A model generated the notes under the pieces. That model ran no database searches. It had not been told where the DNA came from and was given only the letters and a program-made list of their open reading frames with translations. Source: Paraglaciecola sp. (GTDB taxonomy: Bacteria; Pseudomonadota; Gammaproteobacteria; Enterobacterales; Alteromonadaceae). From it: a DNA stretch of 64,000 nt. Of the stretch, positions 1 to 64,000 are shown piece by piece. The stretch's first letter is position 1. Every line of letters begins with the position of its first letter. The position numbers were made by a program, and so were the translations under genes. The DNA is taken from contig NZ_JANQVQ010000019.1 of assembly GCF_030730205.1 (NCBI RefSeq), forward strand, positions 66,825-130,824, in the 5' to 3' direction.

Positions 1-1
1 C

Positions 2-589
2 AGTATCAATTTGTTTCCACAGTGGCACTATGCGGTTGTGATTGGATATGATTTAGATACGCAGCAAGTGACGTTACACAGTGGGGTAACCGCTTTTCAT
101 ACCCTCAACCTGGCAACCTTCGAGCGCACTTGGCAACGTGGCCAGTATTGGATGTTGGCTATGTTACCTCCTACATCGACTGATCCATTACTCGCCCCCT
201 TTGTCTATACCAAAGCCTGTCAGGATCTACTCGATACAGGTCAAAGTGAGGCAGGGATTGAGGCCCTAAAAAGTGCAATTAAACAATGGCCAGATTATTG
301 GCTATCGTATTTTTTATTGGCCAATCATTATCTAGCTCACGACCCTCAAGAAGCGGTAAAGTGGTTTGCACAGGGTGAAAATTATGGCAAACATGAAGTG
401 TCATATTTAAATAATTATGCTTATGCACTCGGTAAATTGCAGTGTTTTGCACAGGCCGAATCGCTCATCAAACAAGCACTAATTCTCGCGCCCCATGATG
501 AAAATGTCCTCGACACCCAGCAACATCTGCTTACTGATAGGAAAAAAGTGGCCCAGCCAGTTTGTCAGACAGATAAAGCTGACCAATAA
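2..589 (+). CDS. C39-like cysteine peptidase with TPR tail, 3' part (left edge cuts the gene)
   Basis: The reading frame is open from base 2, so the 5' end lies outside the window; the TTG at 11 is not a true start. The visible part opens with WHYAVVIGYD followed by LHSG, the catalytic-histidine region of papain-like C39 peptidases, then a conserved F-x2-TW-x-RG and a WMLAMLPP strand. From about residue 65 it becomes helical with TPR-like repeats (motifs around NNYAYALGK and A-x4-KQALILAP). This order, peptidase_C39-like domain then TPRs, is that of the PA2778 family of gammaproteobacteria, which usually carry a lipoprotein signal; the N-terminus and catalytic Cys are not visible here. The substrate is unknown. 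Confidence in the family is good, in the role low. Confidence 0.7.
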   Translation, partial: SINLFPQWHYAVVIGYDLDTQQVTLHSGVTAFHTLNLATFERTWQRGQYWMLAMLPPTSTDPLLAPFVYTKACQDLLDTGQSEAGIEALKSAIKQWPDYWLSYFLLANHYLAHDPQEAVKWFAQGENYGKHEVSYLNNYAYALGKLQCFAQAESLIKQALILAPHDENVLDTQQHLLTDRKKVAQPVCQTDKADQ

Positions 590-606
590 AGCAGTGATAG
601 GGGCGC

Positions 607-1551
607 TTACAATAGCCCCATATTGCCTAACCATTCTGCTAAATTAGCAAACCAATCATATTCATTGCGCAAGCCAAAACCATGACCACCGCTAGGGACA
701 ATCAGCATTTGAGTAGAGATTTTGCGCTTGTGTAAGGCCCTATAGTAAGAAAGTGAGTTTTCTACCGGCACTGCAACATCATCTCCGGCATGAACAATAA
801 ACGCTGGGGGAGCTGAATCACTCACTTGTTTTTCTATTGAATAATGTTGGACTTGCTGAGGATTGGGTTGTGGTCCAATGAGTTTGTCTCTTGAGCCTAG
901 GTGTGTGATTTCTTGCTCGAAGCTGATAACTGGATAGACTAATATTTGAAAATCTGGTCGCAGGTTTTCCCCCTCAAGAGCCGGATTGATTGCTTGCTTA
1001 TATAATATTGCCGCAGATGCTGCCAAATGCCCGCCGGCAGAAAAGCCCATGATACCTACTTTATGTGGATTTAAATGCCATTTTGGCGCTTGGCTCCTAA
1101 CCCAATGAATCGCTTGCTGAGCATCCTGTAATGGACCTGTGGTTTTATCCTGCATACTCTGTGCTAAGGGCATACGATACTTTAAGACAAAGGCCGTCAC
1201 GCCAAGTTCGCGCAAGCGTTCTGCGACTTGATACCCCTCTTTTACAATCGACACACCTGCATAACCCCCTCCAGGTAAAATGATCACTGAGGTTCCATTA
1301 GCTATTTGGGGATTAGGGATATAGGCTCGTATGCTGGGATGTGTCACATTCATTATAAATGCGTCAGGATGGGCTGCTTCACGCACGTATTCTAAATTAG
1401 CCGTTGAAATGGAGCCGGGAATGGTGCCGTTATAAAGGGCAAACTCCTCAAAAGAGGATAGGGTACTGGGGGAGGCTTCAACGTTTTTTTGTGACTGCAT
1501 CGTGCAACTCAATAAAAAAAGGGGTAGGAGTAAATAATATCGTCTTCGCAT
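607..1551 (-). CDS. Lipoprotein alpha/beta hydrolase (BD-FAE-like esterase)
   Basis: A secreted or outer-membrane-anchored serine esterase is predicted. The start at 1551 gives a short Arg-rich N-terminus, a hydrophobic stretch and the lipobox LLSC; an upstream TTG at 1569 would only add six residues before the signal. The core carries the oxyanion motif ILPGGGY, the nucleophile elbow G-F-S-A-G-G and a C-terminal acid/His pair (HAGDD and GGHGFG), all typical of the esterase/lipase and BD-FAE families that deacetylate or deferuloylate plant polysaccharides or act on small esters. It lies convergent with the preceding peptidase gene, 17 bases away, and stands alone. The substrate cannot be read from the sequence; an acetylxylan or feruloyl ester would suit the rest of the window. 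Confidence 0.75.
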   Translation of the reverse strand: MRRRYYLLLPLFLLSCTMQSQKNVEASPSTLSSFEEFALYNGTIPGSISTANLEYVREAAHPDAFIMNVTHPSIRAYIPNPQIANGTSVIILPGGGYAGVSIVKEGYQVAERLRELGVTAFVLKYRMPLAQSMQDKTTGPLQDAQQAIHWVRSQAPKWHLNPHKVGIMGFSAGGHLAASAAILYKQAINPALEGENLRPDFQILVYPVISFEQEITHLGSRDKLIGPQPNPQQVQHYSIEKQVSDSAPPAFIVHAGDDVAVPVENSLSYYRALHKRKISTQMLIVPSGGHGFGLRNEYDWFANLAEWLGNMGLL

Positions 1552-1733
1552 TGCGCTGTCGGCTCGCAATTAATTTTATTGAGCCAATAAAATATAATGC
1601 CACCTGAGAGTCAACCAAAGCCTGCTTATTTATTCACTATGTCATCATGTATTTTATGATTTTGCACATTTAGTAAGTCATTAGGCAGCCTACTCACTGC
1701 TTTGAAAAAGCTACAATGACCCGAATGAGTCAA

Positions 1734-2753
1734 TTAAAGGGTTAAAAATCGGACTAGATCATTGTTTGCTAGCAGTAAATGTTCTGCGATTTCTGGGCTA
1801 ATGGTCAAAACAAGGCTTTTATCATCATAACTTACCTGATTGGAGACCGTGGCACGAAAATCGCGAACCTTGGTATTACACAGCATAATATTGTCGTTGC
1901 TGCTTACATCAGCGATATTAACGGTAGCGGTGATACTGTCATTGACACTGCGTATTTCATTTAGCTGGGCTTCGACCGTCGGACCTGCATCAAATAAATC
2001 AATATACCCCTTATGTGCGAAGCCTTCTTGTTGCAATAAGCGTAAGGCAGGAACCGTATTATCGTGTGCTTGCCCGATGACTGCTTGGGCCGCTTGACTG
2101 AGTAAGCTGACATAAATGGGATGTTTTGGCATTAACTCAGAGATAAAGTGTTTTTCGCCTACACCAACTAAGTGCACTGCGTCATTAAATTCGATGTCAA
2201 AAAAGTGTTCTTGTAGCCATTGCCAAAAAGGTGACTTGCCATGCTGGTCGCTGACACCGCGCATCTCTGCAATGACGGTAGATGAAAATCGCTGTGGATG
2301 CTGCGCCATAAATAAAAAACGGACCTTTGACAGCAAACGGCCAGCCAAACCCTTACGGTAGGCTTCACGTAAAAACAAGGTGCAGATCTCAGTGGCACCA
2401 TGATAGTCGTTACACACATTAAGGGTACTAACGAGTTTATTTACCCCCAAACTTTTTGAGCATTGTTTGATATTGCTAAGCCGATAGTGATAGAGGGGGG
2501 AGGTCATGCCAACAGACGCTTCTATGCCCGTGGTACCGAGAATTTCTTTGCTGTCTGTATCTTCTAGCACAAATAAATAGCTGCCATCGTGATTTACCGG
2601 ATTCAGATTATTCACTGTATTTTCTACGGCTTGAATTTTTGCGCCAAGCTGCTCGTCACATTGCGGTAAAGACGTAAAACCGTGACCCGATTCAATAGCT
2701 ATTTGCTGCAAAGCGCTGAAATCATCTGAGCGAATGGGTCTAATTATGTGCAT
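1734..2753 (-). CDS. astA: Arginine N-succinyltransferase
   Basis: First enzyme of the arginine succinyltransferase (AST) catabolic pathway: succinyl-CoA + L-arginine to N2-succinylarginine, cytoplasmic. The 339-residue product has the usual family length (about 340) and the typical opening MHIIRPIRSDDFSALQQIA with the following GHGFTSLP block, then the conserved GTTGIEASVG-x3-PLYHYR segment and the LFLREAYR-x-GLAGRLLS acetyl-CoA/GNAT-like region. Other ast genes (astB, astC, astD, astE) are not adjacent here. A divergent Lrp-family gene starts 124 bases away and is the natural candidate for an arginine-responsive regulator; that link is inference. Confidence 0.9.
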   Translation of the reverse strand: MHIIRPIRSDDFSALQQIAIESGHGFTSLPQCDEQLGAKIQAVENTVNNLNPVNHDGSYLFVLEDTDSKEILGTTGIEASVGMTSPLYHYRLSNIKQCSKSLGVNKLVSTLNVCNDYHGATEICTLFLREAYRKGLAGRLLSKVRFLFMAQHPQRFSSTVIAEMRGVSDQHGKSPFWQWLQEHFFDIEFNDAVHLVGVGEKHFISELMPKHPIYVSLLSQAAQAVIGQAHDNTVPALRLLQQEGFAHKGYIDLFDAGPTVEAQLNEIRSVNDSITATVNIADVSSNDNIMLCNTKVRDFRATVSNQVSYDDKSLVLTISPEIAEHLLLANNDLVRFLTL

Positions 2754-2836
2754 GAAAGTAGCTTACCTATTTAATTATGCTGCGATTGAGCAGTCCCTAT
2801 TGTTCATGAAATGAAGGTAAATTTGCAGTGTTAAAC

Positions 2837-2872
2837 TGGTTAAATTGACAGTAAAATAAAGCAAATTAACCA
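2837..2872. promoter_or_regulatory. Inverted repeat in the astA/Lrp divergent promoter
   Basis: TGGTTAA at 2837-2843 is mirrored by TTAACCA at 2866-2872, separated by 22 bases, in the AT-rich gap between the divergent astA and Lrp-type genes. A TTGACA hexamer sits between them at 2845. Lrp/AsnC proteins often bind such AT-rich repeats as octamers. The site is a candidate operator only. Confidence 0.4.
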
Positions 2873-2877
2873 AATTA

Positions 2878-3315
2878 ATGTGCAAAATGATAAACGATAA
2901 AGACGAACAACTGATTTCGATATTACGGAGTAATGCCAGAGCGACGATCTCTGATCTGGCCAGAGTCCTCAATTTATCCCGTTCAACGGTGCAAAATCGT
3001 TTAACTAAATTAGAGCAAACTGGCGTGATCAAAGGGTATTCAGTGGAGTTTGGTAGTCAGTACTTAAGTGAACTCGTTTGTTCACACGTCGCAATTAAAG
3101 TCAGGCAAAAGCTCACGGCAAAAACCAATAGCCAATTGCGTTTAATCAGTCAGATAGCCGAGCTATATGCAATAAGTGGTGAGTTTGATCTTATTGCAGT
3201 GGTTCAAGCTCAATCTTTGGAACAATTAAGTCAATTATTAGACGATATTGGTAACCTCGAAGGGGTAGAGCGCACCAATTCCTCTGTAATTTTGGAGACG
3301 AAGTTTAAACGTTAA
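2878..3315 (+). CDS. Lrp/AsnC family transcriptional regulator
   Basis: A 145-residue cytoplasmic DNA-binding protein with the two Lrp domains. The N-terminal helix-turn-helix reads DEQLISILRSNARATISDLA and continues with LNLSRSTVQNRL; the C-terminal RAM (amino-acid binding, oligomerisation) domain follows from about residue 65 with a GEFDLIAVV strand. Two ATGs (2878 and 2887) are possible; neither has a clear ribosome-binding site, and MINDKDEQL from the second matches the usual Lrp start better. It is divergent from astA and 81 bases upstream of an EamA exporter, so it may control arginine catabolism, amino-acid export, or both. Confidence 0.85.
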   Translation: MCKMINDKDEQLISILRSNARATISDLARVLNLSRSTVQNRLTKLEQTGVIKGYSVEFGSQYLSELVCSHVAIKVRQKLTAKTNSQLRLISQIAELYAISGEFDLIAVVQAQSLEQLSQLLDDIGNLEGVERTNSSVILETKFKR

Positions 3316-3396
3316 TTTCGACATGAAGAGGTAGGTGTTTAAGGCCCATCTTATAGTACAATCCCGGTCCAGAATTTTGGTGGTGAGAGCTCATTA

Positions 3397-4323
3397 ATGC
3401 GCAGTACCTTGTTATATGTTTTGACAGTTTTAATTTGGGGCTCAACGTGGCTCGCTATCGAATTTCAACTAGGCGTGGTAGCGCCTGAAGCGTCCTTGGT
3501 TTACCGTTTTGCCATTGCAGCCGGTTTAATGTGGGCCTACTGCCTTATTAAAAAACTTCCTTTAAAGTACGAAGCCAAAGATCATTTGTTTTTTATATGC
3601 CTAGCAGTATGTAACTTTGGTGGTAATTACTTGATGTTGTATTGGGCGCAGGCTCATCTAACTTCCGCCATGACGTCTATCGCTTTTTCAACTTTGTTAC
3701 TGATGAATATTGTCAATAATCGCTTATTTTTTGGTAAAGCCATTGCTCCGCGAATGTTTGTGGGCGCAGGCCTTGGCTTAGCCGGTATTGTTGCCTTGTT
3801 TTGGCAGGACATTAAAGTCTTTGATATGTCTAGCGAAGCCATGATCGGTTTGGGCTTGTCAATTGGAGGCACCATGATCGCGTCACTGGGTAACATGACG
3901 AGCGTGCGAAATTCAAAACGTAACATCGGCGTATTGCAGGGTAATGCGTGGGGCATGTTATATGCGGCCGGCTTTTTATCAGTGTATGTGATGTTAAGTG
4001 GCGGGCAATTCAGTTTCGATACACGGGCCGCTTATGTGGGCTCCCTATTGTATTTAAGTGTTTTTGGTACTGTATTGGCTTTTGCATTTTATTTTATTTT
4101 GATAAAAGACATCGGCCCAGAAAAAGCCAGTTATACCGTGGTGTTATTTCCAGTGGTGGCTGTGGTATTAAGCATCTTATTTGAAGGATTTGTACTACAA
4201 GCCAACTCATTTTTAGGTTTTATTTTAGTTTTGAGTGGCAACATCATCGTATTGACTCCCTTTAGAAAACTCAGAGCTTTACTCTTGCCTGTGAAACCGG
4301 CGACCGATAATCAGCTACGCTAA
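3397..4323 (+). CDS. EamA/DMT family inner-membrane transporter
   Basis: A ten-helix drug/metabolite transporter of 308 residues made of two EamA repeats. The first repeat opens with YVLTVLIWGSTWLAIEFQLG, a hallmark of the family, and the second begins near residue 150 (IGLGLSIGGTMIASLG). The family includes exporters of amino acids and small metabolites such as YedA and RhtA. The position just downstream of an Lrp-type regulator suggests amino-acid efflux, but this is not proven by the sequence. A GAGAG-like stretch lies a few bases before the ATG. Confidence 0.85.
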   Translation: MRSTLLYVLTVLIWGSTWLAIEFQLGVVAPEASLVYRFAIAAGLMWAYCLIKKLPLKYEAKDHLFFICLAVCNFGGNYLMLYWAQAHLTSAMTSIAFSTLLLMNIVNNRLFFGKAIAPRMFVGAGLGLAGIVALFWQDIKVFDMSSEAMIGLGLSIGGTMIASLGNMTSVRNSKRNIGVLQGNAWGMLYAAGFLSVYVMLSGGQFSFDTRAAYVGSLLYLSVFGTVLAFAFYFILIKDIGPEKASYTVVLFPVVAVVLSILFEGFVLQANSFLGFILVLSGNIIVLTPFRKLRALLLPVKPATDNQLR

Positions 4324-4684
4324 ACTGTTTGCGCATTTCTTGGTAAATTTTACGCACTGGCTTGGTGCGTATTACAGTCGCTAAGGCATCGTTGCCCAAC
4401 GATGGCGCCAATACATCCGCTCATTTCCTTTACTTAAGGCTTAAGAACGAGCTTTGTAAGGTAAAGAATAATTTAGTTCCTCATGGCATAAAACCTGCTG
4501 CACTAATCAGTCGTACAGGGGACGATGAATCGAGTATCGATTTGGCTTGTGTTCTGCCCCTGGCTTTTGCTTAAACCTTTATCTGTACAGGAGATAAGCA
4601 CCTTGTTTTATTTAGCAAAAGCAGGGTGGTACCCCGGCTAGTTATCGACTGACAAACCTAAACAAACGAGGAGAAAGTGCTGTT
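4324..4684. other. Intergenic region, no convincing gene
   Basis: A small open frame covers 4362-4574, but it has no ribosome-binding site and no recognisable motif. A short run at 4620-4638 resembles a T-box antiterminator bulge but has no other T-box parts. The last 20 bases hold a GAGGAG ribosome-binding site for the next gene. Confidence 0.5.
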
Positions 4685-5509
4685 ATGTTTCACCTATGGA
4701 TGATGTTAATTGGCCTATTATTCGCGGCTCTGCTGATACTGTTTTATAAACATTACAGAGCCAAAGATAAAGTCACGCTGCAAAGAGAAGGATTGCGTTA
4801 TCTTCAACAATTGCGTTTGTTGCTAAATTTATTGCAAAAACATCGAAGTGTGGTTGCTCATTATGTGCAAAACGAGCCGGAGTTAGACAGTGAAATTAAG
4901 CATATTCAACAAGACATTAAGCTTAATATTGATGACATATTGCAAAACAACAATAAGATCCTCGCCAATGAATTGTGGTTAAGTATCAGCGAACATTGGG
5001 CCAAATTAAGCCAAAACTTTCCATCACACTCGGCGGATAACAATGTCTTGCAACACAACTCATTGATCCAGAATGTACTGTATTTAATTGACGATATTGC
5101 CCTTAGTCATGGTTTGACTCGTTTAAAATTGAGCGGCATCAGAAATAATCGCGTGCTGTGGTGCGAATGGTTAGTCGCCCTTGAGTGTATCGATCAAGTC
5201 AAAACGATGGGCACCACTGTTTTACTGGATGGTGCTTGCAACAATACCGCGCGCATTCGTCTTACGCATTTACAACAAAAAATTACCGAAACCACAGATA
5301 GGGCATGGCGCAGTGGTTTGCCCGCTAACGAAGAGCAAAAGGCAAAGGTCAATCAGTTGTTGGCCTGTATTAAAATTGAAATAATTAACGCGTCACAGAA
5401 TCAATCTATCAACTTACGGAGCAAAGATTATTGCCAACTGTGTGACTCTGTAAGAGACAAGCACTATGAGGTATTTGACCAATTATTGTCGCAAGCATCA
5501 GTCGGCTAG
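4685..5509 (+). CDS. Unknown membrane-anchored protein, 274 residues
   Basis: I do not recognise this family. The start is supported by a GAGGAG about 10 bases upstream. Residues 3-24 form one hydrophobic segment (LWMMLIGLLFAALLILFY) followed by a positively charged stretch KHYRAKDK, so a single N-terminal membrane anchor with a cytoplasmic body is likely. The rest is mostly helical and polar, rich in Leu, Gln, Asn and His, with heptad-like spacing around residues 30-90. A CQLC pair lies near the C-terminus. It is flanked by two long non-coding stretches and has no operon partner. Confidence 0.6.
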   Translation: MFHLWMMLIGLLFAALLILFYKHYRAKDKVTLQREGLRYLQQLRLLLNLLQKHRSVVAHYVQNEPELDSEIKHIQQDIKLNIDDILQNNNKILANELWLSISEHWAKLSQNFPSHSADNNVLQHNSLIQNVLYLIDDIALSHGLTRLKLSGIRNNRVLWCEWLVALECIDQVKTMGTTVLLDGACNNTARIRLTHLQQKITETTDRAWRSGLPANEEQKAKVNQLLACIKIEIINASQNQSINLRSKDYCQLCDSVRDKHYEVFDQLLSQASVG

Positions 5510-6047
5510 TGAATCGCTTTGTCACTTCTCACATGCCGACCTAAACGGATCGATCCCAAGGCGTAAGGGTAAAGCCCGCACGGCGCAGCGCTAGTCAACA
5601 CTCAGGCTGGCTAACCTGCTGCCAATGGCTTGAATTTACTGTAAAGCATAAGGATGGTCGACCGCACTTAAGGGAATAGCCTTCAAGCACGGTAGCCTTA
5701 CCCACTGGGTTACACATATTGATAGGGCCATCACACTATTTTGGTCTGAAATAGGCGAGTTAAGTCCTGATTATGTGAGTAAAATTAGCATGTCAACACT
5801 GCGCATTGTTATCCCCTGTTAGTGTAAAGTGCAATCCTGATACTCAGGTTTTGCTGCTCCATACCGCGCTATTTACTTTTTTATATGCTGAATTCATAAG
5901 ACTAATACGCTGGGGTGACTGACGACCCGACAAGATATCAATGGTCAGATGGCTGACTCTGATTAGGTGCGACAATTTGCCGCATTTCAAGCACTTAAGT
6001 GCCTTTGTATACTGCCACCTAATACATTGCAGTTATCAAGGTAATTA
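5510..6047. other. Intergenic region before the copper receptor
   Basis: About 540 bases with no open frame worth calling. The first 400 bases show nothing recognisable. I looked for a cobalamin riboswitch, expected before some TonB receptors, and did not find its conserved boxes. The last 80 bases carry a RegA-type inverted repeat, a 12-bp palindrome GCACTTAAGTGC (5991-6002), a TATACT -10-like hexamer (6008-6013) and an AAGG ribosome-binding site before the ATG at 6048. Confidence 0.5.
5968..5984. promoter_or_regulatory. RegA/PrrA-type inverted repeat upstream of the copper receptor
   Basis: TGCGACAA-T-TTGCCGCA is a 17-bp near-palindrome with one mismatched pair per arm. Paired GCGNC and GNCGC half-sites are the pattern described for RegA/PrrA response regulators. 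It ends 23 bases before a -10-like TATACT, where an activator could stand in for the weak -35. A RegA-like regulator is encoded at 9287-9808 just downstream, so local control is likely. Confidence 0.5.
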
Positions 6048-8180
6048 ATGAAATTTACTGGTTTTGCGCATTTTAATCCCTCTAATTCGCCCGTTTTGTC
6101 ACCCATTGCCCTTGCTCTTATGGTTTTTTACTGCTCATCCGTGTTCGCTGACGATGAAACGGATATCATTGAAGTCCACGGCAATCATCTCAACACTAAC
6201 CATTACTTAGGTAGTGTTGACGCGCTATTAAAAGAGCAGGGTGTGGATTTTTCTGCCGCTGGTGGTATGTCGAGTTTACCGATTTTAAATGGGATGATGG
6301 GAGATAGGGTTAAGGTTGTAGTCGATGGTGCGGATATTACCGCTGCGTGCGCAAATCATATGAACCCCCCACTGTCGTATATTTCAGCGAACCAGGTGCA
6401 CGCTCTGGAAGTGGTAGCAGGAATTTCTCCGGTCAGCGCGGGGGGCGATAATATTGCAGGTGTGATCCACGTTAATTCAATCAATCCGCAGTATAATGAT
6501 GATGAAACACTCGCTTGGCGTTCAGCTTATGTGTCAGCTCAGTACCGCAGCAACAATCAAGGAAAATCGATAGGTGTGGGCACAAGCTTCGCTAATACTT
6601 GGCTAAGCCTTGAATATCAGGGGGCTTTTGATGATGCCAACAGTTATCAAGATGGTCAGGGGCAGCAGGTACTAGATACGCTTTATCGTGCGCAAAATCA
6701 CAGCTTAAGCGCAGCAGTGCGCGACGATACGCAGCAGCTTGCCATAAAATTAATGCACCAGTCTATTCCGTTTCAAGGGTTTCCTAACCAATATATGGAC
6801 ATGACCGATAATAATAGTGTTGGCTTAACTGCGCAGTATCAGCGCCAATTAGCACAAGGTGAATTTGAGGCGCAGCTTAATTGGCACCACGTTAAACATG
6901 AAATGGGATTTTTCAGTGCAGAAAAAACCGGCATGATGCCTATGAACACGGATGCAAAAGACCTGAGCTATCAACTCCAATGGGGTGTTGATCTTAATGC
7001 CAAGCAACGATTGATAGTAGGCCATGCCTTCTATGACTATCAGATTGATGATTGGTGGCCCGCAGTTGAAGGTTCAATGATGATGGGGCCTAACGATTAT
7101 ATCAATATTAACGCTGGTCAACGTCGACGTATTACCGCTTTTGCTGAGTTTGAACAACAGTTGCAGGCAAACTGGCAGCTATCTTCAGGCATTCGCCTTG
7201 AACACGTTAGCACCAATACGGGGGACGTAGCAGCTTATAGCGACGGCATGAGCATGGGAGGAATGGGCAGCATGATGGATGTTAATGCAAGCGCTGCAAT
7301 GGCCTTTAACGCCCTTGACCGAAAACAAAGCGATACCCTAGTGGATATCAGTATATTATCCCGCTATTCAATATCCCCACATGAGTCTTTTGAGTTTGGT
7401 CTCGCTCGTAAGAACCGTGCGCCAAATTTATACGAACGCTACAGTTGGGGGCGCAGCACCATGGCCACCACTATGATTGGCTGGTTTGGCGATGGAAATG
7501 GGTATGTTGGCAGAATCGATTTACAGCCTGAAACTGCGCACACGGCAAGTGTTCGTTTTGCTAAAAGCGCTCAAAACGATGAGTGGAAATTCAGTGCTAA
7601 GCTCTGGTATACCAACGTTTCAGACTATGTGGATGTTGAGCTTATTGGCAGTTTTAACAATGGCGCCAGCGAGCTGACGAAACGAAATATTCTGCAATTT
7701 AGTAATGTAGACGCTACCTTGTACGGTGCCCGATTTGAGGGAGGTTATCAGCTAGTCAATAACGCAAGCATGGGGCGAATTGGCCTAAATGCCACGCTTA
7801 CCACCACTGATGGTGAAAGGGATGGGAGCAACGAGCCCTTATATCAAATCAAGCCCTTACAAACAGAACTCAGCTTGCAACAAGAATTGGGTGATTGGCA
7901 GCATGCTCTCGTGTGGCAATGGGTCGCAGAAAAGGATTCCGTAGATGAGAGCCGGCTTGAAAATCCCACGGACAGTTACCATTTGATCAATTTTACAAGT
8001 CAAATCGAAGTCGCTAGCGTGAGACTGACTTTTGCCATCACTAACGTGTTTGACGAGTATTACCATATGCCATTAGGCGGTGTTTCAGTCGCAGAATATA
8101 AACGAGACACCACTCAAGGATTTCAGCAACTGGTAGGTGAGGGGCGTTCATTTAATTTTGGCCTAAACTACCAATTTTAA
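6048..8180 (+). CDS. TonB-dependent copper receptor, OprC/NosA-like
   Basis: An outer-membrane TonB-dependent transporter of 710 residues with signal peptide (to about FADDETD), plug domain and 22-strand barrel ending in a C-terminal Phe (LNYQF). It is rich in Met and His. It contains C101-ANH-M105 in the plug and H284-E-M286 in the barrel. This matches the CxxxM-HxM copper site described for Pseudomonas OprC, with nearly the same spacing between the halves. The GMMGDRVKVVVDG and HMNPPLSYI blocks also fit OprC/NosA. A Met-rich loop lies around residues 400-416. It heads a probable operon with a RegB/RegA-like sensor-regulator pair beginning 37 bases after its stop. Copper uptake is a strong inference. 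Confidence 0.85.
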   Translation: MKFTGFAHFNPSNSPVLSPIALALMVFYCSSVFADDETDIIEVHGNHLNTNHYLGSVDALLKEQGVDFSAAGGMSSLPILNGMMGDRVKVVVDGADITAACANHMNPPLSYISANQVHALEVVAGISPVSAGGDNIAGVIHVNSINPQYNDDETLAWRSAYVSAQYRSNNQGKSIGVGTSFANTWLSLEYQGAFDDANSYQDGQGQQVLDTLYRAQNHSLSAAVRDDTQQLAIKLMHQSIPFQGFPNQYMDMTDNNSVGLTAQYQRQLAQGEFEAQLNWHHVKHEMGFFSAEKTGMMPMNTDAKDLSYQLQWGVDLNAKQRLIVGHAFYDYQIDDWWPAVEGSMMMGPNDYININAGQRRRITAFAEFEQQLQANWQLSSGIRLEHVSTNTGDVAAYSDGMSMGGMGSMMDVNASAAMAFNALDRKQSDTLVDISILSRYSISPHESFEFGLARKNRAPNLYERYSWGRSTMATTMIGWFGDGNGYVGRIDLQPETAHTASVRFAKSAQNDEWKFSAKLWYTNVSDYVDVELIGSFNNGASELTKRNILQFSNVDATLYGARFEGGYQLVNNASMGRIGLNATLTTTDGERDGSNEPLYQIKPLQTELSLQQELGDWQHALVWQWVAEKDSVDESRLENPTDSYHLINFTSQIEVASVRLTFAITNVFDEYYHMPLGGVSVAEYKRDTTQGFQQLVGEGRSFNFGLNYQF

Positions 8181-8217
8181 GTATTCTGCACCCCACCTAT
8201 GTTAGGGATAGATCCTT

Positions 8218-9294
8218 ATGTTGTTATTGATTGTGTTGGCACTGCGCCGCCAGATACGTTTTGCACCTTGGCTGATGTTGGCACTATTATTATTCGAAAT
8301 TTTGGCCATCAATGGGCTTATTGCGATCAACGGGGCAGCGTCCAATCCCTTCAACGCCATTTTATTAGTGCCTTTGGTGCTGGGCTTTATGTTGTTGCCT
8401 TACACCCATGCTACTGTGGTGTTGTTGCTAAGTATCCTTGCCCAATTGACCCAATTAGCCTTGTTGTCTGAACATAGTCATCATGGGCAAATGCTTGGCC
8501 ATTATTATGCGATGGTTGGTAGCTTTGTTCTCACCGCGGCATTGATGGCGGTGTTAGTCGCGTATTTTAGAGTGTTACTTTTTCGAAGCGAAAAAACAGT
8601 CAACACCCTACGCGAAAAACAATTGCGGGATGAGCAATTATTAGCCATTGGTACTGCCGCCGCTCAATTAAGTCATGATGTCGCCACGCCCGTGCAATCA
8701 ATCCGCTTATTACTCGAGGAAGTACTAGAGCAACAACCTCAGTCTGACCTTATTCTTTGTCTCGAACAGCAATTTCAGCGCATCGAGCAGCATCTGCTGA
8801 ATTGGCGTGAGGTTGCGGATGATGTACGAGAAAAACGTTTACATGCCTATTCAATACAGGAGTTGTGGTCATCTTTACAACAGTTGATGCACGTCGCTCG
8901 GCCGGAATCAGTTATTGATTGGCAGTTAGTAGATGACAACAGAACAGCACTTATCCATGCCGACCGCACTATCTTGCCAGCACTAACCAGCATCATCATC
9001 AATGCCTGTGAGGCAGCAAGTTTGGCGCAACACTCTGCGGTGCGCATCAGTGCCTCACAATCAAACAAAAGTTGGTTGATAAAAATTATCAATGAGGGTG
9101 AGGCCTTGTCAAAAGAAACACTTGCCGCTTTAGGCAGCCGGGTTACGCCCAGTACCAAAGGGCATGGTATTGGCGCGGTACTGAGTAATGCGACTCTTGA
9201 AAAATTTGCCGGTGAAGTGAACTGGCAGCAACAAGGAAAACACATCATTACGACAATTAATTTGCCCGTACAAGAGCCATCACCCGATGCTTAA
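8218..9294 (+). CDS. RegB/PrrB-like redox sensor histidine kinase
   Basis: A membrane histidine kinase of 358 residues. About five hydrophobic segments fill residues 1-120. After the second lies GAASNPF (residues 39-45), very close to the GGxxNPF quinone-binding signature of RegB. The dimerisation box has H153 in AAQLSHDVATPVQSI. The ATPase domain shows N in IINACEAA and a short GHGIG loop. RegB family kinases sense the quinone pool and oxygen. The cysteine box that follows the H-box in RegB (C-R-x-I-L) is replaced here by QHLLNW, so thiol-based sensing is probably missing. The stop overlaps the start of the regulator gene by 8 bases, indicating translational coupling. Confidence 0.8.
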   Translation: MLLLIVLALRRQIRFAPWLMLALLLFEILAINGLIAINGAASNPFNAILLVPLVLGFMLLPYTHATVVLLLSILAQLTQLALLSEHSHHGQMLGHYYAMVGSFVLTAALMAVLVAYFRVLLFRSEKTVNTLREKQLRDEQLLAIGTAAAQLSHDVATPVQSIRLLLEEVLEQQPQSDLILCLEQQFQRIEQHLLNWREVADDVREKRLHAYSIQELWSSLQQLMHVARPESVIDWQLVDDNRTALIHADRTILPALTSIIINACEAASLAQHSAVRISASQSNKSWLIKIINEGEALSKETLAALGSRVTPSTKGHGIGAVLSNATLEKFAGEVNWQQQGKHIITTINLPVQEPSPDA

Positions 9295-9808
9295 TCTCTT
9301 GGTAATAGATGACGATGTGACGTTTATTGAAGTGTTGCAGCGCCGCTTACAACGCACTGAGCAGTTTCAAGTAAGTGTGTATACATCATTAGAGCAAGCC
9401 CTAGCTGCACCAGCACAAGTTGTGCATGGCATACTTTTAGACATGATGTTACTTGAAGGTTCAGGCCTTGACGGCATTGCTCCGCTTAAAGCTAAATTTG
9501 CGCCCAAACATCTGATTATGCTTACTGGCTATGCCAGTATTGCCACTACAGTAGAAGCCATGCGCAGAGGCGCCACCGACTATATTGCCAAACCCGTCGG
9601 ATTGCAGGAATTGATTGAGCGTCTGCAAGAGACACCCTTAGCGCAGACGGGGGCTGAGCCAAAGCCCATGACCAAAGCGCAAGCTGAGTGGGAGCACATT
9701 CAACGGGTATTATTGGCAAACCAAGGAAATGTCACCCTTACTGCCGATGCCTTAGGTATGCATCGGCGCAGTTTACAGCGCAAGTTACAAAAGCACTCGC
9801 CTAAATAA
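9287..9808 (+). CDS. RegA/PrrA-like response regulator
   Basis: A 173-residue regulator: receiver domain with acidic pocket D8-D10, phosphoacceptor D52 in GILLDMMLLEGSG and K in YIAKPV. A linker with the EWEHIQRVL segment follows, then a Fis-type helix-turn-helix (NVTLTADALGMHRRSLQRKL). This short layout without an AAA+ domain is characteristic of RegA/PrrA/ActR. These regulators control respiration, oxidase and redox genes, and their targets carry GCGNC-type repeats such as the one at 5968-5984. It is coupled to the kinase upstream and is convergent with the vanB-like gene, whose stop lies three bases away. Confidence 0.85.
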   Translation: MLNLLVIDDDVTFIEVLQRRLQRTEQFQVSVYTSLEQALAAPAQVVHGILLDMMLLEGSGLDGIAPLKAKFAPKHLIMLTGYASIATTVEAMRRGATDYIAKPVGLQELIERLQETPLAQTGAEPKPMTKAQAEWEHIQRVLLANQGNVTLTADALGMHRRSLQRKLQKHSPK

Positions 9809-9810
9809 TA

Positions 9811-10761
9811 TTACAAATCGAGCACTAAACGCTTTGATTTGGCCCGTGAGCAACAGGGCGTGATTTTATTCATTTTGCTATGCTCATCAGGGGTCATAAA
9901 TACATCTTTGTGCTCTGCTTCACCACTGAGTAAACCGGTAATACATGTTCCACATACGCCTTGTTCACAGGCAACAGGAATGAAAAATCCCCTATCTTCC
10001 AATACTTCAAGCATCGACTCATTGGCGGGGACATTGAACACATCACCTGTACTGTTAATTTCGATTTCAAAGCTGCCGTCGGAACTATGGTCGATTGGCG
10101 CTGCACTGAAATACTCACGATGAATATTCGCCCCTTGCCAGTTTTTACTGATAGCACATTCAATTACGGCATCATTAAATGCATTCGGCCCACAAACATA
10201 CACATGCAGATCGTCTTGTGGCGCAGTAATCACTTGGGCGAGATTTACTCTACCGTTTTGGCTGAAGTGAAAATGACTAAATTTAGCTAAACCTGAATGT
10301 GTGATCCGTTGCAAATAAGCCGTTTGTTCGGGAGTTTTAGTGCAGTAGTGCAAGGTAAAATCTGCGCCAGTTTGAAGCAAATGTTCCGCCATACTCAAAA
10401 TGGGGGTAATACCCACGCCAGCAGCAATCAGTATGGTACGTCTTGCACTGGAGTCTAAAGGAAATAAATTTTTCGGTTCACTGATTTGCAGACTATCGCC
10501 AATAGTTAGATGTTCATGTATGTAAGCAGAACCACCTCGGCCTTGTGGTTCGTTTAAAACGGCTATTTCGTAGCCATTACGATTTGCCTCATTACACAAT
10601 GAATATTGACGCACTAGACCATTAGGCAAATGTACGTCGATATGAGCGCCGGGTGTGGCTTTAGGCAATTCTTGGCCATTAGCAGCACAAAGCAATAAAC
10701 GACAAATGCGGTCGCTGAGGACGGATTTTTCACTTACAGTAACGTGAATCATAAGGGACAT
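9811..10761 (-). CDS. vanB: Vanillate O-demethylase reductase subunit (PDR/VanB family)
   Basis: Electron-transfer partner of the Rieske oxygenase VanA: takes electrons from NADH through FMN and a plant-type 2Fe-2S cluster. Domains in order: flavin-binding barrel with RQYSLC (flavin contact), NAD-binding domain with the AAGVGITPILSMA glycine motif and CGPNAF, and a C-terminal ferredoxin with CEQGVCGTC plus a distal Cys in TPCCSRA. Its 316 residues fit the family. It follows vanA in the same operon after 10 bases. A second ATG nine bases inside (10752) is an alternative start. The assignment to vanillate rests on the VanR-type regulator and VanO operators upstream and the ferulate operon elsewhere in the window. 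Confidence 0.88.
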   Translation of the reverse strand: MSLMIHVTVSEKSVLSDRICRLLLCAANGQELPKATPGAHIDVHLPNGLVRQYSLCNEANRNGYEIAVLNEPQGRGGSAYIHEHLTIGDSLQISEPKNLFPLDSSARRTILIAAGVGITPILSMAEHLLQTGADFTLHYCTKTPEQTAYLQRITHSGLAKFSHFHFSQNGRVNLAQVITAPQDDLHVYVCGPNAFNDAVIECAISKNWQGANIHREYFSAAPIDHSSDGSFEIEINSTGDVFNVPANESMLEVLEDRGFFIPVACEQGVCGTCITGLLSGEAEHKDVFMTPDEHSKMNKITPCCSRAKSKRLVLDL

Positions 10762-10771
10762 TAACCTAAGG

Positions 10772-11830
10772 TTACTTTGCTAAAACAGCAGAGTTTTGTT
10801 CTTGTTTAATCGCACGCTCAATCAAACGGCGAGCCATGACACCACCGGCGTCAATATCGAGTTTAAGCACTTGGCGGTCTGGGTAGAAAAGCAAATTCTG
10901 CTGTTGCTTTTCTAACACCTCTTGATCTTCCGCAAAAATTTTACCCTGACCATCACGAATTGAGTCGGTCAGGCTTTGGTCTTGAGGTTTAAAATTACGC
11001 GCCATGCCCCAAAAATACCAAATGGAAGTGTCAGACTCGGGAGTAATAAAATCAACCACTACACTACTGGCTTTGACTTCAGCCGGAGCGTTGTAGCCAC
11101 CGTGACCAGCATGCGCTACGCCCACTTCAATCATGATATGGCTAGGTAAATCAAATCGACAAACTTGCCAGCGGTCAACTAAAACATCATCTGCTAAGTC
11201 GTTGGCCTTGAGTGCATTTTTCCAAAATGGCGGCGCAAAAACCCCATCCATAAAACGACTTGTCACCACTTGCTTGCCTTCCATTTTGGTCGCAACCGGG
11301 GATTCATCAATTTCTTTTTGCCCGATGCTACTGGCATGGACATAGGTTTCGTGAGTCAGATCCATGAGGTTGTCAACCATTAAGCGGTAATCACAGTTAA
11401 TATGATAGAGCCCGCCGCCATAGGCCCAGTTCTCACTAATAGCCCATTCTAATTCTGGGATAAGCTTATCGTCTGCTAAGGCTTGGTCACCGGGCCATAA
11501 CCACACAAATCCGTAACGCTCGACAGTGGCATACGCTTTAATGCAAGGAAAATTTTCTACTCGTTGATTCGGCATTGAGGCAACTTTGCCGGTATCTTCC
11601 ATGCGTAAACCATGATAACCACATACTAACTGGCCATTCTCGACAAAACCTAAAGATAAAGCTGCCCCTCTGTGGGGGCAAAAATCTTCTAGCGCTTTGA
11701 TTTCATTGTCTTGATTACGAAAAAATACCAGAGGAATATTACAAATTTTACGGGCAAAAGGCTGTGTTTCTATTTCGTCTGGAGTACACGCGACATACCA
11801 CGTATTGAGAGGGAAAGTTTGTTGAGTCAT
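10772..11830 (-). CDS. vanA: Vanillate O-demethylase oxygenase subunit
   Basis: Rieske non-haem iron oxygenase that demethylates vanillate to protocatechuate and formaldehyde in the cytoplasm. The N-terminal Rieske cluster is CPHRGAALSLG followed by CGYHG, and the catalytic iron site is given by DNLMDLTHETYVH, with the two His ligands; the start NTWYVACTPDEI is typical of VanA. The length of 352 residues matches the family. It is the first gene of the vanAB operon, transcribed away from the GntR-type vanR gene. Two VanO-like operators lie just upstream (11851-11862 and 11903-11914), so induction by vanillate through VanR is expected. Confidence 0.9.
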   Translation of the reverse strand: MTQQTFPLNTWYVACTPDEIETQPFARKICNIPLVFFRNQDNEIKALEDFCPHRGAALSLGFVENGQLVCGYHGLRMEDTGKVASMPNQRVENFPCIKAYATVERYGFVWLWPGDQALADDKLIPELEWAISENWAYGGGLYHINCDYRLMVDNLMDLTHETYVHASSIGQKEIDESPVATKMEGKQVVTSRFMDGVFAPPFWKNALKANDLADDVLVDRWQVCRFDLPSHIMIEVGVAHAGHGGYNAPAEVKASSVVVDFITPESDTSIWYFWGMARNFKPQDQSLTDSIRDGQGKIFAEDQEVLEKQQQNLLFYPDRQVLKLDIDAGGVMARRLIERAIKQEQNSAVLAK

Positions 11831-11850
11831 GGTTTTTACAAATAATTAAC

Positions 11851-11862
11851 TTTGGATCCAAT
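11851..11862. promoter_or_regulatory. VanO-like operator 1 (vanA-proximal)
   Basis: TTTGGATCCAAT, one base off the palindrome ATTGGATCCAAT known as the VanR operator of Caulobacter. It lies 20 bases before the vanA start, a position suited to blocking transcription or RNA polymerase escape. Confidence 0.75.
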
Positions 11863-11902
11863 AATACGATTAAATAAGTAAAGATCAAGTTAAAATGCAT
11901 AA

Positions 11903-11914
11903 ATTGGATCCAAT
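11903..11914. promoter_or_regulatory. VanO-like operator 2
   Basis: A perfect ATTGGATCCAAT palindrome, identical to the VanR operator of Caulobacter, in the divergent vanA/vanR region, 41 bases from operator 1 start to start. Confidence 0.8.
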
Positions 11915-11997
11915 AACTTACAGGTGACGAATGCCAATCCTTGATTCACTGAGTTGTGAGCGCTAATTTAACCAGAGCGCTACTGCTGCTTTTTACA

Positions 11998-12009
11998 ATT
12001 GGATCCAAT
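11998..12009. promoter_or_regulatory. VanO-like operator 3 (vanR side)
   Basis: A second perfect ATTGGATCCAAT, 60 bases before the regulator start codon, suggesting that VanR also represses its own gene. The distance from operator 2 is 95 bases, about nine helical turns, which would allow looping. Confidence 0.8.
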
Positions 12010-12069
12010 ACACTGTATACACGAGATTAGACAAAGAATTGTGTATTCATTAAATTAGGGGGCGAAAGT

Positions 12070-12789
12070 ATGGTTCGCGATGGGCAATCGGTTGTTCGAA
12101 TACTGCGTGACAAAATTATTTCAGGTGAGTTTAGTGCCGGTGAACGTTTAGCAGAAATACCTACCGCCGACCGATTAGGCATTTCACGTACACCAGTTCG
12201 GATTGCTTTTCGTGCATTGGCACAAGAAGGTTTACTTGAAAAACTGCCTCGCCGAGGTTATCAAGTCAGAAATCTTAGTGCTGTGCAAATAGGCGACTCT
12301 ATCGAGGTACGTGGAGTACTTGAAGGCTTAGCAGCAAGACAGGCCGCAGAAAAAAGCCTCGATCAACGCTGTCGGGAAGCAATGCAGACTTGCTTAGCTG
12401 CTGGCGACCTCCTGTTTGAAAATGGCGCATTAGTAGAAGACGATATTGAAAAATACCACAACATGAATATGCGTTTTCATGACTTAATCATTACCGCTAG
12501 TGGCAACGATGCGGTGAAAGCGGCGCTGGCCTTAAGCGAACATTTGCCCTTTGCTTCGGTGAGTGCGTTAGCGTTTAACCCTCAGCAATTAGACAGAGAA
12601 TATCGCCGTTTACACTATGCGCATATGCAACACCACGCGATTTACCATGCCTTGATTAATGGTCAAGGTGCACGAGCCGAAGCCTTAATGAAAGAACACG
12701 CCCATGCCACGTTGGCCTATTCAGATTTATTTGATAAAAACACGAGTAATACGGTATTGCAAAAAGCCGAGCGTACTGCCCTTGAATGA
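12070..12789 (+). CDS. vanR: GntR/FCD family repressor of vanAB
   Basis: A 239-residue cytoplasmic repressor. The N-terminal winged helix-turn-helix contains GERLAEIPTADRLGISRTPVR and the following RALAQEGLLEK wing. The C-terminal FCD ligand domain has the metal-binding set: D/H in RFHDLI, H in the HMQHHAIYHAL helix and H in KEHAHATL. FCD regulators bind carboxylic acids; here vanillate is the expected ligand because the gene is divergent from vanAB and the gap holds three copies of the VanO palindrome. The start follows a GGGGGCGAAAG ribosome-binding stretch. Confidence 0.85.
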   Translation: MVRDGQSVVRILRDKIISGEFSAGERLAEIPTADRLGISRTPVRIAFRALAQEGLLEKLPRRGYQVRNLSAVQIGDSIEVRGVLEGLAARQAAEKSLDQRCREAMQTCLAAGDLLFENGALVEDDIEKYHNMNMRFHDLIITASGNDAVKAALALSEHLPFASVSALAFNPQQLDREYRRLHYAHMQHHAIYHALINGQGARAEALMKEHAHATLAYSDLFDKNTSNTVLQKAERTALE

Positions 12790-13337
12790 GTGTGATCGTT
12801 TTAAGCTCTGAGCATTGCCAATCATCATGAGCTGACCTTGTAGAAAATAATCCTGTTGTAAATTGACTCCCTTAGGATTGACCCTGAGAGCTTACGTTTT
12901 GCTGTTAAATTGCGAAATAGCGCGCGTTTATGTTGTTGAGACGAGGTAAGGGAGCCGTGATTTTGTCTTGTTGGATGGCCAGTCTATCTGTATTGGACTT
13001 TCGTGTACCTTCTACTTAATGTGAATAGCACTAATTGCCGAACGCTTTCATCAAATTCAATCATCATTAAATGCCCTATTTATTAAACTGATAATCTTGT
13101 TTGCGTGGGTAATCAGGCAATTAAAGAGCCTTGTTTTATTTGTCTTAGCTTCTAAGCTCTGTTGAAAAGATAAACAGCATCAAGTTTAGGCAGCTAATAC
13201 GTCTAAAAAAAGCAAAACCTAACGATTGCAGTTTAATAAGCTGAAAAGGACTGAGTTATGCAGTAGGGTGTTTTATTGATGAAACGCGTTGCGTTAAAAA
13301 TAGGCGATGGTTATTTAATAGATAGGAGAATACGTAA
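12790..13337. other. Intergenic region, nothing recognised
   Basis: About 550 AT-rich bases between vanR and the DUF1428 gene. No open frame, repeat or clear terminator stands out. A purine-rich GATAGGAGAA ribosome-binding site precedes the next ATG. Confidence 0.5.
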
Positions 13338-13691
13338 ATGTCATATGTAGATGGTTTTGTCGCTGCGGTACCTGATGTAAACAAAGATACGTTTATTGAG
13401 CATGCAAAGATAATGGCCCGTGTTTTAAAAGACAATGGGGCTTTGCAAGTGGTTGATACGTGGGGAGACGAGATACCTGAGGGTGAAATTACCTCATTTC
13501 CATTCGCGGTGAAAAAAAAGGAGGGCGAAACCGTCGCATTTTCTTGGATAATCTGGCCATCTAAGGCCATCCGTGATGCAGGTTGGCAGGCTTCTATGCA
13601 AGACCCTCGAATGGATCCAGAAACCAATCCAATGCCTTTCGATGGTAAACGGTTAATCTACGGTGGTTTTACTATTGTTTCTGAAATTTAA
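13338..13691 (+). CDS. DUF1428 (YbaA-like) protein
   Basis: A small cytoplasmic protein of 117 residues belonging to the DUF1428 family, recognised by the opening MSYVDGFVAAVP, the conserved VVDTWGDEIPEGEITSFPFA block, the W-x-IWPSKA-x-RDAG segment and the ending MPFDGKRLIYGGF. The fold is a dimeric alpha/beta barrel (ferredoxin-like). Its biochemical role is unknown. It is monocistronic, has a GGAG ribosome-binding site, and is followed by a stem-loop at 13742-13759. Confidence 0.85.
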   Translation: MSYVDGFVAAVPDVNKDTFIEHAKIMARVLKDNGALQVVDTWGDEIPEGEITSFPFAVKKKEGETVAFSWIIWPSKAIRDAGWQASMQDPRMDPETNPMPFDGKRLIYGGFTIVSEI

Positions 13692-13741
13692 CCGACCGGT
13701 ATAGCGTGATCCTGAATAACGTTATTGAGCATTTAGTGATA

Positions 13742-13759
13742 GCGCTTTTTGAAAAGCGC
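13742..13759. terminator. Stem-loop after the DUF1428 gene
   Basis: GCGCTTTT-TG-AAAAGCGC forms a perfect 8-bp stem 50 bases after the stop codon. There is no long T-run, so it may act as a weak terminator or an RNA 3' end stabiliser. Confidence 0.4.
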
Positions 13760-13989
13760 ACTCTCACTGTTTGTGTCATTGCTATTGATATAGCCTAGGT
13801 TGAAGCGGCAAGAGGGAGTCTAGGAGCAAATATCACGGCTTATCATTACCGCTTGTAACAATATAGCCTTTTATTTACTCAACTTTTGCCGCTTTACGCT
13901 GTTTTTTCATCTGAAGTTTTGGATTGTCTGTATGTCACGATAAGATAGTCGGCTGTTTACTCTATCCAAACTAAAAGGATAACCTTACT

Positions 13990-15741
13990 TTGAATATTTT
14001 GTTAAAGGCTGGTTTGCTGATCATCACCGGATTGGTAAACGCTGTTTATGCCACTGCATCCCCAGCAAATTTAAACCCTAAGATGTCAACCCAGATTATC
14101 GCCAATACAAGGTTACAAACTAGCGATACATTTGATGACTTTTTAACTCAGGTATTGACATTACACACCATAAATCAGCATGAGAGCTTAGGTCTTGCAA
14201 TAAATAAATATCGCGCAAAAGAGACGTTAAACGAAGGCCAATTACATCAGCTGCAGCGTTTATTGGGTTTGTATACGCGGATTAAACACGGTCAGGACGC
14301 AATTGAAACGTTGGCTCAATTGGTTGCCATTCCAACGTTTAGAGTTGAGGGGGTAGCGCAGCACGACAATCCGCAGTTTTATCTTATGGCGGATGCCATT
14401 GCCGCTATTGCCAAAAAGTTTAACTTGGCTTTTCGCAATATCGACAACCGCGTATTTGAAGTTTCGCTGAAGGGGAGTTCTGATGAAGTGGTTGGTATTC
14501 ATGCTCATGCTGATGTTGTGCCTGTGACCCCTTCGTTGTGGGTCCTTGAAGACGGTACTCAACTCGATCCTTTTAAGTTGACCTTAATCGGCGACCGCAT
14601 GTATGGTCGGGGCGCAGAAGACGATAAAAATGGCATTGTTGTAACCATGTATGCCATGAAAGTGATCCAAGAAGAAAATATTCCTTTGTTGCGTCACTTT
14701 CACTTATTGATCGATACCACCGAAGAAACCTCTTCAGACGCGATACCTTATTATTTTGCCCGCAATCCTACCCCCAACTATAACTTAGCATTAGACGGCG
14801 GTTATCCAGTGGTTATTGCAGAAAAAGGCTCTGGTGGCGTGATGGCAACATTCCCAGTTAGAGCGGGACAAGCGAACAGTAAAGCCAGTGCTGAGATTGT
14901 GGCAATTACGGGGGGACTTGCCATGAATCAAATTCCTGGAGCCAGTGTTGCTCAAATCAATAGCGCTGATGCTGCTAGCTTAATGACGCAATTACACAAG
15001 CTTGCAAGTCAATTTATACAAGCCAATGGCGGTAATTTTACGATTACCGCATCTAAGGCTTCTTATGGTGTTGAGTTAACAGTAAAAGGTATCTCTGCCC
15101 ATTCCTCTGAACCCGAATCCGGGGTTAATCCAGTTTCAAGAATGTTAGCGTTCATCGCATTTGCACAGCAGCAAACCCCTATGTTTAGCTCGAACCATAT
15201 TACCGACGCAGCCAGTTACGTGGCAGCCAATTGGGGCATAAGTTATCTAGGGCAGAACCTGGGGATAGGTTTTGCTGATGACTTTATGGGCCCCTTAACC
15301 CATTCAGTAACTTTAATAAACCTCAATGAAACGAGTTTGCAAGTGGGCGTGAACTTACGCGTGCCAGTGGGCCGAGAAGTCGACGACATCAAGCAGGATA
15401 TCCTAGCAAAGCTGGCATTGTGGAAACAAAAGTCGGGTATTAATGTTGAACTCAGTGCCGGCATCCGTGCACCCATGTACCGTAATCCCGAAGGGTATTG
15501 GGTCAATGCGTTGTTGGATGTGGCTACTGAGAATTTAGCGATGCCACGGGTTTTTGGTTCATCAAATGGCGGCACGTCAGTGCATAATTTGCCCAATGGC
15601 GTACAGTTTGGCTTGGCAATGCCGAATGAAAAATACACCGGCCACAATGCCAACGAATTTAAACGGGTTGAACAGTTTCTACTGGACTTACAAATTATTA
15701 CTGAAATGATTGCCCGGGTGGGACAAATTCCTCAGCTTTAA
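13990..15741 (+). CDS. Exported M20 family dipeptidase
   Basis: A zinc dipeptidase of 583 residues, periplasmic by its signal peptide (hydrophobic residues 4-20, then ATA-SP). The start is a TTG at 13990, chosen because AAGGAT lies about ten bases before it and no ATG precedes the signal. Metal and catalytic residues of the M20 family are present: H171-A-H173-A-D175, the D211/D212 pair in GRGAEDDKNG, the E245-E246 pair in DTTEETSSD and a distal H in YTGHNANEF. A dimerisation insert lies between. The PepV/carnosinase-like subgroup cleaves dipeptides. A strong terminator follows. Confidence 0.85.
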   Translation: MNILLKAGLLIITGLVNAVYATASPANLNPKMSTQIIANTRLQTSDTFDDFLTQVLTLHTINQHESLGLAINKYRAKETLNEGQLHQLQRLLGLYTRIKHGQDAIETLAQLVAIPTFRVEGVAQHDNPQFYLMADAIAAIAKKFNLAFRNIDNRVFEVSLKGSSDEVVGIHAHADVVPVTPSLWVLEDGTQLDPFKLTLIGDRMYGRGAEDDKNGIVVTMYAMKVIQEENIPLLRHFHLLIDTTEETSSDAIPYYFARNPTPNYNLALDGGYPVVIAEKGSGGVMATFPVRAGQANSKASAEIVAITGGLAMNQIPGASVAQINSADAASLMTQLHKLASQFIQANGGNFTITASKASYGVELTVKGISAHSSEPESGVNPVSRMLAFIAFAQQQTPMFSSNHITDAASYVAANWGISYLGQNLGIGFADDFMGPLTHSVTLINLNETSLQVGVNLRVPVGREVDDIKQDILAKLALWKQKSGINVELSAGIRAPMYRNPEGYWVNALLDVATENLAMPRVFGSSNGGTSVHNLPNGVQFGLAMPNEKYTGHNANEFKRVEQFLLDLQIITEMIARVGQIPQL

Positions 15742-15758
15742 AGGACATTGAAACAATT

Positions 15759-15793
15759 AAAAGCTCGTTGTTATACGAGCTTTTAAGTTTTTG
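15759..15793 (+). terminator. Rho-independent terminator of the M20 dipeptidase gene
   Basis: AAAAGCTCG, an 8-base loop, then CGAGCTTTT followed by a T-rich tail, 17 bases after the stop. The remaining 300 bases up to 16096 hold nothing I can recognise. Confidence 0.8.
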
Positions 15794-16096
15794 CACTGAT
15801 CAAGCATCAAGAACAGGTGGCAAGGCATGAGAAAATCAGCCGTTTTATCTCGCCAGCAAAAAGAAGAGAAAGCCCAAGCTATGTTAAGGTCCTCATCCCG
15901 ATTTGCTCTGACACAAGACCATGCGGGTTTTAAGCGTGAGAAGGGCATCTCATCAGTTATTTCAGCGTTTGTGTTATAAGTCATTAGTCTTAAAACTAGA
16001 ATTGTGTGCCCCATATGCTTCTATGCCCATAGACCTAAATATGCTTCTGAGGCTTAAGTTAAAAAGAGTGTTTTATTTTAATGACGGGCTCGGGCC

Positions 16097-16708
16097 TCAG
16101 TCTTTTGTATTACGCATAGTTTTCATTACCGCTTCAATGCCTTCTTTTCTTAATATGGGTTCGAACTGACTTTGTAAACTAGACAACATACTGATGCCTT
16201 CTGCTACCACATCATACACACGCCATTGTTCGGTTTTCGTATCTTTTCTCACCACAAAAGCCAAGTTAATACTATTGCTACCCTGATTGATATTAAGGCG
16301 TACGGTGGTTTGTTTTTGATTGTTAAATTCTCGGGCTGGCTCAAATTCAACCGCTTGGTCTTGGTAATAATGAAGGGCATTGGCGAAAACAGAGGCAGAG
16401 TAGGTCTTAAAGACTTCAGTATATTGGTTAATTTTTTCGAGAGGATACTGACGATAGTATTTGCCTAAAATTTTAAGCGCAGCAAAGCGATAGTCTAGAT
16501 AAGGGATAAGTTCTTGCTCAACCACTTTATTGATAAGCAAGGGGTCTTGCTTAATTTGCTCGCGCTCACTTGTTAAACGTGAAAAAGTATTGCGGGCCAC
16601 TTGTTCTACCATGGAGTAGGGGTTGCTTGAATCGACTTCAGCGGCCAAGCCCCATGCCGAATTAAATAGCAAAAAAATACTGATTAAGGTGATGATTATT
16701 CTATACAT
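16097..16708 (-). CDS. mlaC: MlaC-like periplasmic phospholipid carrier
   Basis: A periplasmic lipid-shuttle protein of the MlaC/Ttg2D family (203 residues, signal peptide ending near GLAAEVD). Family features visible: the PYSMVEQVARNTFSRL helix, DYRFAALKILGKYYR, and the C-terminal WRVYDVVAEGISMLSSLQSQFEPILRKEG block. MlaC carries phospholipids between the outer-membrane MlaA complex and the inner-membrane MlaFEDB complex. The inner-membrane genes are not present here, so this is a satellite copy paired with mlaA. Upstream it carries a CAGTAAG direct repeat at 16780-16797 and an inverted repeat at 16727-16744. Confidence 0.88.
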   Translation of the reverse strand: MYRIIITLISIFLLFNSAWGLAAEVDSSNPYSMVEQVARNTFSRLTSEREQIKQDPLLINKVVEQELIPYLDYRFAALKILGKYYRQYPLEKINQYTEVFKTYSASVFANALHYYQDQAVEFEPAREFNNQKQTTVRLNINQGSNSINLAFVVRKDTKTEQWRVYDVVAEGISMLSSLQSQFEPILRKEGIEAVMKTMRNTKD

Positions 16709-16726
16709 GTTGATTTCTCTTTTTTA

Positions 16727-16744
16727 AGTGAACATAGGTTCACT
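16727..16744. promoter_or_regulatory. Inverted repeat in the mlaC leader
   Basis: AGTGAAC-ATAG-GTTCACT, 7-bp perfect arms, 19 bases before the mlaC start. Its left half lies in a block (TTAAGTGAACATAGG, 16724-16738) that recurs in the mlaA leader with one change. Confidence 0.5.
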
Positions 16745-16779
16745 GCCTCTTGATAATATAAGCACTTTACCGCTTTATA

Positions 16780-16797
16780 TTTACTGACAACTTACTG
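16780..16797 (-). promoter_or_regulatory. OmpR-family direct repeat before mlaC
   Basis: Read on the minus strand: CAGTAAG-TTGT-CAGTAAA, two half-sites with an 11-bp period, the geometry bound by OmpR/PhoB-type dimers. Related repeats occur before mlaA and mipA, and an OmpR-type regulator is encoded at 18717-19385. Confidence 0.55.
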
Positions 16798-16853
16798 GTC
16801 CTGTGTTTAGCAAAATAGGCTTTTTTAGGTCAAGTGAGTGTCTTTAGAGCGTG

Positions 16854-17609
16854 TTAAAGGTTGTTTAAATACGCGTCGATCTCTTCATCTTGCTGCTGTT
16901 CTTCTGCACTTTTTTCAATTTTTCCGTCCTTTACCTTAAACTCTAGATTTTGAAAGTAAGCATTTTTAACAAAGCTATAGGGATCGGCTGAGGCATGTAA
17001 TTGTTGTTCTTGCTGAATCACAGATCCGCGGGCATCAAGGGCTTTTATGCTCATACGGAAAATAGAAAAGTAAATATTAAGAGCGTCTAAGGGGCCATAA
17101 AAATTATCAACATAATCACCCACGCCGCTTCTAACATCACTCGGGCCTAAAGCGGGTAGCATAAGGTATGGACCAGTTTCTAGACCCCAACTACCCAATA
17201 CTTCGCCAAACGCTTCCTCTTTACGTTCGAGTCCTATTTCGCTGGCCACATCGATCACACCTAATAAACCCACTGTGGAATTCAAGACAAAGCGGCCCAG
17301 ACTACTGACACTATCAGCAACCTTGCCTTGTAATAAGTTGTTGATTGAATTGCTAGGCTCTTCTAGGTTTTCTGCCATATTCAACAGACCAGTTCGTGCT
17401 GCTTGCGGCATGTATTCGACATAGGCAACGGCACTCGGACGCAAAACGAAGGCGTCTAGCACCTCATAGTTGAAATCCCAAATTGAACGATTAACTGTTT
17501 CCAGTGGATCTGAGTATTGAATACTTTCCTGATCAATAGCCTTGTTGGAGACACAGCCGGTTAATATCAGTAGGCTCAGGTGCATCATTAAAAAGAGACT
17601 TTTTTTCAT
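16854..17609 (-). CDS. mlaA: MlaA (VacJ) family outer-membrane lipoprotein
   Basis: Outer-membrane component of the Mla lipid-asymmetry system, which withdraws phospholipids from the outer leaflet. The 251-residue product has a lipoprotein signal with lipobox LTGC, then the family blocks DPLETVNRSIWDFNY, the N-x-LEEPSN-x-INNLLQGK motif, and the GLETGPYLMLPALGPSDVR segment that ends with VDNFYGPL. It is 145 bases upstream of mlaC in the same direction, but each gene has its own promoter-like repeats, so they may be transcribed both together and separately. Divergent from mipA. Confidence 0.9.
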   Translation of the reverse strand: MKKSLFLMMHLSLLILTGCVSNKAIDQESIQYSDPLETVNRSIWDFNYEVLDAFVLRPSAVAYVEYMPQAARTGLLNMAENLEEPSNSINNLLQGKVADSVSSLGRFVLNSTVGLLGVIDVASEIGLERKEEAFGEVLGSWGLETGPYLMLPALGPSDVRSGVGDYVDNFYGPLDALNIYFSIFRMSIKALDARGSVIQQEQQLHASADPYSFVKNAYFQNLEFKVKDGKIEKSAEEQQQDEEIDAYLNNL

Positions 17610-17633
17610 TAGGTTACCTTTTGGGGTTTAGAC

Positions 17634-17648
17634 TTAAGTGAACATTGG
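17634..17648. promoter_or_regulatory. mlaA leader element shared with mlaC
   Basis: TTAAGTGAACATTGG, 25 bases before the mlaA start, matches 14 of 15 bases of the mlaC leader block at 16724-16738. It lacks the mirrored right half present at mlaC. It could be a second operator, or a core promoter or RNA element. Confidence 0.4.
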
Positions 17649-17680
17649 GGGCACGGTGGCAAAACGTTACACCAGCTAAT

Positions 17681-17698
17681 CTTTCTTAAAACTTACTG
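17681..17698 (-). promoter_or_regulatory. OmpR-family direct repeat before mlaA
   Basis: On the minus strand: CAGTAAG-TTTT-AAGAAAG. The first half-site equals that at mlaC; the second, 11 bases on, matches at five of seven positions. Confidence 0.45.
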
Positions 17699-17820
17699 GA
17701 AATAGGTTTTACGAGCCGGTTATTTTGAGCACTTTTAGAAGCACCATCGCTAAACACTGGCTGTGGGCTCAAATGCGTTTATGAGAAAGTATATAAACAG
17801 AGGGATAAGAAATATTTATC

Positions 17821-17839
17821 GGTAAGTTTTTGGTAAGTT
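17821..17839 (+). promoter_or_regulatory. OmpR-family direct repeat before mipA
   Basis: GGTAAGTT-TTT-GGTAAGTT is a perfect 8-base direct repeat with an 11-bp period. A -10-like CATACT begins ten bases further on (17849-17854), so a bound regulator would overlap the -35 position and could activate transcription of mipA and the sensor-regulator genes behind it. Confidence 0.6.
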
Positions 17840-17889
17840 GCCTCCTTCCATACTGAGTTGAGACATTTTTACCGGCGCAGATACTTATC

Positions 17890-18717
17890 ATGATTTTACC
17901 AATATCAAACGCAAAAGAGCGATTCAAGCACGCTCTATTCACCATAAGCCTTGTGTCGGCTACATGGTATTCGACAAGTACGATAGCGCAGACGCCAAAA
18001 CATTCGATAGTTCAAGGTTCACAATGGGGGGCTGGTGTTGGAGTAGTCAGCAATCAAAAAGCCTATAAAGATATTGCTCGAGACACCCTAATAATCCCCA
18101 TTATAACCTACGAAAATCCTTACATCAGGTGGTTTGGAACCCATCTTGATGTTAAGTTGCCAAGCTACGAAATGAGTCATTCACAGCAGATTGATTTTAG
18201 TCTAAGTGCTGAATATGACTTGGGCAGTGGCTATGATAATAGTGAAGCCCGTGACACGCCGATTTTAAATGACATGGACGAGCGCAAGGGTGTGTTTGCC
18301 TTGGGGGCAAAACTGCAATGGGTTAACCCTTGGGTCGATGTTAGCGCCCAGTGGATGTTTGATGTGTCCGGTGACAGGGAAGGTAATCGGGCAAAATTAG
18401 GTTTTGAAAAAAAATGGATGTTTGGAAACCACGTTATGTTATCCCCGCGGCTAATGCTAACATGGCAAGATGACCATTTTGTTGATTACCATTATGGTGT
18501 TCGTGCTCATGAAGTCCGCAGTGATCGTCCTGCATATAGGGGTGAATCGAGCCTCAACATTGAATATGGTTTAAGAAGTGCCTATATGTTTGATAAGCAA
18601 AACGCAATGATATTGGATGTTGGAGTAAGTCAGCTGGGCAGTGCAATCAAAGATAGCCCGCTGGTAGATAGCTCCACTGAAAACACCCTCTTTTTTATCT
18701 ATATGCATACTTTCTGA
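17890..18717 (+). CDS. mipA: MipA/OmpV family outer-membrane protein
   Basis: A beta-barrel outer-membrane protein of 275 residues with a signal peptide (cleavage near STIAQTP) and a C-terminal Phe (IYMHTF). The blocks SQWGAGVGVVSNQKAYKD and GSGYDNSEARDTPILNDM, followed by a GVFALGAKLQW strand, identify MipA/OmpV. Members were linked to murein synthesis complexes and to surface stress. It is the first gene of a likely operon with an OmpR-type regulator, whose ATG overlaps the mipA stop by one base (TGATG). This mipA-regulator-kinase order recurs in gammaproteobacteria, which suggests the sensor controls mipA. Confidence 0.85.
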   Translation: MILPISNAKERFKHALFTISLVSATWYSTSTIAQTPKHSIVQGSQWGAGVGVVSNQKAYKDIARDTLIIPIITYENPYIRWFGTHLDVKLPSYEMSHSQQIDFSLSAEYDLGSGYDNSEARDTPILNDMDERKGVFALGAKLQWVNPWVDVSAQWMFDVSGDREGNRAKLGFEKKWMFGNHVMLSPRLMLTWQDDHFVDYHYGVRAHEVRSDRPAYRGESSLNIEYGLRSAYMFDKQNAMILDVGVSQLGSAIKDSPLVDSSTENTLFFIYMHTF

Positions 18718-19385
18718 TGAACCGTATTTTACTTGTTGAAGACCATGAACGTTTGGCTGCCCTGATCAGCAAGCAGTTAAATACTGCTGGCATAGCGGTT
18801 GATGTATTTGAAAAAATTGACACCGCGTGGTCTGCGTTTCAGCAAATAGACTATCAAGCCATGGTACTCGACCGAGGTTTACCTGATGGAGAAGGGCTGT
18901 CATTGTTGAAACGAATTCGTGTGGCCGGAAATACCATCCCTTGTCTTATCCTTACTGCTCGCGATGCCTTGCATGACCGCGTAGAAGGTCTCGATACTGG
19001 CGCTGATGACTACTTAACCAAGCCTTTTGCTATGGATGAATTAGTCGCACGTGTTAGAGCCTTACTGCGCAGGCCCGCCGAGAGTATAGTGTTGGCACCG
19101 ACCTTCAAAGATATCACTATCAAACCTGATATCAGTATGATGTATTGTGGCGCTGAAAGTATTAGTTTGGCGCCTGCAGAGTTACAAATTATGATGTTGT
19201 TGGTGCGTAAAGAGGGCAATGTAGTAAGGCGCAGTGCCCTAGAAGGCGCTGGGTGGGGCTTAAGTGAAGCCGTTACCCCAAACGCTTTAGATGTTGCATT
19301 ACATCGACTTCGGCGCAAATTAAAAGCCATTGATTCACGTTTGGAATTAGTAAACATGAGAAATTCAGGTTATGCGCTTCGTTAA
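18717..19385 (+). CDS. OmpR/QseB-type response regulator
   Basis: A 222-residue regulator: receiver domain with E8/D9, phosphoacceptor D52 in MVLDRGLPDGEG and K in DYLTKPF, then a winged-helix Trans_reg_C domain starting near residue 125 with LAPAELQIMMLLV, recognition helix NALDVALHRLRRKL and the wing RNSGYALR. It is translationally coupled to mipA upstream and its 3' end overlaps the kinase gene by 14 bases. OmpR-type dimers bind direct repeats with an 11-bp period; three such repeats lie before mlaC, mlaA and mipA, making these the predicted targets. Confidence 0.88.
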   Translation: MNRILLVEDHERLAALISKQLNTAGIAVDVFEKIDTAWSAFQQIDYQAMVLDRGLPDGEGLSLLKRIRVAGNTIPCLILTARDALHDRVEGLDTGADDYLTKPFAMDELVARVRALLRRPAESIVLAPTFKDITIKPDISMMYCGAESISLAPAELQIMMLLVRKEGNVVRRSALEGAGWGLSEAVTPNALDVALHRLRRKLKAIDSRLELVNMRNSGYALR

Positions 19386-20760
19386 ATCAAGCTGGTCAAA
19401 TAGTCTTAGTTTTAAAGTATTGCTGGCTTACGTGGTGGGCACAGTGCTTACCATTGTATTAGTGAGTGCGTTAACTTTCGTATTTGTTTTTTATAAAAGC
19501 GACTGGCTTGCCAGTAAAGATCTTATGAATTTTACGCACAAAATGGCCGATGCTCTGTTATTTGACCTAGATGGACAGCCTATCGGTTTTGGCAAGCATG
19601 ATGACGAGCTCAATTGGATTTTTGATAGTCTACACCGTGAAGCTGCCTATCGAGTTTTAAGCGAAGATGGACGCGTTATGTTAGGTTCAGCCGCAACACT
19701 CGGCATTGTGAATACTGTGTTGGTAGCAGCAAAAGACCAATTTCAAAAGGTTGAACGTGGAGGTTTGGCTTATTATAGTGCAGCCAGCACCTACCAACAT
19801 CAAGGCCAAAGTTGGATTATCCAGTTTGCGGTCAGTCAACGCTTTTATAATTTAATGCACAAAGGCTTTGCCTTACCCTTTATGGTGTTTGGCGTTGTAT
19901 TATTCAGTTTAGTCATGCTGTTTGTTTTTGGGGGATGTGCCTACATCACCCTAAGATGTACTTTAAACCCCTTAAGAGATATTTCTGAGTCTGCAGCTAA
20001 AATTTCGCCTCGCTCATTAAACGAAAGACTATCAGCGGCAAACATACCAACTGAAATTGTACCTTTGGTGGATAGCTTTAACCGGGTTCTTGCTCGGCTG
20101 GAAAATGGCTATCGCATTCAACGTGAGTTTTTGGCTACTGCAGCCCACGAACTTAAAACGCCCCTTGCCTTAATTCGTGCCCAGATTGAAATGCAGGATA
20201 AAACGCCAGACAGGCTGATGTTGTTAAATGACATTGAGCACATGTCTCGTCAAGTACAACAATTATTACTACTGGCTGAAGTCAGCGAAGAGCAAAACTT
20301 CAAACTAGATAGAGTAGATGTGGTAAAAACAGCCAATGAAGTTCTTATCTACTTGCTGCCTATGGCCAAGGCGGCGGATGTACAAGTGAGAATAAAACCT
20401 GAAACGATTGTGATTTGGGAAGCGGACAATGCCGCCTTGTTTATCTTAATAAAAAACTTGTTGGAAAACGCCATTCAACATGCACCAATCGCCAGTGAAA
20501 TACGCATTGATATTGATGCTACGCAACTAAGTTTACGGGATTGGGGCCCAGGAGTAGAGCAAGATAAGTTAGCAGTAATGTTCGAACGGTTTTGGCGTGG
20601 CCCCCATCGACGAGATCACGGTGCAGGCCTAGGTTTAGCCATTTGTAGTGAAATTGCTCAGACCCACGGTTGGCAATTAAGTGCGCACAACCGTATACCT
20701 GGTTTATGTTTTACCTTAGTTAATACAAATTTATTAACTTCACGCCCTAGTTTAGTGTGA
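19372..20760 (+). CDS. Sensor histidine kinase of the mipA operon
   Basis: An inner-membrane kinase of 462 residues. Two membrane segments (about residues 15-40 and 160-185) enclose a periplasmic sensor of roughly 120 residues; a HAMP domain follows. The dimerisation helix has the phosphorylated His in FLATAAHELKTPLALIRAQI, and the ATPase domain shows N in LLENAIQHAP, the DWGPGV box, FERFWR and GAGLGLAI. It resembles QseC-type kinases, but the periplasmic signal cannot be told. It is the third gene of the mipA unit and is convergent with maiA, four bases from its stop. Confidence 0.87.
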   Translation: MRFVKSSWSNSLSFKVLLAYVVGTVLTIVLVSALTFVFVFYKSDWLASKDLMNFTHKMADALLFDLDGQPIGFGKHDDELNWIFDSLHREAAYRVLSEDGRVMLGSAATLGIVNTVLVAAKDQFQKVERGGLAYYSAASTYQHQGQSWIIQFAVSQRFYNLMHKGFALPFMVFGVVLFSLVMLFVFGGCAYITLRCTLNPLRDISESAAKISPRSLNERLSAANIPTEIVPLVDSFNRVLARLENGYRIQREFLATAAHELKTPLALIRAQIEMQDKTPDRLMLLNDIEHMSRQVQQLLLLAEVSEEQNFKLDRVDVVKTANEVLIYLLPMAKAADVQVRIKPETIVIWEADNAALFILIKNLLENAIQHAPIASEIRIDIDATQLSLRDWGPGVEQDKLAVMFERFWRGPHRRDHGAGLGLAICSEIAQTHGWQLSAHNRIPGLCFTLVNTNLLTSRPSLV

Positions 20761-20763
20761 GTT

Positions 20764-21402
20764 TTATTCTGCGTCAGCTTGGTTCTCAGGTTTAGCCTTA
20801 TCAAACTCAGGTAATGCCATTAGTCTATCAATTTTTTCTTTTACTCTTGGGGCCTTACTTAAATCAGCACCAAAACGCTTGGCGTTAACCAACTGAGGGG
20901 CGATAGCAATGTCTGCCAAGGTGAGAGTATCCCCATAAAAATATTGTCCCTGCGGAACATCCTTCAACATTTTTTCAAGACTTATAAAACCCAACTCAAT
21001 CCAATGCACAACCCAACTATTAACTTGTTCCTGACTAAACCCCTGGTATTTTAGTTTTTGTAGCACTCGTAAATTTTGGATCGGGTGGGTGTCTGTTGCA
21101 ATTATGTTTGCCATGGCGCGCACTTTTGCTCTAGCTAATGGAGCTTGGGGTAATAAGGCAGGGTTTGGGTACATCTCATCTAAATATTCTATGATGGCCA
21201 TGGACTGAGTAAGAATATTGTCGCCGTCAATCAGTGCAGGTACCAGTTCTTGAGGGTTAATACCTTTGTACAAATCCGAGTGTTGCTCCCCACCATTTCT
21301 TACTAAATGAACGGCTGCTTGCTGATAATCAATACCCTTAATATTTAAGGCAATACGCACCCTAAACGAAGCGCTAGAGCGCCAATAACTATATAACGTC
21401 AT
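20764..21402 (-). CDS. maiA: Maleylacetoacetate isomerase (zeta-class GST)
   Basis: Glutathione-dependent cis-trans isomerase that turns maleylacetoacetate into fumarylacetoacetate in tyrosine/homogentisate catabolism. The 212-residue product opens with LYSYWRSSASFRVRIALN, containing the SS-x-S-x-R-V-R catalytic signature, and carries the NPQELVPALID and QSMAIIEYLDE glutathione-binding blocks of zeta-class transferases. It is apart from the fahA-VOC-hpd operon 5 kb downstream, with a TonB receptor and a metallo-hydrolase in between. The start follows no strong ribosome-binding site. Confidence 0.9.
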   Translation of the reverse strand: MTLYSYWRSSASFRVRIALNIKGIDYQQAAVHLVRNGGEQHSDLYKGINPQELVPALIDGDNILTQSMAIIEYLDEMYPNPALLPQAPLARAKVRAMANIIATDTHPIQNLRVLQKLKYQGFSQEQVNSWVVHWIELGFISLEKMLKDVPQGQYFYGDTLTLADIAIAPQLVNAKRFGADLSKAPRVKEKIDRLMALPEFDKAKPENQADAE

Positions 21403-22013
21403 CTGTTAACCCCGCCATCATCCAATTTAAAACCCCATTTCCGCTAACACGCTAAAGGATTGGTGTGACGTACTTTATCGATCGCCAGACGAATATCAAT
21501 AAACGCGGCGTCATTTGGCGAAGGCCGCTTGGAAAGAACATGTGACAGTAAAAGTTGGGCAAAAACGACTCGTTTATTGCTTTATAAAGCTGTTTAATCG
21601 CTTGGATAATATCGCTTGTTGCACTAATGCGGGTGTGCGAGGATTTGGTATTGTTAATGTTTTATTAACAATAATTACAAATAATTAATGAGTGTTATAG
21701 GCAGACTGAAGTTAGCACTTGTTAATGAGCAAGTTCTGAAGGCCACCAAAAGCAAGGCAGTTAACGGCTGACCATTTGGTTGCTAAGTATCGCTTAATCG
21801 CTGCTTAGCGGGGCAGAGGAAATAAGCACAAGATACAAGCATTGCTTAGATATTTGTATTTGCAGCTCAACAACTTGCATAAAAAATAATATGTCAATAA
21901 ATGCAAGTTATTTAGTCATTTTGTGCCATGTAAGATTTTTATACATGCTATTACCATCATAGTTGTGAATTTTAAGTTAATCAGCGCAACATGTAATTAA
22001 CAAGGGTCTACTC
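21403..22013. other. Intergenic region before the TonB receptor
   Basis: About 600 bases. The first 450 show no gene or motif. The last 140 bases hold the conserved element described at 21873-21958, followed by an AAGGG ribosome-binding site before the ATG at 22014. Confidence 0.5.
21873..21958 (+). promoter_or_regulatory. 86-bp promoter element, copy A
   Basis: This stretch aligns without gaps to 31045-31130, with 67 of 86 bases identical by my count, although the genes behind are unrelated (a TonB receptor and an MFS carrier). It begins with an inverted repeat, AACTTGCAT (21872-21880) and ATGCAAGTT (21901-21909), followed by the best conserved core TATTTAGTCATTTT and a T-rich tail ending in CTATTACCATC. 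It lies 55 bases before the receptor start. A shared operator plus promoter is the simplest explanation. Confidence 0.6.
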
Positions 22014-24872
22014 ATGAAAACAACACATAAACCATTTTTACGCAACCGTTGCTGTGCAAGTGTTCTTCTCGCACTTGGCATTGCCAGCACGATGCCTTTA
22101 TCTGTGGCTTCTGCACAGGAACAAGCTGATACGAACAAGAGTGACAAGGAAGAGGCTGTAGAGTTAATTGTTGTATCTGCATCACGGCTTAAATCTCGTC
22201 CTGGGTACGAAGCGCCTACCCCTACCACGGTACTCGATTCTTCTTTTGTAAATGATGTGGGTGTTGTGAATGTGGCTGATGCTTTAAACCGCTTACCATC
22301 AATGGGCGCTGCAACTTCACCACGCAGTTCTGCTAATGATGTGGGCTCTGGTGTACAAGGTGCTAATTTTCTTAATTTACGTGGTATTGGCAGTAACCGC
22401 ACATTAGTATTACTTGATGGACGTCGGGTGGTAAGTGCTGCAGTGACCGGCCAAGTTGATATTAATATGTTGCCCAGTACCTTGTTAAAACGCACGGAAA
22501 TCGTTTCGGGTGGTGCATCGGCTGCGTGGGGTTCAGACGCTGTGGCGGGTGTAGTTAACTTAGTTTTAGATAAAGAATTCACCGGCGTTAAGGGGTCAGT
22601 GCAAGCGGGCCGCTCAGGCTACGATGATGCTGATGAATTTAAAGCAAATTTAGCCGCTGGTTTTGATTTTGCTGATGGAAAAGGGCACGTTATCGGTAGC
22701 CTTAATTACACCCAAGCAGATGGTGTTGACCGCGCTGACTCGCGGGATTGGTTTAAAAGTACAAAACTGGTTAATAACCCCGCTTATGCAGAGGGCAATG
22801 GTGAGCCTCAGCGTTTAGTGGTCGATAACGTCGGTAATTTTATTGGTTCTGACGCTGGCCATACCTTTTTGAGTGCCGGCCCTTTAGCTGGAATTACGTT
22901 TTCACCTGAGGGTGCTTTATTACCTTTTAACTTTGGCACGCGTTATCCAGGGGGGCCACTGGGCAGCAGTATGACCGGAGATGGTCAGTTAAATGACTTT
23001 TCGGCCCGCACGCAAATATTGGCAGAATACCAACAGATCACTGGGTTTTTACATGCCACCTACGATGTGACAGATGATTTAACAGTTTACGGAGAGTTTA
23101 TGAGTGGCTCAACGGAAGGAGAATCACTGTCAGTGCCGTATTATCGTTTTGCTGGTGCTCTAACGATTTCAAGAGATAATCCATTCTTACCCGCAGACTT
23201 AGCTAACCAGATGGACAGTTTTGGTATGACCTCTGTGCCTATGGGGCGCTCAAACGTAGATTTTGGCCGCGCTAATCCATACAACGAACGAGACATGACA
23301 CGCTATTTAATTGGCGCGGATTATGAAATAAATGACAAGTGGTCGATGGCGGCTTATTACGAGCGTGGCAGTATTGACGTCGTTAATGAAACCAGAAGTG
23401 ATGCCAATACCGCAAAATATGCGCTGGCAACGGATGCTGTATCAGATGGTAATGGTAATGTGGTGTGTCGTTCAAGCCTTACCGACCCTGGCAATGGCTG
23501 TGTAGCCGCTAATATTTTTGGTTTAGGCGCTCCGAGTCAAGCAGCTATTGATTATGTTGTTGGCACTGCCCGTCAAGATCTAGAGCTGACCCAAGACGTA
23601 CTTTCAATCACGTTTAGTGGTGATATCACTGAACTTGATGCAGGTGCTGTGTCTACCTCTTTTGGTTACGAATATCGCAAAGAGCAATTTAGTGGTAAGG
23701 CCGATCCTATTTCGCAAGTCAGCGGTTGGTGGGTGGGTAACTACAAAGATGCAGAAGGCGAATATGACGTTAATGAAGTCTTTGCTGAAGTATTAGTGCC
23801 TATCTTTTTTGATTCAGCGTTAGGCAATTCATTAGATTTTAATGCTGCAGTGAGGTTAACTGATTACAGTACCAGCGGTAAAGTCACTACTTGGAAAGGC
23901 GGTTTAACTTATGATATTGGTGCGGGCGTGTCTTTACGAGGTACCCAATCTCGCGATATCAGAGCGCCAAATTTAAACGAATACTACAGTGGTGGACAAA
24001 CTAACAGTTTGTATTTTAACGACCCCTTCGTCGAAAATCCCCTCGGTGAAGGTGTGGCTAACTACTTGGTCACGCGCACTATTCGCGGCAATCCAGATTT
24101 ATCACCCGAAGAAGCAGATACCACCACTTTTGGTATTGTGTATGAGCCTGAATTTATTGAAAACCTGTCTTTGTCCTTAGATTACTTTCACATTAACGTG
24201 GACGGCGCTATTGATACCGTGCTTGACCAGGACATCGTTGATCGCTGTTATAACGGCGAGACTTCCTTTTGTAGTTTGATTCAACGTGATTCTGCAACAG
24301 GGCTGATGACAAATATCTTTAACTCTCCAGTTAACTTAACCGAAGAAGTGTTGACTGCTTACGACTTTGAAGTCACCTACCAGTTCGAGTTGGCCGGCGG
24401 CAATGTGGATATTCGGTCATTTTGGACCCATACCACTGAACATTACACTAAAGATCGAGGCATAAAAGATGAACTCTTAGGTGAATTTGCCGGTGGTAAT
24501 GGTGCGGTAAATGGTGGCCCGCAAAAATGGGCGAGTTTAACCTCAATCCGGTATACCGATTATGTTAATACTGTTTCTTTGCGTCATCGTTATATTGGTG
24601 AGGGGGTAATTGATGCAAGTTGGCAGTCTGGTGTTGATGTTGATAACAATAAAATTGATGCTGTCAGTTATATTGATTTAACTGCCAGTCGTCGCATTGA
24701 TGTAGACGATGTGAGCTTTGAAGTGTTTGCCAGCATTGATAACGTGTTTGACAAAGAGCCTCCTCGCGTTGGATTTGATGGCGGTACTGCACTAGATGAC
24801 CTTGGCGTATCGAACACACGTCATGATTTGATTGGTCGATATTTTCGCTTAGGTGTGAGATTCGACTACTAA
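22014..24872 (+). CDS. TonB-dependent receptor, 952 residues
   Basis: A large outer-membrane active transporter with signal peptide (to about SVASAQEQ), TonB-box-like VELIVVSAS, plug domain (LNLRGIGSNRTLVLLDGRRV and IVSGGASAAWGSDAVAGVVN) and a barrel ending in FRLGVRFDY. The GxxRTLVLLDGRR plug motif is common among receptors of Alteromonadales, sphingomonads and Caulobacter that import saccharides, peptides or aromatics. The substrate is not readable directly. The promoter shares an 86-bp element with the ferulate operon at 31.2 kb, so a lignin-type aromatic is a reasonable guess. A terminator hairpin separates it from the metallo-hydrolase gene behind. Confidence 0.88.
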   Translation: MKTTHKPFLRNRCCASVLLALGIASTMPLSVASAQEQADTNKSDKEEAVELIVVSASRLKSRPGYEAPTPTTVLDSSFVNDVGVVNVADALNRLPSMGAATSPRSSANDVGSGVQGANFLNLRGIGSNRTLVLLDGRRVVSAAVTGQVDINMLPSTLLKRTEIVSGGASAAWGSDAVAGVVNLVLDKEFTGVKGSVQAGRSGYDDADEFKANLAAGFDFADGKGHVIGSLNYTQADGVDRADSRDWFKSTKLVNNPAYAEGNGEPQRLVVDNVGNFIGSDAGHTFLSAGPLAGITFSPEGALLPFNFGTRYPGGPLGSSMTGDGQLNDFSARTQILAEYQQITGFLHATYDVTDDLTVYGEFMSGSTEGESLSVPYYRFAGALTISRDNPFLPADLANQMDSFGMTSVPMGRSNVDFGRANPYNERDMTRYLIGADYEINDKWSMAAYYERGSIDVVNETRSDANTAKYALATDAVSDGNGNVVCRSSLTDPGNGCVAANIFGLGAPSQAAIDYVVGTARQDLELTQDVLSITFSGDITELDAGAVSTSFGYEYRKEQFSGKADPISQVSGWWVGNYKDAEGEYDVNEVFAEVLVPIFFDSALGNSLDFNAAVRLTDYSTSGKVTTWKGGLTYDIGAGVSLRGTQSRDIRAPNLNEYYSGGQTNSLYFNDPFVENPLGEGVANYLVTRTIRGNPDLSPEEADTTTFGIVYEPEFIENLSLSLDYFHINVDGAIDTVLDQDIVDRCYNGETSFCSLIQRDSATGLMTNIFNSPVNLTEEVLTAYDFEVTYQFELAGGNVDIRSFWTHTTEHYTKDRGIKDELLGEFAGGNGAVNGGPQKWASLTSIRYTDYVNTVSLRHRYIGEGVIDASWQSGVDVDNNKIDAVSYIDLTASRRIDVDDVSFEVFASIDNVFDKEPPRVGFDGGTALDDLGVSNTRHDLIGRYFRLGVRFDY

Positions 24873-24892
24873 GTCTAGATAACGTTACAGCG

Positions 24893-24929
24893 GGCTAAGT
24901 CGAAGTGAGCACTTCACTTAGCCTCTTTT
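24893..24929 (+). terminator. Terminator after the TonB receptor
   Basis: GGCTAAGT-C-GAAGTG pairs with CACTTC-ACTTAGCC around a two-base AG turn with one bulged C, followed by TCTTTT. It should stop most transcripts before the next gene. Confidence 0.75.
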
Positions 24930-24967
24930 AAAATGGCGAATAAAATTCAGTCAAAGGGAATAAGTCA

Positions 24968-25945
24968 ATGATAAACAAAAAGACACTTGCTTTAACGACG
25001 GTTAGTTTACTTTGTTTAGGGTGCAGTGCTGTAGCCAATACTGAGCAAAACCTTGCGCAAACTCACGTTGATAAAGCCTATGCGTTAGCGGGCGATACTT
25101 TTATGCGCACAACTGCCGAGTTGCAATGCAGTACCGATAATCGGGCAATGGCATTTTTCAAAGATAAAACAGTTCCACCTGCCACTAAGATATTTGACAA
25201 TCTTTATTATGTTGGCGTAACCCCTGTTGGCGCTTATGCCCTGCAAACCAGTGATGGAATTATTTTAATCGATGCACTAAATAATACCCAAGAAGCTCAA
25301 GAGGTTATTGAATCAGGCATGCTGTCTGTGGGTTTAGATCCCGCTGATATCAAAACTATCATAGTGACTCATGGCCACGGGGATCATTATGGTGGTGCTA
25401 AATATTTAGCCGAAAAATATCAGGCCTCGGTCATGATGAGTGAGCTCGATTGGGATATGGCAACTAATCCTGCGCCCAGACCCGCCCGTCCTGGAATGCC
25501 AGCACCAAATTGGTCAACTGCGCCAGATAAAGATCTTGTTGCCACTGATGGTCAGGAAGTCACCTTAGGAGACACCACGGTTAAAATCGTATTCACTCCC
25601 GGTCATACCCCAGGGACACTCTCTTTGATTTTTCCAGTGACAGAAAATGGAGCAAGGCACACTGCGGCGCTATGGGGAGGGACAGGGATCCCAAAAGATA
25701 AGGGATTAGCACAAGCCTACGTTAATTCGGCAAAGAAATTCGCTAAATTGGCAAAGGACATGAACGTTGATGTGGCCTTGAGCAATCACGCTTTTGTCGA
25801 TGACTCCCTCAGGCGTATGGCTGAATTACGCGCCAATCCAGATAAGGCTAATCCTTTTATTATTGGTCAGCAAATGGTGCAAGATTACACTCAGGTTATT
25901 GCTGAATGCGCTTCAGCGGCAGTAGCAAGAATGCCAACGGAGTAA
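24968..25945 (+). CDS. Metallo-beta-lactamase-fold lipoprotein hydrolase
   Basis: A 325-residue MBL-fold enzyme resembling subclass B3-like hydrolases. A short lipoprotein signal is present with Cys at residue 19 (LCLGC). Zinc ligands: H135-G-H137-G-D139-H140 in TIIVTHGHGDHYGG, H213 in TPGHTPG and a later H in SNHAFVD. The start follows AGGGAATAAGTC. Although the fold includes carbapenemases, many secreted members act on lactones, esters or unknown substrates; resistance must not be assumed. It sits 95 bases after the TonB receptor but behind a terminator, so it may have its own promoter. It could process the substrate taken up by the receptor. Confidence 0.8.
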   Translation: MINKKTLALTTVSLLCLGCSAVANTEQNLAQTHVDKAYALAGDTFMRTTAELQCSTDNRAMAFFKDKTVPPATKIFDNLYYVGVTPVGAYALQTSDGIILIDALNNTQEAQEVIESGMLSVGLDPADIKTIIVTHGHGDHYGGAKYLAEKYQASVMMSELDWDMATNPAPRPARPGMPAPNWSTAPDKDLVATDGQEVTLGDTTVKIVFTPGHTPGTLSLIFPVTENGARHTAALWGGTGIPKDKGLAQAYVNSAKKFAKLAKDMNVDVALSNHAFVDDSLRRMAELRANPDKANPFIIGQQMVQDYTQVIAECASAAVARMPTE

Positions 25946-25996
25946 CTATCGTGCGGCCATCTGAAATGGGCATCTGAGCAAACCAAACACCGACAT

Positions 25997-26026
25997 AAAA
26001 ATGCCTATCAGTTGATAGGCATTTTT
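25997..26026. terminator. Bidirectional terminator between the MBL gene and fahA
   Basis: A perfect 14-bp stem, AAAAATGCCTATCA paired with TGATAGGCATTTTT over GT, lies between the two convergent genes. Flanking A and T runs let it work on both strands. Confidence 0.85.
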
Positions 26027-26056
26027 GTTGAAGCTGGATTCACTACACGGAATTGA

Positions 26057-27373
26057 TTAGGGTATTTTTGCAGGCAACAAAGTGCCTGTTACTTCTCCAA
26101 ACCCAATTCGTTTGGCGCCTTGTTTGGCGCAATGGCCGCGCATAATAACGGTATCTCCATCTTCTAGAAAGCTGCGCGTCTCACCATTTTTCAGGGTTAC
26201 AGCTTGCTTACCCCCTTGGCTTAACTCAAGTAATGAACCCGCTTCACTGGCATGGGGGCCAGATTGAGTGCCACTACCGAGTAAATCACCTGGGCGCATA
26301 TTACAGCCATTTATCGTATGGTGAGCGAGCATCTGAGCCACTGACCAGTAAGAATGTTTAAAGTTAGTGGTGGCCAAACATTCAGCTTCTTCATTATTTT
26401 TTCGCATTTTTGCTGTACTGATGGCAACTTCTAATACGATGTCTAAACCGCCACGTTGACGGTTTTTATCTGATTCTAAATAAGGCATGGGCTGAGGATG
26501 ATCTTCGGCTCTGGTCCACGGTGTAGTAAAAGGTGCTAAGGCCTCAAAAGTAATTACCCAAGGCGAGACCGTTGAGGCGAAGTTCTTTGACAAAAAGGGT
26601 CCTAATGGTTGATATTCCCACGCTTGAATATCACGAGCCGACCAATCATTAAATAGGCATAAGCCAAAAACATGTTGGTCAGCATCATCAATAGCAATTC
26701 TGTCTCCTAAAGCGTTGCCACGACCAACAAAAATCCCTAGTTCTAACTCATAGTCAATTTTTTGGGCGGGGCCAAACTGTGGTTCACTAGCCGTTGGTGG
26801 GCGAGTTTGTCCACAGGGACGGTGGAATTGTTGGCCCGACACTGCAATCGACGAACTGCGGCCATGATAACCAATGGGCACCCATTGATAATTAGGTAGT
26901 AAGGGATTGTCGGGGCGAAACTGTTTACCCACATTTGTCGCATGATAAATCGAGCTATAAAAATCAGTGTAGTCACCAATTTGAGCCGGCAGCGCGTATT
27001 CAACGTCTGTCATCGACACCAACGTGCTTTCGATTTCACCTCGTAAAGATGAGCCTACTCGTAAGGCTCTTGATAAATCCAAGCGTAAACTGCTCCAATA
27101 TTCATAACCCAGCGCCATAAGCTCATTCAGCTGAGGTGAGAGACACGTCTTAAGGGCTTGTTCGGTTTTACCCAGAAATAAACCTTTAGTCGCGAGTACT
27201 GAAAGGTCTATAACCTGATCGCCTATGGCCGTGCCAACGCGAAATGCCTCCTGTGACCCATGACGACGAAACACCGCAAAGGGTAAGTTTTGTATCGGAA
27301 AGTCAGTACCTTCTTCATTGGCCGAGCCGAGCCAGCTTTGCAGCGCTGGGTCATGGGTTTCGTTTAATTGCAT
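26057..27373 (-). CDS. fahA: Fumarylacetoacetase
   Basis: Last enzyme of tyrosine/homogentisate catabolism: hydrolyses fumarylacetoacetate to fumarate and acetoacetate. The 438 residues match the eukaryote-like long FahA. The N-terminal SH3-like domain has LPFAVFRR and IGDQVIDL; the catalytic domain has DYTDFYSSIYHATNVGKQFR, VPIGYHGRSSSI, the metal-site ELELGIFVG and DWSARDIQAWEYQPLGPF, and GSGTQSG near the end. It is the third gene of the hpd-VOC-fahA operon, 14 bases after the VOC gene, and ends at a bidirectional terminator. Confidence 0.93.
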   Translation of the reverse strand: MQLNETHDPALQSWLGSANEEGTDFPIQNLPFAVFRRHGSQEAFRVGTAIGDQVIDLSVLATKGLFLGKTEQALKTCLSPQLNELMALGYEYWSSLRLDLSRALRVGSSLRGEIESTLVSMTDVEYALPAQIGDYTDFYSSIYHATNVGKQFRPDNPLLPNYQWVPIGYHGRSSSIAVSGQQFHRPCGQTRPPTASEPQFGPAQKIDYELELGIFVGRGNALGDRIAIDDADQHVFGLCLFNDWSARDIQAWEYQPLGPFLSKNFASTVSPWVITFEALAPFTTPWTRAEDHPQPMPYLESDKNRQRGGLDIVLEVAISTAKMRKNNEEAECLATTNFKHSYWSVAQMLAHHTINGCNMRPGDLLGSGTQSGPHASEAGSLLELSQGGKQAVTLKNGETRSFLEDGDTVIMRGHCAKQGAKRIGFGEVTGTLLPAKIP

Positions 27374-27387
27374 AGATTGAGTATCCT

Positions 27388-27930
27388 TTAATTAGAATGA
27401 GTGAATTCTTTTTCGTGCAGCCATGCCGCATGTTTTGGGGCTTTTTTCGTTTTGCTCCATTCTTCTAACATGGCAGGGGCAACCTCATGCAAGGTTTGCA
27501 TTTCTTCATCTGTGCAGCTGTTAGCCACCAATTCAATACGATGACCGTTAGGATCCCTAAAATAAATAGACTGAAAAATACCGTGATTGGTAGGGCCAAG
27601 TACATCAAGCCCTTGTGCTTCTAATCTTTTCTTAGCGTCGAGTAATTCATCAAAATTGTCGACTTCCATGGCAAAATGCTGAACCCAATCAGGCGTGTTG
27701 CCGTCTCTGCCCATTTTGGGGCTATTGGGTAGTTCAAAGAAGGCCAATACATTGCCCATACCAGCATCTAAAAATACATGCATATACGGATCAGGCGCTT
27801 TAGTAGACGGTACGCGGTCTTCGGCAATGGCAAGTACAAAGCCCATGCCCAATACATTTTGATAAAAGTCAACGGTTTCTTTGGCATCGTTGCAGCGATA
27901 CGCCACATGATGAATGCGTTTAATTTTCAT
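27388..27930 (-). CDS. VOC family metalloprotein in the hpd operon
   Basis: A single-polypeptide vicinal-oxygen-chelate protein of 180 residues. The start at 27930 is chosen because AAGGAGC lies ten bases before it; a longer frame begins at 27963 inside hpd without such a site. Metal-ligand candidates follow the VOC pattern: H8 (IHHVAYRC), H85 (VQHFAMEV) and E133 (GHRIELV). The motif FYQNVLGM is that of glyoxalase and extradiol dioxygenase folds. Its place between 4-hydroxyphenylpyruvate dioxygenase and fumarylacetoacetase, where homogentisate 1,2-dioxygenase might be expected, points to tyrosine catabolism, but the reaction is unknown. Confidence 0.8.
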   Translation of the reverse strand: MKIKRIHHVAYRCNDAKETVDFYQNVLGMGFVLAIAEDRVPSTKAPDPYMHVFLDAGMGNVLAFFELPNSPKMGRDGNTPDWVQHFAMEVDNFDELLDAKKRLEAQGLDVLGPTNHGIFQSIYFRDPNGHRIELVANSCTDEEMQTLHEVAPAMLEEWSKTKKAPKHAAWLHEKEFTHSN

Positions 27931-27943
27931 AGATGTGCTCCTT

Positions 27944-29032
27944 TTACACCGCAATTCGATCATCTGTTGTTAGTACACCACGACGAATTTGGTCTCGTTC
28001 AATTGATTCAAACAGAGCTTTGAAATTCCCTTCGCCAAAGCCTTCATCACCCTTACGTTGAATAAATTCAAAAAAGATGGGGCCGATAGCGTTTTCAGAA
28101 AAAATTTGTAGCAACAAACGCGGGGAGCTGCCATCCGTTGTGCCGTCTAGCAAGATGCCACGACGTTTTAATTCCGACACATCTTGGCCATGACCAGGTA
28201 GTCGGTCTGCAAGCATTTCATAATAGGTTTCGGGTGGCGCGGTCATAAATTGAGTACCGCAGGCTTTTAGCTTGTCCCAGCAGGCTAATAAATCGTCGCA
28301 AATAAAGGCAATGTGCTGAATTCCTTCACCATTGTATTTCATCAAAAATTCTTCAATCTGCCCGTTACTGCCAGACTCTTCGTTGAGTGGAATGCGAATT
28401 TTACCATCAGGAGCCGTCATGGCCTTTGAGGTTAAACCGGTATATTCGCCTTTGATGTCAAAGTAACGAATTTCTCTAAAGTTAAACAATTTTTCGTAGT
28501 AGTCAGCCCAAAATTTCATGCGGCCTTTGTATACATTATGAGTGAGATGGTCGATTAATTTAAAGCCGCAGCCCTCAGGGTTACGCTCCACGCCGGGTAT
28601 AAATTCAAAGTCGATGTCATAAATCGATAAGCCTTCTTCGTAACGGTCAATCAAATAGATTATGGCACCGCCAATACCGCGAATTGCGGGCAATTTAAGT
28701 TCCATCGGCCCACATGGGATCTCAATGGGCTGGGCACCTAAATCAAGTGCACGTTTGTAGGCAGCGCGGGCACAGCGCACTCTAAATGCCATACCACATG
28801 CCGACGGACCGTGTTCATCCGCGTAATATGCAGCCGGCGATTTTGCAGCATAATTAATGATGATATTGATTTCTCCCTGGCGCCATAAATCAACATCTTT
28901 AGAGCGGTGGCTGGCAACATGGATAAACCCCATGGTGATAAATACGGGCTCTAAGACGCCTTTCTCTTTCGCAGCAAATTCGATAAATTCAAAGCCATCG
29001 AGTCCCATGGGGTTGTCAAATAAATCTGTCAT
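27944..29032 (-). CDS. hpd: 4-Hydroxyphenylpyruvate dioxygenase
   Basis: Fe(II) enzyme that makes homogentisate from 4-hydroxyphenylpyruvate. The 362-residue product has the usual two VOC domains. Iron ligands: H in [15 protein letters not shown] in [13 protein letters not shown] and E in [12 protein letters not shown]. The C-terminal gating helix [22 protein letters not shown] is present. It is the first gene of the operon, with the VOC gene starting 13 bases after the stop. A divergent Lrp-type regulator starts 166 bases away, with an AT-rich palindrome in the gap. Confidence 0.94.
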
Positions 29033-29163
29033 CGCTAATCCTCTTATTGGTTGTTCGTAAATAGCAGTTATTTGCCTGATTTCTATTGGCTACTTTACTC
29101 CCTGTTAAAGGCTATTTTCTGTTTATATTTGCTTGATAATGGGTATTACGTGGCATAATCTGT

Positions 29164-29179
29164 TAATAATTTATTATTA
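29164..29179. promoter_or_regulatory. AT-rich palindrome between hpd and the Lrp gene
   Basis: TAATAAT-TT-ATTATTA, perfect 7-bp arms, 18 bases before the Lrp-type start. This is a plausible operator for autoregulation and for control of hpd. Confidence 0.45.
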
Positions 29180-29197
29180 GTAGATGGGATCCACCCT

Positions 29198-29665
29198 ATG
29201 AAGTTATCTCGAACTGAGTGTGAAATATTGCAGTTATTACAACGAGATGGACGCATGTCTAATGTGGAAATAGCAAACCGAGTGGGCCTGTCAGAATCAC
29301 CCTGTTTAAGGCGGATTAAGGCATTAGAGAGTGCAGGGGTCATTGACCACTATTCAGCGAATCTGAATCAACGATTAATTGGCCTACAGGTAACCTCTTT
29401 TGTGTTAGTTTCCCTTGAGAAACATGATGAATCTAAGCGCATCACGTTCTTAAAAGAGGTTGAAGAGCAAGAATATATAATCGAATGCCATGCCACTACG
29501 GGCAGTTACGATTATTTAATGAAGGTGGTGGCGACCAGCATGGATCATTTTTCTGATCTGTGTATGAATAAAATATTAAAATTTGCTGGTGTCATGAATA
29601 TTGAATCCCAGTTTAGCCTCAAAGTGATTAAAGCCAGCAGTGCTTTGCCAGTAAAAAGCGCTTAA
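29198..29665 (+). CDS. Lrp/AsnC family regulator of the hpd operon
   Basis: A 155-residue regulator with N-terminal helix-turn-helix (RDGRMSNVEIANRVGLSESP, then CLRRIKALE) and C-terminal RAM domain, including ECHATTGSYDYLMKVVA. The CLRRIK-x-LE form is typical of AsnC-family proteins controlling amino-acid catabolism. Being divergent from hpd, it probably senses tyrosine, phenylalanine or a keto-acid derivative. It is convergent with a sulfotransferase gene 22 bases away. Confidence 0.87.
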   Translation: MKLSRTECEILQLLQRDGRMSNVEIANRVGLSESPCLRRIKALESAGVIDHYSANLNQRLIGLQVTSFVLVSLEKHDESKRITFLKEVEEQEYIIECHATTGSYDYLMKVVATSMDHFSDLCMNKILKFAGVMNIESQFSLKVIKASSALPVKSA

Positions 29666-29687
29666 TGAAAAATAACATTGCTGTTGC

Positions 29688-30623
29688 TCATGCCCCAGAA
29701 AATTGAACCGGTTTTGCTAATGCCAAAACGCGCTTTCTGGACGACTCATCAATCAGTGTCTCATTTGCATATTGGCTAACAAGCGCGTTAATTTGCTTTA
29801 ACTGAGGCATCACAAGCTCTTTGTCTTTTGCTGATAAATTAAACTGGTTGAGGACCTTGATTAAGCTAATCGACACGTTATTTAAACTAGCATTTTGACG
29901 GGGCGTCGGGTTGTCGTGCGCAGTTGCCAACCCCAGTTTTTGACTCACCTGTTGCACTACATCGCCTTCGTATTCGAACACTGACACCTTGGTTTTGCCA
30001 AACAAATCTTGGCAATCTGCAACAAAACCTTGGTAATTTAGATGTTGTGCAAACCACTCAATCTCTAACATTTTCGCAAAAGATAAATCTTTGCCATAAC
30101 AAGGGTTTCCCTCGACTTGTGGGTTTCGAATACATTGCTTGTAATAGCTTTCAATAAAGCCTAATGGTTCACGAAACCACACCCAAATTTTAATATCGAA
30201 TAATTGATTAAGCTCAGTCAGGATGGTGTGTGCCGACGCGGGTAAATCCCACCAATAATTATAAATGCCCTCCGAAGACAAAATGATGGTGTGGGTGTCG
30301 GGTTTTATTTGGGAAATAATGTTTTTAAAGTTGGCCAAAAAGTGTGGTAGGTGGTTGGAGGCGAGGTTTTTTTCAAACCACTGATGTGCTGGAGCGTGTG
30401 GGTTGGGTATTCGGTCCAGATTATGCGGATATAAAATCCCTTTTCCTCGCAATTTCCGCTGTTTTTTACTTAGGTAGGTTTGCAGGCTAGTGGTGCCTGT
30501 CTTTGGCGTGCCAGCGTGAATAATAAGTGTGTGTTTTTCAATATTGAGTCCAGTTAATGACCCTCTAAAACTGACAAGTAAATCAGCCAATTCTGTCAAC
30601 ATTTCAATAGAGGTGTGTTTCAT
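29688..30623 (-). CDS. Sulfotransferase family protein
   Basis: A cytoplasmic PAPS-dependent sulfotransferase is predicted. The 5'-phosphosulfate loop is HAGTPKTGTTSLQTYL (P-K-T-G-T-T), and the 3'-phosphate-binding region is VWFREPLGFIESYYKQCIRN with the conserved R and S. The 311 residues lack a signal peptide. In marine bacteria such genes often serve capsule or exopolysaccharide sulfation, but no polysaccharide genes are beside it here. It is a single gene convergent with the hpd regulator. Confidence 0.75.
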   Translation of the reverse strand: MKHTSIEMLTELADLLVSFRGSLTGLNIEKHTLIIHAGTPKTGTTSLQTYLSKKQRKLRGKGILYPHNLDRIPNPHAPAHQWFEKNLASNHLPHFLANFKNIISQIKPDTHTIILSSEGIYNYWWDLPASAHTILTELNQLFDIKIWVWFREPLGFIESYYKQCIRNPQVEGNPCYGKDLSFAKMLEIEWFAQHLNYQGFVADCQDLFGKTKVSVFEYEGDVVQQVSQKLGLATAHDNPTPRQNASLNNVSISLIKVLNQFNLSAKDKELVMPQLKQINALVSQYANETLIDESSRKRVLALAKPVQFSGA

Positions 30624-30840
30624 TTTCTAATCTGCAAACCTTTATATAACGGTAAAGTCGTGAAGGGTAACACACAGTATTAGCCTGCGGTGCTGAACTT
30701 GATAACTCGTATTTGTAAAATAGCTAAAAACGAGCAGCTGGGCCTTTGAGAATATAAATAATAGTCTTCCCCAGCCAATACCAGCGTAAACTAGAGTGAC
30801 TAGCCCCAACGCTGGCTATGTGCAGTTAAGGCGGGGAGAA

Positions 30841-30969
30841 ATGCTGAATGATGTCAGCGCACCACGTTTAGCGGAAGTACAATACCTACTATTAGTTCGG
30901 GCTATGGCTCTGCAAGCCTGTGCACTAAACAACCCTCAATTAATCAAAGCGCGTTTTCCTGTTTTCTAA
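30841..30969 (+). CDS. Possible 42-residue small protein
   Basis: An ATG at 30841 preceded closely by GGCGGGGAGAA opens a 42-codon frame ending in TAA. The product starts MLNDVSAPRLAEVQYLLL and ends IKARFPVF. I do not recognise it; it could be a real small gene, or the remnant tail of a lost gene in the 620-base gap. It has no obvious transmembrane segment. Confidence 0.3.
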   Translation: MLNDVSAPRLAEVQYLLLVRAMALQACALNNPQLIKARFPVF

Positions 30970-31044
30970 ACCCCTATATTACAAGCTTATTAAAGGCACT
31001 TATTAGCGGCTTACCCGGGCCCTGTACTGTCAATATGATTTTAA

Positions 31045-31130
31045 ACGTGCATAAAAATAGAGCTGTCATTTTATGCATGCTATTTAGTCGTTTTCTGCTA
31101 TATAAGACTTTTAAACATACTATTAACATC
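31045..31130 (+). promoter_or_regulatory. 86-bp promoter element, copy B
   Basis: Second copy of the element at 21873-21958 (67/86 identical, no gaps). It contains the inverted repeat TGCATAAAA (31048-31056) and TTTTATGCA (31069-31077), then TATTTAGTCGTTTT, and ends with CTATTAACATC. It lies 117 bases before the ferulate operon carrier gene. The two inverted repeats keep TGCAT and ATGCA at the same distance although the spacer differs, which suggests a protein-binding site. Confidence 0.6.
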
Positions 31131-31246
31131 TTCGTCACGTAATCGGTTTTACTTTCCATTTATTGGCGTTCCTTGGCTCAAGCTCAACAATTAGCTTGGT
31201 GTTCAGGCATGCGAAGTTTGCCGATCAAACTAACGGATAGTCATAG

Positions 31247-32590
31247 ATGAACCACAGTCCCGCTACCTTACTAAATGATAGTGCCATGAGCCGTCTGCAA
31301 CTCATGGCCGTTATTATTTGTATTGCACTCAATGCTTTAGATGGCTTCGATGTACTGGCCATCAGTTTTGCTTCTCCTGGGATCGCTGCTGAGTGGGGCA
31401 TTAATCGTGCTGAACTTGGGGTAGTGCTAGCCATGGAAATGTTTGGTATGGCGACCGGCTCAGTCATTTTAGGTCATGCAGCTGACCGCTTTGGCCGTAA
31501 ACCGACTATTCAATTTTGTCTTGTCTTAATGACTTCGGGTATGTTTCTAGCTGCCTTAGTGGACACTATAAATCACTTGTTGTTAGTGCGTTTTCTAACA
31601 GGTCTTGGTATTGGGGGTATGTTGGCCTCGACGAATGCCATGGTTGCAGAATTTGCCAATCAAAAATACCGGCATTTGTGTGTCATCATCATGGCAACTG
31701 GTTACCCCATTGGCGCCATTATTGGTGGTTCAGTGGTATCAGTCCTACTTGAAACGCATAGTTGGCGTTCAATATTTATCTTTGGGGGCAGTGTTACTGG
31801 TGTGTTTATGTTTATAGTCGCTTGGTGCTTACCAGAATCGGTTGAGTACTTGTCTAATAAACAGCCGCCACACGCCTTAAAACGAATAAATATTATTTTG
31901 CAAAAAATGGGTCATGCCAGTATTGAGCAGCTGCCCAGCAAAGTGCATCAAATTAAACAGTCTAGTTTTAAAGTCTTGGCCTCAAAAGAGTTTCGAGCAC
32001 TGACCCTGTTGTTAATGCTGGCTTATTTTGCACAGATCATGACTTTCTATTTTATTCTCAAGTGGATCCCCAAATTTGTAGTCGACATGGGATTCGAACC
32101 TGCCAATGCGGGTCAAGTACTCGTGTGGGCAAACGTAGGCGGTGCTATTGGCGCAATTTTGCTAGGCTTAATGGCCAGCCGTATCAAGCTGCGTCGACTG
32201 CTAATTGTCGTGTTGGCCTTATCTTTTGTCATGGTCTCAATATTTGGTATGGGCTATTCCTCCTTGAGTAGTTTGGCCATTGTTTCAGCCGCAACCGGCT
32301 TTTTCACCAATGCTGGTGTAGTGGGTTTATATGCCTTAATGGCGCAAAGTTTCCCCTCAGATGTTCGAGCCAGCGGCACGGGCGTGGTGATTGGTTTTGG
32401 TCGCGGCGGCGCAGCGTTAAGCCCCATCATAGCTGGCTATTTGTTTACTGCGGGTGTTGGTTTGCAAGGTGTAGCCATGGTAATGGGAGCAGGTGCCTTA
32501 GTTTCGGCAGTGGCCATCATTTTGATTGGACTCAGACAGAAAAAACACGGCTCAAGCCCAAAGTTGGTAGTAACACAGAATCTCAGTTAG
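31247..32590 (+). CDS. Aromatic-acid MFS transporter (AAHS/PcaK-like)
   Basis: Inner-membrane proton symporter with 12 predicted helices in 447 residues. The first helix has ALNALDGFDVLAISFASPGI, with the DGFD signature of the aromatic acid:H+ symporter family (PcaK, BenK, VanK), and the loop between helices 2 and 3 has GHAADRFGRKP. It is the first gene of the ferulate operon and probably brings ferulate or another hydroxycinnamate or vanillate across the inner membrane. A promoter element shared with the TonB receptor at 22.0 kb lies upstream. The start ATG has no strong ribosome-binding site. Confidence 0.87.
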   Translation: MNHSPATLLNDSAMSRLQLMAVIICIALNALDGFDVLAISFASPGIAAEWGINRAELGVVLAMEMFGMATGSVILGHAADRFGRKPTIQFCLVLMTSGMFLAALVDTINHLLLVRFLTGLGIGGMLASTNAMVAEFANQKYRHLCVIIMATGYPIGAIIGGSVVSVLLETHSWRSIFIFGGSVTGVFMFIVAWCLPESVEYLSNKQPPHALKRINIILQKMGHASIEQLPSKVHQIKQSSFKVLASKEFRALTLLLMLAYFAQIMTFYFILKWIPKFVVDMGFEPANAGQVLVWANVGGAIGAILLGLMASRIKLRRLLIVVLALSFVMVSIFGMGYSSLSSLAIVSAATGFFTNAGVVGLYALMAQSFPSDVRASGTGVVIGFGRGGAALSPIIAGYLFTAGVGLQGVAMVMGAGALVSAVAIILIGLRQKKHGSSPKLVVTQNLS

Positions 32591-32626
32591 GTGGCAACAC
32601 CTTAGAATAAGTAAAAAGGTAAGACA

Positions 32627-34027
32627 ATGACAAATTTTAAGAGAATGAATCCACTTACAGGTGAGTTAGCCAGCGAAGCCTTAGCGATGCAAGTCACAGA
32701 TATGGCAGCGATTGCACAAAACGCCCAACAAGGTTTTAAGCAGTGGTCACTTGTCGGTCCAAATGGACGCCGGGCTATATTGAATAAAGCAGCTGGCGCA
32801 CTTGAAGCTCGTCAAGATGCTTTTGTTGCCGCGATGATGAGCGAAACTGGCTCGACAGCCGGCTGGGCTATGTTTAATTTAGGCTTGGCTGCCTCAATGT
32901 TGCGCGAGGCAGCCTCTTTGACGACCCAGATTAGCGGGGAGATTATTCCCTCAGATAAACCAGGCTGTTTGGCCATGGCCCAGCGAGTCCCGGTTGGCGT
33001 TATTTTGGGTATAGCACCTTGGAATGCGCCAATTATTCTTGGCGTGCGGGCAATTTCAACTGCATTGGCTTGTGGTAATGCCGTGATATTGAAAGCCTCT
33101 GAGATTTGCCCGCATACCCATTCGTTAATCATTGAAGCCTTAGCAGACGCTGGATTTCCGGAAGGTACAGTTAATATTGTCACCAATGCCCCAGAAGATG
33201 CGGGTGATGTGGTAGGGGCCCTTATTGATCATCCAGCCGTTAAGCGTATCAACTTCACCGGCTCTACGGCCGTAGGACGCATTATAGCTCGCCGAGCCGC
33301 TGAAAATCTCAAACCTTGTTTGCTGGAACTAGGCGGCAAAGCACCCATGCTGATATTAGCCGACGCTGATCTTGATGAAGCAGTAAAAGCAGCCGCTTTT
33401 GGCGCGTTCATGAATCAAGGACAAATTTGTATGTCTACCGAGCGCTTAATTGTAGTGGATGCCGTGGCAGACGACTTCGCACAACGCTTTAAACAGAAAG
33501 TGCACACTATGCCCACCGGCGACCCTCGTGAAGGCAATACCCCATTAGGTGCGGTTGTTGATGAAAAAACCGTTTTAAAGGTCAATAGCTTAATCGAAGA
33601 TGCGGTATCTAAAGGAGCAACTATCTTAGTAGGCGGTACAAGTCGCTCTGTACTGATGCAAGCCACCGTGATTGATGGCGTGACTAAAGATATGGCGATA
33701 TACAGCGAAGAAAGTTTTGGACCTGTGGTGGCGATCATTCGAGCCAGCGATGAGCAGCAAGCCATCGATATTGCCAATGATTCTATTTATGGCTTAAGCG
33801 CCGCGGTGTTTACTCAAGATGTAGCACGAGGAATGACCATTGCCACAAAAATCAATAGCGGTATTTGTCATATCAATGGGCCAACGGTTCACGATGAAGC
33901 ACAGATGCCCTTTGGTGGGGTTGGTGCCTCAGGGTACGGCCGCTTTGGTGGTAAAGCCGGTATCGATCAATTCAGTGAACTGCGCTGGATCACGGTAGAG
34001 ACTCAAGCGGGTCATTATCCCATCTAA
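32627..34027 (+). CDS. vdh: Vanillin dehydrogenase (aldehyde dehydrogenase family)
   Basis: NAD(P)-dependent oxidation of vanillin to vanillate. A 466-residue aldehyde dehydrogenase with N133 in APWNAPI, the FTGSTAVGR nucleotide loop, E234 in LELGGKAP and catalytic C268 in NQGQICMSTERLIV. Of the many members of this family, vanillin/benzaldehyde/salicylaldehyde dehydrogenases are of this short type. Its place directly before feruloyl-CoA hydratase/lyase, which makes vanillin, makes the substrate clear. An AAAAAGGT ribosome-binding site precedes the ATG, 36 bases after the carrier gene. Confidence 0.88.
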   Translation: MTNFKRMNPLTGELASEALAMQVTDMAAIAQNAQQGFKQWSLVGPNGRRAILNKAAGALEARQDAFVAAMMSETGSTAGWAMFNLGLAASMLREAASLTTQISGEIIPSDKPGCLAMAQRVPVGVILGIAPWNAPIILGVRAISTALACGNAVILKASEICPHTHSLIIEALADAGFPEGTVNIVTNAPEDAGDVVGALIDHPAVKRINFTGSTAVGRIIARRAAENLKPCLLELGGKAPMLILADADLDEAVKAAAFGAFMNQGQICMSTERLIVVDAVADDFAQRFKQKVHTMPTGDPREGNTPLGAVVDEKTVLKVNSLIEDAVSKGATILVGGTSRSVLMQATVIDGVTKDMAIYSEESFGPVVAIIRASDEQQAIDIANDSIYGLSAAVFTQDVARGMTIATKINSGICHINGPTVHDEAQMPFGGVGASGYGRFGGKAGIDQFSELRWITVETQAGHYPI

Positions 34028-34092
34028 GGTTAACGTAAACCTTGCACCGCAACTTAATTAAAACACATTCAATTGATATAAAGGAAAGTCCA

Positions 34093-34932
34093 ATGAGCAC
34101 TGAAAGAACCGAACAAGAAACCGTGGCGTTTGTGGTAGAAAATAACATCGCTTGGGTGAAATTTAATCGCCCTGAAAAACGTAATTGCATGAGTCCAAAG
34201 CTGAATCGCCAAATGCAGCGAGTACTCGACGAGTTGGAGTTTCGCGCTGATGTTGGCGTCGTCGTACTAACAGGAGAAGGCACGTCGTGGTCTGCAGGGA
34301 TGGATTTAAAAGAGTACTTTCGTGAAAACGAAGGCAAGGGTTTAGGCGCAACCCGCCAAGCCCAGCGTGAAGCTTACGGTTGGTGGCGCAGCTTGCGTTG
34401 GTATCAAAAACCCACTATTGCCATGGTAAACGGTTGGTGTTTTGGTGGTGGTTATGGTCCATTGTTTGGTTGTGACTTAGCATTTGCAGCGGAAGATGCC
34501 ACCTTTGGTCTAAGTGAAATCAACTGGGGCATACTACCTGGTGGTGGTGCCAGTAAAGTGGTGGCTGATTTAATGCCTCTGCGTAAGGCAATGTATCATG
34601 CCATGATGGGTGAAAATATTGACGGTAAAACGGCAGTTGAGTGGGGTTTGGTCAACGAAGCCTTGCCAAGTGAACAACTAAAAGCGCGAGTTGAAGCGGT
34701 ATGTAAGGTATTACTTGCAAAAAACCCAGTGGCATTGAAAGCGACCAAAGACGCCATTCGTCGTGTAAAAGAGATGACTTACGACAATGCCGAAGATTAT
34801 CTAATTAGAGCGCAAGAGGCAGCAAACAGTTACGACAATGAAGGGCGTAAAGAGGGGATTAAACAATTTATTGATGATAAAACCTATAAGCCTGGTTTAG
34901 GCGCATATGATAAGAGCAAGCAAGGCGCTTAA
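34093..34932 (+). CDS. ech: Feruloyl-CoA (p-hydroxycinnamoyl-CoA) hydratase/lyase
   Basis: Crotonase-fold enzyme that hydrates feruloyl-CoA and cleaves it to vanillin and acetyl-CoA. The start at 34093 has AAGGAAAG just before it; an in-frame ATG at 34042 would add 17 unrelated residues. Features: M70 and Y75 in SAGMDLKEYF, oxyanion glycines in NGWCFGGGYG, and E142 in FGLSEINWGILPGG, corresponding to the catalytic Glu143 of the Pseudomonas enzyme. Where that enzyme has Ser123, this one has G122. The 279 residues match the family. It is 15 bases upstream of the synthetase gene. Confidence 0.9.
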   Translation: MSTERTEQETVAFVVENNIAWVKFNRPEKRNCMSPKLNRQMQRVLDELEFRADVGVVVLTGEGTSWSAGMDLKEYFRENEGKGLGATRQAQREAYGWWRSLRWYQKPTIAMVNGWCFGGGYGPLFGCDLAFAAEDATFGLSEINWGILPGGGASKVVADLMPLRKAMYHAMMGENIDGKTAVEWGLVNEALPSEQLKARVEAVCKVLLAKNPVALKATKDAIRRVKEMTYDNAEDYLIRAQEAANSYDNEGRKEGIKQFIDDKTYKPGLGAYDKSKQGA

Positions 34933-34947
34933 GGGAGACGACAAACC

Positions 34948-36420
34948 ATGGACTTTCTGACTTTTCAGGCATCGTTTCGCCCCGACAGTTTAGCGGTACA
35001 AGACCTTACTTTTGAGCGTCACTGGAGCTACAGCGAATACAACTTGTTGGTCGGCAAGTTCGCGGCGTACTTGTTACAACGAGGGATAAAGCGCGGTGAC
35101 AGAGTGGCATGTGTAAGTAAAAACCGGGCAGAAGTCATTGCCCTGCATTTTGCCTGTGCAAGATGTAAAGCGATTTTTGTCCCTTTAAATTGGCGTTTAT
35201 CCCTGTTTGAAATTGAAGGTTTGCTGGCCGATTGTGAACCGGCTCTTGTATTTGGTGATGAGAAAGCCGCAGAAATAGGCATTGCTTTTGAGCCTATTCA
35301 AAATCTTATTAGCGATACCCAACATTTGCCTGTGGATAGCGCATTAGAATGTGATAACGATGCAGCTTGTTTGATTTTGTACAGCTCTGGTACCACAGGG
35401 CAACCTAAGGGGGCGATTCACACTGAAGGCACCTTGATGGAAACCATTCTGAATTCGACGATGTTGTATCAAGTTGACCAGCACAGTGCGTTTTTAAATG
35501 AGTCGCCTATGTTCCATATTATTGGCTTAATTTCTTCGGTACGACCTGTATTGTATAATGGCGGTAAGTTGGTTATTTCAGACGGATTTATTCCAGAACG
35601 TACTTTAGAGCGCATGTCTGATCCAGCTCTAAGCATCAGCCATTATTTTTGTATACCACAAATGGCCAATGCACTTCGACAAGTAACGGGTTTTGATCCC
35701 GCCAAGTTAAAAAACCTAAAAGCCTTATTAACCGGTGGGGCGCCTCATCCTGAAGTCCAAATTAGACGGTGGCTCAATGATGGTATTCCTATTGTTGACG
35801 GTTACGGTATGAGTGAGGCAGGCACTCTGTTAGGTATGCCCCATCAACTCAACTTAATTGATCACAGCGCCGGTAGTGTCGGAACGAATACCCCAAGAGT
35901 CTCCATTCGTTTGCATGATGCACTCGGTAAACCCGTTGAACCGGGTGAGGCAGGGGAGGTGCAGCTTAAAGGGCCTAATCTGTTTATTGGTTATTGGGGT
36001 AAAGAAGCGTTATACGCCAATAGTTTTACCGATGATGGCTGGTTCGAAACAGGTGATATTGCGGTGCAAAATGCGCAAGGTTATTACCGTATCGTAGACA
36101 GAAAAAAAGACATGTTTATTTCAGGGGGCGAAAATGTGTTTCCTGCTGAAGTAGAAGCTATTGTGTTAAAGCACCCCCAAGTATTTGAATGCGCGATGAT
36201 CGGCGTACCCGACGAAAAATGGGGTGAGGTAGGGCATTTGTATGTTGTATGCCAAAAGGACATCAAGACCCTTGATAGCGATGGTTTGTTGCATTATTTG
36301 TCGGCCCATTTAGCCAAATACAAAATACCTAAAGCGGTGATTGTGCTGGAAACCTTACCCCGTAATGGCGCCGGTAAAGTCATTAAACACGCGCTGAACG
36401 CTCACGCGGCTAAGGTGTAA
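34948..36420 (+). CDS. fcs: Feruloyl-CoA synthetase
   Basis: AMP-forming CoA ligase that activates ferulate (and likely coumarate/caffeate) with ATP and CoA. The 490-residue product carries the phosphate loop LILYSSGTTGQPKGAIHTEG, the VDGYGMSEAG adenine motif, the hinge TGDIAV, YRIVDRKKDMFISGGENVFP and the C-terminal catalytic Lys in LPRNGAGKVIKH. It is the last gene of the four-gene ferulate operon and is followed by two hairpins. The medium-length ligase family alone does not define the substrate; the neighbouring lyase and vanillin dehydrogenase do. Confidence 0.9.
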   Translation: MDFLTFQASFRPDSLAVQDLTFERHWSYSEYNLLVGKFAAYLLQRGIKRGDRVACVSKNRAEVIALHFACARCKAIFVPLNWRLSLFEIEGLLADCEPALVFGDEKAAEIGIAFEPIQNLISDTQHLPVDSALECDNDAACLILYSSGTTGQPKGAIHTEGTLMETILNSTMLYQVDQHSAFLNESPMFHIIGLISSVRPVLYNGGKLVISDGFIPERTLERMSDPALSISHYFCIPQMANALRQVTGFDPAKLKNLKALLTGGAPHPEVQIRRWLNDGIPIVDGYGMSEAGTLLGMPHQLNLIDHSAGSVGTNTPRVSIRLHDALGKPVEPGEAGEVQLKGPNLFIGYWGKEALYANSFTDDGWFETGDIAVQNAQGYYRIVDRKKDMFISGGENVFPAEVEAIVLKHPQVFECAMIGVPDEKWGEVGHLYVVCQKDIKTLDSDGLLHYLSAHLAKYKIPKAVIVLETLPRNGAGKVIKHALNAHAAKV

Positions 36421-36423
36421 TAA

Positions 36424-36504
36424 GGTGTGGCACTTGCCACACTCATTGCTATAAACGACGAATGACAGAATGAAACAGCGAGGACAATGCACCTCGCTTT
36501 TTTA
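36424..36504 (+). terminator. Terminator region of the ferulate operon
   Basis: A GTGTGGCA/TGCCACAC hairpin starts four bases after the fcs stop. Further on, AGCGAGG and CCTCGCT (36477-36498) enclose eight bases and run into TTTTTTA, a standard intrinsic terminator. Confidence 0.75.
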
Positions 36505-36658
36505 TTGCGTTTTCATCTCATGCTTTAGTTATTATTTCATATACATAAGTATGAGTGCTCTGATAGTAAGAATTGAGGGATTTCGCTATAACTTCACCCA
36601 TTAACTGCTTGTCGTCTTACCTTGCAATACCAGCAAAATTATAACAAAAGAGAATAAA

Positions 36659-37192
36659 ATGCATGTTGCTAAGCCTACTCATTTGACGCCCCAAGCTGGT
36701 TTTACCTTGATCGAATTGATCATGGTTATTGTGTTACTGGGCGTATTAGCGGCAACCGCGGCTCCTCGCTTCATTAATGTCAGTAGTGAGGCCAATACTG
36801 CCGTTTTGAAGGCCATGGGTGGGGCTATACGTTCAGCCGCTTCGATGGTGTATGCCAAATCACTGATCCAAGGTGTTAGTGGCTCAGTGTTGGCTAATAT
36901 TGACTTAAATGGCGACGGTTCGCCCGATATTGAAACAAGATATGGCTACCCCAGTGGCTCGCGAGATATAGGGATTTCAAAAGCGATGGAAGACAGTTTA
37001 GCGACAGACTGGATGTGGTCTACTGATTACGCACGTACAAAATTTTATCTTACTAATGCGTCTTTCGTGCATACCTCAGGTCTTTATATTAACCAAGTCC
37101 CCATCGTCGCCACTAATTGTTATTTAATTTATCACCGCGCGGTCAATGCCCAAACACCTGCGACACTTGAATATGTCACCAGCGGATGCTGA
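36659..37192 (+). CDS. Type IV pilin-like protein (MshA type)
   Basis: A prepilin of 177 residues. The short leader ends in G14 with F15 as the new N-terminus: AGFTLIELIMVIVLLGVLAA, with the conserved Glu at +5, followed by APRFIN as in MSHA pilins. The C-terminal globular part contains a DLNGDGSPDIE loop (calcium-binding-like) and two Cys near the end (TNCYLIYHR and TSGC) that can form the typical disulfide. No assembly, peptidase or other pilin genes are near, so it relies on machinery elsewhere. Confidence 0.85.
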   Translation: MHVAKPTHLTPQAGFTLIELIMVIVLLGVLAATAAPRFINVSSEANTAVLKAMGGAIRSAASMVYAKSLIQGVSGSVLANIDLNGDGSPDIETRYGYPSGSRDIGISKAMEDSLATDWMWSTDYARTKFYLTNASFVHTSGLYINQVPIVATNCYLIYHRAVNAQTPATLEYVTSGC

Positions 37193-37266
37193 AACACGCT
37201 CCTGTTGAGTTGTAGGGTTATCAAACCACGTCATACTTCTTAGCTTTGTCAGCAAGGCCTAAGGCA

Positions 37267-39024
37267 TTATTCAATATCAGGGATCGCTCTATCACCAGCT
37301 TGAATTTTCAATAAGTAGCCATACACCAGCGGCAGGACATGGTGAAAGAAATACTCGCCAGTGCGCTTCTTGTGAAGGTATACATCCCTTAGTTGACTCG
37401 CTTCAATGACGCGCAGTGTTTTAAGCCATGCATAAGCCATCAAACCATAACCCATCACTTGCATCACGTCAGGGGCAACGTTGGCGGCGTATTCTACATC
37501 ATCTAATTTAGCACGGGTCAGTAAACTGTTAACCATGACTTTTATCTCGCCAAGTAGCAAGGTCATTAGCTCTTTTTCCGCCCGACTATCGTCATGCAGA
37601 GCAAGCTCTTGTTCAATGATTTTCAGTAGCACGGTGATGCCTTGGCCTTGATCGGCAATGATTTTTCGTAACACCAAATCGTTGGCTTGAATTTCGTTTG
37701 TACCTTCATAAATCATCGCAATTCGGCTGTCTCTCAGTGTTTGACCGATGGGATATTCATTAACATAGCCATAACCACCAAACACCTGCAAAGCTGAACT
37801 TGCTAGTCTAAAGCCATGCTCGGTGGCAAAGGCTTTAATGATAGGCGTTAATACCGCTAATAATTGGCCAATGCGCTCTTTTTCGGCACCTTGGGTCGCA
37901 ATAGTTTGCTCATCAATTAAGTGAGCAATCCAGAAGGCGACGATGCGCAATCCTTCACTAAACGCTTTGAGCTCATTGAGTTTGTGTTTTATTGCGGGAT
38001 GGTGTTTGATTGCCACGGCTTTTGGGTCCTTATCTGCTGCAAAAGCATGGCGACTTTGCAGGCGCTCATTCGCGTAGTCAATTGCTTGTTGAGTGGCTGA
38101 CTCCATATGGCCAATGCCATGCAGGCCAACCTGTAATCTGGCGGCATTCATCATAATAAACATATGGGATAAACCGCGATTGAGTTCGCCAACTAAATAC
38201 GCTTTAGCTCCGTCAAAGGATACTGAACAAGTGGCACTGCCTTTGATACCGAGCTTGTGTTCGATACCGGTAATGTCGAGGTTATTCTTATCTCCTAAAG
38301 TGCCATCTTCATTAAGCACAAATTTGGACACTAAAAATAACGACAAGCCCCGCGTCCCAGGTAAACTGTCAGGGGTTCGGGCCAACACTAAATGTAAGGT
38401 GTTTTCAGTAAGGTCGTGGTCGGCCCCAGATATAAAAATTTTGTTGCCTGTCACTAAATAACTGCCATCAGTTTGCTCAACAGCCTTGCTTTTGATAAGC
38501 CCCACATCACTGCCTGCTTGGGGTTCAGTAATGTCCATGCTTACCAGCCATTCACCGCTGACTATTTTGGGTAAGTAACGTTTTTTAATGGTTTCAGAGC
38601 CATGTGCATGTAAACATTCATAAGCGCCATGAGTGATCCCTGGATACATAAACCAAGCATGATTGGCCCCAGCCATCATTTCCATTAAGGCCGTATTTAA
38701 TAGCAAAGGGAGGCCTTGCCCACCGTAGTGCTCATCGCAGGCCAAAGCTGGCCAACCGCCGTCGATGAAGGCTTGGTAAGCGGCAGGAAAACCATCAGGG
38801 GTAAGTACTCGGCCGTTTTCTAGCCGGCATCCTTGATTGTCGCCAGAAGCATTAATCGGTGCCAATTCACCTTCAACAAAGCGCCCGGCTTCAATCATAA
38901 TTTGTTCGATTAATGCCTTATCAAGATCTTGCCATAATTCGGCACCTTGCCAAGAGGTTGTAGCGTCTAACCAGGTATTGATTACAAATAATGTGTCTTC
39001 AACAGGGGCTTTGTACTGCCACAT
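37267..39024 (-). CDS. Acyl-CoA dehydrogenase, DmdC-like long form
   Basis: A flavoprotein of 585 residues, longer than classical acyl-CoA dehydrogenases because of an extra C-terminal domain seen in 3-methylmercaptopropionyl-CoA dehydrogenase (DmdC) and its relatives. The start at 39024 (MWQYKAPVEDTLFV) has TTGGAGAG before it. The FAD/substrate motifs MDITEPQAGSDVG and GYGYVNEYPIGQTLRD are present, as is the base Glu in MIYEGTNEIQ. The family acts on many acyl-CoAs, so DMSP breakdown is only one option; side-chain shortening of phenylpropanoid or fatty acyl-CoA is another. It stands alone. Confidence 0.85.
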   Translation of the reverse strand: MWQYKAPVEDTLFVINTWLDATTSWQGAELWQDLDKALIEQIMIEAGRFVEGELAPINASGDNQGCRLENGRVLTPDGFPAAYQAFIDGGWPALACDEHYGGQGLPLLLNTALMEMMAGANHAWFMYPGITHGAYECLHAHGSETIKKRYLPKIVSGEWLVSMDITEPQAGSDVGLIKSKAVEQTDGSYLVTGNKIFISGADHDLTENTLHLVLARTPDSLPGTRGLSLFLVSKFVLNEDGTLGDKNNLDITGIEHKLGIKGSATCSVSFDGAKAYLVGELNRGLSHMFIMMNAARLQVGLHGIGHMESATQQAIDYANERLQSRHAFAADKDPKAVAIKHHPAIKHKLNELKAFSEGLRIVAFWIAHLIDEQTIATQGAEKERIGQLLAVLTPIIKAFATEHGFRLASSALQVFGGYGYVNEYPIGQTLRDSRIAMIYEGTNEIQANDLVLRKIIADQGQGITVLLKIIEQELALHDDSRAEKELMTLLLGEIKVMVNSLLTRAKLDDVEYAANVAPDVMQVMGYGLMAYAWLKTLRVIEASQLRDVYLHKKRTGEYFFHHVLPLVYGYLLKIQAGDRAIPDIE

Positions 39025-39356
39025 AGGGCTCTCCAATAGGTAAATAAATGGATGCCGTGCACAGGAATTGGCTGTTGCTTAAATCAAAAAGGGGGGCATA
39101 TCAAAGATATACCACCTTACCAGCAATAAGGCTCGACGATAACTCAGATGTTAACGACTTGTAATAGCTGACGGAATGGCAGATAACGACGAAATGATTG
39201 ACATAAATTGCCATGCTAATTTTTTTGCAAGTAAAAACAGGTTAAGCAACAAAAAACCGGTAGAGGCAAACATCAATAATAAGCGAAAGAGGCTGGGCTA
39301 GAGCTCAACCTTCCTTGCTTACGCATCGTTTAGAGCGGGAAAACATTTATCAATTT
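39025..39356. other. Intergenic region, nothing recognised
   Basis: About 330 bases between the LysR-type gene and the acyl-CoA dehydrogenase, both read leftwards. I see no gene, repeat or strong terminator. Confidence 0.5.
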
Positions 39357-40265
39357 TTAAGCAAATTTCGCTGCACAATCGATAATCCGTTGTCGCAGCC
39401 AGCGGTGCATAGGATCGTTTTCAAGGGTAGGGTGCCACATCATATTTTCTTTTAACTTTGGTGTTTCAAAGGGTAATTTAACTATTTTGACGGCTTCGCG
39501 CTGGACATGCATTTCTGCAAAATGGCGTGGCAAAATGGCAATTCGATCTGTGTTAAGTAAGGTGTAGATCATGGTGGAAAAATCGTTAGTGATCACTTCT
39601 ACCCGTCGATTAGTTTCCATTGTATGAATGAGCCATTGCTCAATACTCAAGTGGCTGGCGCGAGCAAATCCCACTGATATGTGGCCAAGAGAGTTAAACT
39701 CTTCCATGGTCAGCTCTTTGTCTACCCGTTTATTGTTAATGTCTGCAATACACACTAGCTCATCGCTCACCAGCGGGGTGTTGGGGTAGGCATCTAACAT
39801 AACTGCTTCCGGCGCCATCATAATATCAGCCCCGCCTTTGGCCAACACATTCACTTCATGGGCAAAGGGCGATAAAAATTCAAAGGTCACGCCCGGTGCA
39901 GATTGAGCCACATCGGCCAATACATGCCTTAATAACACCTGAATAATGTAGTCAGAGGCAATAATTTTAAAATGCCGTTCACTTTGCTCAGGATTATTGG
40001 CTTTTCTGCCAATGATAGAGCCCCTCACGGTTGCAAGCACGCCAGCTACAGGGCCCTGTAGCTCGAGGGCAAACGGGGTAGGCTGCATTTTTTTACCAAT
40101 CTGAACTAATAAGTCATCTTCGAAAAAAGCGCGCAATCTCGACAAAATACCACTGGTGGCAGATTGCGATAAATGCAGTCGTTCTGAGCTTCGCGTGATG
40201 TTTTGCTCTTCAAGTAAAATGTCTAAGGCAACTAATAGGTTGAGGTCGAGTTGTTCAAATCTCAT
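39357..40265 (-). CDS. LysR family transcriptional regulator
   Basis: A 302-residue regulator with the N-terminal helix-turn-helix (FEQLDLNLLVALDILLEEQN, then SQSATSGILSRLRAFFED) and a periplasmic-binding-like ligand domain. The DLNLL-x-LD opening and the rest resemble the NodD/LinR-type subgroup that responds to phenolic or aromatic inducers. The start at 40265 is preferred to a TTG 15 bases upstream. It is divergent from the six-gene aromatic cluster at 40451-45885 and is its probable activator. Confidence 0.87.
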   Translation of the reverse strand: MRFEQLDLNLLVALDILLEEQNITRSSERLHLSQSATSGILSRLRAFFEDDLLVQIGKKMQPTPFALELQGPVAGVLATVRGSIIGRKANNPEQSERHFKIIASDYIIQVLLRHVLADVAQSAPGVTFEFLSPFAHEVNVLAKGGADIMMAPEAVMLDAYPNTPLVSDELVCIADINNKRVDKELTMEEFNSLGHISVGFARASHLSIEQWLIHTMETNRRVEVITNDFSTMIYTLLNTDRIAILPRHFAEMHVQREAVKIVKLPFETPKLKENMMWHPTLENDPMHRWLRQRIIDCAAKFA

Positions 40266-40365
40266 TGTGTGCTCTCGCAAAAAGGGGCTTTGGTGCTGCT
40301 TTGAGTAAATAGCATAAAGCGCATATTTAGGTATCTGTTTTTCTGATGGTTGTTATCTAAACATT

Positions 40366-40380
40366 CAATTTTTTGGATTG
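40366..40380. promoter_or_regulatory. Possible LysR-type binding site
   Basis: CAAT-N7-ATTG, a 15-bp inverted repeat of the T-N11-A class used by LysR regulators, in the gap between the LysR gene and the FAH gene, 71 bases from the latter. Similar short motifs arise by chance in AT-rich DNA. Confidence 0.35.
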
Positions 40381-40450
40381 CAAATTTTAAATTAACATTG
40401 AACATCAAATTAATTGATTAAATTTTAACAAAATAAGCCGGATCCTAAGT

Positions 40451-41446
40451 ATGAAATTAGCTTCGCTAAAAACAGAACATCCAGATGGCAAACTAGTGGT
40501 GGTTGCAAAAGATCACGGCAGCTTTGTTGACGTGACTGATATTGCTCCAACCATGCAATTCGCACTCGACAATTGGGCAAGCTGCAGCGAAGCCTTAAAG
40601 GCGAAGTATAAAAGCCTGAATGATGGTCTTGAACCTAACAGTTCGACTTTTACTAGTCAGTCGACTTATGCCCCTTTACCTCGCTCGTGGCAGTGGTTAG
40701 ATGGTTCACTTTTTCTTAATCACGGCCATTTGATGCAACAGGCTTTTCATCTTGATCCTATCGCTGATGCAGACAAATATCCGCTGGTTTATCAAGGTGC
40801 CGGTGACAGTTTTCTGGGCGCTAAAGATGACATAGTCGTGGCTGACCTAAAACACGGCATTGACTTTGAAGGTGAATTTGGCGTGATTGTGGATGCCATT
40901 CCTATGGGCAGCTCTGCCGAGTATGCGCTATCTAAAATTCGTTTGGTGGTGTTGCTCAATGACATCAGCTATCGCGCCTTAGGCCCCCGAGAAATGAAAA
41001 CCGGCTTTGGTTTTGTCCAAGCAAAAGGGGCAACGGCTTTTGCTCCCATCGCCTTAACCCCAGATGAGTTAGGTGAATCTTGGCAAAATGGTCGAGTATG
41101 TTTGCCTTTACAAGTAAAAAGAAATGGGCAAGTTTTTGGTGAGCCGCTGGGGCAAGAAATGCATTTTGGCTTTCATGAATTAATCGCTCATGTTGCGCAA
41201 ACTCGCCCAATTAAAGCGGGTACCGTATTTGGCTCGGGTACAGTATCAAATGCCGATCCTGCCAAGGGCCAAGCCTGTATTTCAGAATTACGTGCTAAAG
41301 AAATGATCCAACATGGCGCGCCACAAACACCGTTTATGCAACAAGACGAAGTGGTAAGTTTTAATGCTATTGATGCAAGTGGTAACAGTGTATTTGGTGT
41401 AATAGAACAGCGCGTGACCCTCAGTCCTGCTAGTGAGAGTATTTAA
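40451..41446 (+). CDS. Fumarylacetoacetate hydrolase family protein (short type)
   Basis: A 331-residue FAH-fold hydrolase of the short bacterial kind found with homogentisate genes in betaproteobacteria. Visible: opening MKLASLKT-x4-GKLVVVAKD, SWQWLDGSLFLNHG, the metal-site D-F-E-G-E-F-G-V-I (GIDFEGEFGV) and the end GSGTVSNADPAKGQACI. FAH-fold enzymes hydrolyse or decarboxylate 1,3-diketo acids from aromatic ring cleavage. Since a long FahA exists at 26 kb, this copy probably acts on a different ring-cleavage product. First gene of the LysR-controlled cluster; the next ATG overlaps its stop (TAATG). Confidence 0.85.
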   Translation: MKLASLKTEHPDGKLVVVAKDHGSFVDVTDIAPTMQFALDNWASCSEALKAKYKSLNDGLEPNSSTFTSQSTYAPLPRSWQWLDGSLFLNHGHLMQQAFHLDPIADADKYPLVYQGAGDSFLGAKDDIVVADLKHGIDFEGEFGVIVDAIPMGSSAEYALSKIRLVVLLNDISYRALGPREMKTGFGFVQAKGATAFAPIALTPDELGESWQNGRVCLPLQVKRNGQVFGEPLGQEMHFGFHELIAHVAQTRPIKAGTVFGSGTVSNADPAKGQACISELRAKEMIQHGAPQTPFMQQDEVVSFNAIDASGNSVFGVIEQRVTLSPASESI

Positions 41447-42234
41447 TGTTTAATCCAAGAAATTTTACCATTATTGACCTATCCGTCACCTTAGACAATA
41501 ACCCTTATACCGATCCACCTCCTTTGTTACCTAAAATCGATTATATGGATCACCAACAGGGCTGGCCTGAAATGGGCGCCATGTTTCCAGGTTTAACCAA
41601 AGCGCAAATGCCAGGTGATGAAGCCTGGGCGGCGGAACGTTTAGATATCACTACCCATAGCGGTACCCACATGGATGCGCCTTGGCATTACGCTTCTACC
41701 ACTGATGGTGGCAAGCCGGCTTTTGGTATTGATGAATTGCCTCTTGAATGGTGTTTTCAGCCCGGCGTAAAACTGGATTTCAGGCATTTGGAAGACGGTT
41801 ACATCGTTACTGCCCAGGACGTTGAAGATGAATTGGCCCGCATAGGTCATGACTTACAACCACTGGATATTGTGGTGGTGAATACCCGTGCAGGTGAGTT
41901 GTTTGGTCAGCCAGGCTACCTTGATGCGGGTGTTGGCATGGGCCGCGAAGCCACCATGTATTTATTAGAGCGTGGCGTAAAAGTAGTGGGCACTGATGCT
42001 TGGAGTTGGGACGCACCCTTTAAATTTACCCGCGAGCGTTTTGCTGAATCTGGAGATGCGTCAATCATCTGGGAGGGTCACAAAGCCGGTCGTGATATCG
42101 GTTACGGACAAATGGAAAAACTCAGCAATTTAGAGAGTTTGCCTTCCACTGGATTCTTGGTTAATTGTTTCCCTTACAAAATTAAACACGCGTCAGCGGG
42201 CTTTTGCAGAGCCGTTGCATTAATTGAAAAATAA
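41446..42234 (+). CDS. Cyclase family metal-dependent hydrolase
   Basis: A 262-residue protein of the cyclase/kynurenine-formamidase-like family (PF04199). The metal motif HSGTHMDAPWHY is complete (H-x-G-T-H-x-D), and a downstream H-x2-E-type residue set appears near GTDAWSWDAP. Members open amides and lactone or ring structures (isatin hydrolase, kynurenine formamidase) or act in aromatic and terpenoid degradation. Translationally coupled to the FAH gene upstream. In this cluster it may open or isomerise a lactone or amide intermediate; the exact step is unknown. Confidence 0.82.
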   Translation: MFNPRNFTIIDLSVTLDNNPYTDPPPLLPKIDYMDHQQGWPEMGAMFPGLTKAQMPGDEAWAAERLDITTHSGTHMDAPWHYASTTDGGKPAFGIDELPLEWCFQPGVKLDFRHLEDGYIVTAQDVEDELARIGHDLQPLDIVVVNTRAGELFGQPGYLDAGVGMGREATMYLLERGVKVVGTDAWSWDAPFKFTRERFAESGDASIIWEGHKAGRDIGYGQMEKLSNLESLPSTGFLVNCFPYKIKHASAGFCRAVALIEK

Positions 42235-42291
42235 CAAAGCTATACAAATTAGCCTGTGTTTTAAGGCTAACAAGTAAAAAAGGATAAAAAG

Positions 42292-43452
42292 ATGTTTAAG
42301 TACTTTCCAACCAACTATGTGTGGAATCTATCAGTTAATCTAGCCATAGAAATGGGCTCTCGTATCGGTGAGATTGAAGAGATGTGTGGCCCCTTGCAAG
42401 ATGCCGCTAAATCACCAGATAAAGAAGGTGTGCAAGCCTTTAGAGACACCTGGGCCAAGATGTCCGACAAACTTTGCGGTTTAGCAGAAGAAGATTTAGC
42501 TTTAGGGCGCACCTTATCAGCAGGCTATAAATATAATCGTGCTGCTACCTATCTTATTACCTGTGAGCGTCTTCAGGCCCATGGCGCCCCCGGCAGAACA
42601 GAGCTGTATAAGCGGTCGTTAGAGTTATTTGAAAAATCCATCGAGCTTAGTAAAGAAAACTGTGTACGCGTTGAAATTCCCTATGAAGGCAAACACCTAT
42701 CTGCCCTGTATGTCAGAGCCGAAGGAGTAGAAGGGCCAGCGCCCATCTTGATCCAAATTAACGGCCTTGATTCCTCCAAAGAAATGAAATACCGCGTGGG
42801 TTTACCAGGTTGGTTAGCTGAGCGTGGGGTTTCATCACTAGTTTTAGATCAGCCTGGTACCGGTGAAGCCTTAAAATTACAAGGTTTGCATGCACGTTAT
42901 GACACAGAGCATTGGGCCAGTGTGGTGGTTGACTGGCTAGAAAAACATGATGAAGTAGACAGCAAACGCATAGGTATGGAAGGCGTGTCTTTAGGTGGTT
43001 ACTACTGTCCACGTGCCGTCGCGAATGAGCCTAGATTGGCTCTAGGTTGTGTGTGGGGTGCTAACCATGATTGGCGTGATGTGCAAAAGCGCCGCTTAGA
43101 AAAAGAAGGTGACTTCCCTGTTCCGCATTATTGGGCGCACGTGCAATGGGTATGGGGCGCTAAAGACATGGACGACTTTATGAAGATTGCTGAAAACGTG
43201 CACCTTGATGGCCAAATAGAAAAAATTAAAGTGCCGTTTTTGGTGACGCATGGCTTAAAAGATTCGCAAATCCCTCTTAAATGGGCCGAGCGCACTTATG
43301 AGCAGCTAGTTAATAGCCCTAAACGTGAACTTAAAATATTTACCGAACGTGAAGGTGGCGTGCAGCATTCAAGCTTTGATAACAGTTCGAACGCTGGTAC
43401 TTACATCGCTGATTGGGTTGCAGAAACCTTTAACGAATTAAAACAAAAGTAG
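42292..43452 (+). CDS. Alpha/beta hydrolase, possible C-C bond hydrolase
   Basis: A 386-residue hydrolase with an N-terminal helical cap and a C-terminal alpha/beta core. Nucleophile S233 lies in GMEGVSLGGYY, an acid in GLKDSQIP and the His in GGVQHSSFD. The layout resembles FrsA/DUF1100-like enzymes and 2,6-dihydroxypseudooxynicotine hydrolase, a C-C hydrolase of nicotine breakdown with a similar N-terminal region. In a ring-cleavage cluster it could split a vinylogous diketone. AAAAGGAT precedes its ATG; the next gene begins 10 bases after its stop. Confidence 0.8.
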   Translation: MFKYFPTNYVWNLSVNLAIEMGSRIGEIEEMCGPLQDAAKSPDKEGVQAFRDTWAKMSDKLCGLAEEDLALGRTLSAGYKYNRAATYLITCERLQAHGAPGRTELYKRSLELFEKSIELSKENCVRVEIPYEGKHLSALYVRAEGVEGPAPILIQINGLDSSKEMKYRVGLPGWLAERGVSSLVLDQPGTGEALKLQGLHARYDTEHWASVVVDWLEKHDEVDSKRIGMEGVSLGGYYCPRAVANEPRLALGCVWGANHDWRDVQKRRLEKEGDFPVPHYWAHVQWVWGAKDMDDFMKIAENVHLDGQIEKIKVPFLVTHGLKDSQIPLKWAERTYEQLVNSPKRELKIFTEREGGVQHSSFDNSSNAGTYIADWVAETFNELKQK

Positions 43453-43462
43453 GATCTCCAGC

Positions 43463-44389
43463 ATGAATATTATCGGACCAGACAAACTTATTTTTGGCGT
43501 TGACGATGTCGCAGCGTGCAAGCAATTTGCCCTTGATTACGGCTTGGTTACCAAAGATGAGCAAAATTATGTCTCTTTAGATGGCACTGGCATTGAAATC
43601 TTGCATAAAGACGATGCGTCATTACCCGCCCCTTTACCCAGTGGCTCTATGTTGCGTAAAACGATTTACGGTGTGGCTGACCAAGCTACCGTTGAGGCGA
43701 TTGCAGCTGAGTTATCCAAAGACAGAGAAGTAAAGACTTTAGCCGATGGCAGCATTGAAGCCCTTGATGACTTAGGTTTTGTATTGGGTTTTCAAGTCAC
43801 TATCCGTCAAACTCTCGATTTACCAGCAGAGACGATCAATGCGCCAGGTGCGGCTCCGCAGCGAGGTGTGAATCTCACAGGTGTAAGTAAAGACTTTACG
43901 GCGAAACCACGCAGTTTGTCGCACGTTGTGTATTTTGTGCCTGATATTGAAAAAGCCGAAGCTTTTTATTCAGAGCGTTTAGGCTTTGTGACAACCGACC
44001 GCTTTACGGGTACAGGGCCCTTCATGCGTCCAGCAGGCACCCTTGATCACCATACTTTGTTCTTTTTAAAAACCCCGCCCTTTATGCAAGGTGTTGAGCA
44101 TTTTACCTTCCATATGAGCGGTCCTACCGAAGTCTCACAAGCTGGGTATGCCTTGGTTGAAAAAGGCTATCAAAGTTTCTGGGGACCGGGTCGTCATATC
44201 TTTGGCTCTAATTGGTTTTGGTATTTCAAAAGCCCCTTTGGCTGCAATATTGAATATGACGCAGACATGGACTTACACGATGATAGCTGGGAAGCGCGTG
44301 AAGCCTTGCCGGGTGCGGATAATTCGCAAGTGTTTTTATTACAATCTCGCGAAAAATGGGCGCCAGGCGGACCTCCTGGAAAGCCGTAA
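43463..44389 (+). CDS. VOC family extradiol dioxygenase-like protein
   Basis: A 308-residue protein made of two VOC modules. The C-terminal module holds the iron-type triad H154 (SLSHVVYFV), H213 (VEHFTFHM) and E264 (CNIEYD), as in type I extradiol dioxygenases that cleave catechols. The N-terminal module (FGVDDVAACKQFALDYG) lacks these ligands, again as in two-domain extradiol enzymes. It is therefore the best candidate for the ring-cleaving step of this cluster. It could also be a non-oxidative VOC protein. The ATG follows AGGATCTCCAGC. Confidence 0.8.
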   Translation: MNIIGPDKLIFGVDDVAACKQFALDYGLVTKDEQNYVSLDGTGIEILHKDDASLPAPLPSGSMLRKTIYGVADQATVEAIAAELSKDREVKTLADGSIEALDDLGFVLGFQVTIRQTLDLPAETINAPGAAPQRGVNLTGVSKDFTAKPRSLSHVVYFVPDIEKAEAFYSERLGFVTTDRFTGTGPFMRPAGTLDHHTLFFLKTPPFMQGVEHFTFHMSGPTEVSQAGYALVEKGYQSFWGPGRHIFGSNWFWYFKSPFGCNIEYDADMDLHDDSWEAREALPGADNSQVFLLQSREKWAPGGPPGKP

Positions 44390-44395
44390 ATATTC

Positions 44396-44758
44396 ATGGG
44401 TAAGTTATGGTTAGGCAATGTCAGTGACATTGCCGATGGTCAAGCAAAAGGTTTCGACCCCAATCATTCGGGCAGTGATACCTTTTTTATCGTGCGCCAA
44501 GGCAATGAACTGTTTGCCTATGTGGATATTTGCCCGCACTACAACGACACCTCATTACCGTGGAAGCGGCATCACTATCTCGATAGTGCCAGCGATTATA
44601 TTGTGTGTGCAGCGCACGGTGCTTTGTTTGAAATAAACAATGGCGATTGTGTACAAGGCCCTTGCAAGGGGCAAAAGCTGAGTAAGATCCCATTAGAGGT
44701 TTCATCCCAACAAGAAATTTGGATAAGCCTAACAACAATTAAGGAGTTCAATTTATGA
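44396..44758 (+). CDS. Rieske 2Fe-2S ferredoxin
   Basis: A 120-residue soluble Rieske protein. Cluster ligands are C-P-H (DICPHYNDTSLPW) and C-x2-H (IVCAAHGALFEI), and a GDCVQGPCKGQKL segment follows. Proteins of this size carry electrons to ring-hydroxylating oxygenases. No oxygenase alpha subunit is in the cluster, and the flavin monooxygenase behind it does not normally use a ferredoxin, so its partner is unclear. Overlaps the next gene by four bases (ATGA), so the two are translationally coupled. Confidence 0.85.
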   Translation: MGKLWLGNVSDIADGQAKGFDPNHSGSDTFFIVRQGNELFAYVDICPHYNDTSLPWKRHHYLDSASDYIVCAAHGALFEINNGDCVQGPCKGQKLSKIPLEVSSQQEIWISLTTIKEFNL

Positions 44759-45885
44759 ACCCAAGCGTAAGTAAAGTATTGGTTATCGGTGGCGGCTTCT
44801 CCGGTATGTCAGTGTGCATAGAATTACGAAAATACGGCATCGAAGTTGATTTGGTTGAAATTGATCCAAATTGGCGCGCAGAAGGCGCTGGAATCAGCAT
44901 TGGTGGCGCGACTTTACGCGCCTTCAAAACCCTCGGTATTCTGGATGAGTACTTAAAAATTGGTAGTGCTCATAGTGGCTTAGATGTTCATGCTCCTCAT
45001 GGCGTGCATCTAGCCCATATTCCCACCCCGCTGATTGGTGATCCTGATATCCCCAGCTCCGGCGCTATTATGCGTCCGGCGCTTGCCAAGATATTGGCAG
45101 AAAAAACCAAAGCCTCTGGCGCTAATGTTCGTCTTGGTATTACCTTTACTGAGATTAAGCAGGGGATAGACGGTGCCGAAGTGACCTTTAGCGACGGCAC
45201 AATGTACACCTATGATCTGGTTATTGGTGCAGATGGGCTGTACTCACAAGTGCGCAAAACGCAGTTTCCTGAAGCGGCCGAGCCTAAATATGTTGGTCAA
45301 GGCGTATGGCGCGCGGTATTGCCTCGCTTGCCTGAAGTCAACAATACCATGATGTGGGTAGGACAACATATTAAAGCCGGATTAAACCCCATGTCGAAAG
45401 ACCAAATGTATATGTTTGTGACCCAAGACAATGCACCAGGAACGTGGATAAAAGGCGAAGAAGCCTTAGTTAAACTGAAAGACATTATGCAAGCATTCCC
45501 TGCTCCAATGTTGCAGCAAGTGGCAGGCATGTTGGATGAGCATTCTTATATTAACTATCGCCCCCTTGAAAACTTATTAGTCCCCACACCATGGTACAAG
45601 GGCAGGGTAGTGTTGATAGGTGATACCGTACACGGTACGACACCACATTTGGCTTCTGGCGCCTGTATTGGTATTGAAGACGCCATTGTTTTGGCTGAAG
45701 AATTAGCGCATAAACCTTCACTGAATGAAGCGCTAGAAACTTTCCAAAACCGCCGCTGGGAGCGTTGTAGGATGGTCGTCGAAAACTCTGGTCGTTTAGC
45801 ACAAATCGAAATAGAAGGGGGCGACAAACAAGAGCATATGGGCATTATGCGCGACAGTATGATGGCTTTGGCTCAGCCGATATAA
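44755..45885 (+). CDS. FAD-dependent monooxygenase (aromatic hydroxylase type)
   Basis: A single-component flavoprotein hydroxylase of 376 residues in the salicylate/3-hydroxybenzoate hydroxylase group. FAD-binding GGGFSG is in KVLVIGGGFSGMSVCIEL, the DG motif is YDLVIGADGLYSQVR, and the second FAD motif is VLIGDTVHGTTPHLASGACIGIEDA. Such enzymes use NAD(P)H and O2 to add a hydroxyl to a phenol, often creating the diol that an extradiol enzyme cleaves, which fits the VOC gene two positions upstream. Last gene of the cluster; a 15-bp-stem terminator follows. Confidence 0.86.
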   Translation: MNPSVSKVLVIGGGFSGMSVCIELRKYGIEVDLVEIDPNWRAEGAGISIGGATLRAFKTLGILDEYLKIGSAHSGLDVHAPHGVHLAHIPTPLIGDPDIPSSGAIMRPALAKILAEKTKASGANVRLGITFTEIKQGIDGAEVTFSDGTMYTYDLVIGADGLYSQVRKTQFPEAAEPKYVGQGVWRAVLPRLPEVNNTMMWVGQHIKAGLNPMSKDQMYMFVTQDNAPGTWIKGEEALVKLKDIMQAFPAPMLQQVAGMLDEHSYINYRPLENLLVPTPWYKGRVVLIGDTVHGTTPHLASGACIGIEDAIVLAEELAHKPSLNEALETFQNRRWERCRMVVENSGRLAQIEIEGGDKQEHMGIMRDSMMALAQPI

Positions 45886-45901
45886 GAGTGGTTTAGTGTT
45901 A

Positions 45902-45939
45902 AAAAAGCTTATGTTGCCTAGCACCAACATAAGCTTTTT
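45902..45939. terminator. Bidirectional terminator after the aromatic cluster
   Basis: AAAAAGCTTATGTTG, an 8-base loop and CAACATAAGCTTTTT form a perfect 15-bp stem between the convergent monooxygenase and cupin genes. Confidence 0.88.
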
Positions 45940-45949
45940 ATACAATGTA

Positions 45950-46435
45950 CTAAGGTTTTAGTTCAGTCAATGACTGGCCATTGTGTTGATATGGCTTGGC
46001 TTCAATCAGAATAAAAATAATTCGGCAGGTTTGGGTAAGGCTAGGGTTACGCCACAAATGTATGGTGCCTTGCTGCACAATAACATCGCCAGTTTTGAGT
46101 AATTTGGCAGCGCCACAATCGAGTTCTAATTCTATTTGTCCGTCAATGATAATGCCGTAATCGATACTGTTGGTGCGATGCATCGGAGACGCTTGACCGG
46201 GCAAAATATCGCAGACGCGGATCACCGAACCGCCCTGTAAAGTCAGCCCTGCATCGCGCAACATACCATCGCTCTTATCGTTTAAGTTAGCAGGCACCTC
46301 TTCGGTGGTCCATAGGGTTAACATTGCGGCATCACCAGAGGGAATGAGTGTTACTTCATGCTGTTGATCATCAATAAAAACCGCTTCACCATAAGCATTG
46401 TGGCCCGTCACGACTCTGCGTGTTTTGTTAGTCAT
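45950..46435 (-). CDS. Cupin domain protein
   Basis: A 161-residue single-cupin protein. The start at 46435 is chosen for the AGAGG six bases before it; a longer frame to 46591 has no such site. The cupin metal motifs are PMHRTNSIDYGIIIDGQIELEL (H then E-like positions) and the second motif GTIHLWRNPS. The small size and the DYGIIIDGQIELELD core match cupins found beside aromatic-degradation genes, where they act as isomerases, dioxygenase-like enzymes or sensors. Divergent from the SDR gene, and separated from the six-gene cluster by a terminator. Confidence 0.78.
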   Translation of the reverse strand: MTNKTRRVVTGHNAYGEAVFIDDQQHEVTLIPSGDAAMLTLWTTEEVPANLNDKSDGMLRDAGLTLQGGSVIRVCDILPGQASPMHRTNSIDYGIIIDGQIELELDCGAAKLLKTGDVIVQQGTIHLWRNPSLTQTCRIIFILIEAKPYQHNGQSLTELKP

Positions 46436-46629
46436 TGTTGCCTCTATTTCACCTAGAAAATACTGAACTCTACTAAGGGGACGGGCAAAAGTAACATCTT
46501 TTAATCTGATGCTTACTATTGAAAAATCCGTCGCAGTTGGTGACTTTTTGTTCTGTCGTTTTGTTATGTTGTCGTCAAAAATGGGTATCAAACTACGTCT
46601 GAGAGCGTGTTGTTCAGGATTAAAAATTT

Positions 46630-47568
46630 ATGAAAAAAGCATTCATTACTGGCGCTGGTGGTTTTATTGGCAGCCACTTAGTTGAATTATTATTATCATC
46701 AACCAACTGGCATTTGACCCTATTCGATACTTATTTAGCGAATAGTCTGTATAAGAATAATTCCCGAATCACTTTAATTACAGCAGATTTATGCCAATCT
46801 GATGTACTAGCTCAAGCGCTGATTAAACCTTACGATTATGTATTCCATATGGCGGCTTTACCTGGTGGAAGTGCTGAACAAAATCCACAACTCTCTCGCA
46901 AAATTAATCTAGACGCCAGTCTGTATCTATTTGATTTACTCGCTCAGCATGGGCATTGTCCACGGCTTGTGTACAGCAGCACGATCGCTGTATTAGGTGC
47001 GCCGATGCCTGAGCAGGTAGATGATCTCTCGCCAATTGTACCCGCAATGATTTATGGCACACACAAAGCAATGATTGAGCTGGCGTTAGCGGACTATCAT
47101 CGACGTGGTAAATTAGATGTAGTGAGTATTAGATTGCCGGGCATTTTAGCCAGACCTATGAGCAGCAACGGATTAAAATCGGCATTTTTAAGTCATGCCT
47201 TTCATTTATTATCCGCAGGAAAACACTTCACATCGCCCGTCTCCCCACAGGCAACAATGTGGTTAATGTCGGTGCAACAATGTGCACACAACCTGTTGAG
47301 GGCGGCGCAACTGGATAGCCACTTAATGCCGGTAAATCGAGTAGTGACCTTGCCAGCTTTACGTGTTTTGATGCTGGATTTTTTGCACGAAATTGTCAGT
47401 CAAACTCAACAACATCAGTCACTGTTAAGTTGGCAGCCGGATGCTCAACTTGAAGCTTTATTTGGCCAGCAACCACCTTTAACAACCACTGCCGCCGATA
47501 AAGCAGGCTTTAAACACGATGGTGCATTGCAAACATTAGTCGCGAGGGCTCTTAGTATATGCACTTAA
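46630..47568 (+). CDS. NAD-dependent epimerase/dehydratase (extended SDR)
   Basis: A 312-residue Rossmann-fold oxidoreductase. The NAD loop is FITGAGGFIGSHL (G-x2-G-x2-G), the active site is the Y-x3-K of IYGTHKAMIELAL, and VSIRLPGILARP follows. The ending resembles DenD-like D-erythronate dehydrogenases rather than nucleotide-sugar epimerases. The role beside aromatic genes is unclear; it might reduce or oxidise an open-chain intermediate. Convergent with the MarR gene, ten bases away. Confidence 0.8.
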   Translation: MKKAFITGAGGFIGSHLVELLLSSTNWHLTLFDTYLANSLYKNNSRITLITADLCQSDVLAQALIKPYDYVFHMAALPGGSAEQNPQLSRKINLDASLYLFDLLAQHGHCPRLVYSSTIAVLGAPMPEQVDDLSPIVPAMIYGTHKAMIELALADYHRRGKLDVVSIRLPGILARPMSSNGLKSAFLSHAFHLLSAGKHFTSPVSPQATMWLMSVQQCAHNLLRAAQLDSHLMPVNRVVTLPALRVLMLDFLHEIVSQTQQHQSLLSWQPDAQLEALFGQQPPLTTTAADKAGFKHDGALQTLVARALSICT

Positions 47569-47577
47569 ATATTTTGT

Positions 47578-48063
47578 TTATAAATCCGGCTCGTAGGCGT
47601 TAGCCCGTTTTACATTACTATTTAGCTTGTTTAATAAATTTACCAGTACTGCCAATTCATATTCAGACACTTCATTTAGTAATAATTTTTCTCGTTCTAG
47701 AGCGACGACGAATACTCGGTCATGTAGGTTTGCTCCTTGGTGAGTGAGTCGAACAAGTGAGGAACGTCCATCTTGCTGATCTTTTACAAAGCTAACATAT
47801 CCTGAGGCCTGTAGTTGCTTTAAAGCGCGGCTTACCGCAGCTTTATCCAGTCCAATGACCTGACAGATCCGATTGGCTGAGATATCAGATTCTACTTTTA
47901 ACATGGCTAATACACGCCATTCGATAACACCAATATTGAAATATTTTCGATAACAGTTCGAAGCACCCGCTGAAAGCTTATTAGATAAAGAGGTTACTAA
48001 AGCGGGTATGTATTGTTCTAAATCTAATTGCTTTTTAGCTGAATCGTCTTTATTAGGTCGCAT
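47578..48063 (-). CDS. MarR family transcriptional regulator
   Basis: A 161-residue dimeric repressor: winged helix with SANRICQVIGLDKAAVSRAL and the wing VKDQQDGRSSLVRLT. AGGAT precedes the start by about six bases. It is divergent from the second vanBA-like pair, and the gap holds a perfect 28-bp palindrome at 48424-48451, so it most likely represses that pair until a phenolic acid binds. MarR proteins of this type often sense hydroxybenzoates or their CoA thioesters. Confidence 0.87.
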   Translation of the reverse strand: MRPNKDDSAKKQLDLEQYIPALVTSLSNKLSAGASNCYRKYFNIGVIEWRVLAMLKVESDISANRICQVIGLDKAAVSRALKQLQASGYVSFVKDQQDGRSSLVRLTHQGANLHDRVFVVALEREKLLLNEVSEYELAVLVNLLNKLNSNVKRANAYEPDL

Positions 48064-48494
48064 CTTTTATCCTGACATTGATTGAGTTTAAAAGCTTACT
48101 TGCTGTTGTAGCACATGCAAACACTTTTACCTGATATGGCAAAACCTGAACTACTTAAACTGAACTCTGGTTTAGCCGCGGCTCTCAGTAACGCTCTTTT
48201 TGCGCCTAGCGGCGTTGGGTTTTCTCGCAATAGCAAGCTATTGCATACCACACCCCGCCTTGCAACCCACAACAAATTCGTCTCCGAGTGAATATCAACT
48301 CGGGGGGGGCCGTTAATCTTTCATATGCAATTGAAATGATAACGACACTTCTTATTCAGACTTCAGATTACTTAAAAGCGCGCAAACGTTAGTTTGAGAT
48401 GCTTACAGTTAACAAATTATCAACAAACTAGTTGATATATCAACTAGTTTGACGCAATATACACCTATGGCCTTATGCTTAGGTGGAGTAAAAA
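48064..48494. other. Intergenic region with hairpin-rich GC block
   Basis: Between the MarR gene and the VanB-like gene. Around 48170-48310 the DNA is more GC-rich than its surroundings and contains GCAATAGC-AA-GCTATTGC (48227-48244) and a CTCCGAG/CTCGG area. It may be a short intergenic repeat or the remnant of one. The operator palindrome at 48424-48451 lies nearer the VanB-like gene. Confidence 0.4.
48424..48451. promoter_or_regulatory. Perfect 28-bp palindrome, likely MarR operator
   Basis: CAAACTAGTTGATA is followed directly by its exact reverse complement. It lies 47 bases before the VanB-like gene, where it would cover the promoter. Symmetrical AT-rich sites of this kind are typical for MarR dimers, and the divergent gene encodes one. 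Confidence 0.75.
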
Positions 48495-48497
48495 GTG

Positions 48498-49454
48498 ATG
48501 TTAAACCTGCAAATTCGCAGTAAAACCCCAGAAACAGCCAATATTGTAAGTTTTGAATTAGAACGTTCCGATCAGGGGGTGTTACCACCTTATTCTGCAG
48601 GTGCGCATATTGATGTACAAATAGCACCGAAAATTGTGCGTCAGTACTCCTTATTACCGCACCCTGATAAAGAACATATTTATAAAATAGCAGTATTAAA
48701 AGAGGCGCAATCTAGAGGCGGTTCACAGTTCCTGCATGAGTCGACTCAGGTTGGTGACACACTGACTATTTCTGCGCCAAGAAACCTATTTCCGTTGAAT
48801 TTAGACAGCCAAAAAGTCCTGCTATTTGCCGGTGGTATCGGTATCACGCCATTATTAAGTATGGCCTATGAGTTAGACCGAGCGGGTATCGACTTTGAGT
48901 TGCACTACCATGTCAAGCAGCAAAGTCACATTGCATTTTATCAAGCCTTAAAAGACAGCACTTTTGCAAGCAAGGTGTTTTTCCATTGTGGTTTAAGCCC
49001 TACAGAAAAAGAGCAAGTGATTCAACAAGCGTTGAGTACAGCGGCTAACAAGCGCGCATTATATACCTGCGGGCCTAATGGATTTATGGATTATATTTTT
49101 GCGACTGCACGTGCTTTGGGATGGCTTGAACAACATATGCATAAGGAGGTGTTCAGTGCAAAACCGCTAGATGACGATAGAAATGACGGTTCGTTTGAGC
49201 TTTTCCTAACGCGTTCTAATTTGCAGTTGCATGTGCCTGCAGACAAAAGTGCATTAGAAGTGATTGAAGATGCCGGCGTTGAGATTGACGTGTCCTGCGA
49301 ACAAGGTATCTGCGGCAGTTGTTTAACAGCTGTGAGCTGTGGCCAAGTTGATCATCGAGACCAATTTTTAAGCGAGGCAGAAAAAGCCTTGCACAATCGT
49401 TTTACCCCTTGTTGCTCTCGTGCTTTGAGCCCCTCGTTAACAATAGATCTATAA
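48498..49454 (+). CDS. PDR/VanB-like reductase, second copy
   Basis: A 318-residue reductase with the same three domains as the protein at 9811-10761: flavin barrel (RQYSLLPHPD), NAD domain (FAGGIGITPLLSMAY and CGPNGF) and C-terminal ferredoxin (CEQGICGSC plus a distal Cys in TPCCSRA). A GTG three bases upstream (48495) is an equally possible start, since GGAG lies at a workable distance from both. Here the reductase precedes the oxygenase, the reverse of the vanAB operon at 10 kb. Likely serves the oxygenase that starts 24 bases later. Confidence 0.85.
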   Translation: MLNLQIRSKTPETANIVSFELERSDQGVLPPYSAGAHIDVQIAPKIVRQYSLLPHPDKEHIYKIAVLKEAQSRGGSQFLHESTQVGDTLTISAPRNLFPLNLDSQKVLLFAGGIGITPLLSMAYELDRAGIDFELHYHVKQQSHIAFYQALKDSTFASKVFFHCGLSPTEKEQVIQQALSTAANKRALYTCGPNGFMDYIFATARALGWLEQHMHKEVFSAKPLDDDRNDGSFELFLTRSNLQLHVPADKSALEVIEDAGVEIDVSCEQGICGSCLTAVSCGQVDHRDQFLSEAEKALHNRFTPCCSRALSPSLTIDL

Positions 49455-49477
49455 ATACCTGAACCGGAGTCATAATT

Positions 49478-50551
49478 ATGTCTACAAGTCATTTAAGTCC
49501 CCAATCTGAACCTGTGTCAAAGGCTTCTGAATTTCCTTTAGATACATGGTATGTCGCTGCTCAAAGTAAAGAGTTAAGCGATAAACCGCTGGCGCGTACA
49601 CTGTTGAATCAACCGGTCGTACTTTTTCGTACCGCAGATGGTAAGGTCAACGCCTTAGTTGACCGCTGTTGTCATCGTCAACTTCCCTTGTCTTGTGGCA
49701 CCATAGAAGCGAAGGGGTTGCGCTGCGGATATCATGGCTTACTCTTCGACGGTATTGGTAAATGTATTGAGATCCCAGGACAAGAAAAGATCCCCAGAAA
49801 AGCGCAAGTTGGCGCTTTTCATGTGGTTGAGCAAGACGAGCTGGTATGGATATGGTTTGGTGCTGACACCACCAAAGAGCCACTGACGTCACCACCACGT
49901 TATCCTTATCATTCTGAACCTGGTTTTGTGTTTGATGGTGACGTTTATCACTATAATGCTCCTTACCAATTGGTGCATGACAATCTACTTGACTTAAGTC
50001 ATTTAGGTTATGTGCATTTACACACTATAGGCGGAGACGCCAACACTCATATGAATGCACAAATGGATGTGACCACTGAAGGGGATAGTGTAAAGGTAGT
50101 CAGATACATGCGTAATTCAACACCACCACCAACCTACACAGCAGCTTATCCATTTAAAGATAAAATCGATCGTTGGCAACAAATTGAATTTTTTGTTTCG
50201 CACCTAAGAATTTGGACGGGTGCGGTAGATGTGAATACTGATGCGGTAGATGATCCTAATAGAGGCGGCTTTCATATGCGCGGACTGCATTGCGTTACCC
50301 CGGAAACCTCTGAAAGTTGCCATTATTTTTGGACCATGGCCACAAATCCAAGCACTAATATTGAAGAAACCAAAGCTAAAGTAGTAGATCAAACTCGTTT
50401 TACCTTTGATGAGGATAAGATAGTGATTGAAGCTCAGTTTAAAAATATGCAGAAATTTGATGATCAAAGCATGATTGATATTCATGTGGACACGGGCGCA
50501 AATCAGGCCAGAAGGATCATTAAAAGATTGTGTGAGGGCGAGACTCTTTAA
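49478..50551 (+). CDS. VanA-like Rieske oxygenase, second copy
   Basis: A 357-residue Rieske oxygenase alpha subunit. Rieske ligands are in RCCHRQLPLS and RCGYHG; the iron site is DNLLDLSHLGYVHLH. It starts with PLDTWYVAAQSKEL as VanA does but differs widely from the copy at 10.8 kb, so a different methoxylated or carboxylated aromatic (for instance syringate, veratrate or 3-O-methylgallate) is likely. Control by a MarR regulator instead of VanR supports a distinct inducer. The pair may feed the ring-cleavage cluster just upstream. Confidence 0.85.
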   Translation: MSTSHLSPQSEPVSKASEFPLDTWYVAAQSKELSDKPLARTLLNQPVVLFRTADGKVNALVDRCCHRQLPLSCGTIEAKGLRCGYHGLLFDGIGKCIEIPGQEKIPRKAQVGAFHVVEQDELVWIWFGADTTKEPLTSPPRYPYHSEPGFVFDGDVYHYNAPYQLVHDNLLDLSHLGYVHLHTIGGDANTHMNAQMDVTTEGDSVKVVRYMRNSTPPPTYTAAYPFKDKIDRWQQIEFFVSHLRIWTGAVDVNTDAVDDPNRGGFHMRGLHCVTPETSESCHYFWTMATNPSTNIEETKAKVVDQTRFTFDEDKIVIEAQFKNMQKFDDQSMIDIHVDTGANQARRIIKRLCEGETL

Positions 50552-50660
50552 TAAATTGCTTAGTTTGTTAGATAAAAGAGCGACTGAGCCTCAACGAGCC
50601 GAGCTTACAATATCGGCATGTTGAGGCGCAGGTAAATGTACAAGTCATATGCTAAACCTC

Positions 50661-50867
50661 TTAACATTGTTTGTTACGATGTGCTTTTATCTTAGCTTTT
50701 AACGTTTTCCAACGAGTAGTGGTCTTTTTTGCATCTTGAGCCCCATTCGCCCGTTTATTTACTTCAAATAAATAAGGACTAAAAAATTGTGCAGTTAAGC
50801 CTGAGAGGAGCATTGCATCGATTTTTTCACGGGGGTATTGGCTTTCTATTTTATCAACATCTTTCAT
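50661..50867 (-). CDS. Small basic protein of unknown function, 68 residues
   Basis: I do not recognise this family. The gene is supported by a strong AAGGAAGGA ribosome-binding site before the ATG at 50867 and by an isolated position. The product has an acidic N-terminal part (MKDVDKIESQYPREK), a hydrophobic middle (AMLLSGLTAQFFSPYLFEV) and a Lys/Arg-rich tail (RWKTLKAKIKAHRNKQ). It could bind nucleic acid or be a small partner protein. A TTGTAAT palindrome lies 26 bases upstream and may be its operator. Confidence 0.5.
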   Translation of the reverse strand: MKDVDKIESQYPREKIDAMLLSGLTAQFFSPYLFEVNKRANGAQDAKKTTTRWKTLKAKIKAHRNKQC

Positions 50868-50892
50868 CGTAAAATCCTTCCTTATGGTTGTT

Positions 50893-50909
50893 TTGTAATT
50901 TTATTACAA
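50893..50909. promoter_or_regulatory. TTGTAAT palindrome 1
   Basis: TTGTAAT-TTT-ATTACAA, perfect 7-bp arms, just upstream of the small gene. It recurs almost unchanged at 51051-51065. Confidence 0.5.
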
Positions 50910-51050
50910 CATATGGTAAGGGCTTTTTCAGAGAATTCAATGCCTGCTAAGACAGCTGAAATTGTTAAGTTACTAACAATATAGCTATTTTCAGGCGTAT
51001 TCTGTTACTGTGTTGTTACAAGTTCATGTTTTAAATTACGTTTGAAATTT

Positions 51051-51065
51051 TGTAATTTAATTACA
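51051..51065. promoter_or_regulatory. TGTAATT palindrome 2
   Basis: TGTAATT-T-AATTACA differs from the core of palindrome 1 at a single base and lies about 157 bases away. The rest of 51066-51498 shows no gene; the topoisomerase ribosome-binding site AAGGAAAG is at its end. Confidence 0.5.
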
Positions 51066-51498
51066 GTATGTGCACCAAGCCTTAGCAAGGAGTGACTCAC
51101 ATATCATACAGCCCAAGGTTCTTTCGATTTCATTAACAAAAGTTATTTCAAAAAAATTTAAAATAATAATTGAACTGCCAATTATTGTGAGCCAAAGCTA
51201 GATAAAACGCTTTTTAGCAAGGGGTTTATGGCAATAAGCTCAGGAATACTCGGTTTCCATCAAGAAAAAAATAACGACTCAAATGGTTTGTTATTCTCCG
51301 TTATTTCTGCCACATCAGATTTTATTGTTCTGCTTTGTCCAACACTTAATCATCGATTGCTGCTTTAGTGCAATTTGTGTTGGGCAAGCGTATAACAACA
51401 CGTTTTTTCGTTTGGTACGCTCTGTGCTTTGCCTAGGTACAGAAAATGGGCTCGTCGCTACAGCAAGGGCCAGATAAAAGCCAGCGAAAGGAAAGATA

Positions 51499-52473
51499 AT
51501 GGAACTCATCTACGTAGACGATAGCTTACCCGGTATTAGTCGCAGATTAAAAAACAAGCATTGGCAGTATATTGATCCCATGGGTAAGGTAATTAAAGAC
51601 AACACACTTATTAGTCGTTTGAATGGTCTAGCGTTTCCACCTGCCTATAAGAACGTGTGGTTTTGCCCTGAAGAAAACGGCCATATTCTTGCCACCGGTT
51701 ACGACAGTAAGGATCGTAAGCAGTATCGTTATCATCCTATATTTACAGAGCAGCAGGATGCAAAAAAATACCAAGCTTGCAGTGTGTTTGGGCGCAAATT
51801 ACCTTTGCTCCGAGCTCGCTTAGATGAAGCCCTGCAAGGCGATAGACTCGACTACGAACGCACCTTGGCGGCAGTGGTAAGGTTAATGGATTTAGGCGCA
51901 GTGAGGGTAGGGAATGAGCGTAATGTAAAGCGTAATAAAAGTTATGGCGCCACTACACTTAGGGCCCGACATGCAAAGCTGACAGGCAAAACCATTCGCT
52001 TAAAATATCGAGCTAAGTCAGGCAAAGAGCGTGAGGTCAATATCAGCGATAGGGTGCTTAGCGCGGTGATAAAAGAGCTACAAGATTTACCGGGGCAACA
52101 CTTGTTTCAATATATTGAGGACGGCTCCCGTTGCAATGTCAGTTCGACAGACATCAATAACTACATTCAAACAATAATGGGCGATGAATTCAGCGCTAAA
52201 CATTTCAGAACATGGCGTGGCAGTGTCATTGCTTTTAAACAACTTTACAACGCCAAAGGTGCTTTACGCTTAAACAGTATGTTAGATGAGGTTTCAACGG
52301 TATTGGGTAACACACCGACTATTGCGCGAAATTCTTATATTCATCCCGACATTATTGCTTTATGCAAAGAAGCTGAGAACGATCAAGAACATTGGCGTAA
52401 ACACTTTATATTACCCCGTAAAACCAAATATTTAAGCCGGTATGAGCGGGGTTTATTAGCCTTTTTATGCTAA
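51499..52473 (+). CDS. Type IB DNA topoisomerase
   Basis: A poxvirus-like bacterial topoisomerase IB of 324 residues that relaxes supercoils by nicking one strand through a 3'-phosphotyrosine. N-terminal domain: GISRRLKNKHWQYIDPMGK and LAFPPAYKNVWFCP. Catalytic domain: RVGNERNVKRNKSYGATTLR (Arg and Lys), KHFRTWRGS (Arg) and the active Tyr280 in TIARNSYIHPDI. Found in scattered bacteria and often thought to be acquired by transfer. It stands alone here, with AAGGAAAG before the ATG. No mobile element flanks it. Confidence 0.92.
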   Translation: MELIYVDDSLPGISRRLKNKHWQYIDPMGKVIKDNTLISRLNGLAFPPAYKNVWFCPEENGHILATGYDSKDRKQYRYHPIFTEQQDAKKYQACSVFGRKLPLLRARLDEALQGDRLDYERTLAAVVRLMDLGAVRVGNERNVKRNKSYGATTLRARHAKLTGKTIRLKYRAKSGKEREVNISDRVLSAVIKELQDLPGQHLFQYIEDGSRCNVSSTDINNYIQTIMGDEFSAKHFRTWRGSVIAFKQLYNAKGALRLNSMLDEVSTVLGNTPTIARNSYIHPDIIALCKEAENDQEHWRKHFILPRKTKYLSRYERGLLAFLC

Positions 52474-52645
52474 TTGGTCGTTGCGTTTTTACACGGTAAC
52501 GCTTAGTTATTACACATTGAACTGTGATTAGAGTAATTTTGAACGTGAGCCAAAACGTTTTGCTCTGCTTTTATCACAGCCTTATCAGGGGAAAAGTGTG
52601 GTCTCAAGGGCAAACAAGGGGAAAAGTTCATTATTTCCCTCTTTG

Positions 52646-53653
52646 CTATGAAGATTTGACTGCCGCTGTACTGCCGCGCACGATTAAGTCCGTGGGCAAA
52701 AAATAAGGCCGCAATACACTTTCTGGCTCATATTTACCGTCTATTAGATTACACAGCAACTTCATCGCACTAGAGCCTAATTCTTTGGCTGGTTGACGAA
52801 TAGTGGTTAAGGGGGGCTCACAATATTTAGCAAATTCAATATCGTCAAAGCCCACTACGGAAATATCTTCAGGTATCCTTAAACCCTCGGCTTTTAAGCC
52901 TTGGATTATACCGATAGCCATTTTGTCACTCATGCTAAAAATAGCAGTAGGGCGGGGCTGCATGTTGATAAATTCTTTGGCAGCATTAAGACCACTTGTT
53001 ACTGAAAAGTCACCCTTAATAATGAGCTTGTCAGACAGTGGAATGCCCGCTTTTTGTAATGCGTTTTGATAACCCAGTTTACGGTGAACAGTGGCATGGA
53101 TAAAATCTAAACCGGTTAAGCAGCCAATATGACGATGACCTAAGGATACTAAGTAGTCAACTAGCTTTTCGGCAGCTTTAACATCGTCTACTGTCACTAC
53201 CGGTGAGGGATTGTTTTCCACATAATCACAAAGAGTCACAATATTATCGATGCGTGTTCCATTTTTTTTATCTAAACGTTTTTGTACTTTAAAATCTATG
53301 ATGCCCTCAACAAGCCTGGTTTCTAACATACCGTAACATTTGCTTTCTTCATCTTTAGATTCCAGCGCATCAACCAACAAAACGGTATAACCCTTAATGC
53401 GCGCTATTTCCTGAATGCCTTGAATAACATCGAGAAGAAACGGGTTGCCTAATGGCGCCAATACCAAGATCGAGTAGGAGCGGGATTGGGTAAAGTTACG
53501 GGCTAATAAATTCGGTTTGTAATTAAGTTGCTCGATGGCCTTCATGACTTTGTCAGTGTTTTTTTTAGACACTTTTTCGGGGGCACTGAAATACCGTGAT
53601 ACCGTTGCTACCGACACGCCAGCGAGTGACGCTACCTCTTTTATATTGGCCAT
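52646..53653 (-). CDS. LacI family transcriptional regulator
   Basis: A 335-residue repressor: N-terminal helix-turn-helix and hinge (NIKEVASLAGVSVATVSRYF, NYKPNLLARNF) followed by a sugar-binding domain with AIFSMSDKMAIGII and the GFDDIEFAKY segment. It is divergent from the TonB receptor/GH3 unit. The gap contains two CG- or CA-centred TGTAATCNATTACA palindromes, one next to its own promoter and one toward the receptor. The inducer is likely a sugar released by the GH3 enzyme. Confidence 0.9.
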   Translation of the reverse strand: MANIKEVASLAGVSVATVSRYFSAPEKVSKKNTDKVMKAIEQLNYKPNLLARNFTQSRSYSILVLAPLGNPFLLDVIQGIQEIARIKGYTVLLVDALESKDEESKCYGMLETRLVEGIIDFKVQKRLDKKNGTRIDNIVTLCDYVENNPSPVVTVDDVKAAEKLVDYLVSLGHRHIGCLTGLDFIHATVHRKLGYQNALQKAGIPLSDKLIIKGDFSVTSGLNAAKEFINMQPRPTAIFSMSDKMAIGIIQGLKAEGLRIPEDISVVGFDDIEFAKYCEPPLTTIRQPAKELGSSAMKLLCNLIDGKYEPESVLRPYFLPTDLIVRGSTAAVKSS

Positions 53654-53712
53654 AATTTACTTCATATTAATCGTTCTACCTTTGCATTATACCCATTACC
53701 GAAGCGTAATGT

Positions 53713-53736
53713 AAATTTGTAATCGATTACAAATTT
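53713..53736. promoter_or_regulatory. LacI-type operator 1
   Basis: AAATTTGTAATC followed by its exact reverse complement, a 24-bp perfect palindrome with the central CG usual for LacI-family sites. It is 60 bases from the regulator start, suggesting autoregulation. Confidence 0.75.
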
Positions 53737-53932
53737 GATGTATCGGTTTCGTGGATAGCTTATATTTAAAATTAACATGGATTTTGTGTTTTCCGTCTAT
53801 GATATTTTTATTTTTACTTTTTATGTGGTTAATGTATTGATATTAATGGTTATTTATTGATGTAGCAGTAGTGTTAATTTGTTAATCGGGTGTAACTAAG
53901 GTGTTTTCATTGTAATAAATAGTTTGAAATAA

Positions 53933-53954
53933 AAAATGTAATCAATTACATTTT
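53933..53954. promoter_or_regulatory. LacI-type operator 2
   Basis: A 22-bp palindrome with a TGTAATCAATTACA core and one central mismatch, matching operator 1 in its core. It lies 189 bases before the receptor start. Confidence 0.7.
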
Positions 53955-54142
53955 GTTTCGTTGCTAATCGAGAACAGACGAGAACATGCAACGCTACTCG
54001 GATTTGAAGTCACGGTACGATGCTGACTTGGGGAATCGATAAAAATGATTATCAGCTGTTGATTGGTTCGAAGTGAAAACTTCAGGGTAGAGCCAATGAA
54101 ACAACTGATTATTTTGTGAAAGAATAACTATTGGAAAGGTTT

Positions 54143-56464
54143 ATGAATCACCCTAAAAAAACACTATTAAGCACCCTTATCGCAAGCGCTTGTGCCTCTT
54201 TTATGGCTGCTACTCCATCGGCTTACGCGCAAGAACCACAATCTGAAACACCTAAAAATTTAGAAGTGATTGTCGTTTCATCAACTCGTACAGGTACCGA
54301 TTTAGCAAGTACGTCTGCAGCGGTTACGGCCTTGTCTGCCAAAGCCTTGGCTGATTCAGGTATTACTGATCCAACCAATTTACAAGACCAAGCGCCGAAT
54401 ATTTCAATAGATCGGGCAGGTTCAAGTGGTTTGCAAATTACTATTCGTGGTGTGTCGAGTACGGACAACACTGAAAAAGGTGATCCTTCCGCAGCGTTTT
54501 TACAAGACGGCGTTTACATCGCCAGACCTCAAGCACAAGAAGTGTCGTTTTTTGATTTAGACCAAGTCGAAATACTACGAGGTCCACAAGGCACCTTGTA
54601 TGGTCGAAACGCCACAGCCGGTTTGATTAACGTCATCTCTGCTAAACCTACTATTGATGAAATGTACGGTTCTTTTGATGCCACCCTTGGTGATTATGGC
54701 CGCCGCCAAGCGACCGCCATGTTAAATGTGCCTATTTCCGATAAAGCTGCTATTCGCGCTGCAATCAATGTAGACAGACGAGATACCTATTTAAATAAAC
54801 ACCCCGAATCTTCCTATGACATTGATCCCGGTAAAGATAATATGTCAGCCCGTCTTAGCGGCTTCTTTGAACTAAGTGATGATGTATCGCTACTCGTTAG
54901 AGGTGATTATTCTTCGATTGAGGGCAGTGCGCGCAGTGATGTTAAACTTTCAAACTTTTACGATGTGCTCAATACCTTTCCGCCAGAAAGTGGCAAAGGC
55001 GTAAATCCAACTTATATCGCAGACCAAAAAAGTTCTGATGAGTTACGAACGGTGGGTTGGCAGGATACGATGCAACGTACCAACGATAATTCAACATGGG
55101 GCGCCATGGCTGAGTTAAATTGGACAATCAATAGCCAGCTTACTATGACCTATCTTGGCTCATACCGTGAGTTTACGCGCAGAGAGGATAACGTAACAGG
55201 CTACTTAGGCAGTGTAGTATTGCCTTTTGGTATCATCGATATCAGTAATCCACAATTGTTTCATGGTGACTACGAGCAAAGTTCAAATGAACTTCGTTTT
55301 ACCTATGTGACTGATTCCATGAACTTGCAAGGTGGTATTTATTCGTTTTCAGAAGAATCAGCGGTTAAGTTTTTAATTTATCAAGGTGAAGAAGGCCAAG
55401 ACGGGTATATATTTGGTTTTCCTCAAGACCCAACCAAATCGGACTCTGTTGCCATATTTGGCCAAGGTAGCTTTGATTTAAGTGACAAACTTAGTTTAAC
55501 TGCGGGCGCTCGCTACACCCAAGACGAAAAGTCTCGAGTCGGTGCAGTAGTCAATCACGTGACGCTTGAAGAAGAATTGAATTTTACCTATGACCCAGTG
55601 ACCAATCCTATTCCAGATTCGTTAAACAATGCCGAAGTTGATTACAATGAACTCACCTGGAAATTAGGCCTAGACTACGATGTTAGCGACGATATTTTAC
55701 TATACGGCTTAATATCTACTGGCTACAAAGCAGGTGGCTTTAATGATGGTTGCACTGAAGGTATGCAAGATTGTAATAGTCCCTTACCCGAGGAAGCACT
55801 TTATTATGATCCAGAAACCTTAACCGCCTATGAACTGGGTTTAAAATTAGACTTGGATAACGGCTTACGAACCTTTATTAACGTGTTTCACTATGATTAC
55901 CAAGACTTACAGTTAAGTAATGTGTCTGAAATCTGTGGTGGGTCTTGTCAAGTTACTAGTAACGCCGGTAAAGCAGAGGTGGACGGCATTGAACTGGAGT
56001 CGCGTTATTACATTACCGCTTACGACAAACTCAATGTGGCCTTAACGTGGCTGAATGCTGAATATACCGATTACCAGCTTAACGATACGATTAATCTAAA
56101 GGGCGAAAAATTAAACCGTTCACCGGAATATACCGCCATCGTCAGTTATCAACATATTTTTGAAATGGAAAATGGCGCGGACATCGAGTTTGATATTTCA
56201 AGTCGCTGGAGTGATGAATATTCCATTTTATCTACCAGTTCTGTTTCGCAATTTGTGCAACCCTCATTCCATAAAACCGATGTGGCGTTAACCTACCGTG
56301 CGCCAGAGCGTGATTGGTATGTACAAGCCTATGTGAAAAACATCGAAGACGAGCTAACCGTATCAAACGCTTCTTTTGGCCCCGCTTTTCCGGGCTTAGC
56401 TGATGGTACGCTTACCTTCTCTGACCCGCGCACTGCAGGGGTTCGTTTCGGCTTAGAGTTCTAA
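54143..56464 (+). CDS. TonB-dependent receptor of the LacI/GH3 unit
   Basis: An outer-membrane receptor of 773 residues with signal peptide (cleavage near SAYAQEPQ), TonB-box region EVIVVSSTRTG, plug domain (QITIRGVSSTDNTEKGDPSA and VEILRGPQGTLYGRNATAGLINV) and barrel ending in GVRFGLEF. The GPQGTLYGRNATAG plug motif is typical of receptors for iron complexes and saccharides in Alteromonadales and Caulobacter. The start ATG at 54143 is closer to GGAAAGG than usual; a TTG at 54131 is possible. The LacI gene and the GH3 gene behind imply an oligosaccharide or glycoside substrate. Confidence 0.88.
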   Translation: MNHPKKTLLSTLIASACASFMAATPSAYAQEPQSETPKNLEVIVVSSTRTGTDLASTSAAVTALSAKALADSGITDPTNLQDQAPNISIDRAGSSGLQITIRGVSSTDNTEKGDPSAAFLQDGVYIARPQAQEVSFFDLDQVEILRGPQGTLYGRNATAGLINVISAKPTIDEMYGSFDATLGDYGRRQATAMLNVPISDKAAIRAAINVDRRDTYLNKHPESSYDIDPGKDNMSARLSGFFELSDDVSLLVRGDYSSIEGSARSDVKLSNFYDVLNTFPPESGKGVNPTYIADQKSSDELRTVGWQDTMQRTNDNSTWGAMAELNWTINSQLTMTYLGSYREFTRREDNVTGYLGSVVLPFGIIDISNPQLFHGDYEQSSNELRFTYVTDSMNLQGGIYSFSEESAVKFLIYQGEEGQDGYIFGFPQDPTKSDSVAIFGQGSFDLSDKLSLTAGARYTQDEKSRVGAVVNHVTLEEELNFTYDPVTNPIPDSLNNAEVDYNELTWKLGLDYDVSDDILLYGLISTGYKAGGFNDGCTEGMQDCNSPLPEEALYYDPETLTAYELGLKLDLDNGLRTFINVFHYDYQDLQLSNVSEICGGSCQVTSNAGKAEVDGIELESRYYITAYDKLNVALTWLNAEYTDYQLNDTINLKGEKLNRSPEYTAIVSYQHIFEMENGADIEFDISSRWSDEYSILSTSSVSQFVQPSFHKTDVALTYRAPERDWYVQAYVKNIEDELTVSNASFGPAFPGLADGTLTFSDPRTAGVRFGLEF

Positions 56465-56482
56465 GTAAAGTAATTAAAAATT

Positions 56483-56508
56483 GCTCGCCTATGTCAGGCG
56501 AGCTTTTT
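56483..56508 (+). terminator. Terminator after the TonB receptor
   Basis: GCTCGCC, a 7-base loop, GGCGAGC and TTTTT, 18 bases after the stop. Transcription of the GH3 gene must read through it or begin anew. Confidence 0.8.
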
Positions 56509-56580
56509 GCGTTAATGATGAATCAATCGTCGTAATACAAGATAGTGTCTATAAAATTTATTCAGGGTGAGTAACTCAAT

Positions 56581-58908
56581 ATGATAAGAAAAATAAAAGC
56601 CAATAAACCCAAATCAATTGCTTTTCGAGCAATATGGCTCTCGTTGTTTGTGGCAAGTTCCATGTCCGTGTTACCTGCCTTGGCGACTACCACACCGAAG
56701 TTAGGACAGGCCTCATTAGATGAAGTGATTCAAGCCTTGAGTTTGGAAGAAAAAGTCAAACTGGTTCGCGGTACCGGCATGAACATGGGCGACAGCGGCC
56801 CAACAGTTGGTCAAACTAAAGATAAGGTGCCAGGTGCAGCAGGTACCACTTACGCTATTCCGCGTTTAGGCATTCCCTCTATTGTACTGGCTGATGGCCC
56901 AGCGGGATTGCGTATTGCACCTACTCGTGATGATGACAAAGATCATACCTATTATGCTACCGCGTTTCCTATCGCTAATTTATTAAGTTCAAGCTGGGAT
57001 CTGTCTCTTGTTGAACAAGTGGGGCAGGCTATTGGTGCAGAATCAAAAGAGTATGGGGTAGATGTGCTGTTGGCCCCTGCGCTGAATATTCATCGCTTTG
57101 CTTTAGGCGGTCGAAACTTTGAGTATTATTCAGAAGATCCTTTACTCAGCGGTAAAATGGCGGCTGCCATGGTGCGCGGCGTCCAATCACAAGGGGTGGG
57201 CACATCGCTTAAGCATTTTGTAGCCAATAACCATGAGTGGAACCGCAACACTATTGACGTACAACTTGATGAGCGTGCACTGCGTGAAATTTATTTACGG
57301 GGTTTTGAAATCGCGGTCAAAGAAAGTCAACCGTGGACAGTCATGTCCTCGTACAACAAAGTTAACGGTGAATACACCTCTGAGAGCGCCTATTTACTGA
57401 CTGAGGTCTTGCGTGACCAATGGGGCTTTAATGGCGTGGTCATGACTGACTGGTTTGGTGGCAAAGATGCAGGCGAGCAAATGGCAGCGGGCAACGACTT
57501 GCTCATGCCGGGCATGGACTATCAAGAAGGTATGATCATCGGTGCCATTAAAAGCGGTAAATTGGATGAAGCAAAACTTGATCGCAATGTAAAAAACATC
57601 TTGCAACTGGTGCAGGCTAGCCCCGCATTTAGCCAATATGCCTACAGCAACAAGCCTGATTTAATCAAACACGGCAAACTGTCTAAAACGGTTGCTGAAG
57701 AAGGCATGGTGCTATTAAAAAATAATGCTCAAACCTTGCCATTACGCGATAAACAGTCATTGGCTTTGTTTGGTAATCATTCGTTTGATGTGCTCATCGG
57801 TGGTACTGGCAGTGGAGATGTTAATGAAGCTTATGTGGTTACGTTAGAAGACGGCTTAAAAGAAGCGGGAATTGAGTTTGAAACCGGACTCGCTTCGGCC
57901 TACAAAGCCCATATAAAAACAGAAGACGCTAAACGTCCTGTGTCGAATAACCCTCTCGCAGCCTTTATGCCAAAACCAGCTTTAGTGGAATTCGGCTTAA
58001 AACAGGAATTGTTGCACGCATCGGCACAAAAATATTCTGCTGCCCTTGTGACCATTGGTCGTAGTTCGGGTGAGTTTGTTGATCGCCAGCAAAGTGATTT
58101 TTATTTAACCGAGCAAGAGCGCGCCATGCTCGACATGGTATCCAGTGCATTTCGTCAACAGGGCAAGCCTGTGGTGGTGATTTTGAATGTAGGTGGCGTT
58201 ATTGAAATGGCCAGTTGGCAAGACAAAGCCGATGCGATTTTACTGGCCTACCAACCCGGTCAAGAAGCGGGCAATGCCATTGTTGATCTGTTACTGGGCC
58301 ACACCAATCCATCAGGAAAATTGCCTGATACTTGGCCACTCGATTTACCTGACTATCCCGCCGCGAAAGAGTTTCCCGGTACCGTGCTTGACCCTGAGGC
58401 AAAGCCAGAAGGCATGATGCAAACCGTGCCAGCTAAGGTGACTTATGACGATGGCATCATGCTTGGTTATCGCTATTTCAATACTCAAAACGCTGAGGTG
58501 GCGTATCCCTTTGGTTTTGGTTTGTCGTATACCGACTTTACGTATTCTGCCATTTCATTAAGTAGTCAGGTATTTAGCGATAAAATTGTGGCGCAAATCA
58601 CGGTTAAAAATAGCGGTAAGGTGGCAGGTAAAGAAGTGGTGCAAGTCTACGTTTCAGCGCCACAAACTAACTTAGTCAAACCTGAAAGTGAACTCCGCGC
58701 GTTTGCCAAAACCACACTGTTACAACCAGGTGAATCCGAAGTACTTAGCTTTGAACTCAGTGCACGAGATCTGAGCTCATTCGATCAAGAGCATAATATG
58801 TGGCTGGCACAAAGCGGTGAATACGTGCTTAAAGCAGGTACGTCTTCACGGGAGATTCTGCAAAGCGCCCGCTTTAGTCTACCAAAAGACCTCGCTATCA
58901 AACCGTAA
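56581..58908 (+). CDS. Glycoside hydrolase family 3 (beta-glucosidase type)
   Basis: A 775-residue exo-acting beta-glycosidase with a predicted signal peptide (hydrophobic segment about 19-35). The (beta/alpha)8 domain holds K211-H212 in SLKHFVANNHEW and the nucleophile D290 in GVVMTDWFGG; the second domain begins near residue 370 (EEGMVLLKNNAQTLPL), and a fibronectin-like third domain has the SYTDFTYS and VQVYVSAP motifs. It cleaves terminal beta-linked sugars from oligosaccharides or phenolic glycosides. It follows the TonB receptor and precedes two esterases, so the substrate may be an acylated or feruloylated glycan. Confidence 0.92.
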   Translation: MIRKIKANKPKSIAFRAIWLSLFVASSMSVLPALATTTPKLGQASLDEVIQALSLEEKVKLVRGTGMNMGDSGPTVGQTKDKVPGAAGTTYAIPRLGIPSIVLADGPAGLRIAPTRDDDKDHTYYATAFPIANLLSSSWDLSLVEQVGQAIGAESKEYGVDVLLAPALNIHRFALGGRNFEYYSEDPLLSGKMAAAMVRGVQSQGVGTSLKHFVANNHEWNRNTIDVQLDERALREIYLRGFEIAVKESQPWTVMSSYNKVNGEYTSESAYLLTEVLRDQWGFNGVVMTDWFGGKDAGEQMAAGNDLLMPGMDYQEGMIIGAIKSGKLDEAKLDRNVKNILQLVQASPAFSQYAYSNKPDLIKHGKLSKTVAEEGMVLLKNNAQTLPLRDKQSLALFGNHSFDVLIGGTGSGDVNEAYVVTLEDGLKEAGIEFETGLASAYKAHIKTEDAKRPVSNNPLAAFMPKPALVEFGLKQELLHASAQKYSAALVTIGRSSGEFVDRQQSDFYLTEQERAMLDMVSSAFRQQGKPVVVILNVGGVIEMASWQDKADAILLAYQPGQEAGNAIVDLLLGHTNPSGKLPDTWPLDLPDYPAAKEFPGTVLDPEAKPEGMMQTVPAKVTYDDGIMLGYRYFNTQNAEVAYPFGFGLSYTDFTYSAISLSSQVFSDKIVAQITVKNSGKVAGKEVVQVYVSAPQTNLVKPESELRAFAKTTLLQPGESEVLSFELSARDLSSFDQEHNMWLAQSGEYVLKAGTSSREILQSARFSLPKDLAIKP

Positions 58909-58943
58909 ACCGCTTGGTTTTTTTAAAGCAGTAGTAATAAAAC

Positions 58944-58980
58944 AAATGCAGATTGGTTGCTATGCCGATCTGCATTTATC
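58944..58980 (+). terminator. Stem-loop terminator after GH3
   Basis: AAATGCAGATTGG pairs with CCGATCTGCATTT over an 8-base loop (one G-U pair), followed by a T-rich stretch. A shorter AACC/GGTT hairpin with T7 lies directly after the stop. Confidence 0.7.
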
Positions 58981-59032
58981 ATTTTACAGATAGGCCATTA
59001 GTTACTAATGGCGCTTGTCTAGGAGAACCACT

Positions 59033-60664
59033 ATGCAACAAATTCGTTCGACTCGTTTCATCATCGTACTTGGCTTGAGCCTCGGTTTATTGGCTTGTGA
59101 GGCGAAAGAAGCCAGCGTTGACCCACTCCTTGTGAACACTGAAGCCGGTTTAGTAAAAGGTACATTACTACACGGTGCGGCTCAGTCAGTAAGAGGCTAT
59201 TTAGGTATTCCCTACGCCCAAGCGCCGGTGGGCGAGCTACGTTGGCAGCCTCCGCAAAAGGTTACACCGTGGCAAGGCATCAAAGATGCCAATCATTTCA
59301 GTAATGACTGCATGCAAATTCCTTTTCCAGGTGATGCAGCGCCACTGGGTGAACCGGTCAGTGAAGACTGCTTGTATTTAAATATTTGGGCGCCAAACAC
59401 CACTGACCAAGACAAATTGCCCGTAATGGTATGGCTGCACGGTGGTGGTTTTGTTAATGGCGGGGCATCACCCTCAGTGTATAACGGACAAGCTTTTGCA
59501 GAATCTGGTGTAGTCTTCGTCAGTTTGAATTATCGACTTGGACGATTTGGTTTTTTTGCCCACCCTGCACTTAGTGCAGAAAACCCTGATGGACCCACAG
59601 GTAATTATGGTTTTATGGATCAAATTGCCGCTCTTGAGTGGGTAAAAAATAATATCGCTAATTTTGGTGGGGATGCCAACAACGTGACCTTGTTTGGTGA
59701 ATCGGCAGGTGGACGTTCGGTTAATGTGATGATGCTGTCGCCACAGGCGAAAGGATTGTTTCATAAAGCCATTGTGCAGTCTGGCGGCGGTCGCAGTGAG
59801 TCGATTGGTTCAGTGGTGTATTTGGATAAAGAGGGTAAAGGGGCTAAACCCTCTGCCGAGCAAATTGGTGTGGCCTTTGCCACGAGTGTCGGAATAGACA
59901 GTGAAGGCCAACAAGCCATGGCTGAGCTGCGTGCTTTACCAGTGGAAAAAGTCTTAAGTGGTTTAAATATGGCCTCGATGAATGTGCCCACTTATAGCGG
60001 GCCGATGATCGACGGTAAGGTGGTGCTTGAAGATGACGAAAGTGGTTTTACAGCCGGTCATCAAATGAAAATTCCCTACTTTGTTGGCAGTAACGACTTC
60101 GAATGGGGTTTTTTGAAAGACTACAATCCTTATGGCGCACAGATGATTGCTAAAGGCGCGTTGGCGCAAGCCTCTGATCCAAATGCTTTTTTAGCGGCGT
60201 ACCAGCCCTTTGTTCCTGAACAAAACGGACAGGTTAATATGGCCTTTTTAGGTTCTATGATTTTTGGGGATCGCAGTTTTGTGGAGCCTGCGCGTTTTTT
60301 AGCACGCCAAACCAGTAAAGTGGGTCAAGCCACGTGGTTTTATCGCTTCACCTACGTACCGACTAGTTTAGAAGGTAAGGTTGACGGTGCGTATCACGCC
60401 AGTGAAATACCCTTTGTTTTTGCAAGCGGCACCACTCGTTATGCCGATGATTGGAGTGAAGCAGATAAACAGGTATCCTTAGTCATGCATAATGCGTGGG
60501 TCAATTTTGCGAAGGTGGGTGACCCATCGTTGGCAAATGCCGCCCCGTGGCCTGCATATACTCAGGGCACTGAAAACGTGATTGAATTTAATGTTACAGG
60601 AGCGGTGTTGAAACACGACTCACTCGAAAAACGCCTTGACCAAACTACGGCCCTAGTAAAATAG
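59033..60664 (+). CDS. Type-B carboxylesterase lipoprotein
   Basis: A 543-residue esterase of the cholinesterase/para-nitrobenzyl-esterase family. The start at 59033 has AGGAGA seven bases before it; a TTG at 59015 would spoil the leader. The lipobox LLAC places C22 as the lipid anchor. Active site: oxyanion loop WLHGGGF (134-140), nucleophile S224 in FGESAGG, and His in GAYHASEIPF. Type-B esterases cleave a range of carboxylic esters, including hydroxycinnamoyl and tannin-type esters. Position between GH3 and a CE1-like esterase suggests removal of acyl groups from a plant or algal glycan. Confidence 0.87.
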   Translation: MQQIRSTRFIIVLGLSLGLLACEAKEASVDPLLVNTEAGLVKGTLLHGAAQSVRGYLGIPYAQAPVGELRWQPPQKVTPWQGIKDANHFSNDCMQIPFPGDAAPLGEPVSEDCLYLNIWAPNTTDQDKLPVMVWLHGGGFVNGGASPSVYNGQAFAESGVVFVSLNYRLGRFGFFAHPALSAENPDGPTGNYGFMDQIAALEWVKNNIANFGGDANNVTLFGESAGGRSVNVMMLSPQAKGLFHKAIVQSGGGRSESIGSVVYLDKEGKGAKPSAEQIGVAFATSVGIDSEGQQAMAELRALPVEKVLSGLNMASMNVPTYSGPMIDGKVVLEDDESGFTAGHQMKIPYFVGSNDFEWGFLKDYNPYGAQMIAKGALAQASDPNAFLAAYQPFVPEQNGQVNMAFLGSMIFGDRSFVEPARFLARQTSKVGQATWFYRFTYVPTSLEGKVDGAYHASEIPFVFASGTTRYADDWSEADKQVSLVMHNAWVNFAKVGDPSLANAAPWPAYTQGTENVIEFNVTGAVLKHDSLEKRLDQTTALVK

Positions 60665-60772
60665 CTAGCAGCGTAAAACTTTGCCTATAGTAAAGCCTGT
60701 TTATTTTGTTGATTAACTTCATAATAAGCAGGCCAATAAGCTGATGACCGGCACATTTTATAAGGACTCTCC

Positions 60773-61666
60773 ATGCGCACGTATATCGTCAATTCCCTTT
60801 ATGCTCTTGTTTTATTGATCAGCTCTAGTAGCTTAGCCGCTGAGCAAGCGCCCTATAAAAATATTCAAGTAGATAATGATCTGCGTCAGTACCGATTGTT
60901 TGTACCTGCTTCGTATACAGATAACACGCCCTTGCCTTTGGTGTTGAATTTTCATGGCACCAGCAATACGCCTGACAGGCAAGAAGCATTGTCGGATTTT
61001 GAAAAGCTAGCCGAAAAAGAGCGGTTTATTGTGGTGACGCCACTTGCACTATTTACTCGCACAGCAGGTGGCCCTATTACGTGGAATGCAAACAAAAAAC
61101 AGGGCCCTGATGATGTCAACTTTATCACTTTGCTTCTACATCAATTACAACAAGACTGGGCCATAGATAATAAACGTATTTATGCCACTGGTTTTTCTGG
61201 TGGGGCGAGAATGAGCAGTCGATTAGGCTGTGATTTAGCCGATAGAATCGCCGCCATTGCGCCTGTTGCAGGGCTGCGTTTTCCAACAGATTGTCAGCCC
61301 TCTCGCCCTGTACCGATTATGACCTTCCATGGTGAAAAAGACGGCATTAATCATTTTATTCTTCGTGAAGATTCACCGGTGTACTGGACGATGGGCGTCG
61401 AAGACGCTTTAGCTGGCTGGATCAAACGTAATCAGTGCAAAGCACCCGTGCAAACAGCTCTATCATCGTCTTTAACAGAGTTTGCCTATCAAGGATGTAG
61501 TCACCACGCAGATATTGTTTTTTATCGCTCCACTGAAGCGGGTCATACTTGGCCGGGCAGCCCGATGGCCGAACAAATGTTGCGCTTTGGATTAGGCAAA
61601 ACCGAGGAAAGCTTGGCTGCGACAGACCTAATTTGGCAGTTTTTTAAAGCGCATCCCTTACCGTAG
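60773..61666 (+). CDS. CE1-like feruloyl/PHB-type esterase
   Basis: A secreted 297-residue hydrolase of the LpqC/poly(3-hydroxybutyrate) depolymerase-feruloyl esterase group. Signal peptide to about SLAAEQA. Visible: the PLVLNFHGT oxyanion strand, the nucleophile S142 in YATGFSGGARMSS, acid in HGEKDGI and H in EAGHTWPG. This group includes CE1 feruloyl esterases and depolymerases; the context of GH3, another esterase and a ferulate operon in the window favours release of ferulate or acetate from polysaccharide. It shares a direction with the esterase upstream, 108 bases away, and ends at a strong terminator. Confidence 0.82.
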   Translation: MRTYIVNSLYALVLLISSSSLAAEQAPYKNIQVDNDLRQYRLFVPASYTDNTPLPLVLNFHGTSNTPDRQEALSDFEKLAEKERFIVVTPLALFTRTAGGPITWNANKKQGPDDVNFITLLLHQLQQDWAIDNKRIYATGFSGGARMSSRLGCDLADRIAAIAPVAGLRFPTDCQPSRPVPIMTFHGEKDGINHFILREDSPVYWTMGVEDALAGWIKRNQCKAPVQTALSSSLTEFAYQGCSHHADIVFYRSTEAGHTWPGSPMAEQMLRFGLGKTEESLAATDLIWQFFKAHPLP

Positions 61667-61698
61667 AACGGTAGTTAAATATTCAAACTAGAGGTAAT

Positions 61699-61737
61699 AA
61701 AAAAAGCTGATGAGGTTAAGCTCATCAGCTTTTTTTT
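61699..61737. terminator. Bidirectional terminator after the CE1-like gene
   Basis: AAAAAAGCTGATGAG, the loop GTTAAG, and CTCATCAGCTTTTTT form a 15-bp stem between this gene and the convergent MFS gene. Confidence 0.88.
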
Positions 61738-61780
61738 AGCGCCAAAATAGTCTTAATTGGCGCTCAGGTGAATGAAGAAT

Positions 61781-62974
61781 TTAGTGACTCACTAGACCTT
61801 TTGCCCCTTTTAATCTGCTTGCTGCAATTGCAGCGCCAACCAGTGACAGCCCTGCAATCAACATTAACACTGCTTCTAAGCTACCCATCTTATTTTGCAA
61901 GGCTGCGACAGCGATAGGCGCGGCAAACTGTCCAAAAAAGAAAACGCCGGTCCACAGACCGGTGCCACGGCCACGAACGTTGTCAGGCAACAAACTTAAA
62001 ATCCATGTCAACATGGTGGGTAACAACATACCACAGCCAAAACACGCTACGAACAAAGAAGCAGATGTGACTAGAAGCGAGATAGACAGGCTTGCACCGA
62101 CATAGCCCAAGGTGGCCAGTAGCAAGCCAATGCAAACGAGTTTGGGTCCAGATGCTCCTTTGAGCTTACTAAAGGTTACTGAGCCTAAGGCGACCCCAAT
62201 ATTGGCTGCTGCACCAATACCACCGATAACAGCAGGTGACACGTCGCCGACTAATTGTAATATCACGCCTAGCTTCACAATAATGGTATAAAAAATTAAA
62301 CCGACAAATAAGGTAGTAAATAACAACGGCAATACGGTTTTAATCGGAAATTTAGCTGAATGACTGACAGCAGTACGCAGATGTTTCACCGGTTCAAATA
62401 ATACGATGGCACACAATAAAGCGATAGGTAGGGCCAGTAAGTAAAGTAAGAATGGGCCGCGAGAACCCAGTACTTCACCTAATAAACCACCAACGGCAAT
62501 TAATATAATCGCACTTAAACTGACGCTGGCGATTTGAATAGCAATCCAACGTTCACGGGCTTTACCTTGGAAATAGTCTCCAATCAATGCGGTCGCTACT
62601 GTCATGATCACGGCTTCAGCTATACCTAACACCACGCGGGTCATGATGATGTGTGGTAATTCAGTTAAAAAGAAGGGGACCAAACCAATTACTGCATAAA
62701 TAATCAACGACATTATCAGCAGCGATTTTCTTCCGGTTTTGTCTGACAGTAAGCCAGCAATGGGAGAAAAAAGGGCAACACAAAGTGCAGGGATGGTCAT
62801 GGCAATTGGTACTAAAAATTCTACGCCCTCTACACTAGCAAATTCTTGTGTGAGTAATGGAAGCACAGGTACCAAAGAAATAATCGCCATAGCTGGCATC
62901 ACAGCGGCAAGGGTCAAGATGACTCCATGTCTTGTTTGCGCTGTTTGGCTGGTGTTAAGCGGATTGCTATTCAT
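61781..62974 (-). CDS. MFS transporter (DHA1-like)
   Basis: An inner-membrane carrier of 397 residues with 12 predicted helices. The loop between helices 2 and 3 has GLLSDKTGRKSLL, the family A motif, and helix 4 has RVVLGIAEAVIMTVATALIGD. It lies in the DHA1-like group of multidrug and metabolite transporters; the direction of transport and substrate cannot be read. It is convergent with the esterase gene and may export or import the phenolic or sugar products of the neighbouring unit. No clear ribosome-binding site before the ATG. Confidence 0.8.
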   Translation of the reverse strand: MNSNPLNTSQTAQTRHGVILTLAAVMPAMAIISLVPVLPLLTQEFASVEGVEFLVPIAMTIPALCVALFSPIAGLLSDKTGRKSLLIMSLIIYAVIGLVPFFLTELPHIIMTRVVLGIAEAVIMTVATALIGDYFQGKARERWIAIQIASVSLSAIILIAVGGLLGEVLGSRGPFLLYLLALPIALLCAIVLFEPVKHLRTAVSHSAKFPIKTVLPLLFTTLFVGLIFYTIIVKLGVILQLVGDVSPAVIGGIGAAANIGVALGSVTFSKLKGASGPKLVCIGLLLATLGYVGASLSISLLVTSASLFVACFGCGMLLPTMLTWILSLLPDNVRGRGTGLWTGVFFFGQFAAPIAVAALQNKMGSLEAVLMLIAGLSLVGAAIAASRLKGAKGLVSH

Positions 62975-63680
62975 TTATTGTTATCCAAGTTTTTTGCTTA
63001 AGGTTGAAACCGTTTTGACTAACGTGATCAGCACTGACTGTTTATTTGCCTTTAAAATGGGGCGATGCGTCGCGTTGAGCACAGGAAGACAATGCTTGTA
63101 AAAATAATGTAATAACTTTGTACGGATTGATAGTGGATTAATCTGATTTGAACTATCTGAAAAAACGATACATAAAGGGTAGTCTCATCATTTTTTCAAT
63201 TGTATAGGGCGTCAAAGTAACAAGTGGTTCGTATCTAACGCACAGCCACTTTCTGGTAATTCAGCCTGTAAATAACGATTACTTCGCTAGGGGGGCGATA
63301 TGAATCTACTCAAACATGCTTAAATTCAAAAATTAACTCTACCCACTGAATTTTTGACAGCTCTATTTTCTGAGAAGCTCGAGCTGCACTGTATGTTCGA
63401 TAGGGTATAGCTTTTACCATTATCACTGACGACTAAATGAAAGCGGAGTAAGCAACTATCTTAAAAATCGCTAGCTCATATCTATAAAATCGATTATCTA
63501 GATGGTTGGGTAGTGTTTATAGTTAATAATATGTTGCAAATGTGTTGTTTACATGTGCGGTTGATGTTGCAGAAGTTTAAACGTTTATATGAGCAGTAAC
63601 GTGAGTTATTACACATGATCGAACAAAGGTTTAACTCTCAACAAAACTGTAATTTAACCAAGTACTTTAGTAGGTATAAG
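62975..63680. other. Intergenic region between divergent genes
   Basis: About 700 AT-rich bases between the MFS gene and the last TonB receptor. A GTTTAAAC core at 63575-63582 is the only palindrome I noticed; I see no gene or RNA. A GGTATAAG stretch precedes the ATG at 63681. Confidence 0.5.
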
Positions 63681-64000
63681 ATGAAAAAATTATCGTTAAT
63701 TATTCCAGTATTGAGTGTATCAGCGCTGCCATTGATGGCGTGGGCGCAGTCTGCTGAACCAGAAACAGAGCAGGATGACTTTGAAAAAATCACCGTTACC
63801 GCACAGCGAAAGTCAGAATCTTTGCAAGACGCCGCGATCCCTATTAATGCCGCTTCAGGTAGTCGCTTGGAGAAAATGGGTGTATCAAATGCCGAGGGCC
63901 TAAATAAGGTATCTCCAGCCTTGACTGTGTCATCGGGCGGTGGTGCGAATACTGCCTACTTTATTCGTGGCGTAGGTAATTTTACCAACAATGGTTATAC
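63681..64000 (+). CDS. TonB-dependent receptor, 5' part (right edge cuts the gene)
   Basis: The first 106 codons of a receptor. Signal peptide: MKKLSLIIPVLSVSALPLMA, cleavage near WAQSAEP. A TonB-box-like stretch FEKITVTAQRKSESLQD follows, then the plug domain start (AIPINAASGSRLEKMGVSNA), LNKVSPALTVSSGG and the FIRGVGNF motif. The frame is open at the last base, so the barrel lies outside. The substrate cannot be judged from this part. It is divergent from the MFS gene. Confidence 0.88.
   Translation, partial: MKKLSLIIPVLSVSALPLMAWAQSAEPETEQDDFEKITVTAQRKSESLQDAAIPINAASGSRLEKMGVSNAEGLNKVSPALTVSSGGGANTAYFIRGVGNFTNNGY

Follow-up and report, generated by a model that had tools for sequence, protein, structure and literature searches.

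A shared promoter element that may place a TonB-dependent receptor, a ferulate operon and an acyl-CoA dehydrogenase gene under AraC-type control in Paraglaciecola sp.

AraC at araI1-I2 and XylS at Pm use two sites, of which the promoter-proximal one lies at or near the -35, and the element described here is alike in having two sites, the proximal one at or near a presumed -35.

A comparable layout is given in passages of PMC8151288 for GliR (PA3027), with one motif upstream of the -35 and one overlapping it, but the GliR motifs, YYGGCGHTDTYSGMC and GGAYAWCGCCG, are unlike the GTCA/TGcCA boxes of our element. The regulators of hydroxycinnamate regulons that we found belong to other families: HcaR, FerR and FerC (excerpts of a review on MarR regulators, PMC10458429) and CouR (excerpts of PMC4737184) are of MarR type, and PrhP of Ralstonia solanacearum, according to parts of PMC6804342, is a PadR-like positive regulator of ferulic acid detoxification. 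In the non-beta-oxidative cases, as far as the excerpts of PMC10458429 go, the MarR-type regulons control the same route to vanillin through a CoA ligase and an enoyl-CoA hydratase/lyase; here, in contrast, the gene associated with the operator is of the AraC family, the operator is a direct repeat, and a TonB receptor gene and an acyl-CoA dehydrogenase gene have it in common with the operon. PrhP acts positively on ferulic acid detoxification, as the regulator proposed here would, but is PadR-like rather than AraC-like. On the side of uptake, DdvT of Sphingobium SYK-6 is a TonB receptor for dehydrodivanillate whose gene, in passages of PMC6874591, is linked to and induced with the catabolism of a lignin-derived aromatic, as would be the case here; its cluster holds the MarR-type ddvR, whereas the link here would be a common AraC-type operator.

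Among the matches listed in the open-access literature, no title or abstract opening dealt with a ferulate operon regulated by an AraC protein, and PMC7540876 does not mention AraC. In the open-access passages seen, AraC came up in connection with vanR, pobA, aryl alcohol/aldehyde genes or HrpB, with the arabinose system or engineered sensors, or else within a strain genotype or by a chance match of the word. As the hydroxycinnamate regulators in the literature found are of MarR or PadR type, AraC-type control of this catabolism looks new.

Three copies of an 86-bp element

The window, that is, the whole stretch of 64,000 nucleotides that was analysed, had been described in a sequence-only reading as carrying an 86-bp element ahead of both a TonB receptor gene and a ferulate operon. 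The gapless identity of these two copies (Table 1) was reproduced, and the TATTTAGTC and CTATTA blocks attributed to them were found in both. Per 20-column block, 14-17 positions are identical inside the element, 11 across its 3' border and 3-8 outside, and the top match to either copy in 100 window-sized Markov sequences reached 48/86. A third copy had been overlooked: it is identical to the other two at 55/86 and 51/86 positions, leaves 45 columns invariant across all three, and sits 122 bp ahead of the start codon of the acyl-CoA dehydrogenase gene. Each copy lies just 5' of a gene and in that gene's orientation.

Table 1. Positions of the element copies, their presumed parts and the genes behind them in the window
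Feature	Position	Strand	Basis or remark
Element copy 1, presumed promoter of TonB-dependent receptor	21873..21958	+	67/86 vs copy 2; R1 E 3.7e-7
Operator repeat 1, copy 1	21892..21908	+	TGTCA...TGCAA; 22-bp direct-repeat register
Operator repeat 2, copy 1	21914..21930	+	AGTCA...TGCCA; abuts presumed -35
Presumed -10, copy 1	21952..21957	+	TACCAT; conserved block stops here; position only
TonB-dependent receptor, 952 aa, Plug + beta-barrel	22014..24872	+	Pfam PF07715, PF00593
Metallo-beta-lactamase-fold (MBL-fold) protein, 3' of receptor, possibly same transcript	24968..25945	+	PF00753
Element copy 2, presumed promoter of ferulate operon	31045..31130	+	67/86 vs copy 1; R1 E 1.0e-4
Operator repeat 1, copy 2	31064..31080	+	22-bp direct-repeat register
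Operator repeat 2, copy 2	31086..31102	+	22-bp direct-repeat register
Presumed -10, copy 2	31124..31129	+	TAACAT; position only
MFS transporter, aromatic acid:H+ symporter type	31247..32590	+	PF07690
Aldehyde dehydrogenase, presumed vanillin dehydrogenase (Vdh)	32627..34027	+	PF00171; role from operon context
p-Hydroxycinnamoyl-CoA hydratase/lyase (Ech)	34042..34932	+	NF006588, 462.7 bits, cut-off 276
Acyl-CoA ligase, presumed feruloyl-CoA synthetase (Fcs)	34948..36420	+	PF00501; role from operon context
Acyl-CoA dehydrogenase, 585 aa	37267..39024	-	ATG with GGAG ahead; PF00441/PF02770/PF02771/PF12806 on ORF 37267-39036
Presumed -10, copy 3	39148..39153	-	TAACAT; position only
Operator repeat 2, copy 3	39175..39191	-	22-bp direct-repeat register
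Operator repeat 1, copy 3	39197..39213	-	22-bp direct-repeat register
Element copy 3, presumed acyl-CoA dehydrogenase promoter	39147..39232	-	similarity to copies 1/2; R1 E 5.1e-6

The operon behind copy 2 combines Ech, a CoA ligase and an aldehyde dehydrogenase, the set of a CoA-dependent, non-beta-oxidative ferulate pathway with predicted substrates, and its transporter scores 334.2 bits against TIGR00895, under the cut-off of 418.55. The MBL-fold protein resembles subclass B3 models, below their cut-offs among the 25 matches listed. The acyl-CoA dehydrogenase has 8r1e as its top PDB match (E 1.2e-138), and a gene of this kind also belongs to the ferulate-induced fer locus of Pseudomonas, according to parts of PMC12918735. 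Together, the three gene sets probably serve the import and breakdown of ferulate.

A motif model built from relatives only, without any window site (R1), was run over the 5.18 Mb genome (G000), with 150 of 5768 first-look candidates scored. It ranked the three window copies first to third (E values in Table 1), the next match having an E of 0.197. Many dispersed copies had been named beforehand as an outcome that would speak against co-regulation, and the scan instead gave three sites above background, all within 17.4 kb, which is not the pattern of a dispersed repeat or MITE with many copies and no link to a gene class. On contig C19 (1-67000 and 130800-133599) and on C259, no further copy scored above 6 bits except for one mostly-N stretch. 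The choice of search tool mattered: BLASTN with copy 1 was too insensitive, listing besides the query only weak matches (the strongest at E 0.169) and not copy 2, and the exact palindrome pattern matched copies 1 and 2 only across the genome, so that by itself it would have left copy 3 hidden.

Candidate regulator and operator in relatives

A matrix derived solely from the three window copies was run over 81 ferulate loci (80 loci plus L015), and the eight best scores (38.8-12.7, the ninth being 9.8) fell on exactly those loci with an AraC ortholog above 150 bits. In these eight, the AraC-family gene (Arabinose_bd + HTH_18) lies directly 5' of the element, except for one oppositely oriented gene in between in L014 and L022; it was assigned by Pfam in the five loci scanned, and the remaining loci carry its homologs. 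Ech is downstream of the element in all eight and Vdh plus Fcs in seven, L079 having Vdh and the MFS gene ahead of the AraC gene. Two pairs are near-duplicates (L016/L019 and L018/L020, 99% and 97% identical in the regulator), so that about six independent lineages remain, while L053 has weak element sites and no AraC match in the 20.8 kb examined. Of the 147 genomes of the family, three have an Ech match (E <= 1e-60), and it is these same three that hold a close AraC ortholog (E <= 1e-100) and yield the seven best R1 matches; the R1 training sites include G015 and G058, and only the matches of G000 are independent. In G024, an R1 match of 24.7 bits comes near the weakest window copy at 25.2 bits.

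In other genera, the element recurs ahead of ferulate genes and also ahead of TonB receptors, and in L015 ahead of a tannase/feruloyl esterase as well. Since the AraC gene co-occurs with the element at the best loci and R1 ranks the window copies first, the proposal of the sequence-only reading that receptor and ferulate catabolism are co-regulated through a common promoter is well supported by sequence, the three genomic sites and the recurrence in other genera speaking for it. The similarity could instead stem from a recent promoter copy-paste or a mobile repeat with no common regulatory role. In line with this, copies 1 and 2 agree at 37 of 46 non-core columns and the two divergent-gene copies of L015 at 36, compared with 9-28 for other pairs (near-duplicates and the L020/L018 pair, at 32, set aside), and some within-genome promoter pairs do look like copied cassettes. 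However, the three standout sites are each placed and oriented as promoters of genes, and the core is conserved across genera together with one regulator; we thus regard an origin by copying without common function as highly improbable. Copying of the promoter probably happened, with the core nonetheless retained.

According to the relatives, this conserved core consists of two direct repeats 22 bp apart, approximately TGTCAn5TGnCA followed by cGTCAn5TGCnA, with a TTAACAT block 3' of both at a near-constant distance. Over 11 sites the direct-repeat offset peaks at 22 bp (9.0/17, the runner-up among offsets 12-32 being 6.6), and tandem sites about two helical turns apart are also seen in AraC/XylS-type activator promoters. 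In its entirety, the element seems to comprise an upstream stretch rich in A, an operator of tandem repeats, each formed by a pair of half-boxes at a spacing of about 10 bp, a presumed poor -35 abutting repeat 2, and the -10-like TAACAT, an anatomy expected of a promoter activated by AraC/XylS-type proteins. A good sigma-70 -35 was looked for in the element sites and not found; because conservation ends at TAACAT, we tentatively prefer to read it as a -10 over TTAACA as a -35. The inverted repeat TGCAT/ATGCA noted earlier is indeed present in copies 1 and 2, but its arms are fully paired in these only (1-4 of 5 pairs in the nine other sites compared), and as the 22-bp direct repeat is conserved instead, the palindrome was rejected as the operator.

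The most likely binder is an AraC/XylS-family activator encoded at C259:597-1628 (L105:597-1628), on another contig, which is the one close ortholog in G000 of the relatives' gene and has both PF12625 (Arabinose_bd) and PF12833 (HTH_18). The sequence-only reading had noted no cognate regulator next to either copy, and tblastn of seven relatives' AraC proteins bears this out, with no match in the window at E <= 1e-3. The protein matches three NCBIfam models, QhpR, GliR (134.6 bits) and CypR, all far below their cut-offs, and is therefore placed under none of them. Wider searches at E <= 1e-75 returned 2 of 394 genomes of the order (G058 besides G000) and, of 369 genomes of the class, G000 alone, adding no new lineage. 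MarR-type control, described for several hydroxycinnamate pathways in parts of PMC10458429 and PMC4737184, raises the alternative that another regulator binds the element, perhaps at the palindrome, be it a MarR-type protein or the product of the LysR (39357-40280) or Lrp/AsnC (29198-29665) gene of the window. The Lrp/AsnC protein does score 26.7 bits with Pfam MarR (cut-off 24.6), but it alone does so among the 20 window proteins scanned (19372-44389), and AsnC-type families fit it better at 66 bits; across the element loci and these 20 proteins, the linked MarR gene and palindromic operator of a MarR-type operon were not found. With the palindrome not conserved in copy 3 or in relatives, and an AraC-family gene as the companion of the element in the latter, a binder of this kind seems highly improbable.

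We put the probability at about 0.83 that the 86-bp element is an AraC-type activator-dependent promoter linking the receptor, the ferulate operon and the acyl-CoA dehydrogenase. The C259-encoded activator would sense a hydroxycinnamate or a derivative thereof, occupy both repeats once inducer-bound and recruit RNA polymerase, thus jointly switching on the MFS-Vdh-Ech-Fcs operon, the receptor with the MBL-fold gene behind it, and the acyl-CoA dehydrogenase. As the regulator gene is distant from all copies and adjoins an apparent homoprotocatechuate pathway, the inducer could also be another aromatic acid.

Possible receptor ligand and scope of the proposed regulon

The receptor might take up an aromatic or a feruloylated compound. 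Its closest homolog among the 147 family genomes is just 40% identical, and it is not closely related to the receptors that carry the element in L015 and L020. It may be co-regulated and yet import no free aromatic but, for instance, a siderophore or a feruloylated oligosaccharide, given that 24 of the 25 other family genomes with homologs (32-40% identity, E <= 1e-100) lack an Ech match, that the L015 and L020 receptors match the siderophore-type model TIGR01783, under its cut-off, and that the element also precedes the esterase of L015. Against this, element-bearing receptors recur across several lineages having ferulate genes, and passages of PMC6874591 describe a TonB receptor whose ligand is a dimer derived from lignin, so that we consider such a ligand unlikely, though by no means far-fetched.

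At somewhat under even odds, we speculate that marine gammaproteobacteria possess an undescribed hydroxycinnamate regulon, run by an AraC-type activator and not a MarR repressor. This regulon would have recruited TonB receptors of distant relationship several times over, and would have gained an esterase in one lineage and a two-haem-motif protein in another, partly by promoter-cassette copying within the genome. Energised transport of ferulate conjugates or lignin oligomers across the outer membrane would thereby become part of the catabolic switch.

One operator with one regulator offers a testable rule for spotting TonB receptors of marine bacteria that serve plant phenolics, and the activator-type promoter, probably responsive to hydroxycinnamates, might be usable as a sensor part. 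The findings further suggest that a regulon may grow through whole promoter cassettes copied ahead of new uptake genes, and with an AraC-family switch, uptake through an outer-membrane receptor would be tied to a diet of the plant phenolic ferulate.

Copies of the element in the genome

The sequence-only reading had reported a gapless match at 67/86 bases between copies 1 and 2 of the element, and we reproduced this observation and extended it by a third copy (see table), which is identical to copy 1 at 55/86 and to copy 2 at 51/86 positions, with 45 columns invariant across all three. Counted in 20-column blocks, copies 1 and 2 share 14-17 positions inside the element, 11 across its 3' border and 3-8 outside it, and the top match in the controls for 67/86 was 48 (100 window-size Markov sequences) and 45 (200 AT-rich pairs). 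The hydratase/lyase encoded behind copy 2 matches NF006588 at 462.7 bits (cut-off 276).

As to the possibility, raised by the same reading, of many copies dispersed genome-wide, only three sites stand out in the 5.18 Mb genome (G000) with R1, a motif model trained on 11 sites from relatives, with the window's own sites left out. The three window copies rank first (E 3.7e-7, 5.1e-6 and 1.0e-4), far ahead of the next-best site (E 0.197) and the weaker rest of the 18 rows at E <= 10, so the element is not a repeat scattered through the genome; the scan scored 150 of 5768 first-look candidates, and weak sites may have escaped it. No copy was found on contig C259, which carries the candidate regulator gene.

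Both VanA_C (vanillate demethylase-type) genes of G000 also lie in the window, each in an oxygenase and reductase gene pair that lacks the element, and a GntR gene is found beside one pair.

Coordinates of element copies and other features (window positions unless a contig or locus is named)
Feature	Position	Context
Element copy 1	21873-21958 (+)	5' of 952-aa TonB-dependent receptor gene
Element copy 2	31045-31130 (+)	5' of MFS transporter, aldehyde dehydrogenase, p-hydroxycinnamoyl-CoA hydratase/lyase (Ech) and acyl-CoA ligase genes
Element copy 3	39147-39232 (-)	5' of acyl-CoA dehydrogenase gene, ATG at 39024
Vanillate-demethylase-type pairs (Rieske/VanA_C oxygenase, Fer2 reductase)	9811-11830; 48495-50551	VanA_C genes 10772-11830 and 49478-50551
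GntR gene	12070-12789	
Metallo-beta-lactamase-fold protein	24968-25945	directly 3' of receptor; B3-like, below cut-offs of the 25 models listed
311-aa ORF	29688-30623 (-)	upstream of ferulate operon, opposite strand; no Pfam or NCBIfam match at 0.001
Candidate regulator gene	C259:597-1628	
Homoprotocatechuate-type genes	L105:597-10000	stretch of C259
Tannase/feruloyl esterase and TonB receptor genes of L015	4593-6335 and 1665-4133	own element copy each
Extra element copies, Alteromonas oceani and relative	L195:3507-3592 (-); L196:2588-2673 (+)	5' of 514-528-aa two-CXXCH haem-motif protein
Relative of two-CXXCH protein, Parahaliea maris	L053:4635-6176	69% identical; near TonB receptor

Element anatomy and candidate regulator

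With a matrix made from the window copies alone, seven loci of relatives (L015, L016, L018, L019, L020, L021 and L022) showed strong sites, and L079 a weaker one. The core from 14 aligned sites reads atTGtCA.T.t.TG.CAaTTaTTTcGTCA.TTTcTGC.ATtt, and self-comparison of 11 sites peaked at a 22-bp offset (9.0/17 positions versus 6.6 for the next best). The TGCAT/ATGCA inverted repeat noted earlier was abandoned as the operator, as no copies other than 1 and 2 have fully pairing arms; its left arm lies within the A-rich upstream block, and its right arm forms the second half-box of the first direct repeat. On the downstream side, TTAACAT (columns 79-85) is the block kept best, and conservation stops after it; read as a -10 (TAACAT, or TAAAAT in two L015 copies), it would stand 15-17 bp from a poor -35 adjoining repeat 2. 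Set beside the AraC and XylS promoters, this layout, with its direct repeats, is that of a putative AraC-type activated promoter.

The strong-site loci have an AraC-family gene 5' of the element, with one intervening gene in opposite orientation (ketopantoate hydroxymethyltransferase family) in L014/L022. PF12625 and PF12833 are present in all five AraC-family proteins scanned (L014, L015, L016, L020, L021) and also in that of L079, where only Ech and acyl-CoA dehydrogenase lie 3' of the site, Vdh (presumed vanillin dehydrogenase) and MFS genes being 5' of the AraC gene. Among 81 loci (80 ferulate loci and L015), the eight that score highest with the matrix (38.8 to 12.7; ninth-best 9.8, in L053) are also the eight whose AraC ortholog exceeds 150 bits, and they represent about six independent lineages because L016/L019 and L018/L020 are near-duplicates. 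Given both the repeats and the regulator, the element is filed as an AraC/XylS-type activator promoter with putative -35/-10 geometry and putative binding.

G000 has a single close ortholog of this regulator, 60% identical to the L021 protein (next homolog 28%), and by coordinates no copy would lie within 27 kb of it even with C259 joined to the near end of the window's contig, C19. Its gene adjoins homoprotocatechuate-type pathway genes (HpaE-like, LigB-family, HpcH/HpaI), and the regulator may thus have a wider aromatic role.

Proposed promoter copying and distribution

Of the 46 columns outside the core, 37 are identical between copies 1 and 2, 36 between the receptor and esterase copies of L015 (74/86 overall) and 32 between the receptor and two-haem-motif copies of L020, versus 9 to 28 for other pairs, near-duplicate species left out. 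This high within-genome agreement in short alignments suggests at least two events of cassette copying inside a genome.

Among 147 family genomes, Ech and close regulator orthologs occur together in G000, G015 and G058; a fourth regulator match, in G052, reaches only E 3.6e-63 and 34% identity. The seven best R1 matches all come from these three genomes, of which only G000 is an independent test, R1 including G015 and G058 sites. Neither Ech nor the regulator was matched at E <= 1e-60 in five other same-genus genomes, which suggests, without proving, horizontal gain. Another R1 match, nearly equal to the weakest window copy and perhaps due to chance, is found in the family genome G024 (C4:493227-493260, 24.7 bits), where neither Ech nor the regulator was matched within the thresholds applied.

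The proposed regulon in relatives and known ferulate regulators

HcaR and FerR are described, and FerC cited, for hydroxycinnamate pathways in a review restricted to MarR regulators, from which the absence of other families cannot be concluded (PMC10458429). Ralstonia has a PadR-like regulator acting on the detoxification of ferulic acid (PMC6804342), and the cluster of DdvT, a TonB receptor whose ligand is a lignin-derived dimer, includes a MarR regulator (PMC6874591). The model of the AraC regulator GliR is one of three NCBIfam models matching the G000 regulator; GliR has one motif upstream of the -35 and one overlapping it, but the motifs themselves differ from those here (PMC8151288). The ferulate-induced fer locus of Pseudomonas bharatica CSV86, as far as described, includes an acyl-CoA dehydrogenase gene (PMC12918735), which fits the placement of copy 3. 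As far as our literature searches reach, the regulon is filed as one of the ferulate type that differs from those known.

In relatives, the element precedes a TonB receptor gene and a tannase/feruloyl esterase (PF07519) gene in L015 (G058), and a TonB receptor gene followed by two genes, hydrolase-like in L020, in L018 and L020. The latter two have a further site outside R1 training (E 1.6e-4, 4.5e-5) 5' of the two-CXXCH protein, for which a PDB search gave a di-heme enzyme as a weak match (E 0.0052) and Pfam, in L196, no match at 0.001. A weak site also lies 5' of another Plug-domain gene in L053.

The co-regulation of the receptor, whose candidate ligand is a lignin-type aromatic, with ferulate catabolism, proposed from the sequence alone, is well supported. 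The window receptor shares at most 26% identity, over 129 residues, with the element-bearing receptors, and its best homolog among the 147 family genomes is 40% identical; this low identity points to distantly related receptors having been brought under a single putative switch.
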